This document shows, piece after piece, positions 1 to 64,000 of a DNA stretch of 64,000 nt (its first letter is position 1; each line of letters begins with the position of its first letter). A program made the position numbers and the translations under genes. The notes below the pieces were generated by a model. It saw nothing but the letters and a program-made list of their open reading frames with translations, was not told where the DNA came from and did no database searches. The stretch comes from Diplocarpon mali (lineage: Eukaryota; Ascomycota; Leotiomycetes; Helotiales; Drepanopezizaceae): the NCBI GenBank assembly GCA_024741835.1, contig JAENRP010000078.1, positions 1 through 64,000 of the forward strand, written 5' to 3'.

Positions 1-115
1 TTTTATATACTTTTTACCTATAGGCCGGGCCTAGGAGTTAGAAAACGAAACTAGTAAAATAAATAAATAAGCTATAGAGTGGTAAAAACAATTAAAAATA
101 GTACTAACCTAGATG
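1..115 (-). other. R1 3' untranslated region (partial)
   Basis: Sequence downstream of the R1 ORF3 stop, matching the reverse complement of 54419-54528 in R2. It holds one palindromic motif at 16-38. Position 1 matches a point just inside the run of Ns in R2, so the 3' LTR of R1 must lie left of the window. Confidence 0.8.
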
Positions 116-2936
116 TTAATTTTCCTTAGTTCTCTTTAAGGGACAGGGAGAACTATTATTAGATAATACTCTTTTTATAAAGTGCCTACTTCTTTTTAAT
201 AGTTTGCTATTAGTATTAAAAGAGTCTAGTCTTAGTATTATAAGAGCTTTAGTATTTTATAAAAATGCTAGTATAGTTTGATAGCTTTTACTAATAAGGA
301 GGGAGACTTATATTATAGCGTTATTATTATTATCCTCTTTATTATTATTATCATTCTTTAGAGAGTCATCTGCTACTAAGGGGGACGCAGCAGGAGATTC
401 TACGGCTACGACTTCCTTAGCCTTGCCTTTCTTTAGATTAAGTCGCGGGCTAGGCCTAGGAGTCGTATTAGGGGTTTTTACATAAGGCTTTTTAGTGCTA
501 TACTTCTTAAGAAGAATTGTCTTATTAATTATATTATTAGCTTTAATATTATTGTTAGTGCCTTTTGTCTTAGCCTAGGATTTGTTACTATATAACTGTA
601 GTTCTAGTTATTGCATTAGCTTTTAGGTATTAGTAAAATTGTTAAAAAGTTCTTGCTTATATTTCTTTAGATATATTATTAGTTGTGCTATATCCTTTAA
701 GAATAACTCCTTTATAGCTATTACTATTAATAGGTTATTCTATAATCTTCTACCTATAAGGGCCTTTGATAATAGACCGCCTTTTATTATCTTAAGGGTT
801 ATATAGAACTTTGCAGAAGATTCTCCGGCCGTACCTTATCTTGCTATACTTAATCTTTTTATATTAAGTAAGTTAATAAGAAAATCTTTTAAATTAGTGC
901 TATTCTTAAGTGAATTATTGCTAATAACTTCTGTATAGTTATTGCTAATAGTTAAAAAGCCGCCCTTTTTAGGTTCCTATTCCGAATCGAGATCAATAAA
1001 TATACCTTATCTTATAAATACTAAGAATAGAGTAGTATTATTTGAAACGTATTCCTTTAAGACAATTTTCTCTTTAGTATTTAGCTCTTTTTATTATATA
1101 ACGCTTTGCGCTAGATTTAACAAGATCTATTAAGAGTTCTTAAGACGATAGGATATAAGTATAAATGACTTATAAGACTTTTCCTATATAGTAAATTCTC
1201 CAGTCGATTATTTTATAGTAGGAATCATATAATAGTTAATAGTTCTATTATTAAAGGAGTTGACCTACGAGCCAGGCCTAAGAGTCGATTTGATAAATCG
1301 CAAGTTAGCTTTAATCTTAGTAGTAATAATTCTCGAATAGTAGTTAATACTTATAAACTATATAAGCTTAAGATATATTACCAACTTATGTAAAGACTTA
1401 TAATAAGTTAATAGCGCATTAAGATATAGCTTATAGTGCATTCTTAGAGTTTGTTATATTAAGCTATACGTTATATTATGGAGAAATGCGGAAGGGGGCG
1501 AAAGTTTTTTATCGGAATTTCGAAAATGATACTAGTACATTTCCAATTCCTCTTATACTAATGTTAAAAATGAATTCTTTTTATAATAGCTAAGGCTATA
1601 TATGTATATAGCGCTTAGAAAGGCATAGCTAAGTAGCTTAGGTATATTTAAAAAGCCTTTACTATAAAGCGATATTAAGGTATTATTAGTTAGTATAGTC
1701 TTATATTAGGCAGGGGTCTAAGCGATATTATAAAACAATTTAAGGGCCTTAGGTACTACTTAGAACTTAGAGAAACCTAATAATATATCTTTCTTAACTT
1801 AATTGGCTATTCTATTACTAATAGCTATAATTATATAATTTCTAAGGTATAATAAGAACAGTTTTAAATCAGGAGTAGTATAAAATTTATAGATATTAGA
1901 TAATACCTCTTTATTAGTGATACCTATTAATGCTAGTCTATAGTATAATGCATATTATTATTTATAAAGGGTATAAAATTTCTTAAAATAGAAGTCTTTA
2001 AATATCCCTATTACAAATTTACTTAGGCGAGTCTTCATTTCTAGTATTACTATAACTCTAAATCTATTACTATACTATAGTATTATCTTGATATTAAAGG
2101 GGACTTAATAATATTCTATAGAGATTATTATTATAGTATCTTTAGGCTTCTCCTTAAGTATATAGTAGTCGCCCTTTGATTTCTTATAGTTAATAAAGAA
2201 CTGTATAATATTGTCTAAGGTAAATTTGTCTTATTACAGTTTTATAATCTATTTAATAGCTCTTGCTATTGCCTCTTATGCTAATAAAACATCTCCCCGG
2301 TTTTCCTTCTTTAAACGCTTTATTATAGACTTATAGAATTTTAGAATAAACTTTTGCAAATCTTTGGGAAAGGTCTATATAATATTAGATATATCCTTCT
2401 TAATATTATTAAAAATTTCTAATACATTAGTGATAAGGCTATCTACTTCATCTATTAGCTTATCTTTTGAGTCTATATTATTATATATTCTAACTTATAG
2501 GCCGGGCCTGCGAGCTAGTTTCTTTACTATTAGTATATAAGGTATTCTAGGCATTTCTAAGGATAGTGATTTAAATATATCTAAGTCTAATGCTTTAAGG
2601 TTATAATAGTTAGCAGTTTGTATTTCTAGTATTATAGGCACCTTATGCTTATAGACTTCTTTATTATATGCTAATTCTACTTATAGGCTAGGCCTGCGAG
2701 TCAAATTGCGCTTATCTATTAATTCTGCCGCGGGTAGTAGTAGCTTTAGGGCGGTAGGTATAATAAATTCCTATCTCTCTGTTTTATTATCGAAGTAGTT
2801 TATAGTATATTTAGCTAAATATATTATATTTTCTTTTATAATAAGTAGACTGTATTATAACTATTATAAGCTAAGCGTATCTAGAATAGTTTAGTCAAAG
2901 AGTATAAGATTATTATACTAGGTAGGGCTATCCTTT

Positions 2937-2941
2937 ATAGT
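2937..2941. repeat. Target-site duplication of copia C1, left copy (ATAGT)
   Basis: ATAGT directly precedes the C1 5' LTR and recurs at 8954-8958. The uninterrupted site exists in R2 at about 51590, where only one copy is present. Confidence 0.9.
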
Positions 2942-3136
2942 TGTTGAGATGGGTGATACAGCTATTACTCTAATGTATTATTATGTGACCCTATTGCTTA
3001 GTTAATAGGATGTTGATACGTATATAGCTGAAGGGAAGAAAGGGGTAACCTTCCTTCCTTAACTCTTATTAATATATCGACTATTAACCTTTAGAAGTTT
3101 CTATTACCTACTGCGCTGATTTATTTAAGCTTAATA
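2942..3136 (+). repeat. C1 5' LTR (195 bp)
   Basis: Matches 8759-8953 and the LTRs of C2 and C3 along its length. It starts TGTTGAGAT, the least mutated terminus in the family. Differences from the 3' LTR are mainly CA/TG to TA transitions. Confidence 0.95.
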
Positions 3137-3150
3137 GGTTATAAGCCTTA
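3137..3150 (+). other. C1 primer-binding site, likely internal initiator tRNA-Met
   Basis: The bases right after the 5' LTR read GGTTATAAGCC. Undoing one TG-to-TA change gives GGTTATGAGCC, the complement of the anticodon arm of initiator tRNA-Met. Copia-type elements are known to prime from such an internal tRNA fragment. The sequence is conserved in C3 (57715) and C2 (ending 30761). The tRNA match is from general knowledge, not a search. Confidence 0.55.
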
Positions 3151-3239
3151 GATAGACCGATAATAGATTATTAACTTCCTTTGGAAAGCACTTATGCTAC
3201 AACTATTAGTAGGAAGTTGAACGAGACTTATAGTAAGAG

Positions 3240-3500
3240 GCAAGCAATTGGCAAATAGGAGGTATGATTCCCTATTTAGCCAACTTGTATTGCAAGAGGT
3301 GTGATTCTTTGCTTTATAACCCCTTTGGTACTATAAGAGGTATGATTTCTTACTTTACTATATTTCGTAGGAGGTGTGATTCCTTGCGTTATAGCCTAAA
3401 AACCCTTTTCGATAAGAGGACTTCCTTCCTATTTAATACTTTTATAACACCTGCTATTTAATTATTTTAACTTTTCGATAGGAGGAGTGCCTTTAACTAT
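3240..3500 (+). repeat. C1 leader: imperfect direct repeats, no convincing gene
   Basis: Between the primer site and the gag start, a unit of the type AAGAGGTRTGATTCCTTGC recurs about six times (near 3257, 3293, 3338, 3369, 3412 and 3476) at 30-60 bp spacing. The same array is in C2 (about 30410-30650, minus) and C3 (about 57833-58075). A short open frame (3264-3461) crosses it, but its ATG is lost in C3, so I do not call it a gene. Confidence 0.6.
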
Positions 3501-3542
3501 TTAATTTATTTGATTTTAAACGCAATTCTATTTGAAATAGCA

Positions 3543-6500
3543 ATAGCATCCGATTCCGATCGAAATACTAAGCCTAAAGACCTCTAACTCTCTCAGAAGA
3601 ACTGGCAATAATAGTTCGACGATTTAGAGCTTTACTTTAAGAGCAAAGGTATTGAAATAGCGATTTAAAAGACACTTATTAAATACGCGAGAATAGCCCT
3701 TTATACTCCCTTTACCGATTTATCTACTTCTATTTTAATAGCTAATACAATTGCTAAGGATTTGCTAAATATATTAAATAAGCTTAGCTTAAAAGCTTTA
3801 GTAGATAATAACTAAGAATCCTAAAGGTAGATTTTAAATATAGAAAAGGAGAAGGAGTATAGGCTGGCTTTAGCTAAATGCAAGCTTAAGATTAATAGAG
3901 GTTTAAGCGATAAAGACTAAGATTTTATTTAAGTTTATAATAATGCAAAGATAAGATAGGATATATTAAAGGTAAAATACTCTTAGACAACTGCCCTTAA
4001 TACTTAGTATCTACTATAGCAGATTACTTTATTTTAATATAAAAAAGACAAAGATAGTAAGAATATAGATATAAATATAGACTCTGCCTAGTTTATATTA
4101 TATAAAGCAAGGAGGAGAGTAAGAGCCGTAGATCTTAGGATAGCTATGACTTTTAAGGAAACTCAGCTTTTTAATTTCCTACTTAATAGCCTCCCTCTTA
4201 AGTTCGCTATTATAAAATAATCTCTTCTTATCTAACCTAACCTTAAGATCTATAAGAAGATCGACCTCCTTCGAACTATTAAGTAAGACCTCAAAGGACG
4301 CTTTAAGTTGGCAAATGCTATATTATAGGGCAATAATAAGCCTAAGAAGAGGAAGGAGCGTAGGATAAGCCCTTAAGCTTATCAAGGATGCTACTTCTAT
4401 AATAGTGCTTATAATATTACTAATTGTAAAGTTAGAAGGCAACTAATCGATATGATTATTAGCTTTAATATTAAGAAGCAATCGAAGCAGAAGTTAAGAA
4501 GCAAACTGCCCTTATCCTACTAAAGGCTATAACTACTAAAGAAAGGCAAAGGAAAAGGCTATTTAGCCAAAACTTTAGCAGATACCTTTAATAATAATAG
4601 TAGGTTATCTAAATCTGAATCTACTTTTAATAATTTAAATAATAATTATAATAAAGATGCTTATATCTTAAAAGCCGATCTTTATAAGATCCCTGAATCC
4701 GACTAGTATAGTAATACTAGTTGCATAGTATATATAATTGATAAACCCTACTTATTTAAAAGCCCGCTTACTAAAATAAAAAGGCGCTTTATTAAAGTTA
4801 GTAGTAAAAGGTTATATATAAACTCAATAGGTATAGTAGAGATAAATGTTACTAGCGTTTCTTTCCTTTTGTAAAATGTTCTCCTTATGCCTAGCTTAAG
4901 TATTAATCTTTTATCTAACTATAAGATCTATATAAAGTTAAATTATATAAGAGTTTTTAATAATCAATTTATATAGTTTATAAATAACAATTATAAAGTG
5001 ATCTTTAAGGCTAAAATCAAAGATAGACTTTATATTATCTTAAAGGTAATATTATAGAAATTGACTCTTAGGCCAGACTTACAAATGGGTTCCTTTAAGG
5101 AAAGTGTACTCTTTACCCTAATACAATTAAGCAAAGATAGGGAGAATAGATAGACTCTTAAGCTAGGATCGTAAGTAGAATTCGCGGAAATGACTCCTAG
5201 GCTAGGACTGCGAGTGAAATTCGCAAATTCGTTAGAGACAACTCCTAAGCCAGGACCGCAAGTAGATCTTGCTATTTCTAAGAAATCGACTCCTAAGCTA
5301 AGACTGCAAGTAGATCTCGCGGTTTTACTAAAAACGACTCTTAAGCTAAGCTTGCAACTAGAAAATGGCAAAACCTTAAACTACTATCACTAGTCCTTTT
5401 TAGCTGCTAATAATAAAGTATCGACTAACGATAGGCTACTAAAGCTATTAAAAGCTAAAAGCCTATTAAAGTATTAGCTAATATATAAAAGATTCGCATA
5501 TCTAAGACTAAAGAAATTGAAAGGCCTATATAAGGTCTTGACCTTAAAATAGAAGATTTAAGTACTAAAGGATCGCCTAGTATACCGAATTTATAAGCTA
5601 ATAAAACTTTGAAATTAGACGCAAATTAAGCTTAATCTATAGAAAGATTCGATATTAGCGCTAATATCTATTAATACTATCAGACCATTTACAACCTTAA
5701 TTAGAGGAAATAATTGGTTTTCTTAAATAGTAGATAACTCTACTTAATAGATATAGACCATTTGCGCTAAGATTAAATTTAAGCTTATAGAAAAGCTAGA
5801 AACTTAGAAAGTAATAGAGGAACGCTAGACCTAGTTAAAGCTAATAGCTATTAGGTCTAATAACGTATTAGAGATTAGGGTAAAGCTTAATAAATAGGTA
5901 AAATAAAGAGTTTATTATAAACCAATTGTAATATATAAAGGTTCCTACTAGAATGGTATTGCTAAGCGAAGCATTTAATAAGTAGAGACTAACTATTGCA
6001 CTCTACTATAAGATGCTAACCTACTATTAGAATTCTAGGACCTTGCGGTTAAGGCAGACATATACCTGCGAAATAGAATAAGTAGTGGACTAATAGTTAA
6101 TAGTACTCGAATATTGCTATATAAGGTATATTTCGGATAGAAACTAAGCTTAAACCATATCTATATCTTTAGAAGCGTCTGCTACTCTTATATTAGCCCA
6201 AAGTCTTAGCCTATAGGTATAAAAAGTAAGAAGCTAATAGACTAAGGTAGAAAGTGTATATTTATTAAATATATTAAATAAATAATAAAATAATAGATAG
6301 TATACGTACTAGATCTAGGGCGAGTAATTATATCCTTAGTAATTGAGTTCGACGAATCTTGAAATAAGAGGGAGCTGTCCTTAAAGCTTTATATAACTGG
6401 AGATTCGCAAGGTATACCACTCGACGGTAATACTATTAAGCCGAACTAATAACCCCTTTCTCTTAGCTTAGGTATATTAAGCGCACCTACTAATCGATAA

Positions 6501-8657
6501 CCTGCTGGTCGCCCAAAGGCCGAATAGACTATTCCTATTATTTGCGAACTGCCTAAAGTATAGAATAACTTTAATATTATCATTCCTTTAGTTAAAGCAC
6601 CTATAGTAAAGGATATTCTTAAAATAGGTATAAGTAACGATAAGCCTTTACCACTAGAAAGCGGTTCCTTAGATAATAAGCCTATAGAACCTATAGCTGA
6701 ACCTACGCCTTCGAAAAGGAATAGAGACTTAGAACTAAAAGACGCCTTAGACGAATGCGAATCTAAGCGTATCTAGGCTATAATAGCATATAAGATCTAT
6801 AAGCTTAAACTTCAATAGAGCTTTAATAAAGATAATGCATTCCTAGCCGCTAGGAGGATAATGAAAATCTCTCTTCTAAAGACGTACGATAAAGCTATTA
6901 ACAACCTAGAGAATAGAGCAGTATAGAATAAGGCAATCTAAAAGGAGATAAGCTCTCTTATTGCAAATAGCATATAGATAGAGGAACTAATACTAAAGGA
7001 TATGAACCTGGTTTTAATAAAGTAGGTCTTTACAATTAAGATATATGCAGATAGGACCTTAGAATATTATAAGGCAAGGCTTATAGCTAAGGGCTTCTCC
7101 TAATAGTATAGAGAAGACTACTTTGATACGTTCGCGCTAATAGTTCGCATAAATACCCTTTGCATATTTATAATAATAGTAGCCGCTAAGGACCTTGAAT
7201 GCAGATAGTATAATATTAAAAATGCATTTACTAAAGCAACTATAAAGGAACGGATTTTTCTCTCCTAACCTAATAGTATTCTTATACGCGCTAGCCACTC
7301 TCTTTATATACTTTATAGTATTTATAGGCTTAAACAATCAGCCTATAATTAGAACCTCTTATATAGTTCTACTTTAGTAGAAATGGGATTCATTTAAAGC
7401 CTAGCTAACCCTTATCTTTTTACCTATACTAAGCGTAGAATTAAGTTACTTTTATATATTAACAATATTACTATAGCTGCGAAAATAACCACTTAATTAG
7501 ATTAGTTCTTTATAACAATTTAAAAACGTTTTAATACTAAGGATCTAAGGGGAATTTATAAGATCCTTAGCATTTGCATTATAAGGAACCGCTCTACTTA
7601 AGAACTCTAGTTGGATTAAGAGCAGTATATTAAAAAGATCCTAGACTAAATAGGACTCTCTACTTATACTCCCAACTTTAAGCTAAAGCGTACTCTAATT
7701 AAAGGAAAGTATAATAAGTTAGAGCCTACTAATGAAAATAAGCAAAGAGGAGATCTGAAGAAGTACTAATAGGATATTAGAGCAATTATATATACTATAG
7801 TATATATAAGACCAGATATCGCCTTTATTATTAAGTAACTTAGTCAGAACTTAAAGGATCTGACAATTTAATATAAGAATGCAGTCAAGCGACTTAAAAG
7901 GTACCTTTAATCGATAATCATATAGAAGGTAAGATATAGACTAATGAAATATATAAGCGCAAAGCTTAAGGTATATACCGATTCCAATTAGGCAAATATA
8001 AAAGGTTGGAAAAGTATATTTAAAAGCGTAGTAGTATTATATGGCAGACCTATATTATAAGGAAGTAGGAAGTAGAAATTAGTAGCTACCGCAAGCACTA
8101 AAGCTGAATATATATTAATATTATCAAATTGTAAGTAAGGATTATAAATTGCCTAAGTTCTAAAAGATATAGGTTTCGCTAAGTATATTAGATAAAATAG
8201 GAACTGTATTAATCTTTAAGTAGATAATATAAGGGCGATTGCACTCGCAAAGAACTTATACTTATATAAGCAGTCGAAATATATCGATATTGCCTACTAC
8301 TTTATCCGCGACCTTATTATAAAGAATAAGTTATCAATTACCTATATCCTAATCGATTAAATAGTAGTAGATAGATTTATAAAGCTATTAAAGATAGTTA
8401 TAAAGTTTAAAGCATTTAAAGATATACTAAGGTTATAAAAGATAGTAAAGGCTTAATAGGCTTAAGGACGACTCCTAGGCCTGCCTTGCGAGTTAGGTTA
8501 TATAGTCTTATAAAGGAAAGTTTTTAAATCGACTCTTAGGCCTAGACCGCAAGTTAAGTCATATAGTCTTATAAAGGAATATCTTTTAGGAAATTTGACT
8601 CCTAATCCTACTCTACAAATAGGATTGGTGATTTTAATAGAGGTTGCTATTAATTGA
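3543..8657 (+). pseudogene. C1 gag-pol polyprotein, Ty1/copia type, RIP-inactivated
   Basis: One frame of 1705 codons runs without frameshift and is broken only by TAA/TAG codons. The start is ATA-GCA-TCC, once ATG; C3 has the related ATA-GCT-TCC. The TGA at 8655-8657 is conserved in C2. Domains in order: Gag; a CCHC zinc knuckle at 4389-4427 (third Cys of the type CX2C and the His now Tyr); a retropepsin-like protease whose D-T-G at 4713-4721 now reads N-T-S; a linker with six palindromic repeats (5063-5365); integrase with first Asp at 5733 and the N-G-I-A-E motif at 5952 now N-G-I-A-K; reverse transcriptase with Y-I-D-D now Y-I-N-N at 7455-7466; RNase H to about 8450. The C-terminal tail carries three more palindromic motifs (8471, 8532, 8598). 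Confidence 0.93.
5063..5365 (+). repeat. Coding minisatellite, six palindromic-motif units
   Basis: Motif starts at 5063, 5153, 5192, 5240, 5288 and 5336, so the spacings are 90, 39, 48, 48 and 48, all multiples of three. Each unit encodes a version of T-P-R-L-G-L-R-V plus a short variable linker. It lies between protease and integrase. Confidence 0.9.
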
Positions 8658-8758
8658 TTATTTTTAATTTAAAGAGATACTTAAGAGTTAGATTAGTACA
8701 AAAGGATAGTTATTATTTTCCTAACTATAGGTCAATTAAAGTAAGGTCTAAGTAGGGG

Positions 8759-8953
8759 TATTGAGATAGGTGATACAGCTATTACTCTAATGTATTATTA
8801 TATGACCCTATTGCTTAGTTAGTAGGATATTGATATATATATAGCTAAAGGGAAGAAAGGGGTAACCTTCCTTCCTTAACTCTTACTAATATATCGACTA
8901 TCGACCTCTAGAAGTTTCTATTACCTACTGCGCCGACTTATTTAAGCTCAATA
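8759..8953 (+). repeat. C1 3' LTR (195 bp)
   Basis: Matches 2942-3136. It is preceded by a short purine run (AAGTAGGGG, about 8750-8758) that would serve as the polypurine tract. Confidence 0.95.
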
Positions 8954-8958
8954 ATAGT
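8954..8958. repeat. Target-site duplication of copia C1, right copy (ATAGT)
   Basis: Same five bases as 2937-2941. R1 ORF3 resumes directly after. Confidence 0.9.
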
Positions 8959-9606
8959 TTAAATAGTAGAGTATATAATAGTGCTTAAGAATCTAATAAA
9001 TTTTCTACTTTATACACTATTTCCTTATAACTTCTTTATACCTTTTTAGATAGTGAAATAATTTAATACCTATATGGCTTTAGCTATTAGTTAATACGTC
9101 TTAAAAATCTTTCCAAGTCCTTATAGAGTATTATTTATAATAATATCATTTATAAAGTGGCTCCGAAAGAGCGTTCTATATGTTTTGCTTATAAACTGTA
9201 TTAGTCTTTTTATATACTTATTTTTCTTATCTCAATTCTTCCGAAATAAATCAACTGAATTAGTATACTTTTAATACTTTTATAAAAACTTTTTATAATT
9301 AATACCTTTGCCTTAGAGTTCCTTATTTAAGAAATCATTAAAACCTAAGAATCCTTCCTTAATAGTAGAAATTCTATAGTTGAGTACCTTAATAAATGAA
9401 TTTAGGAATACCTACTGTTTAGTCTTACCTAACGTTCTATAAGTGCTTACTATATCTTCTAATGATCTTAGTGACTTACTATCCTATAAGAACCCTCCTT
9501 CTAATATTAGTTTATTATTAGTAGTGCTTAAGGACTTACTACCTAAGGTAACAACTGATATATTCTTCTTAGGTATGGCCTTTTTGCTTATAATTAATAA
9601 TACTAT

Positions 9607-10114
9607 AATGAATTATTTAGTAAGAGAGGTAGCTTTAAATAAAGAGATAATTATTTAAAAAAGATTAATAATATAGTAGGCTTATATTTGAAAAGATTAA
9701 TAATAGAAAGATAATAGTAGTAGTAATAATGTTATAGGTCTAGTAAGGTTGAAAAGAGAAGTAAAAAAAGTAAAATTGTAGTGTAAGGAGAGGCTTATTT
9801 ATAAAGTTTAGAGTCGCACTAGTGCATAAAGGAAAAGTAGGTATAAAGAGGCTAGAAGTAGGAATAAAAGTAGGGTATAACGCATATAAGGACCTATAAT
9901 TAGTAAATGATAATTCTTTAAAGGTAAGGATAATATTTCAAAGGTGAGCATTAGAAAATTGCATATAAAGGAAATAATTAAAGGATAGATTATATAAAGA
10001 ACAAAGTAGTATAAAGAATATATATAAAATAGAATAATAAACGGAGAATAAAGAGGTACTAGTATATAAGAAGTAGATAATTTTAAAAAGATTTAACTCA
10101 AATTTATAAGTCCT
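9607..10114 (-). other. R1 spacer between ORF2 and ORF3
   Basis: Reverse complement of R2 50445-50956. It lacks a frame kept in both copies and is pyrimidine-rich on the R sense strand just upstream of the ORF3 start, so it is probably the ORF3 leader or promoter region. No palindromic motif lies in it. Confidence 0.55.
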
Positions 10115-13100
10115 TTAAATGGTCTTCTTTAAGGGTGATAGGCTAGATTCTCTAGATTGCTTAACTCAATTATCGGTTTTATTATCACTTTAGAGTCTTC
10201 TTCTTTTGCATTAGTTCTTACCTCTTGGCGTTTTCTTTGATTTAGGTAACTGAGGTTCATTCGAACTATCTTATAGGCTTAAGCTAGCTGAGTCCAACCT
10301 TACTCGCAGGCCAGGCTCGCGAGTCAGTCTTGGCGTTTCTAAGCTTAAGGGTAAAAATAGAAGATTAGTTCCTAAATTAGGGTCTAATACTATGCTAGCG
10401 TTTTAGTTCGTCTCTTTTCCGAATTTTCTTATAATAATGCCTTTATCAATTAGTATATTAGGCTTTCGGATAGCATTTACTTTATCGCATTATCCTTAAG
10501 ACTTAAGTTTATAAAGAAGCGATTTAGTATTTATAATATTTGTCTAGGCCTTAATAAGGGCATTAAAGAGTTTTTAATTATATTTTATAAGGTGGATTTT
10601 CAATTTGTCCTTATTAAGAAGGAATAACTCCTATACTTCGGTTATAATAGAAGGATCCGTTTAAAAGCGCTGACTAATAATGGCTTTAAAGAGGCTACTA
10701 CAGTTCTTAAGATAAAAAGCTACTTTAAAAGGTGCAATAGTTCTGCTTGTATTAATCTATTAAGGTACTAGAGGTTGCTTTAAAGTAGAGATTAAAAAGA
10801 TAAGATCGGAGATTTGAGTCTTATTTTCTAAGGTATTCTTATTATAAATAGCTATATAATTGTTGCAAAAGGCTATAAAGCTATTAATTTTATAAAGTTT
10901 ATTTAAGCGCATTTTAAAAAGGTGCTTTTATTTTATTATCATTATAATAGGGTTACTATTATTAGTAATAGGTTATAAGATCTCTTTTTACTTTATTTTT
11001 ACAGTTATGCAAGCTAGCTAAGATTTTGAACTAAATGCTTAAGAAGTCTATCGACTTATCTTCTTTATAGATAGAGTGAGTTTTATATTTGATTAAGAGC
11101 CGACCTACCTATTAAGGCTTTTAGAAGATGGCCCTTATCCGATTGATAGGATTTAATAATCTAAGACTTACTTTCTAATAAAATTGACTTATAGGCCGGG
11201 ACTGCAAGTGAAAATTGGAATTTCTTTATTAGTAGCACTTGCATTCCTTTTTATTAAAACAACTTAATTATAAAGACTAAGGCCAATTAATTAGAGAGGT
11301 TTAAGGTAGGCCGTAAGCTAATAGGCTCCTTTACTTTTCGCTATTATAGCTAAGAGGTAGAGTCTATAATGCATCTAAAGGACTTATTAAGTAAGATTGA
11401 ATATTATATTATAAAGAAAATAAGAAGGTATAAAGGTTGTATTATCTATAAGGTAGAAATAATAAAGGTATATCTTTACTTTTTATCTTATAATAGAGAG
11501 GAATATACTTATAAAAGCACTATTATTAATAGTAAAATTGTCAATTAAGAAGCGGTATCTAAAGGATTTAAGTATTATAATTGACCCTTCTTCCTCTATT
11601 TCCTCTTATTATTTATTACTTAATAATATCGAAAAGAAAGAATTGTTCCATTCAATCGGCTCTAATGCCTTTAAGGCTTTAGGATCAGCCTTGAATTTTA
11701 TAATACCTAGAGATGCCTCTATTATTAATAGGTTAGATTTACGTATCTTTAAAGAGATAAAGAACTAATTATTAAAGTAGATTAGAAAAAGATTAATATC
11801 TTTTATTATATAAAGAAGTTCAAAGTGTTTAATAGTTTTATTAATATCAAATCCTTTATAATTAAGATTATAGTAAACCGAAAGAGAGCGAATATAAAGG
11901 TTGCAAAGTCTTCTCCCTTCGATTCCTATGCTAAGAAGATACTATTAAAAGCGAGTCTTTATTATAAAGGATACTTAAATATTATATTATTCTTTAAGCT
12001 TAAAGTTAAGAATATCCGATTGAGGTATATTGCTATAATTATAAATATCTTAATTAATAGATTCCTCTTTGCGTTTTCTTTCTTATAAGATAAAATAGTC
12101 TTGCTTAGCATCTAAGAGACTAGGTTTTTAACTTTTATAATTATTAAAGAATTGAATAATATTTATAAGGGCGAACTTGTTTAAGATAAGCTATTAAATC
12201 TATCTAATAGCTCTCTTAATCGTTTTTAAAGCAATAGGAATAAGGTCTTCCTTTATATTATTATTTTTAAAATAGTTATATATAAATATAAAGAAGTTAA
12301 GAATTAGCTCCTTTAAGTTGTTAAAGAAGGAGTCTAAGCGAGTATGCAATCCTTTAGTTTTAAATTGCAAATTAGCTAAAGTGGCTATCGAACGATCTAT
12401 CCTTTTTAAAGGTTAAGCTAAAATAGGTTATTTAGCTAAAGGAGAGTCCTTTAAAGATTCCGAAAATTCTAAAGAGGCTGCGCTAAGCGTTTAGGCAGTT
12501 TGTTCGATAGCAGTTTCTAGAATTATTTTAGCAAGAGGCAGATTAAGTCTAGTTTTAAAATTCTCATTTCTAACTTTTAGTCTAAGGCTATAAGTTAAAT
12601 TATATAATTTAGCACTTATTATATCTTTAGGTTAAGAAGCGAATTTCAAGGTAGGCTTGATTATAAATAATTAATTCCCTTCTTTATTATTAAAGAAATC
12701 TCGTTTAAACCTTAGTATAAGAGTCCAGTTCTTTCTTAAAATAAGCAAACTATAAGTAGAAGCGCAGAGTCTTAGTATATTAATAATAGTACTATTAGGT
12801 AGGGTAATATCTATAGCTTAATTTGATCTTTTTATAGCCTTATCAGCTACTATAAGTACTGCATTAGATAAGCTTACAAATCTGCGATTGCGAATTCGAT
12901 TGCTTTAGAATTTTGCTATTCCTTTTTAAATGATAAAGAAATTGAGAATCTATATAGCTCTGGCTATAGGAGTATTTTCCTTAAGAATTTTTAATAATAC
13001 TTGCCTTTTATTATTAGAATTAATATTTGTTAGGAAGTGCGAATGAAATAGGAGTCCTCTTTTATTAATAGCTAAATTATCCAGTTATTAAATAGATTCT

Positions 13101-13420
13101 TTCCTTTTATCTTAGTTCGTTTTAAAAGTGTTAGCTAAGGTTATATATTAATTTGCATTAGCTAAGAATTCCTCTTTAGAGATTCCCTTTAATCTTAATT
13201 CTTTAGTTAGGAAGTTGTCAAATTAGAGAATTCCAGGGGCTATTTAAGTTGAAAGGTTATTAATAGTATTCGCATAAGCTAAAAGGAGTTTTTATTACTT
13301 TATATCTCTTAAGGCTGCGTAGGTCGATTTAAAGTTCTCTAATAATATAATAGCTTTGCTATCTTAAGAGAAGTTTGTAACTAGTGCTTATTTATCTCTT
13401 ATTGCTATAGATAAAACTAT
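10115..13420 (-). pseudogene. R1 ORF2, unknown protein
   Basis: Second copy of R-element ORF2, 3306 bp, 42 bp (14 codons) shorter than the R2 copy at 47097-50444. The start is ATA (13418-13420) where R2 has ATG, and the stop is TAA (10115-10117) where R2 has TGA. The frame is otherwise collinear with R2 and broken only by RIP-type stops. Palindromic motifs at 12573, 11187 and 10302 match the R2 sites exactly. The plus-strand open stretches at 11538-11768 and 11825-12088 are antisense shadows in two different frames. Function unknown; see the R2 copy. Confidence 0.82.
10302..10324. repeat. Palindromic motif, near-ideal copy in R1 ORF2
   Basis: Arms ACTCGCAGGCC and GGCTCGCGAGT around one central base. 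The left arm equals the ideal and the right arm differs at two bases. It corresponds to 50193-50215 in R2. Confidence 0.9.
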
Positions 13421-13827
13421 TTATAAGTTCTTTAAAGGCATATTGCTTATGAAAGATAGGGAGTATAAATAAGAAAGTTCAATAGGGTATAAGAATTAAA
13501 AGGGTATATAAGCTGCAATAGGTTTGCTATATATATATTAAGGAAATTGGACTTTTTATTTATTATTTAAGGAAAGTAATAGGAATGCTATAATTAAAGG
13601 CTAATATTAAGAATATAAAATAAGTTAAAGTAGGTAAGAATTTAAAGTGATCTTAAAAGATCTATATCTTAAATAATAAAGGAGGCGACTTTGCTAAAAA
13701 TGTAAAAATAAGGATTAGAGGAAGGTAGGACAATTAATAGGCTAGGAAATCGTTTAGTATTCCTATCTGCGTTCTTTAGATATTTTAAGAATAATAACTT
13801 AGGGTTGCGATTAATTAGGTATTTTAA
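13421..13827 (-). other. R1 spacer between pol and ORF2
   Basis: Reverse complement of R2 46691-47096. It contains a TATA-like run near 13510-13540 on the sense strand, but I see no conserved reading frame. Confidence 0.5.
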
Positions 13828-14113
13828 TATTCTTTACTCGTAGGACCGGCTTATAGGTCAAGTTGGAAAAATCTTAGTCTTTGTCCGAGGGTTTAAAATT
13901 GCTTATATCGCTATCGGTTCTTATAGAAGATTCGGAGGTTATATCAATTTCTGATTTGTCTTTTAAAGGGAATAAGGTCTAGTCGCGTTAATAAAAGCGC
14001 TTTAATCGATTGGCTGCGAAGGTTCCTTTAATATCGACTCTATTAAGTTCCTAAAGAGAATAGTATCCCTTTTCTTTCTACTTAGACTTAACCTTAAATG
14101 GACTAAGCTATCG

Positions 14114-14118
14114 ATAGT
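14114..14118. repeat. Target-site duplication of chromovirus B, left copy (ATAGT)
   Basis: Repeated at 21275-21279. R2 has the unfilled site at about 46400. Confidence 0.9.
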
Positions 14119-14373
14119 TGTTACGGCCGCATTACGTACACGGTTATATCACGTGTTGGTCAGGTGCACGAAGTCAGGTGCCTGCTAAGGTAGCAAGGTG
14201 GCTGGATCATGTGCACGCTAGTGAAGCACCTGTACTTATTCTAGAGGAGCTCTATTAAAGACTCTCTTTTCTTCTTTATCTTTTCTTCTTAATTATATAG
14301 TATACCTCTTAAGGCAATACAGTTAGCGTTATTCGATTCTCGCCTTTTATATACTTAAGAGCGAGTTATAATA
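14119..14373 (+). repeat. B 5' LTR (255 bp)
   Basis: Its outer third keeps many CA and TG dinucleotides (for example CACGTG near 14151 and GTGCAC near 14181) that are TA in the 3' LTR, while its inner part is the more mutated one. Confidence 0.95.
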
Positions 14374-15377
14374 TAAGAAAAGATTAACTCAACCTCTACT
14401 AAGAAGCTTAATATCTACTACCTTTAGAATTGTTATTTCGAACTGCCTTAAGCAACTCGATCTCTCGATCTTAACTTCTACTATAAACTGCCTTAAGCAA
14501 CTTATATATAGCGCTTAGATCTTACTAATCTAGTTTTTAAAGAAAGCTGAAAAACGACCTTTAAATACGAGATTAGCTTGTTTTTTCGACCCTTTACTTC
14601 CTCTATTTAGCAAATGGAGATTTACCTTTAATTTCAATTCGAAAAAATTTTATTTACTATACCCTTGCTTTGCTAGCGTAGGCTACTGCCTAAAGCAGTA
14701 TAATAGCTTTTCTCTTCTTAACTTTCTCCCTCTCTTATAAACAACTTTATACTACTCTTTTTTATCGATAATATACTTATTAATAACTCTCCTTATACTC
14801 TTCGAAACTCCTTACTCCTTTCTTTGAAACCCTTAAATATAACTTGACTCCTCGAAGACACCTCCTTACGAATAAGTTGTCGACCTTCTCTATACTCCCT
14901 ATCGACCTATACTTATCGACCTATACTTATCGACTCTTCCTTATACTCTTCGAAGCTCCTTACTCCTTCCTTCAAATACTTAGGTATAAAACTAAGGGAC
15001 CTATACCTATATATATATATAGAGACTTAGTCAGCCTTAGTAGGTTATACTATACTATTAGAGATTAGGTCAACTTTAGTAGAGTAATAAGCTTTAGATC
15101 CTCGGACCCTACTTCCCCAGATTTACACTATACCTTTAAGCAACCTTATTACAACTCCTAATTAGTAAAGAGAAGTGATCCTAAAGTAAAACCTTCTTTT
15201 TTAAAATTTATAAACCTATAATACCTTAATATATACTCTACTAAAAGGCTTTAAGAATGTATATAGCTTTGCCTATACTAATCTTCTCCCTTTTAAATAG
15301 GTTACTATTTAGCATTAGGTCCCTTTAGACTAAACTAGATAATATAAAGAGAATTAGTACTTATAACCTTTAATTTT
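14374..15377 (+). other. B leader, no gene
   Basis: About 1 kb between the 5' LTR and the gag start. It is pyrimidine-rich, with several recurrences of CTTATCGACCTATA-like text near 14900-14940. The open stretch 14844-15068 has no counterpart that would support a gene. No palindromic motif is present. Confidence 0.6.
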
Positions 15378-16700
15378 ATGCTACTTAAGAGAAGTGAAAG
15401 GTTAACCGCACTTCTACTACTAGGCCTTACTACCACTAGTTCTATAGGCCTTACTACTACTAGTTCCAGTTCTATAGGCCTTACTACTAACCCTAGTCCT
15501 AAAGATATTTCCCTTCCTAAGCCTACTTAAGAAGAAACCTCCCTTAGTACTGATTTCACTCCTAGGCTTAGACTGCAAGTGGATTCTTAAAATACTCTCC
15601 TTCTATCGATTAAAGTTAAGGAAGAACCGATATCTACCCTTACTATATCAGCCCCTCTCTTCTTAGCTGCTTAATAGGCTAAAATCGCAAACCTTATTAG
15701 CGCTGCTATAGCCGCCGCTCTTTAAAATAATACTACTGCCCCTTTTTCCTTAAGTGCTAGCCCTTAGAACACTCGGTCCTTTACCGCCGACTTACTGCCT
15801 CCCTTAGACTACTACCTTTTAATCATTAGACCTTTAGTCCTAGCTATCGACCCTTATCGAATTAAGTACCCTTAAACCTATTTTAGCAACTATTAAGGCG
15901 AAATTACCTATAATACTTAAAAGATAGCTATAAAGGTATTTATTTAAAAGTACTTAAGCAACTTCACTTTAAGAGAGGACTAGATCACTACCTACTTTAA
16001 ATATATAATAGGTAAAGCTTAAAACCTGATCCTATAATATATAGATCCTATCTTTGCTAATGAGTTTATATACGCTGCTAATATCCTTAAGGTCTTAGAT
16101 TAAAGGTTCTTTAATTATAATTATATTTAATCTATTAAGCTTAAATATAATAGGCTAACTATAGGTTTATTATCATATAATAAGTTCCGATCTAAGTTTA
16201 TCACTCTTACTATAGCTAAAAAGATCGATTAGTCTTACTAGTTTAATGATATTTGTAAAAAGGTCTCCTTGGCTTTAAAGAACGACCTTTAAGTAAAGAA
16301 GTATAAAATAAATAATGATTATACTACTCTAAATGAGTTCTTAGCTATTGCAGACCGCGAGGCCTATAATATTAAGTAAGAAGAGGCCTATAACGCTTAA
16401 CGAGTCGCCCCTGCTATTGCGTTCTTTCCTTCGAAGGACTACGTCCTTAGCATATTAAAAAGGGAGTTATAAAGACCTACTGCTATAGCTACCTCCCTAG
16501 CTCCCTGCACTTGTTCCCCCTCGCCAGCGACTTACTAAGAAAGGTCTGCCAGCCCGAAGCTATCATTTAATCTCTACTATAACTGCAGAGCCCCTAGTTA
16601 CTATACGATAGACTGCCTAAAGCTAAAGAAGTAAGGCGAGTTTATAATAGCTAAAGTTAAGATAGAAAACGACCTACTATTAGAAAACTACTAAGCTATA
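15378..16700 (+). pseudogene. B gag
   Basis: Starts at a surviving ATG (15378) followed by a low-complexity Ser/Thr/Leu stretch with an internal repeat of GGCCTTACTACTA-type text. A palindromic motif at 15558-15580 is in frame (F-T-P-R-L-R-L-Q-V). A capsid-like helical region follows, then a CCHC zinc knuckle at about 16575-16619 in which one Cys and the His have become Tyr. Pol lies in the -1 frame, so a frameshift between about 16640 and 16770 is expected, as in many Ty3/gypsy elements; a later indel cannot be excluded. Confidence 0.85.
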
Positions 16701-19339
16701 GCAAAGACTCCTACTATAGTATAAGTCATAATTTATAAAAAGACTTGGATTTTGATTCCCGCCTATTAATAGGCGGCCGCTAGTTCTTAGTTCCTATAGA
16801 ACTAGCTCGAAATGGATTATTTATTAAAATAATTGCCTATATTAATAATAGAGCTAATATTTTCAATATTATTAAAACGTCTTTAGTATACTAGCTCTCT
16901 TAAAGACTTAAGGTGAAGTTTATTAAACTGCTTAAACCGATTACCCCTATTAGTTATAATAGCCTTAAGGGAGAAACCATTCGATTTGCTATCTTACTTA
17001 CCTTTATAATCGATAGGCGACGAATAAACTTCCCTTTTCTAATCATAAGCTTAAGAGCAACTGACGTTTTAATCAGTAGGAAGTTCCTAAAGTACTATAA
17101 CCTTAAACAGTCTTATAAAAGGGGAAAAAATAGCATCTCTTAGCCTAAGGATATACCTATCGTTTTCTACTTTAATTAATATGTACTAATCGATCTCTTA
17201 TAGCTAATAAAACCCCTAATGGCTTAATAAGATATCGATTATTAAGCAGCTATAATAGACGCTAAAGATAAAGACCTTAGAATGGCCTAAGCCTAGCTCT
17301 TAGTACTAGCAAGTACTAATGCCCTGAATTCCACTCCTAGTCCTGGCCTATAAGTAAAATTTGCAAACTCGAATTCTACTCCTAGTCCTAGCCCGTAAGT
17401 AAAACCTGCTAATTCGATTCCTACTCCTATAACCTCTTATAGACTTAAGGATAGCAGTTTCTTTAAAGACTTGAAAAGAGATCTAAACTATATAAAGAAG
17501 GCCTTACTAAGAGTACTAGACCCCTTGCTCCCTTTCTTAGTAAAGAGGAACGCTATTCTAAAGCCGGCTTATTAGATTAGCTTAATCTTAGCCTTAGTAA
17601 TTAGCGCCCTTTACTACCGCTTTATAACTAAGGCAAAACGAGCTATATAAACTTAAGAACTAGCACTTAAAGAGTTCATATTTATAAGCTCTATTTATAA
17701 TTTAAATTAAGAAATCAATTGCTAAGAATCGGTTAGGCAAGCTGAAATTAGCTCCCTTAGCCTTAGTTCAGTGCTATAAGTCAAGTATAAGAGTAACGAT
17801 AAGCTAATAAATTAGAAGCTCCCGCCTTAGTATGCTAAGTTTAAGAATGTCTTCAGTTGCTAGGCCTTTAACTAACTGCCGGAACCCAGGCTAGGGGTAG
17901 ATTATAAAATCGAGCTAATAAGCGAGAATAATTTAATAATCGAACCCCTTTGCTGCCTTACTAACGAATAGCTTTTAAAGGTTAAGAGCTATATTCTCGA
18001 GAACCTATACAAAGGATTTATTAAAGCTTCGAGTTCCCCTTAAGCAGCCCTAATCCTCTTTATTAGAAAAGCTAATAGCTCCTTATATCTATATATTAAC
18101 TATTGGAAACTAAATGCCTTAATAAAGAAAGACCCTTACCTGATTCTCCTTATTAATAAGATAATAGTATATATATTGAAAGCTTGTATTTTTATAAAAA
18201 TCGATATATAATAAGTCTTCTACTATATCTATATATTAGCTAACGCTAAGGACCTAACTACCTTTCGCACGTGTTATAGGACTTATAAGTATAAGGTTTT
18301 GCCATTCGGGCTAATAAATAGGCCTGCTACCTTTTAAAGGTTTATTAATAATATTCTCCTTAAGTACTTTAACGATTTCTACTTTACTTACTTAAATAAT
18401 ATTCTAATTTACTTAAAAAACTCCCTTAACTATAAGATTTATATTAAGAAGATCTTAGGAATTCTCTAATGCTATAGCCTTTAAGCAGATATTAAGAAAA
18501 GCGAGTTTGGAGTTATTAAAACTAAGTTCCTAGGGTTTATTATCAAAGTTTATAAAATTAAGGTAAACCTTAATAAGGTCTTAGTCATTTAGGAGTAGAA
18601 ATACGCTAAGAATATATATAATATATAAAGCTTCCTAGGGTTCTATAACTTCTATCGAAGGTTTATTCAAGGCTATAGTTGTATCTGCCGACCTTTAATA
18701 GCTCTTATAGGAAATATTCCTTTTGATTTTAATAATGCTTATAAGGAAGCTTAAGAAGCTCTGCGCTTAAGGCTCTAAACAACCCCGATTTTATATTACT
18801 ATTACCCTTAAAAGCAGATAAGGCTTAAGACTGACGCCTCTAATAGCATAGTCGCTAGCATACTCTCCTAACTCTAAGAAGATAAGAACTACTACCTAAT
18901 TAGGTACTTCTTAAAGATAATAAATAATACTAAGCTGAATTACCCTATTTATAATAAGGAGCTTTTAGCGATTTTTAAATCGTTCTACTAATATAAGGCA
19001 GAGCTACTCAAGGCCTAGAAAATAGTATATGTATATATAGATCATAAGGCCCTTAAGTACTTTATAATAACTAAGGACTTAATAGCCTAGTAGGCTCGCT
19101 AGGCGGAGTTCTTTACTAATTTTAACTTCCTTATTATATACCGAATAGGCATAATAAATATACTAGCTAATATACTCTTACGTTAAGACTAGGAGCTGAC
19201 CCCTCTTAAGGCTAGGAAACGAGCTTTACGCTACTAGCAGCTCTTACCTAATGATAAGCTCTTTATAGAAGTACTTGCTACTAAAGGCGATTCTACTCCT
19301 AGGCCTGGCCTATAAGTAACTTTAGCGTAGGTCGATTCC

Positions 19340-19362
19340 ACTCCTAGGCCTGGCCTACGAGT
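19340..19362. repeat. Palindromic motif in B pol
   Basis: Arms ACTCCTAGGCC and GGCCTACGAGT around one base, pairing at 9 of 11 positions. It reads T-P-R-P-G-L-R-V in the pol frame. A sister copy lies 45 bp upstream at 19295-19317. Confidence 0.92.
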
Positions 19363-20726
19363 AACGACTATGCTAATCGCACTAATAGAGGCACCTGCTA
19401 ACCTAACATCTAGGGTCGAGTATAACGTAGTAAGCTACTATATTATCGATAAGGTCATTTAAGCTAATAAGACTTCCCTTAAGCTATAGAAGTTCCGAGA
19501 TAAGGCGCAGAACTATAGCCTTAACTATGAACTTAGCTAAGGCAAACTCTTCTTCTAAGGTAGACTTATTATACTATCCTAACCTTCCGAACTGCGAATA
19601 GCCCTAATTTGTTATATATATAAGTAACCTTGCGTTATATATGCTAGAATTAGGAAAATAAGGCTTTTAGTAGGAAGAAAATACTACTAGAAAAGTCTTA
19701 GCAGCAATATCAGCACTTATATTTAAAACTATTATTATTTGAGAATGAAAGCTTATTATAATAAGACCTTAGGTTTCTTACAACCCTTGCCAATTCCTAA
19801 ACGAGCTTACTAATACTTAATAATGGATTTCATAGAGCTTCCGCTTAATAAACTCAGTTATAATTTTGCCCTTATAATTATCGATAGGTTGTTAAAGAAG
19901 GCAGTTTCAGTTCGATACTATAATTCGATCGATATAAAAGGCCTTATAGAGTTGTTTTTAGTTTATTAGATATGCCATTTTAGCATACCTGACTCGATTC
20001 TATTAAATAGAGGTGCCTAATTTGTCTCTTCCTTTTAAAAAGAACTCTATTAGATACTAAGTATAAAGGTTAAGCTAACTATATCCTATAACCTTAATAT
20101 CGATAGCTAAACTGAGATTATAAACTAGTACTTAAAATAACGCCTTAGACCGTTTTACTTATACTATTAAGACAATTAGAGTCGTCTCTTACCTTTAATA
20201 GATATTGCCCAATTGACCTTGCCTTACGAATCCTTAAGGCAAATTTCCCCTTTTTAAGTGCTAAACGGCTACAAAGCTCGCTCCTCTTAGAATTTAATTA
20301 ACCTAGAACCTTTATAGATAGTAAACGAGAGAGTAAATTGTGAAATAGCGCTTTGCATAGCTACTAAAGCTTAAAAAGTAGTCTAATTCGCTTAATTGTC
20401 TCTTTAAGTATAATAAGCTAAAATGAAACGGCTTGCAGATCTCTACTGCCAGCCAGTTGATTGGACTATAAGAGATAATATGCTAATTAGTACTAAAAAT
20501 TGGAAACTGGACCGGCTAAGCCGAAAGCTCTTTAATAAGTAGTATAGCTTAGTAAAAGTACTAGAAAAGCTAGGAGAAAGCTAGAAGCTATAATTGCCTG
20601 ATTCACTCTATTCGATCTACCCTATATTCTACTCCTACTTACTGCGAAAATATATTCCTAACCCTCTACTAGGCTAAGCTTAGGAACCTCTGGCTTTAAT
20701 TAAAGTATTGCCAGAATAAGAGGAAT

Positions 20727-20880
20727 AGGAGATAGAAGAAATAATTGGATCTTGTATTTAAGCTAAGAAGCTCGAATATTAGATTAAGTGGAAAGGAGCT
20801 AATAAAGACCTCGAATAGTACCTATGCTCTAATGCTATAATAGCGCTGCATACTATTCGAGACTTTTATTTAAAAAACCC
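20727..20880 (+). other. Chromodomain-coding segment of B
   Basis: The degenerate frame keeps V-E-E-I-I at its start and K-W-K-G-A in the core strand, the layout of a chromodomain fused to integrase. In chromoviruses this domain steers integration to marked chromatin. Confidence 0.85.
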
Positions 20881-21004
20881 TTAAGCTAAGGGGCTACTAA
20901 GGGCGCTATTAAGCTAGCTTAAGTTATATAATAATAGAATTGACGATTATAGGGACTTAGAGGATAATACGCCTATAGATATAACTGCGCAGGTGCAGTT
21001 TTTT

Positions 21005-21019
21005 AAAGGGAGGAGGTAG
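21005..21019 (+). other. B polypurine tract
   Basis: AAAGGGAGGAGGTAG abuts the 3' LTR and contains the pol stop codon. Purine runs lack TG, so RIP has left it intact. Confidence 0.85.
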
Positions 21020-21274
21020 TATTATAGCTGCATTACGTATATAGTTATATTATGTATTAGTTAGGTGCATAAAGTTAAGTGCCTGCTAAGGTAGTAAGGT
21101 AGCTAGATCATATGTACGCTAGTAAAGCACCTGTACTTATTCTGGAGGAGCTCTACTAAAGACTCTCTTTTCTTCTTCATCTTTTCTTCTTAATTATATA
21201 GCGTACCTCTTAAGGCAATACAGTCAGCGTCATTCGATTCTCGCCTTCTGTACGCTTGAGAGCGAGTTGTAACA
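21020..21274 (+). repeat. B 3' LTR (255 bp)
   Basis: Its inner part is heavily TA-converted. Its last 90 bp, next to the right flank, are nearly unmutated, the mirror image of the 5' LTR. Confidence 0.95.
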
Positions 21275-21279
21275 ATAGT
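21275..21279. repeat. Target-site duplication of chromovirus B, right copy (ATAGT)
   Basis: Same bases as 14114-14118. R1 pol resumes here. Confidence 0.9.
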
Positions 21280-24200
21280 CAAGTTTAGTATCTGCTAATA
21301 TATTAATACTTCTTATAATATCGTAGACTAGGATAAGATTATCTTTTTAAATAGGGTGCGTTTTAAGTACTTTAAAAGCAGCCTATGCTTCCTTAGCTTT
21401 TTCCTAATATCGTTTCTTTTATAGAATGATTTCCTTTATATCTATATCTTAAAGCTTAAGTTATCAGCATCTTATTATAAGCAAATTGGAACAGTTCTGA
21501 ATTTGACTATAGTCGAATAATCTTTAAATAGGCTATTAGGATTTAAGAGGGAGCTATGCCTCTCTGCTATAGATAAGGAAAAATGGTATAACTCTAGTCG
21601 GTTTATAGATTATCGTTCGATAAGCAAAGAGTATTTTATAAAAGTGTTTTATCTAATTCTTAAATCCTCTATAGGTAACTTTAGATAGCCTATTAAGAAT
21701 ATTGCAATATCTTCGCTCTATTATTCTATTAGCTTTTAAGTTATATACTAAGATTTGAACCTATTTGATACTATATTTTCGCAAAAAAGCTTTAACTACT
21801 CCTTTATTTTCAAGGCCTCTATTAATAGTTAGTCTGTTAAAAAGTCTATAGCAATAGACTATATCTTCTTAAAGGAACTTTATAATAGATTTAGAGTTAG
21901 CAGATCTTAATAGTTGTCCTTTAGGCCATCCTAATAGGTCTTCCTTTATTAAAATAAAATATATAATCCTATTTTCGGTTATTAGCACTTATATAATATT
22001 AAAACTGACTTTATAGAAAAGGCCTAATAGCTAGGTTAGGAATAAGGGATTCTCTTTATAACTAGGTTTTCGTTTCTAATAAGGGATGCAACTTTTCATA
22101 AAGGCTTTATAGTCCTTAAAAGAACCCTTTTAAAAGAATTTCCTTAAGAGTCGGTAGTAGGTAGACTTAGCTCTTTAATAGCCAGTTTCTTTATAAATAT
22201 CTTAAATAGCCTTAGCCCTTAGTTTTTTATTATCTAAGTAGAGTTATATAAAGAATGAGTTATCGCTCCTTTTAAATAATCGTCTTTCTTATATTAGATA
22301 AATTAGAGCTTTAACTTTGAATTTCTAAAAATCTTTAAAAGCAACTGTCTTTAGTCATTTAAGTATGATTAAAAATTTTGCAATTTCTTTAGAGTTACTT
22401 AAGTAGTTAGGTGATAAAATTCTCTTATTTGACTCGTAGGCCAGGCTTAACAGTCGAGTCCTTTTAAGGCGATATATTAATAGATAATTAACTTTATTCT
22501 TTACCTATTTATTAATATCTATTTTATCTTCTTTAATTATATTAAAAGGGTAAAGGCGAGTTCTTTTTAAAAGGCCATTTATAGTAGTGTTTTTTATTCT
22601 TAGAATATATTTGACTTTAAAGTCTATTAGTCTTATTTAAGCAATCTATTTTATTAGCAAAGCTCTAGGTAGGTCGCTTGCAGCTCTATTTAATTATTCT
22701 ATTAGCACTTTAGTATTAGTTTTAAAGATAAAGTAAGTACTATAGAGGTTACTTCTTATCTTTTTTATTGCTTTTAGGACTCTTTTGCATTCCTATTTAA
22801 TAGCATTATACTTTATCTCTGCTAGATTCTAAAGACTACTTTTAAAGCGAGCTAAATGTCTTTTTTATTAGCTATTAGCTTATTAAAGGATAGTACCCTA
22901 TCTAATTAAGCTTGCGTTAACTATTAGTATAATTAGCCTAGCGTCGGCTCTATAGTCTATTTTAATTAGATATAGCGCTTTAAGCAACGCTTGCTTTAGT
23001 TGTTTTATAGCCTTTATTTAAGGTTCCTCCTATTGAAACTCAGCCCCTTTCTAAAATAAGGTATAAATAGGCGCTGCCTTTTTAGCAAAATCCTTAATCT
23101 AAATACAATAGTATATTATAATGCTAATAAACGCGCAAGCTTTTGCTATATTATTATACCTCTTTCATTTGTCGATTTTAAGTACTTTAGCCCTTTAAGG
23201 ACTTCGGCTATTGGAATTAGTAATAAAACTAACAATTTCTATCGATAGAAGATAGTATTATAACTTTAAACTAACTGTTACTCTTGCCCTTTCGAATTAT
23301 ATAAGTACTTAGTCCAAGTTCTAAATGTATTCTATTATAAATTATCGTATACTAAGAAGAACTTCTTTATAGTTATAGAATGATCTTAATCCTTTTACTC
23401 TTATATTATCTATATAAAGGAGTATAATATTAGGTATATAATTTACTAGTATCTTATAAATTACTTAAACAAATTAAGCGATCGAATTTATAGCCCCTTA
23501 AGGTAATCTTATTATTTAAAGTAGTTTAAAAGGGGTTTGAATTGCTATTATATCTTTTGATTTAATATTAAGAATAAATTAGTTGTATTTAAAGAAGAAG
23601 TTAATAAGAGAGCTATAAGTTAATCCTACAAATTTATTTAAGAACTTATCTATATTTAAAGGAATGTTAGCGTCTTTAATAGTTACTTAGTTCATCTTTA
23701 CTACTACTGTTATTAGTTTATAAGTTCCCTTCTCTTTCTTAGTAACTAGGAACTATTTGTTTTTATAAGGGCTATTATAGAACTCGAGAACTCCTTGCTT
23801 TAGCTTATCCTTTAATATTTCGATTACCTTTTCTTAAAGAGCTTTAAGGACCTTAAATGTTTTCTCTTACTAGGCTTTATAAGGTATTATCTTAATCTTA
23901 ATATAAGGCGTAACCTCTTTTCAAATCTAGCTAAGTTCCGTTTAATCAAAAGCTAAGGTGTCCTTTCGATTTATTAAGGTTTTATAAAGTAGTTTGCGTT
24001 CTTATTCTATTAAGTTATCTCTAATTTTTAGTATATTAAAACATTCTTTTATTAACTAATATCCGATAGGTTTATTAGAAAATTTGCTTATAATAAACTT
24101 ATTGAATTTGCCACCTAGCTTTAAAGGTCGAAGCTTCTTATCTTATTTAAATTAATCGTCTAATCCTTTAGGCTTTAAGCTATTAAAGATTCTCTAATCT

Positions 24201-24900
24201 ACCAGTTGTACTTTATCAGCCTTGCTTTTATATATAGTTTGAATATTAGCTAGTATTATACTTTTCTACCTCTTTCCTTTTTTATCAAATCCTATAAAAC
24301 GGTCTGAATTTTCTTTTTTAAAAATAAATAAAAGATTTTCTAAGTTATTAATTTAAAGTATATAAATGGAAATATTATTAGTAATTTTATTGTTTTTCAC
24401 TCGCGGGTCTAGTTTATAAGTGGTTTTTAAGTTTTTTAAAATGATTGGTGAATTATCGAAATTTATAAAACGAACCCTCTTTTCTACTATATTTTTCTTT
24501 TTTCTTAATTATTAATCTAATAAAACGCTAATTGCACTATTTTTCAAAATTCTAGATTTGACTCTTAATCTAGGACTATAAGTCAAATTGCTATTATTTA
24601 AAATCGGCAAACTTACCTTCCTTTTACTATAACTCCTTATTAAGTGCCTTCCTTTATTAGCATTAAGCCTAGCCCTTATATTAGCTAATCGTTTCCTAAA
24701 ACCTTATTTTAGAATTCGGCTATATCTCTTATAATAACTGTTTATCCTTTTAAAGATTAATCTATATTTTAAAGACTAGCTTTTATAAGATTATCTCTAG
24801 GATAGTTAAATATTAGCTGAGATTTTAAAATAAAGGGCATTTTTAAAAGAATATCGTTTGAAGAATTCTTTATTATTAGAAAGTCAGTATAATTAATAAT

Positions 24901-24905
24901 TCCTC
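24901..24905. repeat. Target-site duplication of copia C2, left copy (TCCTC)
   Basis: Recurs at 30957-30961. R2 shows the single-copy site (with TCCTT) near 42770. Confidence 0.88.
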
Positions 24906-25100
24906 TATTGAGCTTAAATAAGTCGGCGCAGTAGGTAATAGAAACTTCTAAAGGTCGATAGTCGATATATTAGTAAGAGTTAGGGAAGGAAGGTTACCCC
25001 TTTCTTCCTTATAGCTATATATGTGTTAATATCCTACTGATTAAGCAGTAGGGTTATATGATAATATATTAAAGTAATAGCTATATCACCTATCTTAATA
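24906..25100 (-). repeat. C2 3' LTR (195 bp)
   Basis: Matches 30762-30956 and the C1 and C3 LTRs. Confidence 0.95.
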
Positions 25101-25201
25101 CCTTTACTTAGACCTTACTCTGATTAACCTGCAGTTGGGAAAATAATAACTATCCTTTTGCACTAATCTAACTCCTAGGTATCTTTTTAAATTAAAAATA
25201 A

Positions 25202-28200
25202 TCAATTAATAGTAACTTCTATTAAAATCACTAATCTTACTCGTAGAGCGGGACTAGGAGTCAAATTTCCTAAAAGATGTTCTTTTATAAGACTATATGA
25301 CTTGACTTGCGGTCTAGGCCTAAGAGTCGATTTAAAAACTTTCCTTTATAAGACTATATGACTTAACTCGCAGGGCAAGCCTAGGAGTCGTCCTTAAGCC
25401 TGCTAAGCCCTTACTATCTTTTATAACCTTAATATATCTTTAAACGCTTTAAACTTTGCAACTATCTCTAATAGCTTTATAAATCTATCTACTACTATTT
25501 GATTAGTTAGGATATAGGTAATTAATAACTTATTCTTTATAATAAGGTTGCGGATAAAGTAGTAGGTAATATTAATATATTTCGATCGCTTATACAAGTA
25601 TGGATTCTTAGTAAGTGCAATTGCCTTTATATTATCTGCTTAGAGATTAATATAGTTCCTATCTTATTTAATATACTTAGTGAAACCTATATCTTTTAGA
25701 ACTTAGGCGATTTATAATCCTTGCTTGCAATTTGATAATATTAATATATATTCGGCCTTAGTGCTTATAATAGCTACTGATTTCTACTTCCTACTTCCTT
25801 ATAATATAGGTCTGCTATATAGCACTGCTACGCTTTTAAATATACTTTTCTAACCTTTCATATTTGCCTAATCGGAATTAGTATATACCTTAAGCTTTGC
25901 GCTTATATATTTCGTTAGTCCGTATCTTACCTTTTATATAATTATCAATCGAAGGTACCTTTTAAATCGCTTGACTATATTCTTATATCGAATCGTCAGA
26001 TCCTTTAGGTTCTGACTAAGTTGCCTAGTAATAAAGGCAATATCTGGTCTTATATATACTATAGTATATATAATTGCTCTAATGTCCTATTAATACTTCT
26101 TCAGATCTCCTCTTTGCTTATTTTTATTAGCAGGCTCTAACTTATTATACTTTCCTTCGATTGGAGTACGCTTTGGCTTAAAGTTAGGAGTATAAGTAGA
26201 GAGTCCTATTTAGTCTAAGATCTTTTTAATATACTACTCTTGATTTAACTAGAGTTCTTAAATAGAGCGGTTCCTTATAACGCAAATACTAAAGATCTTA
26301 TAAATTCCCCTTAGATCCTTGGTATTAAAACGTTTCCGAATTATTATAAAAAACCAATCTAATTAAGTAGTTGTTTTTACAACTATAGTAATATCATTAA
26401 TATATAATAGCAACTTGATTCTACGCTTAGTATAAGTAAATAGATAAGGGTTAGCTAGGCTTTAAACGAATCCCATTTCCACTAAAGCAGAGCTGTATAA
26501 GAGGTTCTAATCATAAGCTGATTATTTAAGCCTATAGATACTGCGGAGTATACAAAGGGAGTGGCTAGCGCATATAAGAATACTATTAGGTTAAGAGAGA
26601 AAAATCCGTTCCTTTATAATTACTTTGGTAAATGCATTTTTAATATTATACTATTTGCATTTAAGGTCCTTAGCGGCTACTATTGCTATAAATATGCAAA
26701 GGGTATTTATGCGAACTATTAGCGCGAATGTGTCGAAGTAGTCTTCTTTATACTATTAGGAGAAGTCCTTAACTATAAGCCTTACTTTATAATATTCTAA
26801 GGTCTTATTTGTATATATCTTAATTATAAAGACCTACTTTATTAATACTAGGTTTACATCCTTTAGCGTTAGTTCCTCTATTTATATACTATTTGCAATA
26901 AGAGAGCTTATCTCCTCTTAGATTGCCTTATTTTATACTACTCTATTCTTTAGATTATTGATAGCTTTATTATACGTCTTTAGAAGAGAGATTTTTATTA
27001 TCCTCTTAGCGGCTAGGAACGCATTATCTTCGTTAAAGCTCTATTAAAGTTCGAGCTTATAGATCCTATGCGCTATTATGGCCTAGATACGCTTAGACTC
27101 GCATTTATCTAAGGTATCTTCTGGTTCTAGGTCTTTATTCCTTTTTAAAGGCGTAGGTTCAGCTATAGGTTCTATAGGCTTATTATCTAAGGAACCGCTT
27201 TCTAATAGTAGAGGCTTATTATTACTTATACCTATTTTAGGAATATCCTTTACTATAGGTACTTTAACTAAAGGGATGATAATATTAAAGTTGTTTTATA
27301 CTTTAGGTAGTTCGCGGACGATAGGAATAGTCTATTCGGCCTTTAGGCGATTAGTAGGTTGTCGATTAGCAGGTGCGCTTGATATACTTAAGCTAAGAGA
27401 AAGGGGTTATTAGTTCGGCTTAATAGTATTACTATCAAGTAGTATACCTTGCGAATCTTTAGGTATATAAAGCTTTAAGGATAGCTCCCTCCTATTTCGA
27501 GATTTATCAAACTCAACTACTAAGGATATGATTACTTGCCTTAGATCTAGCGCGTATACTATCTATTATTTTATTATCTATTTAATATACTTAATAAATA
27601 TATACTCTCTACTTTAGTTTATTAGCTTCTTACTCTTTATACCTACGGGCTAAGACTTTAGGCTAATATAAGAGTAGTAGACGCTTTTAAAAACGCAGAT
27701 ATAGTCCAGGCTTAGTTTCTATTTAAAATATGCCTTATATAGCGATATTTAAGTGCTATTGACTATTAGTCTACTACTTATTCTATTTTGTAAGTATACA
27801 TTTGCTTTAATCGCAAGGTCCTAGAATTCTAGTAGTAGGTTAGCATCTTGTAATAGAGTGCGATAGTTAGTCTCTGCTTACTAGATGCTTCGCTTAGTAA
27901 TGCTATTTTAATAGGAACCTTTATATATTATAATTAGTTTATAATAAACTCCTTATTTTACCTATTTATTAAGCTTTACCTTAATCTTTAATACGTTATT
28001 AGACTTAATAGCTATTAGCTTTAATTAGGTCTAGCGTTCCTCTATCACTTTCTAAGTTTCTAGCTTTTCTATAAACTTAGATTTAGTCCTAGCGTAAATG
28101 GTTTATATCTGCTAAGTAGAGTTATCTACTATTTGAAAAAACTAATTATTTCCTTTGATTAAAGTTGTAAATAGTCTAATAATATTAATAGATATTAATG

Positions 28201-30355
28201 CTAGTATCGAATCTTTCTATAAACTAAGCTTAATTTGCATCCGATTTTAAAGTTTTATTAGCTTATAAATTCGGCATACTAGGCGATCCTTTAGTACTTA
28301 GATCTTCTATTTTAAGGTCGAGACCTTATATAGGCCCTTTAATTTCTTTAGCTTTAAATATACAAATCTTCTATATATTAGCTAATACCTTAATAGGCTT
28401 TCGACTTTTAATAGCTTTAATAGCCTATTATTAGTCGATGCTTTATTATTAGCAGCTAGAAAGGATTAGTAATAGCAGTTTAAGGTTTTGCCGTTTTCTA
28501 ATTATAAGCTTAGCTTAAGAGTCATTTTTAATAAAACCGTAAGATCTACTCGCGGTCCTAGCTTAAGAGTCGTCTCTAACGAATTTGCGAATTTCACTCG
28601 CGGTCTTAGCCTAAGAGTTATTTCTGCGAATTTCACTTATAATCCTAGCCTAAGAGTCGTCGTTAGCGAATTTGCAAAATCTACTCGCAATCCTAGCCTA
28701 AGAGTCATTTCTGCCAAATTCACTTATGATCCTAGCTTAAGAGTCCATTTATTCTCCCTATTCTTACTTAATTATATTAGGGCGGAGAGTGCACTTTCCT
28801 TAAAGGAATCCACTTATAGGTCTGGCCTAGGAGTCAATTTTTATAATATTACCTTTAAGATAATATAAAGTCCATCTTTAATTTTAACCTTAAAGATCAC
28901 TTTATAGTTATTATTTATAAATTATATAAATTGATTATTAAAAACTCTTATATAATTCAATTCTATATAGATCTTACAGTTAGATAAAAGATTAATACTT
29001 AGGCTAGGTATAAGGAGAACATTTTGCAAAAGGAAAGAAACACTAATAATATTTATCTCTACTATACCTATTAAGTCTATATATAACCTTCTATTACTAA
29101 CCTTAATAAAGCGCCTTTTTATTTTGGTAAGCGGGCCTTTAAATAAGTAGGATTTATTAATTATATATACTATACAACTAGTATTACTATACTAATCGGA
29201 TTTAAAGATCTTATAAAGATTGGCTTTTAAAATGTAAGCATCTTTATTATAATTATCATTTAAATTATCAAAAGTGGATTTAGATTTAAATAACCTACTA
29301 TTATTATTAAAGGTATCTGCTAAAGTTTTGGCTAAATAGCCTTTTCCTTTGCCTTTCCTTAATAGTTGCGGCCTTCGGTAGGATAAGGGCAGTTTGCTTT
29401 TTAACTTTTACTTCGATTGCTTCTTAATATTAAAGCTAGTAACTATATTAATCAGTTGCCTTCTAACTTTACAATTAGTAATATTATAAGCACTATTATA
29501 GAAGTAGCATCCTTAATAAGCTTAAGGGCTTGTCCTGCGCTCCTTCTTCTTCTTAGGCTTATTATTGCCTTATAATGCGGCATTTGCCGATTTAAAGCGT
29601 CCTTTAAGGTCTTATTCAATAGTTCAAAGGAGGTCGATCTTCTTATAGATCTTAAGGTTGGGTTAGATAAGAAGAGATTGTTTTATAATAGCGAACTTAG
29701 GAAAGAGGCTATTAAGTAGGAAATTAAAAAGCTGAGTTTCCTTAAAAGTTATAGCTATCCTAGGATCTGCGGCTCTTACTCTCCTCCTTACTTTATATAG
29801 TATAGACTAAGTAAAGTCTATATTTATATCTATATCCTTGCTATCTTTGTCTTTTCTATATTAAAATAAAGTGATCTGCTATAGTAGATATTAGGTATTA
29901 AGGGCAGTTGTTTAAAAGTATTTTACCTTTAATATATCCTATCTTATCTTCGCATTATTATAAACTCAAATAAAATCTCGGTCTTTATCGCTTAAACCTT
30001 TATTAATCTTAAGCTTATATTTAGCTAAGGCTAGCTTATACTCCTTCTCCTTTTCCACATTTAAAATCTGCCTTTAGGATTCTCGGTTATTATCTACTAA
30101 AGCTCTTAGGCTAAGCTTATTTAATATATCTGGCAAATCCTTAGCAGTTGTATTAGCTATTGAAGTAGAAGTAGACGAATCAGTAGAGGGAGTATAAGGG
30201 GCTATTCTTACGTATTTAATAAGTGTCTTTTAAATCGCTATTTTAATGCCTTTACTCTTAAAGTAAAGCTTTAAATCATCGAACTATTATTGCTAGTTCT
30301 TTTAAAAGAGTTAAAGGTCTTTAAGCTTGGTGTTTCAATTAGAATCGGATACTAT
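25202..30355 (-). pseudogene. C2 gag-pol polyprotein
   Basis: 1718 codons in one frame from an ATA (once ATG) at 30353-30355 to TGA at 25202-25204. Layout as in C1: zinc knuckle at 29471-29509, seven palindromic units at 28500-28834, then integrase, reverse transcriptase and RNase H. Three further motifs lie in the C-terminal tail (25239, 25305, 25366). The plus-strand open frame 28488-28868 is the antisense reading of the minisatellite, not a gene. Confidence 0.92.
28500..28834 (-). repeat. Coding minisatellite, seven palindromic-motif units
   Basis: Motifs start at 28500, 28548, 28596, 28635, 28683, 28722 and 28812, with plus-strand spacings 48, 48, 39, 48, 39 and 90. The order is the C1 pattern with one extra 39-bp unit. 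Confidence 0.9.
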
Positions 30356-30409
30356 TACTATTTTAAATAGAATTGCATTTAAAATCAAATAAATTAAATA
30401 GTTAAGGGC

Positions 30410-30655
30410 ACTCCTCCTATCGAAAAGTTAAAATGATTAAATAGCGGGTATTATAGAAGTATTAAATAGGGAGGAAGTCCTCTTATCGAAAAGGGTTTTT
30501 AGGTTATAATATAGGGAATCATACCTCTTATAAAATATAGTAAAGCAAGGAATTATACCTCTTATAGTACCAAAGGGGTTATAGAGCAAGGAATCATACC
30601 TCTTATAATATAAGTTGGCTGAATAGGGAATTATACCTCCTATTTGCCGATTGCT
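30410..30655 (-). repeat. C2 leader direct repeats
   Basis: Reverse complement of the C1 leader array, with GGAATCATACCTCTTAT-like text recurring about five times between the gag start and the primer site. Confidence 0.6.
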
Positions 30656-30761
30656 TGCCTTTTACTATAAGTCTTATTTAACTTCCTACTAATAGTTGCG
30701 GCGCAAGTACTTTCTAAAGGAAGTTAATAATCTATTATCGGTCTATTTAGGGCTTATAACC

Positions 30762-30956
30762 TATTAAGCTTAAATGAGTTGGCGCAATAGGTAATAGAAA
30801 CTTCTAAAGGTCGATAGTCGATATATTAGTAAGAGTTAGGAAAGGAAGGTTACCCCTTTCTTCCCTATAGCTATATATATATCAATATCCTACTGACTAA
30901 GCAGTAGGGTCATATGACAATACATTAGAGTGATGGCTGTATCACCTATCTCAACA
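30762..30956 (-). repeat. C2 5' LTR (195 bp)
   Basis: Ends TCAACA on the plus strand, i.e. starts TGTTGA on its own strand, the unmutated terminus. Confidence 0.95.
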
Positions 30957-30961
30957 TCCTC
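30957..30961. repeat. Target-site duplication of copia C2, right copy (TCCTC)
   Basis: Same bases as 24901-24905. R1 protease-region sequence resumes here. Confidence 0.88.
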
Positions 30962-32096
30962 TAACTTTAACCTTTACGTTTTTCACCTATCTATTAAAAT
31001 TGTATTTCGATCTAAAGATAGTCGAATAAATAAGGAGTTAATTACTAACAATTATTAATTAAGCCATTTCTGCCACTTTTTTAATTATTATATTAACTTT
31101 TGAACTATAATTAATCAGAGCCTTTGCTTTAACTAATTCTTCTATTAAATAAATAATAATAGGGCTTTTTATTGCAACTGCTAAATAATTTTAATTGATA
31201 TTCTAAGATATTAAAGCTATTACTATAATATTATAGTACCTTTAGGTTCCTTCGTTTTTTGCAATCTAAAGACATTTGATTAAGGCTAAGTGCTTCTTAA
31301 AGTTCTTTTATATTACAATTTCCATTTCCTTATTATTATTTAAATCTTTAAAGGCAACTAGGATATGCTTTCCTAGCACTTTATTAAAGCGTCTAATTAA
31401 ACTAAATAGGTCTTTAAACATAAGGTTAATTTACTAAGCTATAATATTCTTTATAGCTTTTTCTATTATAGTTGAACTAGCGTATTTATTAACAAATTTT
31501 TCCTATTTTAATATCTATCTCTTTCGCTTAAAGTTAGGGGTCTACGTAATAACTTTAACTTCTTAATCTTTAAGCTTAAAGCTATCTTTGTCTATTATAT
31601 CTCTAATCAATTTATCTATTATATTAGCTTTATCCTCATCTATTATAATTCCAGATTATTAAGTGTCTTTTAGCGTTTAGACTTTATATTAAGATTCCTA
31701 AGTTGCATATATTGATTTCTAGACTTTAGCTAGTTTTATTAGTATTAAAGGAGTAGTAGATTTAGAAGGACGCTAAGTATTCTAAGGGTTTCTAGATATA
31801 GAAGTAGTATTAATATTAGCAGATATATTATTATTAACCTATCTTAAGATAGAGATACCTTTAACTTCTATAGCTATTTAATTAGAAGCTAGGTCCTTAA
31901 GAACTCCCTTAGGTAGGTTGCTAGTTAAACTAGTATATATATAAGTTGGAATTTTAGCATTTATATCTATAATACGCTATCGTTCAATTAAATTCTTATC
32001 CTATTTCGTACTATATATTATTATTCGAATAGTCTATAACTATAAGCGATTCTGGTGCTTTTTAATAGGGATAGCTTCTAGCCTAGGATCTTTAAT

Positions 32097-33294
32097 ATAA
32101 AGCATTCTATACTTATTAATATATATAACCTTAGTATTAATAAAACGATAGAAAAGAGGGCAATCGTTGCAATACTTATATAAAGCGCAATTAGGTTCTT
32201 TATTATTGCAAAAGTTATAGGTTAGTCGTCTTCTATTGCTATTCTCTTAGTACCCTATAGTATTAATATTAATAAAGTGCTAATTGGGATTAATTTCTTC
32301 TTCTTTAATCAACTATTAAGTTTTTATATTAGCTAGTTATTTTAAATGATAAGAAGTAGGAGTCTAGTAATAAGAACTACTATATTGGTTTATAGTAGTC
32401 GAGTTTTGCCTATTACTAAATTAGGGAATATGCTATTTTTCTTATAAGAGATTATTAATCTTAGTTTTTAAGCTTTAGATTTAGAGTTTTGCAAATTAGG
32501 TCTTAAGTTCCTTAATTCTAGGGTTAGATCTTACTCCTAGGTTAGGACTGCAAGTGAAAGGTATGACCACTAGGTTCTTCTTTACCTCCTCTATAACTTC
32601 CAGAGCTTTCGAGTGTTCTTAAACCAGGCTCTTAAGGTCTTTAATATAAGAGGGAGTAGGGGCTTTTTCCTACTCTATAGCATTAATAGTTCTCTTATTA
32701 AGATCTGATTTTAAAGCAAAGGCTGAGAATTCCTTAAATAAGGCGAAGGTTATAGGGTCTTGCTTATTAATCTTGAAATACTTAATAACCTTATTTTAAA
32801 AGCTAGTAGGTAATCTAAGTAAGAAAAGGCGGCCTCTTTTAACTTTATTAAATATTTTCTAGCTAATTAAGGTATTTGATATATAAGTAAAAGTCCGATA
32901 ATAGTTCTTAAGTTCCTTAAGAGTATAAGTAACTAGAATAAATTCCTTTAAGAAAGCTAAGGTATTGCGAATCTGCTATCTATTAAATTTGCAAAATTCA
33001 GATTTAAGGGCCTTAATAAGGAGTTCTTATAAACTATAAGTTTTCTATTTAAGGAAGGACTTAATAATATCCTTCCTTATATGATTATAGTAGTAAGGAA
33101 GTTGAGAAATCATATCCTCTTATATAATACTAAAATTGTAATAAGTTTTCTTATATTACTTAAGAAAATTAATAATATTAGTACTTATAAAGTAAGGAGC
33201 ACTAAGGGAATTAAGAAGGGGAAAGTGACTAGTAATAGCCCTAAATGCGGCTATTATTGTTTTATATTAACTATCTAAGTTAATAGAATCTATA
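32097..33294 (-). pseudogene. R1 gag
   Basis: Reverse complement of R2 gag. The Cys-rich zinc-binding segment lies at about 32161-32227 and one palindromic motif at 32533-32555. The plus-strand open stretch 33081-33278 is its antisense shadow; the same shadow occurs in R2 (40455-40697). Confidence 0.82.
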
Positions 33295-34236
33295 GGAGGC
33301 AAAGGGGAAGCTTTAATATTATAAGATTGATTGCTAGGAGGAGTACTTTAAAATTTAAAAGGGTTTAAAGAATATTCAAAATCCGAGTCAATCTTAAAGT
33401 AATTAAGACGAGTTTGAAAAGATTTAAATAAAGGGTTAGTAAAAAGTTTAAAATTATTATTATTTTTAGTATTTTTTAATATTAATATTAAAAAAGTAGG
33501 TAGTAGTCTTAAGTTGTTTAAGGATGTCTTTTTATCCTTTTACTTATAGGCTAGACTTAAGAGTGGAATTCCGGATTCTATTAAAAGTTTAATCTGAGTT
33601 TGTTAAGAGATTCTAAGTAGGTACTAAATAGCTAATAGAAGTATTATAACTAATTATAATAAAATAATGTTTACCTAATTAAGGACCAATTTCTAAGATA
33701 AGGTTTATATCTAAGATTCTTCTTAGCCTTTAGGCCAATTCCTATTAGTCTTTAGAATAAAGGGGTCTTTAGAAACGATTCTAAGGCAATTTTTAAAGTT
33801 CTATTTAGCTAAGGCGGCTGAATTATCAGATTTGGATTTCTAAGGATTTTAAAGAGATACTTCTAATTGGAGTTTGCGCTTAATATTACTTAAGTACTCG
33901 AAACTACTGCTATTAGAGATTGCTATTATAAGGTTTATTAAACTTTTTATATTAAAAAGCCGAAAATTCCGAGAATCTTAGAGTTAAGGAAGAAAATAGG
34001 GGTTTTTAAAGCAAAGTCGAAAAGGGAAAATCTAAGGTTATTAATAGTTGCTAAATAAAAATCGATAGTTTTAAGTAATTAAGCGATTAAGGATAAGGGT
34101 TTTAAAAGTGATTAAAATGCTATAAGTGTTTTAAAGACGTATTTCAAAGGCCAGTCTTTTATTTGCAAATTAAGAGATCGATAAGGTTATATAAGGACGG
34201 AAATCTTAAGAAATCGGTCCTTGCGTAGGTCACTAA
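33295..34236 (-). other. R1 leader
   Basis: Between R1 gag and its 5' LTR, matching R2 39497-40442. It has one palindromic motif at 33542-33564 and otherwise no recognised feature. Confidence 0.65.
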
Positions 34237-34481
34237 TATAAAATAGAGGAGAGATAATATAAGAATAGGCCTAAGGGAAGACTTAAAAACAAAAGGAGGA
34301 AGCACTATAAGCGGGCTCTCTTAGATAAGATATTAAGAATAAGTCCTAAGTATAGGGTATATTTAGTACTATAGCAATACGCGCTGTCTCTATATATAAA
34401 AGGTTGCCCTTTTATCCTCCTACTAGCCTACGCCGATTATATAATATATATTACAAGACCTATCCATCTCAGGTCTCTATA
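34237..34481 (-). repeat. R1 5' LTR (245 bp)
   Basis: Same sequence as 39252-39496 and 54764-55008. Near its start it holds a 6-bp inverted repeat, AGACCT ... AGGTCT, separated by 9 bp. Confidence 0.92.
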
Positions 34482-34641
34482 CTAAAAGCTTAATATTCCT
34501 AATAATAAGCCTCCTTTTACTAAAATCAACCGCAAAGACATACTATAATATACCGCGCGCTATCACAAAGCTTAAAAGCTTGCTACCTCCTACTTGCAAT
34601 ACGCTTAAGAGCGTAACGCTAAGCAAGCTAACCGCTCCTAC
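34482..34641. other. 160-bp spacer between R1 and D, possibly host DNA
   Basis: Belongs to none of the elements here as far as I can align it. It keeps CG and CA dinucleotides better than its surroundings. A 14-15 base stretch (TACGCTTAAGAGCG) resembles the end of the B LTR, so a relic of a related LTR is possible. Confidence 0.5.
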
Positions 34642-34948
34642 TGTAACGGCTGCACCTCTACTTAGTGCAATTACCTAGGAGTACGGCGTTTTAGGGTTTT
34701 GCAATCTCGATTTAATATAGGGTTATCTCGAATCGACCCTGAAGGTGTAAAAGGATATTCTTATATATTATTATATAAATAGATAAAGAGCCTTAAGCTA
34801 CTTATATATATAAGGAAGAAGGGCTCTCCCCTAAGGAGGGTTCTTTAACTTCTTCGTTTCCTTTGTACTAGACCTATAGAATACGCCTTTTATACTACTT
34901 CTTACTTTTATACTTGATCTCGCACTTTAGCAGTTCTGTATTATTATA
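34642..34948 (+). repeat. D 5' LTR (right end tentative)
   Basis: The first 200 bp align with 63801-64000, after which the window ends. A TATATATAAGG box lies near 34804. I place the right end at TTATTATA (34948), a RIP-altered terminus, but cannot confirm it. Confidence 0.75.
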
Positions 34949-35640
34949 TTAAATAAAGAAGTTCTTCTCTACTAGGGATAGCTTTTAATAATATCCTACC
35001 CCTTTTGAAATTTAATTCGCAGTTGTTTCGACTTTCGATAGAGTTAGGATCCTAAAGATCTTTTAAACGAACTGGGAGCTTAAGTATAGCTTATTAACTA
35101 GTATAATCGAGGAACGCTTTTATTAGCCGGATTTTCTTAACTACTCCTTTTATAGAAGTGCTATAGGCAGAAGTTAGGAGAGCACTATGCTATTAGAACC
35201 CTTTTTCTACAGAACCCCTTTTTAACCGAATTACTATCGAAACTAAAATTGGTAAAATAAATTCCTTACTAGCTAGAAGTTAGCAAATATAAAATATACC
35301 CGGTTCGTTTAAGGAACTAGCTTCTATAGGGAGTACCCTTACCCTAGCCCTTAGGGCCGGACCTTCCTTTGCTGCTAAGGGCAAGAGACTATAATGCTAT
35401 AGCTAAGCCAATTAAGATAAATAAGACTTTTTAAATTTAAACGTCTTATAAGGAATAGTCTTAGGTTTAGAAGAATCCTTATAATGCTAAGATTAATCTA
35501 ATCGATAATTGCAAAGTAAGATTAGTAGGATTACCTAGGCTATCTTTAGCCTAAAGACCCTAGCTTATTAAAGCTAAGAAACGGCTTAGTGCGTATATTA
35601 GACTATTAAGTAAGAATCCACCTACCTTTGATAAAGCGAG
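34949..35640 (+). other. D leader and gag N-terminal region
   Basis: Degenerate sequence between LTR and recognisable Gag. Stops in all frames prevent placing the start codon. Confidence 0.45.
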
Positions 35641-36560
35641 ACTTAGCCTCTTTTAGAAGTCGATATAGATATGAAACGGCTAAAAATTCAGCTAATTGAA
35701 AAGATCACCCCTTTTAATAATAGAACCTCTTTAATATATAAGTAGTAGTTAGCTTTAGCCTAAGACCGATTGCAAGTCAACGCCGACTTGTATCCAAATA
35801 AGCGAGCTCGCTAAGCCCTTATTTAAGGATCTACTATAGGATAAGCCCGAATGTACCTCGAATCCTAATACCTTTTAAAGACTAACCCCTTTTAAAACTG
35901 TTAGGAAATAGTGGAACTGCTAAGCAATTACTTTTTAATTAGCTAAGAGGTAGACTTATTCTAATCTACTTTCTACTACCTTTATATAAAGGAAGCTGGT
36001 TATTTTAAAGAAACTTTCCCTTAGTTTTAAGCCCGATTCTAGTCTGCTGCGATCTAGGAAGAGGTCTTAAGATCTAAGTAGTTCTTCTTTATATAGAATA
36101 AGATTACCCCTTAGCTTAAAGCTACTTATACCTTAGCTAAGGCCTCTTAAGGGAAGGACTATACTATTATAGTTAACTAATTAAATGCCTTTAATATTAA
36201 ATACTAAAGTAATCAACTTCTTAATCCTTTAATAAGAAGTAAGGCGACCTTAGTATTATACTAAAAGATATCTAATTCGCTTCTTATTAAGACTGCTTGC
36301 AGTTTAAGCGCTAGAAATACCACTTGAGTTTCTAGGCTATTAGCCCTAAAGCCTATTACCCCTTTTTACTAAGATACGCCAGCTAAGGCTAGTTCTCCTA
36401 CTTTACCCTTTAAGTAAGCCACTTGCTAGACCTATAGTAAAACTGGTTATTATAAGACTAAGTGTCCTTTTATAAGTAAGATTAATGCCTTAGAGGATAT
36501 AAAGGAAGATGATCTGACTCTAGACTTAATTAAAAATAGGATTGAAATAGAAAAAGATTA
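35641..36560 (+). pseudogene. D gag
   Basis: Retrotransposon Gag-like helical region in the frame of 35764 (R-L-Q-V-N-A-D-L-Y-P-N near 35767). It ends in a CCHC knuckle at 36424-36465 of the form C-W-T-C ... G-H-Y-K-T-K-C, with Trp now a stop, Cys now Tyr and His now Tyr. Pol is in the -1 frame relative to gag, as in B. Confidence 0.8.
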
Positions 36561-36599
36561 GGAAAACGAAAAGGCTTAGGAAAAGACTCTTACTTAGGC

Positions 36600-39251
36600 T
36601 TGCGAAAGTGCGACTTATTAAAGCTAGATCTTAACTCTTTAATAAGAGGGAAGCAATTCCTAACCTTTTATACTATTAATATAAATAGACTTAAAGTATT
36701 ATTATTAGCTTTAGTAGATATTAGAGCCCTTAGTTACCTGTTTTTAAATCGTTTCCTTTTTATATATCTTTCGAAAGCGATTAGCTTTAAAATTCTTCCT
36801 CTTTTAGCCCTTATTCCTATTTATAGATTTTAAAATACCGTTTGCGCATAAGCTATGCACTATATGCGCTTTCACTTAATAATTAATAGAAGGCGTATTT
36901 ATAACTGCCCTTAGGTTATTCTCGACTTAGGCTAGCGTAATGCTATTATTAGAGTCAAATAGATGCGCTGATTCTAACTTAAATTTGATTTATAGGAAAA
37001 TCGATTTATATAGCCTTTATATTACCTCCTATTTTCCTAATTTGCAAAGGAAATTATTATTCGTCTTTCCCCTTTTAAAGGACTTTGGATCCGATTTAAT
37101 CATTAAGCTAATATTAATCGCAAAGAATAGGAAATGGCTATAGATAAAGCTCGATAGATTAATAGAAGATAGTCTTATATTAATTTAGTAGTCTTAATTA
37201 GGCGTAAGATCCTTATTACTATTATTAGGCCAGCGCCTTTACTTATAACTAAGCTAGATCTAAGAAAATAGTTTAATACAAATCAATTATAATCTAACCC
37301 TAGTTGCAAATGCCCTAAAGCTGCAGTTCCTATTTGCGAAATTAGTGCTAATACCTTTTATTATAATATAAAGCGTAAGGAGATTGAGTTCTTTTAAACT
37401 AGTATTTATAAAGTGGATAGGATTCTAAAGGAAAGATATAAGCCTAAGAATCCTAATATTGAAAAGCTAATTAACGATCGACTTTTAAAATAGTATTAAT
37501 CTTTAAGATAAGCCTTCTTAAAAAGGGATATAGATACCCTCCCTTCCTATTAGTACTATAATTATAAGATATAGCTAAAAGGGCCTTTGCCTAATGCCTA
37601 TTCGCCCCTTTACTATTAATCTACTAAGGAGCTTAAGGTTATAAAGGAGTACTTACTTGAGAATTTAAACAAAGGCTTTATTAAGATAAGTACTAGCCCC
37701 TTTGCTTTGCTAGTACTATTTATAAAGAAGGCCGACAGTAGCCTCCGATTTTGCATAGACTACCGGAAGCTAAACGCATTAACTCGGAAAGACGCTTACC
37801 CGATTCCGAGGATAGATGAGCTTTTAAAGCGAGTATCTAAAGCTAAGATTTTTATAAAACTGGATATTTAAGCTACTTTTAATCGGATATAAATAGACCT
37901 TAAATTAAAGGAATATACTACCTTTCGAATAAGGTATAGATCTTATAAATATAAGGTTCTCCTATTTAGCCTTTGTAATAGACCTAGTACTTACTAATAG
38001 TATATAAATGACGTTCTTTTAAATTACTTAGATGATTTTTATATAGCGTATTTAAATAATATTTTAATTTACTTTAAGAATATTAAGAAGCACTAGGGTT
38101 ATATCGAAAAGGTGCTAAAACGACTTTTAAAGGCTGGCCTTTAAGTAGATATTAAGAAGTGCGAGTTCTATATTACTTAAATTCGATATCTTAAGTATAT
38201 TTTAATAATAACTAAGATTGAACTAGACTTTAAAAAGGTCGAACTGCTATGCAATTAAAAGTACTTGAAAACTATTACTAAAGTAAAGTCCTACCTAGGA
38301 TTTTACAAGTTCTATTAATAATTCATTTGCAATTTTAGGCTAATTGCTAAACCCCTTTCTATTTTTACCTAACCGATAGTGCCTTAGAATTAGATAGAAG
38401 AGTGCCGAATCGCTTTTAAAGAACTTTATAAGTAGTTACTCTTAATTTAGCAGATTTACCATTTTAACCTTAACTTACTTATAAAGCTAAAAACTAATGC
38501 TTCTAATAGTATTATTGCTAAAGTACTTTCTTAGCAATACTCTAATAAGTAATAGTACCTAATCGGCTTCTATTTATATATACTCTTTAACTACGAACCT
38601 AATTAGGAAATATATAATAAGGAACTCTTTGCTATTATTAAATCCTACTATAAATAGAGACCTAAGCTTATATCACTTAAGGAGCGAGTTGATATTTACT
38701 CAGATTACCGCTCCCTTAAGTACTTTATAACTACTAAGGTTCTAATTGCAAAATAGTACTAATAGATGGAATTTTTATTTGACTTCAATTTTCGAATCGT
38801 ATATACTCTTAGCAAAGATAATTAGAAGGCTGATATTCTTAACCGCTAAGAGTAGGATATACCAGTTTATAAATAAGCGAAGCTAGATAGCCGATCCTAG
38901 GTTCTGATTTCCCTAGCTTAGTTAGACCTTTAAATCAATACTAAACTAGCTAATAAATTTCTTATTAAATCTACTAAAGGCACCCTTGCCCTAATATCAA
39001 CCGATACTCCTGATTCGACCCTAAATCGACCTAAGGATTCCTTTAATTTAATTAAAAAGCTTTATTAAGATAATTGCAAATCCTTTTAAAAGATTCGCAC
39101 CGACCTCCTTAAGAACTACTCCTTAAAAGACAGATTGCTTTGCTTTAAGGAGCGTCTTTGCATATACTATAATACTCCCTTATACACTTATCTAATTTAA
39201 GAAGCTTATAACTAACCTTTAAGCGCGCACCCTAGTAGCTTAAAGACCTAT
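36600..39251 (+). pseudogene. D pol, part 1 (protease, reverse transcriptase, RNase H, start of integrase)
   Basis: Protease D-T-G-A now reads D-I-R-A at 36717-36728. Reverse transcriptase about 37610-38230 has C-I-D-Y-R-K-L-N-A-L near 37755 and Y-L-D-D now Y-L-N-N at 38049-38060. RNase H has T-D-A-S as T-N-A-S near 38490. The N-terminal zinc region of integrase begins near 39100 and is cut at 39251 by R2. Open stretches 36600-36833 and 36940-37143 are parts of this frame or shadows of it, not separate genes. Confidence 0.88.
39248..39251. repeat. Likely target-site duplication of R2, left copy (CTAT)
   Basis: CTAT is repeated at 55009-55012 right after the 3' LTR. Four bases are certain; a fifth depends on the exact LTR end. 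Confidence 0.7.
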
Positions 39252-39496
39252 TGTAGAGACCTGAGATGGATAGGTCTTGTGATATATATTATATGATCGG
39301 CGTAGGACGGTGGGAGGATAAAAGGGCCATCTTCTATATATAAAGATAGCGTGTATCGCTATAGTACTGAATATACCTTATACTTAGGACTTGTTCTTAA
39401 TATCTTATCTAAGAGAGCCCGCTTATAGTGCTTCCTCCTCTTGTTTTTAAGTCTTCCCTTAGGCCTATTCTTGTATTATCTCCCCTTTGTTTTATA
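39252..39496 (+). repeat. R2 5' LTR (245 bp)
   Basis: Starts TGTAGAGACC and ends TTTTATA (once TTTTACA). The following bases, TTAGTGACTTACG (TTAGTGACCTACG in R1), would be the primer site; I do not recognise the tRNA. Confidence 0.92.
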
Positions 39497-40442
39497 TTAG
39501 TGACTTACGTAAGGACCGATTTCTTAAGATTTCCGTCCTTATACGACCTTATTAATCTCTTAGTTTGCAGATAAGAGGCCGGCCTTTAAAATACATCTTT
39601 AAAATACTTATAGCATTTTAATTAACTTTAAAACCCTTATCTTTAATTGCCTAATTACTTAGAACTATCGATTTTCGTTTAGCAACTATTAATAACCTTA
39701 GATTTTCCCTTTTCGACTCTGCTTTAAAAACTCCTATTTTCTTCCTTAACTCTAAGATTCTCGGAATTTTCGGCTTTTTAGTATAAAAAGTTTAATAAAC
39801 CCTATAATAGCAATCTCAAATAGTAGTAGTTTCAAGTACTTAAGTAATACCAAGTGCAAACTCTAATAGGAAATGCCTCCTTAGAATCTTTAGAAATCCG
39901 AATCTAATAATTCAGCCGCCTTAGCTTAATAGAATTCTAAAAATTGCCTTAGAATCGTCTCTAAAGACCCCTTTATTCTAAAGATTAATAGGAATTGGCC
40001 CAAAGGCTAAAAAGAATCTTAGATATAAACCTTATCTTAGAAATTGGTCTTAGATTAGGTAAACCTTATCTTATTACAATTAGTCGCAATACTCCTATTA
40101 GTTATTTAGTACCTACTTAAAATCTCTTAGTAAACTTAGATTAAACTTTTAATAGAATCCGGAATTCTACTCCTAGGCTTAGCCTATAAGTAGGAGGATA
40201 AAAAGATATCTTTAAATAACTTAGGACTGCTACCTACTTTTTCAATATTGACATTTGAAAACACTAATAATAATAATAATTTTAAATTTTTCACTAACCC
40301 TTTGTCTAAATCTTTTTAAACTTATCTTAATTACTCTAAGATTAACTCAGATTCTAAATACTTTTTAAGCCCTTTTGAATTTCGAAGTACTCCTCTTAGT
40401 AATTAATCTCGCGATATTAAAGCTTCCCCTTTGCCCCTTATA
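39497..40442 (+). other. R2 leader
   Basis: Between LTR and recognisable Gag. It contains a palindromic motif (40169-40191), and an open frame begins to be coherent from about 40203. The gag start codon could not be placed, probably because its ATG is now ATA. Confidence 0.55.
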
Positions 40443-41640
40443 GATTCTATTAACCTAAACGGTTAGTATAAAACGATAATAGCCGCATTTAAGGCTATTA
40501 CTAATCACTTTCCCCTCTATAGTTCTCCTAGCGCTCTTTACTTTATAGGCGCTAATATTACTGATTTCCTTAAGCAATATAAGGAAACTTATTACGATTT
40601 TAATATTATATAAGAGGATATGATTTCTCGACTTCCTTACTACTATGATTATATAAGCAAAGATATTATCAAATCCTTTCTTAAATGGAAAATGCATAGT
40701 TTATAGGAATTCCTTATTAAGGCTCTTAAGTCTGAATTCCGAGAATTTGATAGATAGCAGATTCGCAATACCTTAGCTTTCTTAAAGGAATTTATTCTAA
40801 TTACTTATACTTTTAAGGAACTTAAAAACTACTATCGGACTTTTACTTATATATTAAATACCTTAATCAGCTAGAAAATACTTAGCAAAGTTGAAAGAGG
40901 CCGCCTTTTCTTACTTAGATTACCTACTAGCCTTCGAAATAAGATCATTAAGCATTTTAGGATTAATAAGTAAGACCTTATAACCTTTGCCTTATTTGAG
41001 GAATTCTCGGCCTTTGCTTTAAAATCAGATCTTAGTAAAAGAACTATTAATACTATAGAGTAGGAAAAAGCCCTTACTCCCTCCTATACTAAAGACCTCA
41101 AAAGCTTGGTCTAAGAACACTTAAAAGCTCTAGAAGTTATAGAAGAGGCAAAGAAGAACCTAGTAGTTATACCTTTTACTTATAGTCCTAACTTAAGAGT
41201 AAGATCTAACCTTAGAATTAAGGAACTTAAGACCTAATTTATAGAACTCTAAATCTAAAGCTTAGAAACTAAGATTAATAATCTCTTATAAGAAAAATAG
41301 CATATTCCTTAGTTTGGTAATAGATAAAACTCGGCCACTATAAGCCAACTTAGTAGTTCCTATTATTAGGCTCCTACTTCTTATCATTTGGAACAACCAG
41401 CTAATATAAGAATGTAATAGCTAGCTGAAGAAGGAGGAATTGATCTTAACTAGCACTCTGCTAATATTAATACTATAGGGTACTAAGGAAACGGCAATAG
41501 AAGACGACTAACTTGCAACTTTTGCAATAATAAAGAACCCAATTGCGCTTTATATAAGTATTGCAACAATTGCCCTCTTTTCCTTTGTTTTATTAACACT
41601 AGGGTTATATATATTAATAAGTATAAGATGCTTTACATTA
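40443..41640 (+). pseudogene. R2 gag
   Basis: Degenerate frame whose text (G-A-N-I-T-D-F-L, then R-L-P-Y-Y near 40630, and R-L-P-T-S-L-R near 40918) follows the capsid pattern of fungal Ty3/gypsy Gag proteins. Downstream is an in-frame palindromic motif (41178, reading T-Y-S-P-N-L-R-V) and an unusual Cys-rich zinc-binding segment at 41514-41575 (C-N-F-C ... C-A-L-Y-K-Y-C-N-N-C) instead of a classic CCHC knuckle. Stops are RIP-type. Confidence 0.82.
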
Positions 41641-44600
41641 GGGATCTTAGGCCAGAAGCTATCCCTATTAAAAAGCACTAGAATCGCTTATAGTTATAGA
41701 CTATTCGAATAATGATATATAGTATAAAATAAGACGAGAATTTAGTCAAACGATAGCATATTATAGATATAAATGCTAAAATTCCAACTTATATATATAC
41801 TAGTCCAATTAGCAACCTACTTAAGGGAGTTCTTAAGGACTTAGCTTCTGATCAAATAGCTATAGAAGTTAAAGGCATCTCTATCTTAGGATAGGTTAAT
41901 AATAATATATCTACTAATATTAATGCTACTTTTATATCTAGAAACCCTTAGAATACTTAGTGTCCTTTTAGATCTACTACTCTCTTAATACTAATAAAAC
42001 TAGCCAAAGTCTAGAAATTAACGCGTGCAACTTAGGAATCTTAATATAGAGTCCAAATGCTAAAAGATACCTAATAATCTAAAACTATAGTAGATAAGGA
42101 TAAAGCCGATATAGTAGACAAATTAATTAGAGATATAATAGATAAAGATAGCTTTAAGCTCAAAGATTAAGAAGTTAAAGTTATTACGCAGACCCCTAAC
42201 CTTAAGCAAAAGAGACAGATGTTAAAATAGGAAAAATTCGTTAATAAATACGCTAGTTCAATTGCAATAAAGAAAGCTATAAAGAATATTATAGCCTAGC
42301 AAATTAACCTTATATTTAAAGACCTATTTAGTTTGATTAGACGCTTTAATAAAGTGCTAGGAAAGCATATCCTAGTTACCTTTAAAGATTTGAATAATAA
42401 TAAGGAAATGGAAATTATAATATAAAAGAACTTTAAAAAGCACTTAGCCTTAATCAAATGTCTTTAGATTATAGAAAACGAAGGAACTCAAAGGTATTAT
42501 AATATTATAGTAATAGCTTTAATATTTTAGAATATTAATTGAAATTATTCAGTAGTTGCAATAAAAAGCCCTATTATTATTTGTTTAATAGAAGAATCAG
42601 TTAAAGTAAAGGCTCTGATCGATTATAGTTTAAAAGTTAATATAATAATTAGAAAAGTAGTAGAAATAGCTCAATTAACAATTGTTAGCGATCGACTCCT
42701 TATTTATTTAACTATCTTTAGATTAAAATATAATTTTAATAAATAGGTGAAAAACGTAAAGGTTAAAGTTAAAGGAATTGTTAATTATACTAACTTTCTA
42801 ATAATAAAGAATTCTTCAAATGATATTCTTTTAAGAATGCCCTTTATTTTAAAATCTTAGCTAATATTTAACTATCCTAGAGATAGGCTTATAAAAGCTA
42901 GCCTTTAAAATATAGATCGATCCTTAAAAGGACAAATAGTTATTATAAGAGATATAGCTGAATTCTAAAATAAGATTTTAGGAAACGATTAGCTAATATA
43001 AGGGCTAGGCTTAATACTAGTAAAGGAAGGCACTTAGCGAGGAGTTATAGTAAAAGAAAGGTGAGTTTGCCGATTTTAAATAATAGCGATTTGACTTACG
43101 GTCTTAGACTAGGAGTCAAATCTGGAATTTTGAAAAATAGTATAATCGGCGTTTTATTAGTTTAATAATTAAGAAAAAAGAAAAATAAGGTAAAAAAGAG
43201 AGTTCATTTTACAAATTTTAATAATTTACTAATCATTTTAAAAAACCTAAAAACTACTTATAGGCTAGACCTATAAGTGAAAAATAATAAAATTACTAAT
43301 AATATTTCTATTTACGCACTTTAAATTAATAACTTAGAAAATCTTTTAATTGTTTTTAAAAAGGAAAATTCGGATCGTTTTATAGGATTTAATAAAAAAG
43401 GAAAGAAGTAGAAAAGCATAGTACTAGCTAATATTCGAACTATATATAAAAGCAAGGCCGATAAAGTACAACCGGTAGATTAGGGAATCTCTAATAGCTT
43501 AAAGCCTAAAGGACTAGATGATTAGTTTAAATAAGATAAGAAGCTTCGACCTCCGAAGCTAAGTAGCAAATTCGATAAGTTCATTATAGGCAGATTTTCT
43601 AATAAACCCATCGGATATCGACTAATAAAAGAACGTTTCAATATACTGAAAATTAAAGAAGACTTAATAGAGCAAGAATGCAAACTACTTTATAAAACCT
43701 TAATAAATCGAAAGGACGCCTTAGCTTTTGACTAGACGGAACTTGGCCAGATTCGAAAAGAGGTCATACCTTATATTAAGATTAAGATAATACCTTATAA
43801 AGCCTGGCAAGAGAAAACATTTAGGGTCCTTAAAGCTCTTTAAAAAAAGGTAATCGAAATATTAAAGGACAGGCTAAAGCAAGGTATTCTCAAGTTCTAT
43901 AATAGCCCTTATAAAAACAAATGGTTCCTAGTTACTAAGAAGGAAAAGGGAACTTACAAACTAATAATAGTAGTAGTAGAGATGAACCGAGTAACTATTA
44001 GAGATGCTAATGTTCCTTCGAATATAGATAAGTTCTTAAATGAATTCGTAGGATTAACCCGCAGTTCTCTTATTAACTTCTTCTTTAAATATAACTAATT
44101 TATTCTTAATGTTAAATCAAGAGATATAATAGCAATTCAAACCCCTTTTAAGCTACTTTAGATAATAAGATTACCTTAAAGGGCTATAAATTCGATTGTT
44201 CAATTTATTCAAATAATCTATAAGATACTAGTAGATTGTATACCTAATATTATGCTCCTTTATATAGATAATATAAGAGTAAAAGGATTAAGATCATTCT
44301 ATAACTATAAAGAAGTTCTCCCTAGTATATAACGATTTATAATAAAACACATTTAGAACCTAGACTAAGTGCTTATACAATTCAAAAGGGTAAGAGCAAT
44401 AGTTAGTCCAAAGTTATAATACTATCTCCTATCGATGGAAATTATTAGTTTTATTACTAATTCCAATGGCCGAAGTCCTTAGAGGGCTAAAGTATTTAAA
44501 ATCGATAAATAGAAAAGGTATAATAATATAGCAGAAGCTCGCGCGTTTATTAGAGTTATAGTATACTATCGCATTTAGATCAAGGATTTCGCTAAAAAGG

Positions 44601-46690
44601 CAGTACCTATTTACTCCTTATTTTAAAAAGGGGCTGAGTTTCAATAGAAGAAACCTTAAATAGAGGCTATAAAACAATTGAAGTAAGCGTTACTTAAAGC
44701 GCCTTATCTAATCAAAATAGACTATAGAGCCAACGCTAGCCCAATTATACTAATAGTTAATATAAGCTTAATCGAATAAGGTGCTATCCTTTAATAAGCT
44801 AATAGCTAATAGAAAAGACATCTAGCTCACTTTAAAAGTGGTCTTTGAAATCTAATAGAGATAAAGTATAATACTATTAAATAGGAATGCAAAGGCGCCC
44901 TAAAGGCGATAAAAAAGATAAGAAGCAACCTTTATAGCACTTACTTCATTCTTAAAACTAATACTAAAGTACTAGTAGAACAATTAAATAGAGCTATAAG
45001 CGACCTACTAAAAGCTTTGCTAATGAAATAGATTGCTTAAATAAGACTAATAGACTTTAAAGTCAAATATATTCTAAGAATAAAAAACACTACTGCTAAT
45101 AGCCTTTTAAGAAGAACTCAGCCCTACCCCTTTGATTTAATTAAAAAAGATAAAATAGATATTAATAAGTAAGTAGAAAACAAAGTTAGTTATCTATTAA
45201 TATATCGCCTTAAAGGGACTCGACTCGCAAGCCTAGCCCGCGAGTTAAATAAGAGAATTTTATCACCTAACTACTTAAATGACTTTAAAGAAATTGCAAA
45301 GTTTTTAATTATGCTTAAACAACTAAAGATAGTTACTCTTAAGGATTTTCAGAAATTCAAAGCTAAAACTCTAATTTATCTAATGCAAGGAAGACGATTA
45401 TTTAAAAGGAGCGATAACTCATTTCCTATATAACTCTGCTTAAATAATAAAAAACTAAGGGCTAAGGCTATCTAAGATATTTATAAGGAAACTGGCCACT
45501 AAGGAGCTAAGTCTACTTACTACTAACTCTCGAGAAAATTCTTTTAGAAAGGCTCTTTTAAAGACTGCAAAGCTTTTGTAAAGAGTTGCGTCCCCTATTA
45601 GAAACGAAAACCTAATTATAAGGAAAATCCCTTATTCCTAACCTGACTATTAGGCCTTTTCTATAAAGTCAGCCTTAATATTATATAAGTACTAACTACC
45701 GAGAATAGAATAATATATTTTATTCTAATAAAGGAAGACCTATTAAGATGGCCTAAAGGACGACCTTTAAGATCTGCTAACTCTAAATCTATTGCAAAGT
45801 TCCTTTAAGAAGACGTAGTCTATTGCTATAGACTTTTTAGCAAATTAACTATTAATAGAGGCCTTAAAAATAAAGGAGTAGTTAAAGCTTTCTTATAAAA
45901 ATATAATATCAAATAGGTTCAAATCTTAGTATACAACTCGAAAGCTAATAGAGTAATAGAATAAGGATACTATAATATTCTTAATAGTCTATCCAAAGTT
46001 ACTTATAAAGGATTTAAGGATTAAATAAAACACTTTTATAAAATACTCTTTGCTTATTAAACGATAATCTACAAACCGATTAGAATTATACTATTCTTCC
46101 TTATTTATAGTAGAGAGGCATAGCTCCCTCTTAAATCCTAATAGCCTATTTAAAGATTATTCGACTATAGTTAAATTCGGAACCGTTCCGATTTGCTTAT
46201 AATAAGATACTAATAACTTAAGCTCTAAGATATAGATATAAAGGAAATCATTTTGCAAAAGAAACGATATTAGGAAAAAGCTAAGGAAGTATAGGCTGCT
46301 TTTAAAGTATTTAAAACGCACCCTATTTGAAAAGATAATCTTATCCTAGTTTATAATATTATAAGAAGTATTAATATATTAGTAGATACCAAACTTAATT
46401 ATCGATAGCTTAATCTATTTAAGGTTAAATCTAAGCAGAAAGAAAAGGGATACTATTCTCTTTAGGAACTTAATAAAGTCGATATTAAAGGAACCTTTGC
46501 AGCCAACCGACTGAAGCGCTTTTATTAATGTAACTAAACCTTATTCCCCTTAGAAGATAAATCAGAAATTGATATAACCTCTGAATCTTCTATAGGAACC
46601 GACGGCGATATAAGCAATTTTAAACCCTTAGATAAAGACTAAGATTTTTCTAACTTAACCTATAAGCTAGTCCTGCGAGTAAAGAATATT
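41641..46690 (+). pseudogene. R2 pol (protease, reverse transcriptase, RNase H, integrase)
   Basis: Protease D-C-G now D-Y-S at 42621-42629, in the gag frame. Reverse transcriptase about 43700-44450 has T-I-R-D-A-N near 43998 and Y-I-D-D now Y-I-D-N at 44261-44272. RNase H lies near 44714. Integrase about 45480-46330 has a zinc region near 45490-45600 and an N-G-M-I-E-type site (S-K-A-N-R-V-I-E near 45940). The frame changes at least twice (between protease and RT, and between RNase H and integrase). Palindromic motifs are at 43094, 43256, 45223 and 46658. No chromodomain is seen. Confidence 0.88.
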
Positions 46691-47096
46691 AAAATACCTA
46701 ATTAATCGCAACCTTAAGTTATTATTCCTAAAATATCCGAAGAATGCAGATTAAAATACTAAACGATTTCCTAGCCTATTAATTATCCTACCTTCCTCTA
46801 ATCCTTATTTTTACATTTTTAGCAAAGACGCCTCCTTTATTATTTAAGATATAGATCTTTTAAGATTACTTTAAATTCTTACCTACTCTAACTTATTTTA
46901 CATTCTTAATATTAGCCTTTAATTATAGCATTCCTATTACTTTCTTTAAATAATAAACTAAAAAGTCCAATTTCCTTAATATATATATAGCAAACCTACT
47001 GCAGCTTATATACCCTTTTAATTCTTATATCCTATTAAACTCTCTTATTTATACTCCCTATCTTTCACAAGCAATATACCTTTAAAGAACTTATAA
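46691..47096 (+). promoter_or_regulatory. R2 spacer between pol and ORF2, possible ORF2 promoter
   Basis: No conserved frame. It has a TATA-like run (about 46979-46996) about 100 bp before the ORF2 ATG. That ORF2 is driven from here is inference; it could also be expressed from a spliced LTR transcript. Confidence 0.35.
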
Positions 47097-50000
47097 ATGG
47101 TTTTATCTACTATAATAAGGGATAAATAAATACTAGTTATAAACTTCTCTTAAGACAGCAGAGCTATTATATTATTAGAAAACTTCAAATCGACCTATGC
47201 AGCCTTAAGGGATATAGAGCAATAAAAACTCCTTTTAGCTTACGCGAATGCTATTAATAACCTTTTAACCTAAGTAGCCCTTAGAATTCTCTAATTTAAC
47301 AACTTCCTAATTAAAGAATTAAAATTAAAGGGAATCTCTAAAGAGGAATTCTTAGCTAATGCAAATTAATATATAACCTTGGCCGATACTTTCAAAACAG
47401 ACTAAGATAAAAGAGAAGAATCTATTCGATAATTGGATAATTTAGCTATTAATAAGAGAGGACTCCTATTTCATTTGCGCTTTTTAATAAATATTAATTC
47501 TAATAATAGAAGACGAGTATTATTAAAAATTCTTAAGGAAAACACTCCTATTGCTAAAGCTATTTAAATTCTCAATTTCTTTATTATTTAAAAAGGAGTA
47601 GTAAAATTCTAAGGCAATCGAATTTGCAATTATAGATTTATAGGCCTATCTAATGCAGTACTTATAGCAGCTAATAAGGCTATAAAAAGATCAAATTAGG
47701 CTATAGATATTACCTTACCTAATAGTACTATTATTAATATGCTAAGGCTTTGCGCTTCTACTTATAGTTTGCTTATTTTAAAAGAGAACTGGACTCTTAT
47801 AATAGGGTTTAGATAAGATTTCTTTAATAATAAAAAAGGGAATTGATTATTTATAGTCAAGCCTGCTTTAAAATTCGCTTCTTAACCTAAAGATATAATA
47901 AGTGCTAAACTATATAATTTAACTCGCAGTCCTAGACTAGGAGTTAGAAACGAGAATTTTAAAATTAGACCTAACCTACCTTTTATTAAAATGATTCTAG
48001 AAACCGCTGCCGAATAAACTGCCCAAACGCTTAGCGCAGCCTCTTTAGAATTTTCGGAATCTTTAAAGAACTCTCCTTTAGCTAAACGACCTATTTTAGC
48101 TCAACCTTTAAAAAGGATAGATTATTCGATAGCTACCTTAGCTAATTTGCAATTTGAAACTAAAGGATTGCGCGCTTACTTAAACTCCTTCCTTAATAAC
48201 TTAAAGGAGCTAGTTCTTAACTTCTTTATATCTATATATAACTGTTTTAAAAACGATAATATAAAAGAAGACCCTATTCCTATTACTCTAAAGACGACTA
48301 AGAGAGCTATTAAATAGATTTAATAGCTTATCTTAAATGAGTTCGCCTCTATAGATATTATTCAATTCTTTAATAATTATAGAAGTTAAGAACCTAGTCT
48401 CTCAGATGCTAAGCAAGACTATTTTATCTTATAAGAAAGAGAATGCGAAAAGGAATCTATTAATTAGGATATTTGTAATTATAGCAATATGCCTTAATCG
48501 GTTATTCTTAACCTTGAGCTTAAAGAACGATATAACATTTAAGTGTCCTTTGCAATAAAGACTTGCTTTTAATAGTATCTTCCTAGCGTAGGAATCGAAG
48601 GGAAAAGACTTTGCGACCTTTATATTCGCTCTCTTTCGGTTTACTATAATCTCAATTATAAAGGATTTAATATTAATAAAACTATTAAATACCTTAAACT
48701 TCTTTATATAGTAAAAGATATTAATCTTTTTCTAATCTACTTTAATAATCAGTTCTTCGTCTCTTTAAAGATATGCAAATCCAACCTATTAATAATAAAG
48801 GCATCTCTAGGTGCTGCAAAATTCAAGGCTAATCCTAAAGCCTTAAAGGTATTAGAGCCGATTAAATAGAACAATTCTTTCTTTTTAATATTATTAAGCA
48901 ATAAATAGCAAGAGGAAATAGAGGAAGAAGGGTCAATTGTAATGCCTAAACCCTTCAGATGCCGCTTCTTAACCGATAATTTTACTACCGATAATAGTGC
49001 TTTTATAAGTACATTCCTCTCTATTATAAAATAAGAAGTAGAGATGTACCTTTATCACTTCCGCCCTATAGATAATACAACCTCTATACCTTCTTATTTT
49101 CTCTATAATATAATATTCAGCCTTATTCAATAAGTCCTTTAGATGCATTATAGACTTTACCTCTTAGCTATAATAGCGAAAAGTAGAAGAGCCTATCAGC
49201 TTATAGCCTACCTTAGACCTCCTTAATTAATTGGCCTTAGTCTTTATAATCAAGTCGTTTTAATAAAGAGAGATATAAGTGCTACTAATAAAGAAATTCC
49301 GATTTTCACTCGCGGTCCTAGCCTGCGAGTCAATTTTATTAAAAAGCAAGTCTTAGATTATCAGATCCTATCGATTGGATAAAGGCCAGCTTTTAAAAGC
49401 CTTAATAGGTAGGTCGGCTCTCAATCGACTATAAAACTTACTCTATTTATAAAGAAGACAAATTAATAGACTTCCTAAGCACTCGGTTCAAAATCTCAAC
49501 TAGCTTAAATAATCGTAAAGTTAAAGCAAAAGGAGATCTTATAACCTATTACTAATAATAGTAATCCAATTATAGTAATAATAAAATAGGGACACCTTCT
49601 TAAAATACTTTTAGACAATTCTTATAAGACTAGTGGTTTTATAGCCTTTTGTAATAACTATACAGCCGTCCTTAATAAGAATACCTTAGAAAATAAGACT
49701 TAAATCTCTGATTTTGTCTTTTCAATCTCTGCTTTAAAGCAACCTCTAGTACTTTAATAGATTAACGCAAGTAGAACTACTATACCTTTTAAGGCAGCTT
49801 TTCATCTTAAGAACTGCGATAGCCTCTTTAAAGCTATTATTAGTTAACGCTCTTAAATAGATCTATCAGTTATAATCGAAGTATAGAAGTTGTTTCTTCT
49901 TAATAAAGACAAATTGAAAATCCACCTTATAGAATATAATCAAAAGCTCTTTAACGCCCTTATTAAGGCTTAGATAAACGTTATAAATACTAAGTCGCTT

Positions 50001-50444
50001 TTTTATAGACTTAAGTCTTAAGGATAGCGCGATAAAGTAAATGCTATCTGAGAGCCTAATGTACTAATTGATAAAGGCATTATTATAAGAAAATTCAAAA
50101 AAGAGACGAACTGAGACTTTAGTATAGTATTAGACCCTGATTTAGGAACTAATCTCCTGTTTTTACCCTTAAGCTTAGAAACGCTAAGATTGACTTGCGA
50201 GCCCAGCCTACGAGTAAGGTTGGACTCGGCTAGCTTAAGCCTATAAGATAGTTCGGATAAACCTCAGTTACTAAACCTAAGGGTATAAACAGAGGTTCCT
50301 TTAATAGAGGCACTTAAATCAAAGAAATTGCCAAGAGGTAAGAACTAACGCAAGAGAAGAAGACTCTAAAGTGATAATAGAACCGACAATTAAGTCAAGC
50401 AATCTAAGGAATCTAGCCTATTACCCTTAGAAAAGACTATTTGA
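47097..50444 (+). pseudogene. R2 ORF2: large unknown protein, paralogue of ORF3
   Basis: Single frame from ATG (47097) to TGA (50442-50444), 1115 codons, no frameshift, broken only by TAA/TAG codons of RIP type. I recognise no enzyme or structural domain. It looks soluble, Leu/Ile/Asn/Lys-rich and probably helical. The C-terminal tail is basic (P-R-G-K-N-Q-R-K-R-R-R-L with one stop read as Gln), like a nuclear-localisation signal. It aligns with ORF3 throughout: F-S-Q-D near the start, K-G-I-S near 47332, P-I-A-K-A-I near 47557, F-L-Y-N-I and Y-R-L-Y-L near 49097-49170. In-frame palindromic motifs lie at 47922, 49308 and 50193. Sense orientation is favoured because both R copies keep this frame open apart from Gln/Trp-derived stops. 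Function unknown. Confidence 0.8.
49308..49330. repeat. Palindromic motif in R2 ORF2
   Basis: Arms ACTCGCGGTCC and AGCCTGCGAGT; reads T-R-G-P-S-L-R-V. It occupies the position equivalent to 53258-53280 in ORF3 and pairs with 11187-11209 in R1. Confidence 0.9.
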
Positions 50445-50956
50445 AGGACTTATAAATTCGAGTTGAATCTTTTTTAAGATTATCTACTTTCTAAATGCTA
50501 ATACCTCTTTATTCTCTATTTATTATTCTATTCTATATATATTCCTTACTTTATTTCATTCTTTATATAATCCATCCCTTGATTATTTCCTTTATATACA
50601 ACTTTCTAACGCTTACCTTTGAAATATCATCCTCACCTTTGATAATTGTCATTTACCAATTATAGGTCCTTATATGCATTATACCCTACTTTTATTCCTA
50701 CTTCCAAGCTTATTATACCTACTTTTCCTTTATATACTAATGCGATTCCAAACTCTATAAATAAGCCTCTCTCCGCACTACGATTTTACTTTTTTTTACT
50801 TTTTCTATAACCCTACCAGACTTATAATACTAGCACTACTACTATTATCCGTCTATTATCAATCTTTTCTACTACAAGCCTCCTATATCGATTAATCTTT
50901 CCTAATAATCATCTACTCGTTTAGCTCTACGTTTCTTAATAAGCTGATTTACTATA
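50445..50956 (+). promoter_or_regulatory. R2 spacer between ORF2 and ORF3, possible ORF3 leader or promoter
   Basis: 512 bp without a conserved frame. It is pyrimidine-rich (TTTTACTTTTTTTTACTTTTTC-like, near 50785-50808) with TATATATAT near 50535. Its role is inferred from position only. Confidence 0.35.
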
Positions 50957-53257
50957 ATGCCCCTGAACTTATTTAAGAAAGCCATACTTAAGAAGAGTAT
51001 AGCAGTTATTGCCTTAGGCAGCAAATCCCTAAGCACTCCTAATAATAAACTAATATTAAAAGGAGGATTTTCTTAGGATAGAAAAGCTTTAAGATTATTA
51101 AAAGATATAGTGACTACCTATAGAACGTTAGGCGAAATAGAATAATAGGTATTCTTAAACTTATCTATTGATATACTCAATTATAGGATTTCTGCTATAG
51201 AAGAAGGATTTCTAAGGTTCGATGACTTCTTTAATAATAAACTTAAGATTAAAGGTATTAACTATAAGAAATTTTTATAAGAGTACTAAGGGTATGCCAA
51301 CTTAGTGGATTTATTTCGAAAGAACTAAGATAAGAAAGATAAATGCATAAAGAGGCTAAGACAATTCACTAAAGGCACCTAAAGCATGCTTTTCTAAAGT
51401 CACTTTATAAATAACATTACCGCTAATAACGCCTTGCAAGGGCTTAGTAAAATCTTTAAAACCTACTAACCTATAGCAAAGGCCATATAGGTATTAAACC
51501 ATTTTACAATATAAGAAGGTATAAAGAAACTCTAAGGAAATAGCATAAGAAGTAGAAAGTTCGTAGGGTTCTTAAGTACTATTATATACTCTACTATTCA
51601 AACTATAAAAGATAATCCTTTATAGTATAATAATTTTGCACTTCTCGACCAAACTATTCTAAATACCCTTAGCCTTTAATAATTATAGTACAGACTGCTT
51701 ATTATAAAAGAAAAGATGATTTACCTAGCTAAGTATATGATAAACTTCTTTAATAATAAGTTAAAGAGATAGGAATTTATTATATCTGCCGCTCTAAAGC
51801 TACTACCACCCTTAGTAGAATAGACTAATAAGGAAGATTTGACCTATAGGCCTGGCCCACGGGTAGAAGTACTATATAAGGAGGAGGTCCTTAAGCATAA
51901 GGTACCTATAATACTAAGAATATAAATTGCTAACTGTTATAACCCTTATTTATTAGACTCAAATGAGTTTGAATCGCTATCCTTAGAAATGCCTTAAATA
52001 CCTTAAATACTAGTAGTAAAGAAATTGACTCGCAAGCCCAGCCTATAGGTTAATACGCATAATAATATAGACTTAAATAATAAAATATCAAATAAAGAAA
52101 GCAATACTATCCCTAATATGCTAAAGATTTTTAATAATAATAAGAAAGATATTACTAATATTATACAATCCTTTCCTAAGGACTTGTAAAAATTCGTCCT
52201 AAAATTCTATAAGTCAATAATGAAACATTTGAAGAAAGAAGGTCAGGGAGAAGTTTTATTAGTATAAGAGGGAATAGCAAAGGCCATTAAACAGATTATA
52301 AAGTTATAGCAAGACGAATTCTCTATAAACAATATTATACAGTTCTTTATCGATCATAAGAAATTGAATAGTAACTACTATATTCTTAAAGAAAAGTCAG
52401 AAGATAGTATAACTATCGTCTCTATAGAATGCTATTAAGTTCCCCTTAATATTAAGATAATACTATAGTATAGCGATAAGTTCAAGATTATAGTAATACT
52501 AGAAATGAAAACAAGACTCTCCAAATTTATAGTAAGAACGTTCGAGGACTTTAATTTTGATAAATTTTACGCCTTTTATAAATGATAATACGCGTAGTAC
52601 TATAGGCTGGCAACAATAGGCCTTAATAATAAAGATATGACGTCTAATATCTACAAATTTTGCACTACCCCTAACCTAAAGCTGTTTTTACTACACTTAA
52701 GGAATTATGCAATTATAGCTACTAGCAATAGAATAGTAAGCTAAGTTAAGAAAGATATATTATTAGGTTTCGCTAAGTTTAAGGTAGAACCCGAAGCTTT
52801 GAAATTATTCTATAATATCGCCTAGACTCCCGCCTAGTATAGTGCTATACTAGCTAGCGATAATTTAACATTACTCTATAGCAAAGGGTTTTTAAATATA
52901 CTTAAATTGTTCAGCTGCGCTTTCCTAAGTACTATACGCATATATGGTCATAGTTCTTACGCAAAGACTTCATTTTTAGCGTTAGTATAAGAAGAACTAG
53001 AAATATATAAATATTATTTTCGAATATCTAATAAGAAACTAGCACCTCTATCTGCATTTCTCTATAATATAACTCATAGTCTAATATAATAAATGCTAAG
53101 AATATACTATAGATTGTATCTAAGTGCTTTGCTAACTTATTATAATTCTTTATATAAGCTAGTAATATACCCTAAGCTGGCATAGTTTATAGGGATTGAC
53201 TACTATATAAAAGTAGTTTCTACTAGAATTGACGCTAATACAAGATTCGTTAGATTG

Positions 53258-53280
53258 ACTCCTAGGCCTAGCTCGCAGGT
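53258..53280. repeat. Palindromic motif in R2 ORF3
   Basis: Arms ACTCCTAGGCC and AGCTCGCAGGT; reads T-P-R-P-S-S-Q-V. Site equivalent to 49308 in ORF2. Confidence 0.88.
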
Positions 53281-54079
53281 CACTATGCCTAATAATAGGA
53301 CTATTAATTACTATATGATTCTAGTAGCTAAGCAGTCTATTAAATAATTTGCAATATGGGAAAAGTCGTACGAGTTATTAATCCTTATACTACCTAGGCT
53401 TAAAAATGCTTAATAGGTCTTAATAAACCTAGCATAAAGCGCTAGTTAATAAAAAGAATTAAGTATCAAATAAAGAACGCCCTTAAAGGAATATATTTCT
53501 AATAAGACCGTCCCATTTTCGGTATTTATAAGATAAGGTATATTTATTAACCTTAAGTCTAAATAGGAACCTGGCAAAGGCGGTTTTTTAATAATTAGTA
53601 ATAACTATACTAAGGTAGTTGGAAATAGAGCACTTAAGAATAGCACCGACCTAGAGGATTTTATTATTAACTCTATTAATATAAAGTGACCCTAACTTAC
53701 GAGATGGAATATTATAAGTGAATCGTTTGCCAAGTTTCGTACGACCCTTAGTATAATAAAAGGTGGCCCCCTATCGGAGGCTCTTATAGGAAAGAGACCC
53801 TAGAGCGACCTATTAGTAGTAATAACTATAAAGGATTTATTCGCAAAAGATATAACTCAGCTAATAGTATATTTGAAGAAGTATAAATAAGAACTTTTTA
53901 AAGATTTTATCAATACCTAAAAGCTAGTTCAATAGCTAAAGCTGCAATTATATAAAGATAAGTCGTAGACTAAGATAAGAGGCTCTAATAACAATATTAA
54001 GGCTAATAATATGATTGATAAGACGATTCTATTTAAGAAGTATAGCATTAAGAAACCCTATATAAAGACACCTAATATA

Positions 54080-54102
54080 ACTCCTAGGCCTGGCCCGCAA
54101 CT
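54080..54102. repeat. Palindromic motif near the ORF3 C-terminus
   Basis: Starts ACTCCTAGGCCTGGCC and reads T-P-R-P-G-P-Q-L in the ORF3 frame. It matches 441-463 in R1 and the C-terminal motif of ORF2 (50193) in relative position. Confidence 0.88.
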
Positions 54103-54418
54103 TGATCTAGCAAAGGGCAAGGCTAAGGAAGTAGTATCCGTAGAATCTCCTGCCTCCCCCTCCTCTATTACCGACAATTCCCCTAAAGATAATAATAATA
54201 ATAATAATAATAACGCTATTATATAAGTCTCTTTCCCTATTAGTAGAAGCTGCTAAAGTATACTAGCATCTGCTTAAACTACTAAAGCTCTTGCTATACT
54301 AAGACCTATCTTATTAGATACTAATAGCAATGCTATAAGAAGAAGTAGTCGTTCGGCGAAGAGAGTGATATCTAGTAATAGGTCTCCTTGCCCTTTAAAG
54401 AGAACTAAGGAAAATTGA

Positions 54419-54763
54419 TATCTAGGTTAGTACTATTTTTAATTGTTTTTACAATTCCATAGCTTATTTGTTTTGCTAGTTTCATTTTCTGACTCCTGGG
54501 CCCAGTCCGTAGGTGAAAAGCCGTATATNNNNNNNNNNNNNNNNNNNNNNNNNNNNNNNNNNNNNNNNNNNNNNNNNNNNNNAAACTTCCCTTTTTTTCT
54601 TTTACCTTTAATAATAATATAGCCCTAGTTTAAGCCTTTTAATATATTAGTTTTCTCGCACTTAGGGTTTGCTAATAATTGACATACTATTGCCTTAACC
54701 TATATTATTTTATATTCTTTACTAATAATAGTAAGGGCCACTACTTTTATTATTTAAAATATA
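54419..54763 (+). other. R2 3' untranslated region with assembly gap
   Basis: Contains a palindromic motif (54492-54514), 54 Ns (54529-54582) and about 180 bp of AT-rich text. The bases before the LTR (TTATTTAAAATA) are not a polypurine tract. Confidence 0.75.
54529..54582. other. Assembly gap (54 N)
   Basis: Unknown bases inside the R2 3' region. The R1 copy of this place lies at or beyond the left edge of the window, so it cannot be filled from here. Confidence 0.99.
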
Positions 54764-55008
54764 TATAAAGACCTAAGATAGATAGGTCTTATAATATATA
54801 TTATATAATCGGCGTAGGATAGTAGGAGGATAAAAGGGCCATCTTTTATATATAGAGATAGCGCGTATCGCTATAGTACTAAATATACCTTATACTTAGG
54901 ACTTATTCCCAATATCTTATCTAAGAGAGCCCGCTTATGGTGCTTCCTCCTCTTGTTTTTAGGTCTTCCCTTAGGCCTATTCTTGTGTTGTCTCCCCTCT
55001 GTTTTATA
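54764..55008 (+). repeat. R2 3' LTR (245 bp)
   Basis: Aligns end to end with 39252-39496. It starts TATAAAGACC (once TGTAGAGACC) and ends TTTTATA. Confidence 0.92.
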
Positions 55009-55012
55009 CTAT
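55009..55012. repeat. Likely target-site duplication of R2, right copy (CTAT)
   Basis: Matches 39248-39251. D integrase coding resumes here. Confidence 0.7.
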
Positions 55013-56330
55013 TAGCTACTTGCTTTTAAGTACTATTAGATTAGGATAAGTTCAGACTGCAAAAGATTTATTACAAACTACAGACCTTATCAATTCTCGC
55101 ATTTAAAGATAATTAAATAATAAGGCCTTTTATAGCCCTTTCTTATTCCTAACTATCTTATATAGCACTTATATATAGATTTTAAGGATTTCCCTCTTAA
55201 TAAGCACAGCTTTGATCGAATCCTAGTTTTTATAGACCGACTTAATAAGAGCGCTATTATAATTCCTTATTAAAAAGATATCGACGCTTAAGGAACTGCC
55301 TAACTATTTATTTAATAAATTTATCGATTCGGCTATACTTTAAAGACAATTACCTTAGACTAAGGCCCTTAATTCGTCTCTTCATTTTAAAAAGAGTTCT
55401 ACTATATTATTAGTATTAAGATTAAACTCTTTATAGCATATTATAAGGAGATTAATAGCCAAATGGAGATTATAAATAAGTATATTAATTTAAGGCTATA
55501 GCCTTTTATTAATTACTATTAAGATAATTAGAGTAAGCTAATTCTATTAATAGATTATACGCAATCGACTTTCCCTTACGCTTCAATCGGTATAATCTTA
55601 TATTAGCTTAAGTTTAGAGTTATACTTTAAATAAGTTGGGATTAGATCTTTTTAAAACCGTCTAGCCTATAGGAGAGATTGAATTAAGCAGAAGCTAAGC
55701 TAGTAGTAGAGAGGATGCACTTAGCTTAGGAAGTAGCGAAAGGCAATATAGAACGCGCTTAAGAGAAAATGCGTAAGTCTATAAATTAATACTAAAGGGA
55801 GATTGATTAGAAACCTAAAGATATAGTCTACCTTTTGATAAAAAATCTTAAGAACTATTACCTTAATAGGAAACTGGCTAATTAATAGGATAGTCCTTTT
55901 AATATTCTTAAGAAAGTAGGCAATTTATATTAGATTAAGCTGCTTATAAGTTCTATAATATATAATATCTTTGCACTAAAGCTACTATTTAAAGATCTGC
56001 AGAACCTTTTGCTAAGTTAGGAATAACCCTAGCCTACTATAGAAAAGATCGCTAAGTAAGAAGAGTATAAGGTATCTAAGATACTAGGTATACGCCTATC
56101 TTAAAGGAACTTAAAGTACTAGGTCAAATGGACTAGTTATAACCTTGATTTAAGTTAGTATTGCGCTTTAAATTTTATAAGATCCTTATATAAGATTCGC
56201 GACTTTTATTAGGCTAATCCTATAAAACTAGGACTACTTTAAAACCTATAAGCTTGGCTAAAGGCTTAGGAAAGTGGTATAGATAATTATAGTCATTTAA
56301 AAGACGATAGGTCAGACGCGAAATAGGGTG
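55009..56330 (+). pseudogene. D pol, part 2 (integrase core and chromodomain)
   Basis: Resumes in the integrase zinc region. The core shows D-F-K-D-F-P near 55177 and V-F-I-D-R-L-N-K-S-A near 55228, then G-P-Q-F-V-S-S-F near 55362 and D-G-Q-M-E-I near 55455. A chromodomain follows at about 56050-56215 (K-Y-Q-V-K-W-T-S-Y-N with one stop read as Gln), so D is a chromovirus. Stops are RIP-type. Joined to 36600-39251 it makes one pol gene, interrupted only by R2. Confidence 0.88.
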
Positions 56331-56400
56331 GTAAACAAATCTAAAAATATAATTAAAAAAAAAAAAAAAGGAGAAAAAATAATAAAAATAGAAAAACAAT
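56331..56400. repeat. A-rich tract after D pol
   Basis: A run of 15 A (about 56347-56361) followed by A-rich text separates the end of pol from the antisense frame. Confidence 0.7.
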
Positions 56401-57430
56401 AATATTAGGCCTACTGCCCTCTTCCCTTATAATTCCTCTGACCCCTCTTCTTCTGCGCTTAAGGAGATAAGCTCTAACTCTATTCTAAAGCTAAAGCTCG
56501 CCTTCTATCTACGCCCCTGCTTAAAACGACCCTAACCTCCTCTTACTACTACTGGCGCCGCCCTATTAGCCGCTGCGCCCGACGCTACCCTTATTACTGC
56601 AAGCCCCCCTTTCCTTATAAGAGACTCTACTACTATAGCAGTCTGCTCTACTAATATAGTAATAGACCTTAAGAGGCCTAGTATAGTTCGGCTGGATTAC
56701 TCTAACCTTGCTAGCTAAGACTTGATAAGGTCGCTATACTCCTATTAGAAAGTTAGCAATCGATTTAATACTAATTTAAATTGAACTTATAGCAATTATC
56801 GCTTAGACCCCCTTTAGCTAGCTTACTATAGCCTTAGCTATAGAGCGGAGCTCTATAAGGCTAGCACGCTCTAGTTAGGAGCGACTAATTAGAGCCTTTG
56901 CGCTGGCTACTAGTAAGAGGTTGATAAGGATCTAGGCGCGCCGGACCGCCTCTTAACAGAGCATCTTGCGGTTTCCTATTGAAACCGTACGCGCGTCCTT
57001 ATTATTATTATTATTATCGTCCCCCTCTTACTGCTAAGGAGCCTCCCCCTGCTACTCCTTAAGGGCCGCGGATAGCACTGCGAACTCCTTACTAATATAA
57101 GAGGGAAGCTATAAACAAGTATTAGCGCGACTAAGCCTTTGGACTCGATTTAGGATACTTATAAGGATATACTCCGCCTTCTACTCCTAGCATTAGTAGC
57201 ACTTCTTACTACGCTCTGATTCAAACTCGCACTTATGCGTAATATCGCATATAAGGCGCTATACGCACTAGTAATAATAAATGCAGTAGGCTATTGTAAA
57301 GGCGCTTAATAGTAAGGGAATTAGCACTATGCATATTAAACGCGATTCGACCTTAGATTAAGGCAAACTTACTTATAATAGTTAGTAGTAGTAGTAGTAA
57401 TTGTTTCTACTACTATATATTAGCCTTGCG
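56401..57430 (-). pseudogene. D antisense reading frame with Cys cluster, unknown
   Basis: On the minus strand one frame runs about 1 kb without a frameshift. Its stops (TAG/TAA) fit RIP of Trp and Gln codons. Near its N-terminal side (57184-57285) is a Cys series C-x5-C-x5-C-x5-C-x9-C-x2-C ending K-K-C-Y-Q-C-Q, resembling a small zinc-binding module. The middle has an Asp/Asn run from ATT repeats (57001-57018), and the C-terminal side is basic (S-S-K-R-R, K-R-R-R-R-G). It lies between pol and the 3' LTR, opposite to pol. The start codon is uncertain; C3 inserted just upstream at 57519. GC content is higher and RIP lighter than around it. Not recognised. Confidence 0.62.
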
Positions 57431-57514
57431 CTATAGTAGTAGGAGTAAGGGACCTATACAATTATATATAGTTATTATGCTAAAGAAGGAAGATCCTACA
57501 AAGGGAAAAACAAA

Positions 57515-57519
57515 TTTAA
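57515..57519. repeat. Target-site duplication of copia C3, left copy (TTTAA)
   Basis: Recurs at 63660-63664. Confidence 0.9.
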
Positions 57520-57714
57520 TATTGAGATGGGTGATATAGCTATCACTCCGATATATTGTCATATGACCCTACTGCTTAGTTAGTAGGATATTGATACGTA
57601 TATAGCTATAGGTAAGAAAGGGGTAACCTTCCTTCCTTAACTCTTATTAATATATCGACTATCGACCTTTAGAAGTTTCCTATACCTATTGCGCCGACTC
57701 ACTTAAGCTTAATA
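57520..57714 (+). repeat. C3 5' LTR (195 bp)
   Basis: Same length and ends as the C1 and C2 LTRs. The primer site GGTTATAAGCC follows at once. Confidence 0.95.
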
Positions 57715-57832
57715 GGTTATAAGCCTTAGATAGACCGATAATAGATTATTAACTTCCCTTAGAAAGCACTTGCGTTATAACTATTAATAGGAAGTTGAAC
57801 GAGACTTATAGTAAAAGGCGAGCAATCGGCGA

Positions 57833-58075
57833 ATAGGAGGTATAATTCCTTATTCAGCTAACCTATATTATAAGAGGTATGATTCCTTGCTTTATAACCC
57901 CTTTGGTACTGCAAGAGGTATAATTCCTTGCTTTACTATATTTTATAAGAGGTGTGATTCCTTGCGTTATAGCCTAAAAACCCTTTTCGATAAGAGGACT
58001 TCCTTCCTATTTAATACTTCTATAATACCTGCTATTTAATTATTTCAACTTTTCAATAGGAGGAGTGCCTTTAAC
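57833..58075 (+). repeat. C3 leader direct repeats
   Basis: Same array as in C1: AAGAGGTATGATTCCTTGC-type units at about 40-bp spacing. The ATG of the C1 short frame is ATA here. Confidence 0.6.
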
Positions 58076-58120
58076 TATTTAATTTATTTGATTTTAAATG
58101 CAATTCTATTCGAAACGGCA

Positions 58121-61100
58121 ATAGCTTCCGATTCCGATCGAAATACTAGGTCTAAAGACCTCTAACTCTTTTAAAAGAACTAGCAATAATGGTTAGACGA
58201 TTTAGAGCTTTACTTTAAGAGCAAAGGCATTGAAATGGCGATTTAAAAGACACTTATTAAATACGCGAGAATAGCCCCTTATACTCCTTCTACCGATTCG
58301 TCTACTTCTACTTTAATAGCTAATACAATTGCTAAAGATTTGCTAAATATATTGAATAAGCTTAGCTTAAGAGCCTTAGTAGATAATAATCGAGATTCCT
58401 AAAGGCAGATTTTAAATATAGAAAAGGAGAAGGAGTATAGGCTAGCCTTAGCCAAATATAAGCTTAAGATCAATAGAGGTTTAAGCGATAAAGATAGAGA
58501 TTTTATTTAAGTTTATAATAATATAAAGATAAGATAGGATACTTTAAAAGTAAAATACTTTTAAATAACTACTTTTAATACTTAGTATTTGCTATAATAG
58601 ATCACTTTATTTTAGTATAGAAAAGATAAAGATAATAAGGATATAGATATAAATATAGACTTTGCCTAATCTATATTATATAAAGTAAAAAGGAGAGTAA
58701 GAGCTGTAGATCTTAGGATAGCTATAACTTTTAAAGAAACTTAGCTTTTTAGTTTCCTATTTAATAGCCTTCCTTTTAAGTTCACTATTGCGAAACAATC
58801 TCTTTTTATCTAACCCAACCTTAAGATTTATAAAAAGATCGACCTCCTTTAAACTATCGAATAAGACCTTAAAGGACGCTTTAAATTAGCAAATGCTATA
58901 TTATAAAGCAATAATAAGCCTAAGAAGAGGAAGGAGCGCAGGATAAGCCCTTAAGCTTATCGGGGATACTACTTCTATAATAGTGCTTATAATATTACTA
59001 ATTATAAAATTAAAAGGCAATTAATCGATATAGTTGCTAACTTTAATATTAAGAAGCAATTGAAGCAAAAGTTAAAAAGCAAACTGCCCTTATCTTACTA
59101 AAGGCTATAACTACTAAGGAAAGGCAAAGGAAAAGGCTATTTAGCTAAAACTTTAGCAGATACCTTTAATAATAATAGTAGGTTATCTAAACCTAAATCC
59201 ACTTTTGATAATTTAGATAATAATTATAATAAAGATACTTACATTTTAAAAGCCGATCTTTATAAGATCCTTAAATCTAATTAGTATAATAATACTAGTT
59301 ATATAATATATATAACTAATAAACCTTACCTATTTAAAGGCCCGCTTATTAAAATAAAAAGGCGCTTTATTAAGGTTAGTAGTAAAAGGTTATATACAAA
59401 CTTAATAGGTATAATAGAGATAAATATCGCTAGTATTTCTTTCCTTTTATAAAATATTCTCCTTATACTTAGCTTAGGTATTAATCTTTTATCTAATTAT
59501 AAGATCTATATAGAGTTGAATTATATAAGAGTTTTTAATAATCAATTTATATAGTTTATAAATAACGATTATAAAGTGATCTTTAAGGCTAAAATTAAAG
59601 ATAGACTTTATATTATTTTAAAGGTGATATTATAGAAATTGACTCTTAGGCCAGACTTATAAGTAGATTCCTTTAAAGAAAGTACACTTTCCGCCCTAAT
59701 ATAATTAAGTAAGGATAAAGAGAATAGATAGACTTCTAAGCTAGGATTATAAGTAAAATTCGCGAAAATGACTCCTAAGCCAGAACTATAGGTAGAGTGC
59801 AAGGTATCTTTAAAGATGACTCTTAAGCTAGGATTATAAGTGAATTTAGTAGAAATGACTCTTAGGCTAAGATTGCAAGTAGATTTTACAAATTCGCTAA
59901 TAATAACTCTTAGGCTAAGATTGTAAGTGAAATTCGCGGAAATGACTCTTAGGCTAGGACTATAAGTGAAATTCGCAAATTCGTTAAAGATAACTCCTAA
60001 GCTAGGACTGCGAGTAGATCTTGCGGTTTTATTAAAAACGACTCTTAAGCTAGGCTTGCAATTAGAAAATGGTAAAACCTTAAACTGCTATTACTAGTCC
60101 TTTCTAACTACTAATAATAAAGTATCGACTAATGATAGGCTATTAAAGCTATTAGAAGCCGAAAGCCTATTAAGGTATTAGCTAATATATAGAAAATTCG
60201 CATATCTAGGGCTAAAGAAATTAAAGGGCTTGCATAAGGTCTTAACCTTAAAATAGAAGATCTAAGTATTAAAGGATCGCTTAATATATCGAATTTGCAA
60301 GCTAATAAAACTTTAAAATCAGATGCAAACTAAGCTTAATTTATAAAAAGATTTAATACTAGTACTAATATCTATTAATACTGCTAAACTATTTATAACT
60401 TTAATTAAAGGAAATAATTAGTTTTCTTAAATAGTAGATAACTCTACTTAATAGATATAGACCATTTGCGCTAGGACCAAATCTAAGCTTATAGAAAAGC
60501 TGGAAATTTAGAAAGTGATAAAGGAACGCTAGACCTAATTAAAGCTAATAGCTATTAGGTCTGATAATACATTAGAAATTAGGGTAAAGCTTAATAAATA
60601 GGTAAAATAAGGAGTTTATTACAAACTAATTATAATATATAAAGGTTCCTATTAGAATAGTATTACTAAGCAAAGCATTTAATAAGTAAAGACTAATTAT
60701 TGCGCTTTATTATAAGATGCTAACCTATTATTAGAATTCTAAGACCTTGCGATTAAGGCAGATATATACTTATAAAATAGAATAGGTAGTAGACTAATAG
60801 TTAATAGTACCTGAATATTGCTATATAAGGCATATTTCAAATAGAAATTAAGCTTGGATTATATCTACGTCTTTAAAAGCGTCTGCTACTCTTATATTAG
60901 CCCGAAGTCTTAGCCTATAGGTATAAAGAGTAAGAAGCTAATAGACTAAGGTAGAGAGTATATATTTATTAAGTATATTGAATAGATAATAAAGCAATAG
61001 ATAGTATATGCGCTAGACTTAAAGCGAGTAATTATATCCTTAGTAGTTGAGTTCGATAAATCTCGAAATAGGAAGGAACTATCCTTAAAGCTTTATATAC

Positions 61101-63220
61101 TTAGAGATTCGTAAAGTATACTACTTAATAGTAATACTATTAAGCCGAACTAATAACCCCTTTCTTTAAGCTTAGGTATATTAAGCGCACCCGCTAATCG
61201 ACGACCTGCTAATCGCTTAAAGGCCGAATAGACTATTCCTATTATTTGCAAACTACTTAAAGTATAGAATAACTTTAATATTATTATCCCTTTAGTTAAA
61301 GTACCTATAGTAAAGGATATTCTTAAAATAGGTATAAGTAATAATAAGCCTCTATTATTAGAAAGCGGTTCCTTAAATAATAAGCTTATAGAACCTATAG
61401 CCGAACCTATGCTTTTGAAAAGGAATAGAGACTTAGAATTAGAAGATACCTTAAATAAACGCGAGTTTAAGTGTATTTAGGCTATAATAGCGTATAGGAT
61501 TTATAAGCTCAAACTCTAATAGAGCTTTGATAAAGATAATGCGTTCCTAGCCGCTAGGAGGATAATGAAAATCTCTCTTCTAAAGATGTATAATAAAGCT
61601 ATTAATAACCTAAAGAATAGAATAGTATAGAATAAGGCAATTTAAAAGGAGATAAGCTCTTTTATTGCAAATAGTATATAAATAGAAGAACCGACGCTAA
61701 AGGACGTAAACCTAGTATTAATAAAGTGGGTCTTTATAATTAAGATATATATAGATAGGACCTTAGAATATTATAAGGTAAGGCTTATAATTAGGGGCTT
61801 CTTCTAATAGTATAGAAAAGACTACTTTAATATATTTGCGCTAATAGTTTGTATAAATACCCTTTGTATATTTATAGTAATAGTAGCTGCTAAGGACCTT
61901 AAATATAAATAGTACAATATTAAAAATACATTTACTAAAGCAATTATAAAGGAATGGATTTTTCTCTCCTAACCTAATAGTATTCTTATATATACTAGCC
62001 ACTCCCTTTATATACTTTGCAGTATCTATAGGCTTAAATAATCAGCTTATAATTAGAACCTTTTATATAGCTCTACTTTAATAGAAATAGGATTCGTTTA
62101 AAGCCTAATTGACCTTTGTCTATTTACTTATGCTAAGCGTAGAATTAAGTTGCTATTATATATTGATAATATTACTATAGCTGCGAAAATAACTACTTAA
62201 TTAGATTGGTTCTTTATAATAATTTAGAAACGTTTTAATACTAAGGATCTAAGGGGAATTTATAAGATCCTTAGCATCTGCATTATAAGGAACCGCTCTA
62301 CTTAAGAACTCTAGTTAAATTAAAAGCAGTATATTAAAAAGATCCTAGACTAAATAGGACTTTTTACTTATACTTTTAATTTTAAGCTAAAGCGTACTCT
62401 AATCGAAGGAAAGTATAATAAGTTAAAGCCTACTAATGAAAATAAGTAAAAAGGAGATTTGAAGAAGTACTAATAAGATATTAAAGCAATTATATATATT
62501 ATAGTATATATAAGACTAGATATTGCCTTTATTATTAAGTAACTTAATCAAAACCTAAAGGATCTGACGATTTAATATAAGAATGCAGTTAAGCGACTTA
62601 AAAGGTACCTTCGATCGATAATTATATAGAAGGTAAGATATAGATTAATAAAATATATAAGTGCAAAGCTTAAGGTATATACCAATTCCAATTAGGCAAA
62701 TATGAAAGGTTGGAAAAGTATATCTGGAAGCGTAGTAATACTATATAGTAGACCTATATTATAGGAAAGTAGGAAGTAGAAATCAGTAGCTATTATAAGC
62801 ACTAAGGCTAAATATATATTAATATTATCAAATTGCAAGCAAGGATTATAGATTGCTTAAGTTTTAAAAGATATAAGTTTTATTAAGTATATTAGATAAG
62901 ATAAGAACTATATTAATCTTTAAGTAAATAATATAAAGGCGATTGCACTTATAAAGAATCTATACTTATATAAGTAATCGAAATATATTGATATTACCTA
63001 CTACTTTATCTATAACCTTATTATAAAGAATAAGTTATCAATTACCTATATCCTAATCGATTAAATAGTAGTAGATGGATTTATAAAGCTACTAAAGACA
63101 GTTGCAAAGTTTAAAGCATTTAAAGATATACTAGGATTGCAGAAGATAGTAGGAGCTTAGTAGGCTTAAGGACGACTCTTAGGCCTGCCTTACGAGTTAG
63201 GTTATATAGTCTTATAAAGT
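58121..63220 (+). pseudogene. C3 gag-pol polyprotein
   Basis: Starts at ATA-GCT-TCC (58121), once ATG. Landmarks: zinc knuckle at 58967-59005, nine-unit minisatellite 59641-60063, integrase about 60170-61140, reverse transcriptase about 61690-62500 with one Asp of the Y-I-D-D site still present (Y-I-D-N near 62155), RNase H to about 63130. A changed T run near 63224 shifts the C-terminal tail out of the C1/C2 frame. Tail motifs are at 63175, 63240 and 63304. Confidence 0.92.
59641..60063 (+). repeat. Coding minisatellite, nine palindromic-motif units
   Basis: Starts at 59641, 59731, 59770, 59818, 59857, 59905, 59944, 59992 and 60040, with spacings 90, 39, 48, 39, 48, 39, 48 and 48. All are multiples of three. 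The open minus-strand stretch 59608-59802 is its antisense shadow. Confidence 0.92.
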
Positions 63221-63464
63221 AAAGTTTTTTTTTAAATCGACTCTTAGGCCTAGACCGCGAGTTAAGTCATATAGTCTTATAAAGGAACGCTTTTGGAAAT
63301 TTAACTCCTGGTCCTGCCTTATAAGTAGGATTAGTGATTTTAATAGAAGTTGCTATTAATTGATTGTTTTTAATTTAAAGAAATACTTAAGAGTTAGATT
63401 AGCGCAAAAGGATAGTTGTTATTTTCCTAATTGCAAGTCAATTGGAGTAAGGTCTGAGTAAGGG

Positions 63465-63659
63465 TATTAAGATAGGTAATATAGCTATTATTCCGATATA
63501 TTATTATATGACCCTACTACTTAATTAGTAGGATATTGATACGTATATAACTATAGGTAAGAAAGGGGTAACCTTCCTTCCTTAACTCTTACTAATATAT
63601 CGACTATCGACTTCTAGAAGTTTCTTATACCTACTGCGCCGACTCACTTAAGCTCAATA
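63465..63659 (+). repeat. C3 3' LTR (195 bp)
   Basis: Matches 57520-57714; ends CTCAATA. Confidence 0.95.
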
Positions 63660-63664
63660 TTTAA
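63660..63664. repeat. Target-site duplication of copia C3, right copy (TTTAA)
   Basis: Same bases as 57515-57519. D resumes. Confidence 0.9.
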
Positions 63665-63711
63665 GTATATAACGCGACTTACGCTAAACTAAATATAGAA
63701 TAGTACCGTTT

Positions 63712-63782
63712 GTATAATAATGCGCTAAGTACGTTATTATACGAAAATTATTATAACCTATTAACGCTTGTAGGCAAGCGTT
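63712..63782 (+). other. D 3' region, two perfect hairpins before the polypurine tract
   Basis: GTATAATAA (63712-63720) pairs with TTATTATAC (63734-63742). AACGCTTG (63763-63770) pairs with CAAGCGTT (63775-63782) across a 4-base loop. Both stems are perfect despite the surrounding RIP. They could be RNA structures for 3' processing or packaging, or transcription terminators for the antisense frame; no evidence separates these. Confidence 0.55.
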
Positions 63783-63785
63783 CTT

Positions 63786-63800
63786 AAAGGGGGGGAGTAG
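63786..63800 (+). other. D polypurine tract
   Basis: AAAGG followed by a G run and AGTAG, abutting the 3' LTR. Confidence 0.85.
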
Positions 63801-64000
63801 TATAATAGCTGCACTTCCACTTAATGCAATTACCTAAGAGTATAGCATTTTAAGGTTTTACAATCTCGATTTAATATAGGATTATCTTGAATCGACCCTA
63901 AAGGTGCAAAAGTATATTCTTATATATTATTATATAAACGGACAAAGAGCCTTAAGCTGCTTATATATATAAGGAAGAAGGGCTTTCCCCTAAGGAGGGT
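63801..64000 (+). repeat. D 3' LTR (partial, cut by window end)
   Basis: Aligns with the first 200 bp of the D 5' LTR at 34642-34841. It starts TATAATAGC, the RIP form of TGTAACGGC. Confidence 0.93.

What the first reader, a model, noticed from the sequence alone, without database searches (positions are those of the whole stretch)
39252..55008. A giant (about 15.8 kb) fungal LTR retrotransposon carrying two large extra genes
R2 has clean 245-bp LTRs and a probable CTAT target duplication in D. Beyond an ordinary gag-pol it holds about 8 kb of additional sense-strand coding sequence, ORF2 and ORF3. R1 has the same content, so the cargo belongs to the element. Fungal Ty3/gypsy elements are usually 5-8 kb, and I know of no described family with two roughly 1100-codon genes after integrase.
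Basis: partly seen in the sequence, partly recalled or inferred. Interest (0 to 1): 0.92.

Follow-up and report, generated by a model that had tools for sequence, protein, structure and literature searches.

The report
Giant fungal retrotransposon with twin genes
This stretch of a fungal genome holds a very large "jumping gene" of the Ty3 type that carries, besides its own copying machinery, two big related genes of unknown function, and it is present in a few hundred mutation-damaged copies.

Summary
The finding is real. R2 (39252-55008) is one LTR retrotransposon: 245-bp LTRs, CTAT target duplication, Ty3-type pol, then ORF2 (47076-50393) and ORF3 (50954-54418). The rival "nested element" is not supported. 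All five copies read at both ends (R2 included) end in ORF3 and LTR and have a perfect 4-bp duplication. 25 of 30 fetched ORF2 loci (R2 included) run from pol through ORF2 into ORF3. Genome-wide counts of plain 26-mers: pol 251, ORF2 242, LTR 672, controls 0. No convincing Pfam, NCBIfam or PDB sequence relative was found and both AlphaFold models failed. Function is inferred only: NLS-like tails and no membrane segment suggest nuclear accessory proteins, not an envelope. A new variant of a known kind.

The parts
39248..39251 (.). target site duplication, left (CTAT)
39252..39496 (+). 5' LTR of R2, 245 bp
40119..42950 (+). gag and protease frame (low-stop frame; cysteine-rich knuckle-like stretch near 41502, protease-like ALID motif near 42609); edges approximate
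   Evidence: frames; no Pfam hit; motif names recalled
43000..46710 (+). pol frame: reverse transcriptase, RNase H, integrase (other frame than gag-PR); edges approximate
   Evidence: RT_RNaseH_2 1.5e-7, Integrase_H2C2 1.5e-9; Ty3 RT/RH 6.1e-16
47076..50393 (+). ORF2, 1105 codons, RIP-degraded; ends set by the intact counterpart P0002
   Evidence: the read-through 47100-50600 holds 61 stops
50954..54418 (+). ORF3, about 1154 codons, paralogue of ORF2, RIP-degraded; ends set by the intact counterpart P0003
   Evidence: the read-through 50903-54400 holds 59 stops
54764..55008 (+). 3' LTR of R2, 245 bp
55009..55012 (.). target site duplication, right (CTAT)
47919..47945 (.). palindromic repeat in ORF2 (LTRGPGPGV in P0002)
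49305..49331 (.). palindromic repeat in ORF2 (FTRGPGPRV in P0002)
50190..50216 (.). palindromic repeat in ORF2 (LTREPGPRV in P0002)
51839..51865 (.). palindromic repeat in ORF3 (first LTRGPGPRV of P0003)
52025..52051 (.). palindromic repeat in ORF3 (second LTRGPGPRV of P0003)
53255..53281 (.). palindromic repeat in ORF3 (LTPGPGSRV in P0003)
54077..54103 (.). palindromic repeat in ORF3 (MTPGPGPRL in P0003)
34237..34481 (-). 5' LTR of the second copy R1 (mapped from R2)
10166..13441 (-). ORF2 of R1 (coordinates mapped from R2)
   Evidence: inverted-repeat arms
8954..9606 (-). ORF3 of R1, first part (mapped; interrupted by a Copia-type element)
125..2942 (-). ORF3 of R1, second part (mapped); diverged type

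Best explanation
R2 is a young insertion (about 15.76 kb, killed by RIP) of a giant Ty3/gypsy LTR retrotransposon family with the plan LTR-gag-PR / RT-RH-IN-ORF2-ORF3-LTR. SHOWN: ORF2 and ORF3 travel with the element, descend from one ancestral gene, and have intact counterparts in Diplocarpon coronariae; ORF3 was kept as a protein before RIP (third-codon-position bias of transversions); ORF3 occurs as several diverged types on one backbone. INFERRED: the types arose by template switching between co-packaged genomes; the element is transcribed from its LTR; gag-pol products copy and integrate it; ORF2 and ORF3 are made from separate messages (spacers of about 0.37 and 0.56 kb precede them). 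INFERRED, about 35% likely: the two proteins (NLS-like basic C-termini, no membrane segment, conserved blocks separated by linkers as judged by eye) work in the nucleus as accessory factors of the element, most plausibly in integration or in countering host silencing of a large, heavily RIPped family. The molecular function of ORF2/ORF3 is not established.
For: LTR pair and CTAT TSD; perfect TSD in 5 of 5 copies read at both ends and 0 transversions in 5 of 5 LTR pairs. Ty3 RT/RNase H, E 6.1e-16; RNase H before integrase. Of 30 ORF2 loci (R2 included; the best-scoring ones, so biased to complete copies), 27 continue upstream into pol, 28 continue downstream into ORF3, 25 do both. 3' LTR at the predicted place after ORF3 in 4 of 8 places, ORF3 end without LTR in 2, neither in 2. 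ORF2 start at the expected distance inside 12 of 19 tested 5' LTRs. Counts pol 251, ORF2 242, LTR 672, reversed controls 0. Paralogy: 35% over 1064 aa. Intact proteins PZA11_006394 and PZA11_006393. Transversions between ORF3 types by codon position 1/2/3, e.g. 4/5/27, 10/5/34, 8/2/35 over 267 codons, no indel, 8 loci. In 5 of 10 loci profiled, 0-5 transversions per 500 bp up to 50.0 kb and 23-44 per 500 bp at 51.0-52.0 kb; R1: 0-8, then 23-42. Hydropathy and basic tails.
Against: Each of the 42 scored ORF2 matches in this assembly has 32 or more stops: no functional copy was seen here. gag gives no Pfam hit. Both AlphaFold models are unusable (pLDDT 28.5 and 38.4). 5 of 30 loci are not collinear throughout: L025, L028, L034 depart upstream of ORF2, L018 does not align beyond 50690, L019 lacks most of ORF3. 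7 of 19 5' LTRs lack ORF2 at the expected place. ORF2 transversions pooled over 28 loci show only weak codon bias (55/49/94). Whether P0002-P0006 lie between LTRs was not seen. NLS-like tails are short motifs, and P0004 lacks one. No expression data.
Confidence: 0.85

Rival explanations
1. Composite: an ordinary gag-pol element with a separate ORF2/ORF3 element nested inside it, amplified once as a unit.
For: ORF2/ORF3 show no relation to gag or pol and ORF3 varies independently of the backbone.
Against: No terminal repeats around ORF2/ORF3 in R2 in the repeat scan; pol and ORF2 counts nearly equal; 25 of 30 loci collinear throughout; no same-strand LTR pair 7-8 kb apart among the 40 best LTR places, by eye; no LTR match in any of 22 stretches 7.4-8.0 kb inside an LTR.
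Confidence: 0.04
2. ORF2/ORF3 are envelope-like genes of an errantivirus-type element.
For: The position after integrase is where env or other captured ORFs sit (review PMC6431247, passages).
Against: Highest 19-residue hydropathy only 0.93-1.26 in five intact proteins, basic C-terminal tails in four of five.
Confidence: 0.03
3. ORF2/ORF3 are captured host genes carried as passengers without a role for the element.
For: No convincing relation to known protein families.
Against: 28 of 30 ORF2 loci continue into ORF3; purifying selection on ORF3; several ORF3 types kept. Searches for other homologues reached only close relatives.
Confidence: 0.12
4. ORF3 types differ because ORF3 evolves faster (diversifying selection) and not by module exchange.
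For: Divergence is confined to the 3' end of ORF2 and ORF3.
Against: Abrupt rise: 0-10 transversions in 49400-49999, then a dense cluster from 50287 in 22 of 25 loci that are not of R2 type throughout (L014, L015 and L018 lack that cluster and rise later); third-position bias; L017 is R2-type from 51000 to about 52017 and different after it.
Confidence: 0.15

Closest known systems
Ty3 (Saccharomyces) and fungal Ty3/gypsy elements (Metaviridae)
   Same: LTRs, RT-RH-IN order, RT/RNase H related to Ty3
Ogre/Tat elements of plants and Burro of planarians
   Same: [quoted passage not shown] Burro internal region up to 25 kb)
   Different: short 245-bp LTRs; the extra genes are a paralogous pair 3' of pol; fungal host; no shared domain found
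Bdelloid rotifer LTR retrotransposons with varied ORF3
   Same: an extra ORF3 besides gag and pol, shared between retroelement types (PMC5408684, abstract)
   Different: rotifer ORF3s are env-like, GDSL esterase or DEDDy exonuclease; here an unknown family of about 1100 aa, duplicated
Rickettsia palindromic elements (for the palindrome only)
   Same: short palindromes read in frame inside protein genes (recalled; one search gave a listing only)
   Different: eukaryotic nuclear genome, seen here mostly in LTR elements; mobility not shown

Membership tests
Ty3/gypsy LTR retrotransposon (Metaviridae) | direct LTRs with short target duplication | tested here: met
   5 of 5 copies read at both ends, 4 bp
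Ty3/gypsy LTR retrotransposon (Metaviridae) | order RT-RNase H-integrase, RT of Ty3 type | tested here: met
Ty3/gypsy LTR retrotransposon (Metaviridae) | gag and protease upstream | tested here: inconclusive
   long low-stop frame with motif-like residues, no Pfam hit
Ty3/gypsy LTR retrotransposon (Metaviridae) | tRNA primer site and polypurine tract | not tested
   flanks seen by eye only; RIP obscures both
env-bearing Ty3/gypsy (errantivirus type) | third gene with signal peptide and membrane segment | tested here: not met
   (hydropathy only)
Ogre/Tat | extra ORF upstream of gag, long LTRs (the first part recalled) | tested here: not met
   extra genes lie after integrase, LTR 245 bp
nested composite of two elements | own terminal repeats around ORF2/ORF3, or same-LTR elements lacking them | tested here: not met
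   capped lists and short stretches
Rickettsia-type palindromic element (palindrome only) | short palindrome, dispersed, in frame in coding sequence | tested here: met
Rickettsia-type palindromic element (palindrome only) | insertion polymorphism (occupied versus empty site) | not tested
   only a suggestive ORF2/ORF3 gap at the second ORF3 site

The most novel reading that the evidence does not exclude
The fungus hosts a giant Ty3 family whose duplicated ORF2/ORF3 are a new class of nuclear counter-silencing proteins exchanged as modules, and its transposons are further colonised by a second-order selfish element, a ~29-nt palindrome that survives by reading in frame (LTRGPGPRV) and may promote template switches: the main switch (dense from 50287 in 22 of 25 loci, later in 3) begins 71 bp after a palindrome (50190-50216), and the second switch of L017 (about 52018) lies next to another (52025-52051). 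Odds lowered from 0.15 after the recount of switch points.
Probability: 0.12. Interest if true: 0.9.

Novelty: new variant of a known kind. Interest (0 to 1): 0.68.

Why it matters
It shows that a fungal Ty3 element can carry about 7.3 kb of accessory coding sequence in a few hundred copies, with at least one of the two genes kept by selection and varying as a module. Intact versions are annotated as hypothetical or unnamed proteins in an apple pathogen, so they may be counted as host genes. The palindromic in-frame repeat, if shown to be mobile, would bring a kind known from Rickettsia into a nuclear genome.

Tried and rejected
Domain searches of ORF2/ORF3: Pfam, NCBIfam with four of the five intact proteins, PDB sequences with P0002 and with A2 only: nothing convincing; EF-G-binding_N at 0.024 in 3 of 5 members is taken as chance. 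gag origin of ORF2/ORF3: no blastp support and none by hhalign (probability 0.1%; a shallow two-row gag profile). AlphaFold of the whole ORF3 protein and of its residues 30-288: unusable, so no fold search was run. The database search with the alignment of intact members returned only P0002 although P0003-P0006 were its rows, so the lack of hits in other fungi is not evidence of absence. Viral contigs: 144 pattern matches, none a relative. First alignment A1 had 12 of 20 rows on the wrong strand and was dropped; A2 replaces it. A guess of the palindrome with two central bases found nothing; with one central base it did.

Full report
WHERE. The window is bases 1-64000 of contig 78 of a 49.4-Mb assembly in 676 contigs. 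No ORF of 150 aa or more exists in it. CpA is depleted (R2: 383 CA against 1271 CT; TA/AT 1.41), the mark of RIP. The only intact relatives found for the element's proteins are from Diplocarpon coronariae (Helotiales, Drepanopezizaceae), so the genome is inferred to be that species or a close one.

ELEMENT. R2 has 245-bp LTRs at 39252-39496 and 54764-55008 with CTAT on both sides. Four more copies were read at both ends: C378 ctag/ctag, C366 atag/atag, C218 ctgc/ctgc, C182 ctac/ctac. All five LTR pairs differ by 16-25 transitions and no transversion: young insertions, changed by RIP. Of 8 places where a 3' LTR was predicted 15.5 kb from a 5' LTR, 4 held the ORF3 end plus the LTR, 2 held the ORF3 end without the LTR, 2 held neither.

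GENES. pol: RNase H (E 1.5e-7) then the integrase zinc domain (1.5e-9), and Ty3 RT/RNase H in the PDB (6.1e-16), so the order is that of Ty3. gag-PR and RT-RH-IN lie in different frames; by what means the second is read was not tested. ORF2 and ORF3 starts and stops were set by the intact proteins P0002 and P0003.

CARGO BELONGS TO THE ELEMENT. The 30 fetched ORF2 loci are R2 itself and 29 others, the best-scoring of 40 scored (704 first-look candidates), so they favour complete copies. 27 of 30 continue upstream into pol (not L025, L028, L034); 28 of 30 continue downstream into ORF3 (L018 does not align beyond 50690, L019 lacks 51078-53807); 25 do both. Of 11 same-strand LTR-ORF2 pairs within 30 kb among the listed places (R2 included), 7 have spacing 7820-7848, one 7710, three more (9552, 15394, 21298). 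I fetched the stretch 7.4-8.0 kb inside 22 LTRs. Three (C388, C330, C253b) were dropped because their inner flank is not the 5' internal sequence. Of the other 19, 12 show the ORF2 start and 7 do not (C286, C125, C413, C38, C185, C7, C46; C182 counts as a 5' LTR because of its 3' LTR). None of the 22 stretches matched the LTR. For C286, C38, C46, C7 and C185 an ORF2 is listed further downstream on the same strand, as nested insertions would give; that it belongs to the same copy is not shown. Whole-genome counts with up to 3 mismatches: LTR 672, pol 251, ORF2 242, reversed-pattern controls 0. Of 40 scored ORF3 places 25 have a listed ORF2 next to them; the ORF2 list (61 places) is capped. If 240 copies were all full length they would make roughly 3.8 Mb.

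PARALOGUES. ORF2 against ORF3: 27% over 1020 aa in R2 read with X, 35% over 1064 aa between intact P0002 and P0003. In D. coronariae the two carry consecutive locus numbers, PZA11_006394 and 006393, and are listed with the same longest contig length, from which I infer that they are neighbours. ORF2: one cluster of 6 sequences; ORF3: four clusters of 1, 3, 4 and 1.

MODULE EXCHANGE AND SELECTION. RIP makes transitions only (established knowledge), so transversions tell the history before it. R1 against R2: 0-8 transversions per 500 bp up to 50.5 kb, then 23-42 per 500 bp. Of 10 loci profiled, 4 stay at 0-2 throughout, 5 go from 0-5 (up to 50.0 kb) to 23-44 (51.0-52.0 kb), and L017 is mixed. 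Of 29 loci, four (L010, L011, L012, L020) carry the R2 type, L017 returns to it between 51000 and about 52017, and 24 carry diverged types (the counts of L018 and L019 are inflated by broken alignments). Between types, transversions fall on third positions (27-37, against 4-10 and 2-8 at first and second, of 267 each; 8 loci, no indel in 801 bp). Over R1/R2 ORF3 51601-54060 the counts are 46/21/87. 3' ends of five copies give 2/0/8, 2/0/6, 7/0/15 (these three with a long gap), 13/4/37 and 11/1/32. ORF2 has few: pooled 55/49/94 over 28 loci, weak bias.

FUNCTION. No hydrophobic segment (best 19-residue mean 0.93-1.26, five proteins) and basic NLS-like tails in 4 of 5. No convincing domain, no fold. 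A nuclear accessory role is inferred from tails, conservation and duplication only.

PALINDROME. Linkers of ORF2/ORF3 hold LTRGPGPRV-like nonapeptides (3 in P0002, 4 in P0003), encoded by a near-palindrome of about 29 nt (37 sites). A matrix from eight R2 sites finds 63 sites in the window (those eight included) and none in the reversed window. Genome-wide, two plain forms give 113 and 61 matches, controls 0; one place can count on both strands. Of six further places fetched (two with TA/AT 1.0-1.1, four at 1.3-1.4), four lie in open stretches of 84-175 aa read as STRGPGPGV or LTPGPGPRV, two do not; of the four loci cut out, two read TRLA[VS]LARE in pol, one LTRGPGSRV, one none. Two sites lie at homologous columns of ORF2 and ORF3 and so probably predate the duplication.

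LITERATURE. Review PMC6431247 (passages) describes Ogre and Burro and names no giant fungal LTR element in the passages seen. PMC5408684 (abstract and outline) is the closest precedent for exchangeable ORF3. The D. coronariae genome paper PMC11527701 (passages and section 3.2) reports for strain DC1_JKI 34.15% repeats, 20.74% Copia and 5.67% Ty3, and no such element in what I saw; nor do PMC12158172 and PMC5628827 (passages). Searches; the library lacks most subscription papers.

Noticed in passing
window, 63 sites, e.g. 5205, 10314, 19350, 25317, 45233, 49318: Dispersed ~29-nt palindromic repeat in R1, R2, the Copia-type and the other Ty3-type element, and elsewhere in the genome; often in frame as LTRGPGPRV-like peptides; in pol at 45220 it is read in another frame (TRLASLARE).
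   Followed up: partly
24905-30956 (-), also 2944-8953 and 57520-63766: Copia-type LTR element (RVT_2, E 7e-19, scanned in the 24905 copy only), three copies, two of them inserted in R1; carries a tandem array of palindromes at 39/48-nt spacing (5166-5301, 28558-28732, 59831-60053).
   Followed up: partly
14121-21287 (+): Another LTR element with RT and RNase H domains of the Ty3 kind (RVT_1, RT_RNaseH; repeats of 266 bp at the ends), inserted in R1 near the end of pol.
   Followed up: partly
L017 (G000:C166), R2 coordinate about 52018: Second ORF3 switch point, a few bases from a palindrome; the main switch is dense from 50287, 71 bp after another palindrome. Two cases only, so no statistics.
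   Followed up: partly
P0004, P0005, P0006: Other ORF3-type proteins of D. coronariae; P0005 and P0006 lack internal blocks and P0004 has another C-terminus (gene models or mutations). Their genomic context was not seen.
   Followed up: no
G000:C330:14699-15136: LTR fragments on the opposite strand beside an LTR hit: a nested or rearranged LTR pair.
   Followed up: no
L019 (G000:C84): A copy with an internal deletion of most of ORF3 (R2 51078-53807).
   Followed up: no
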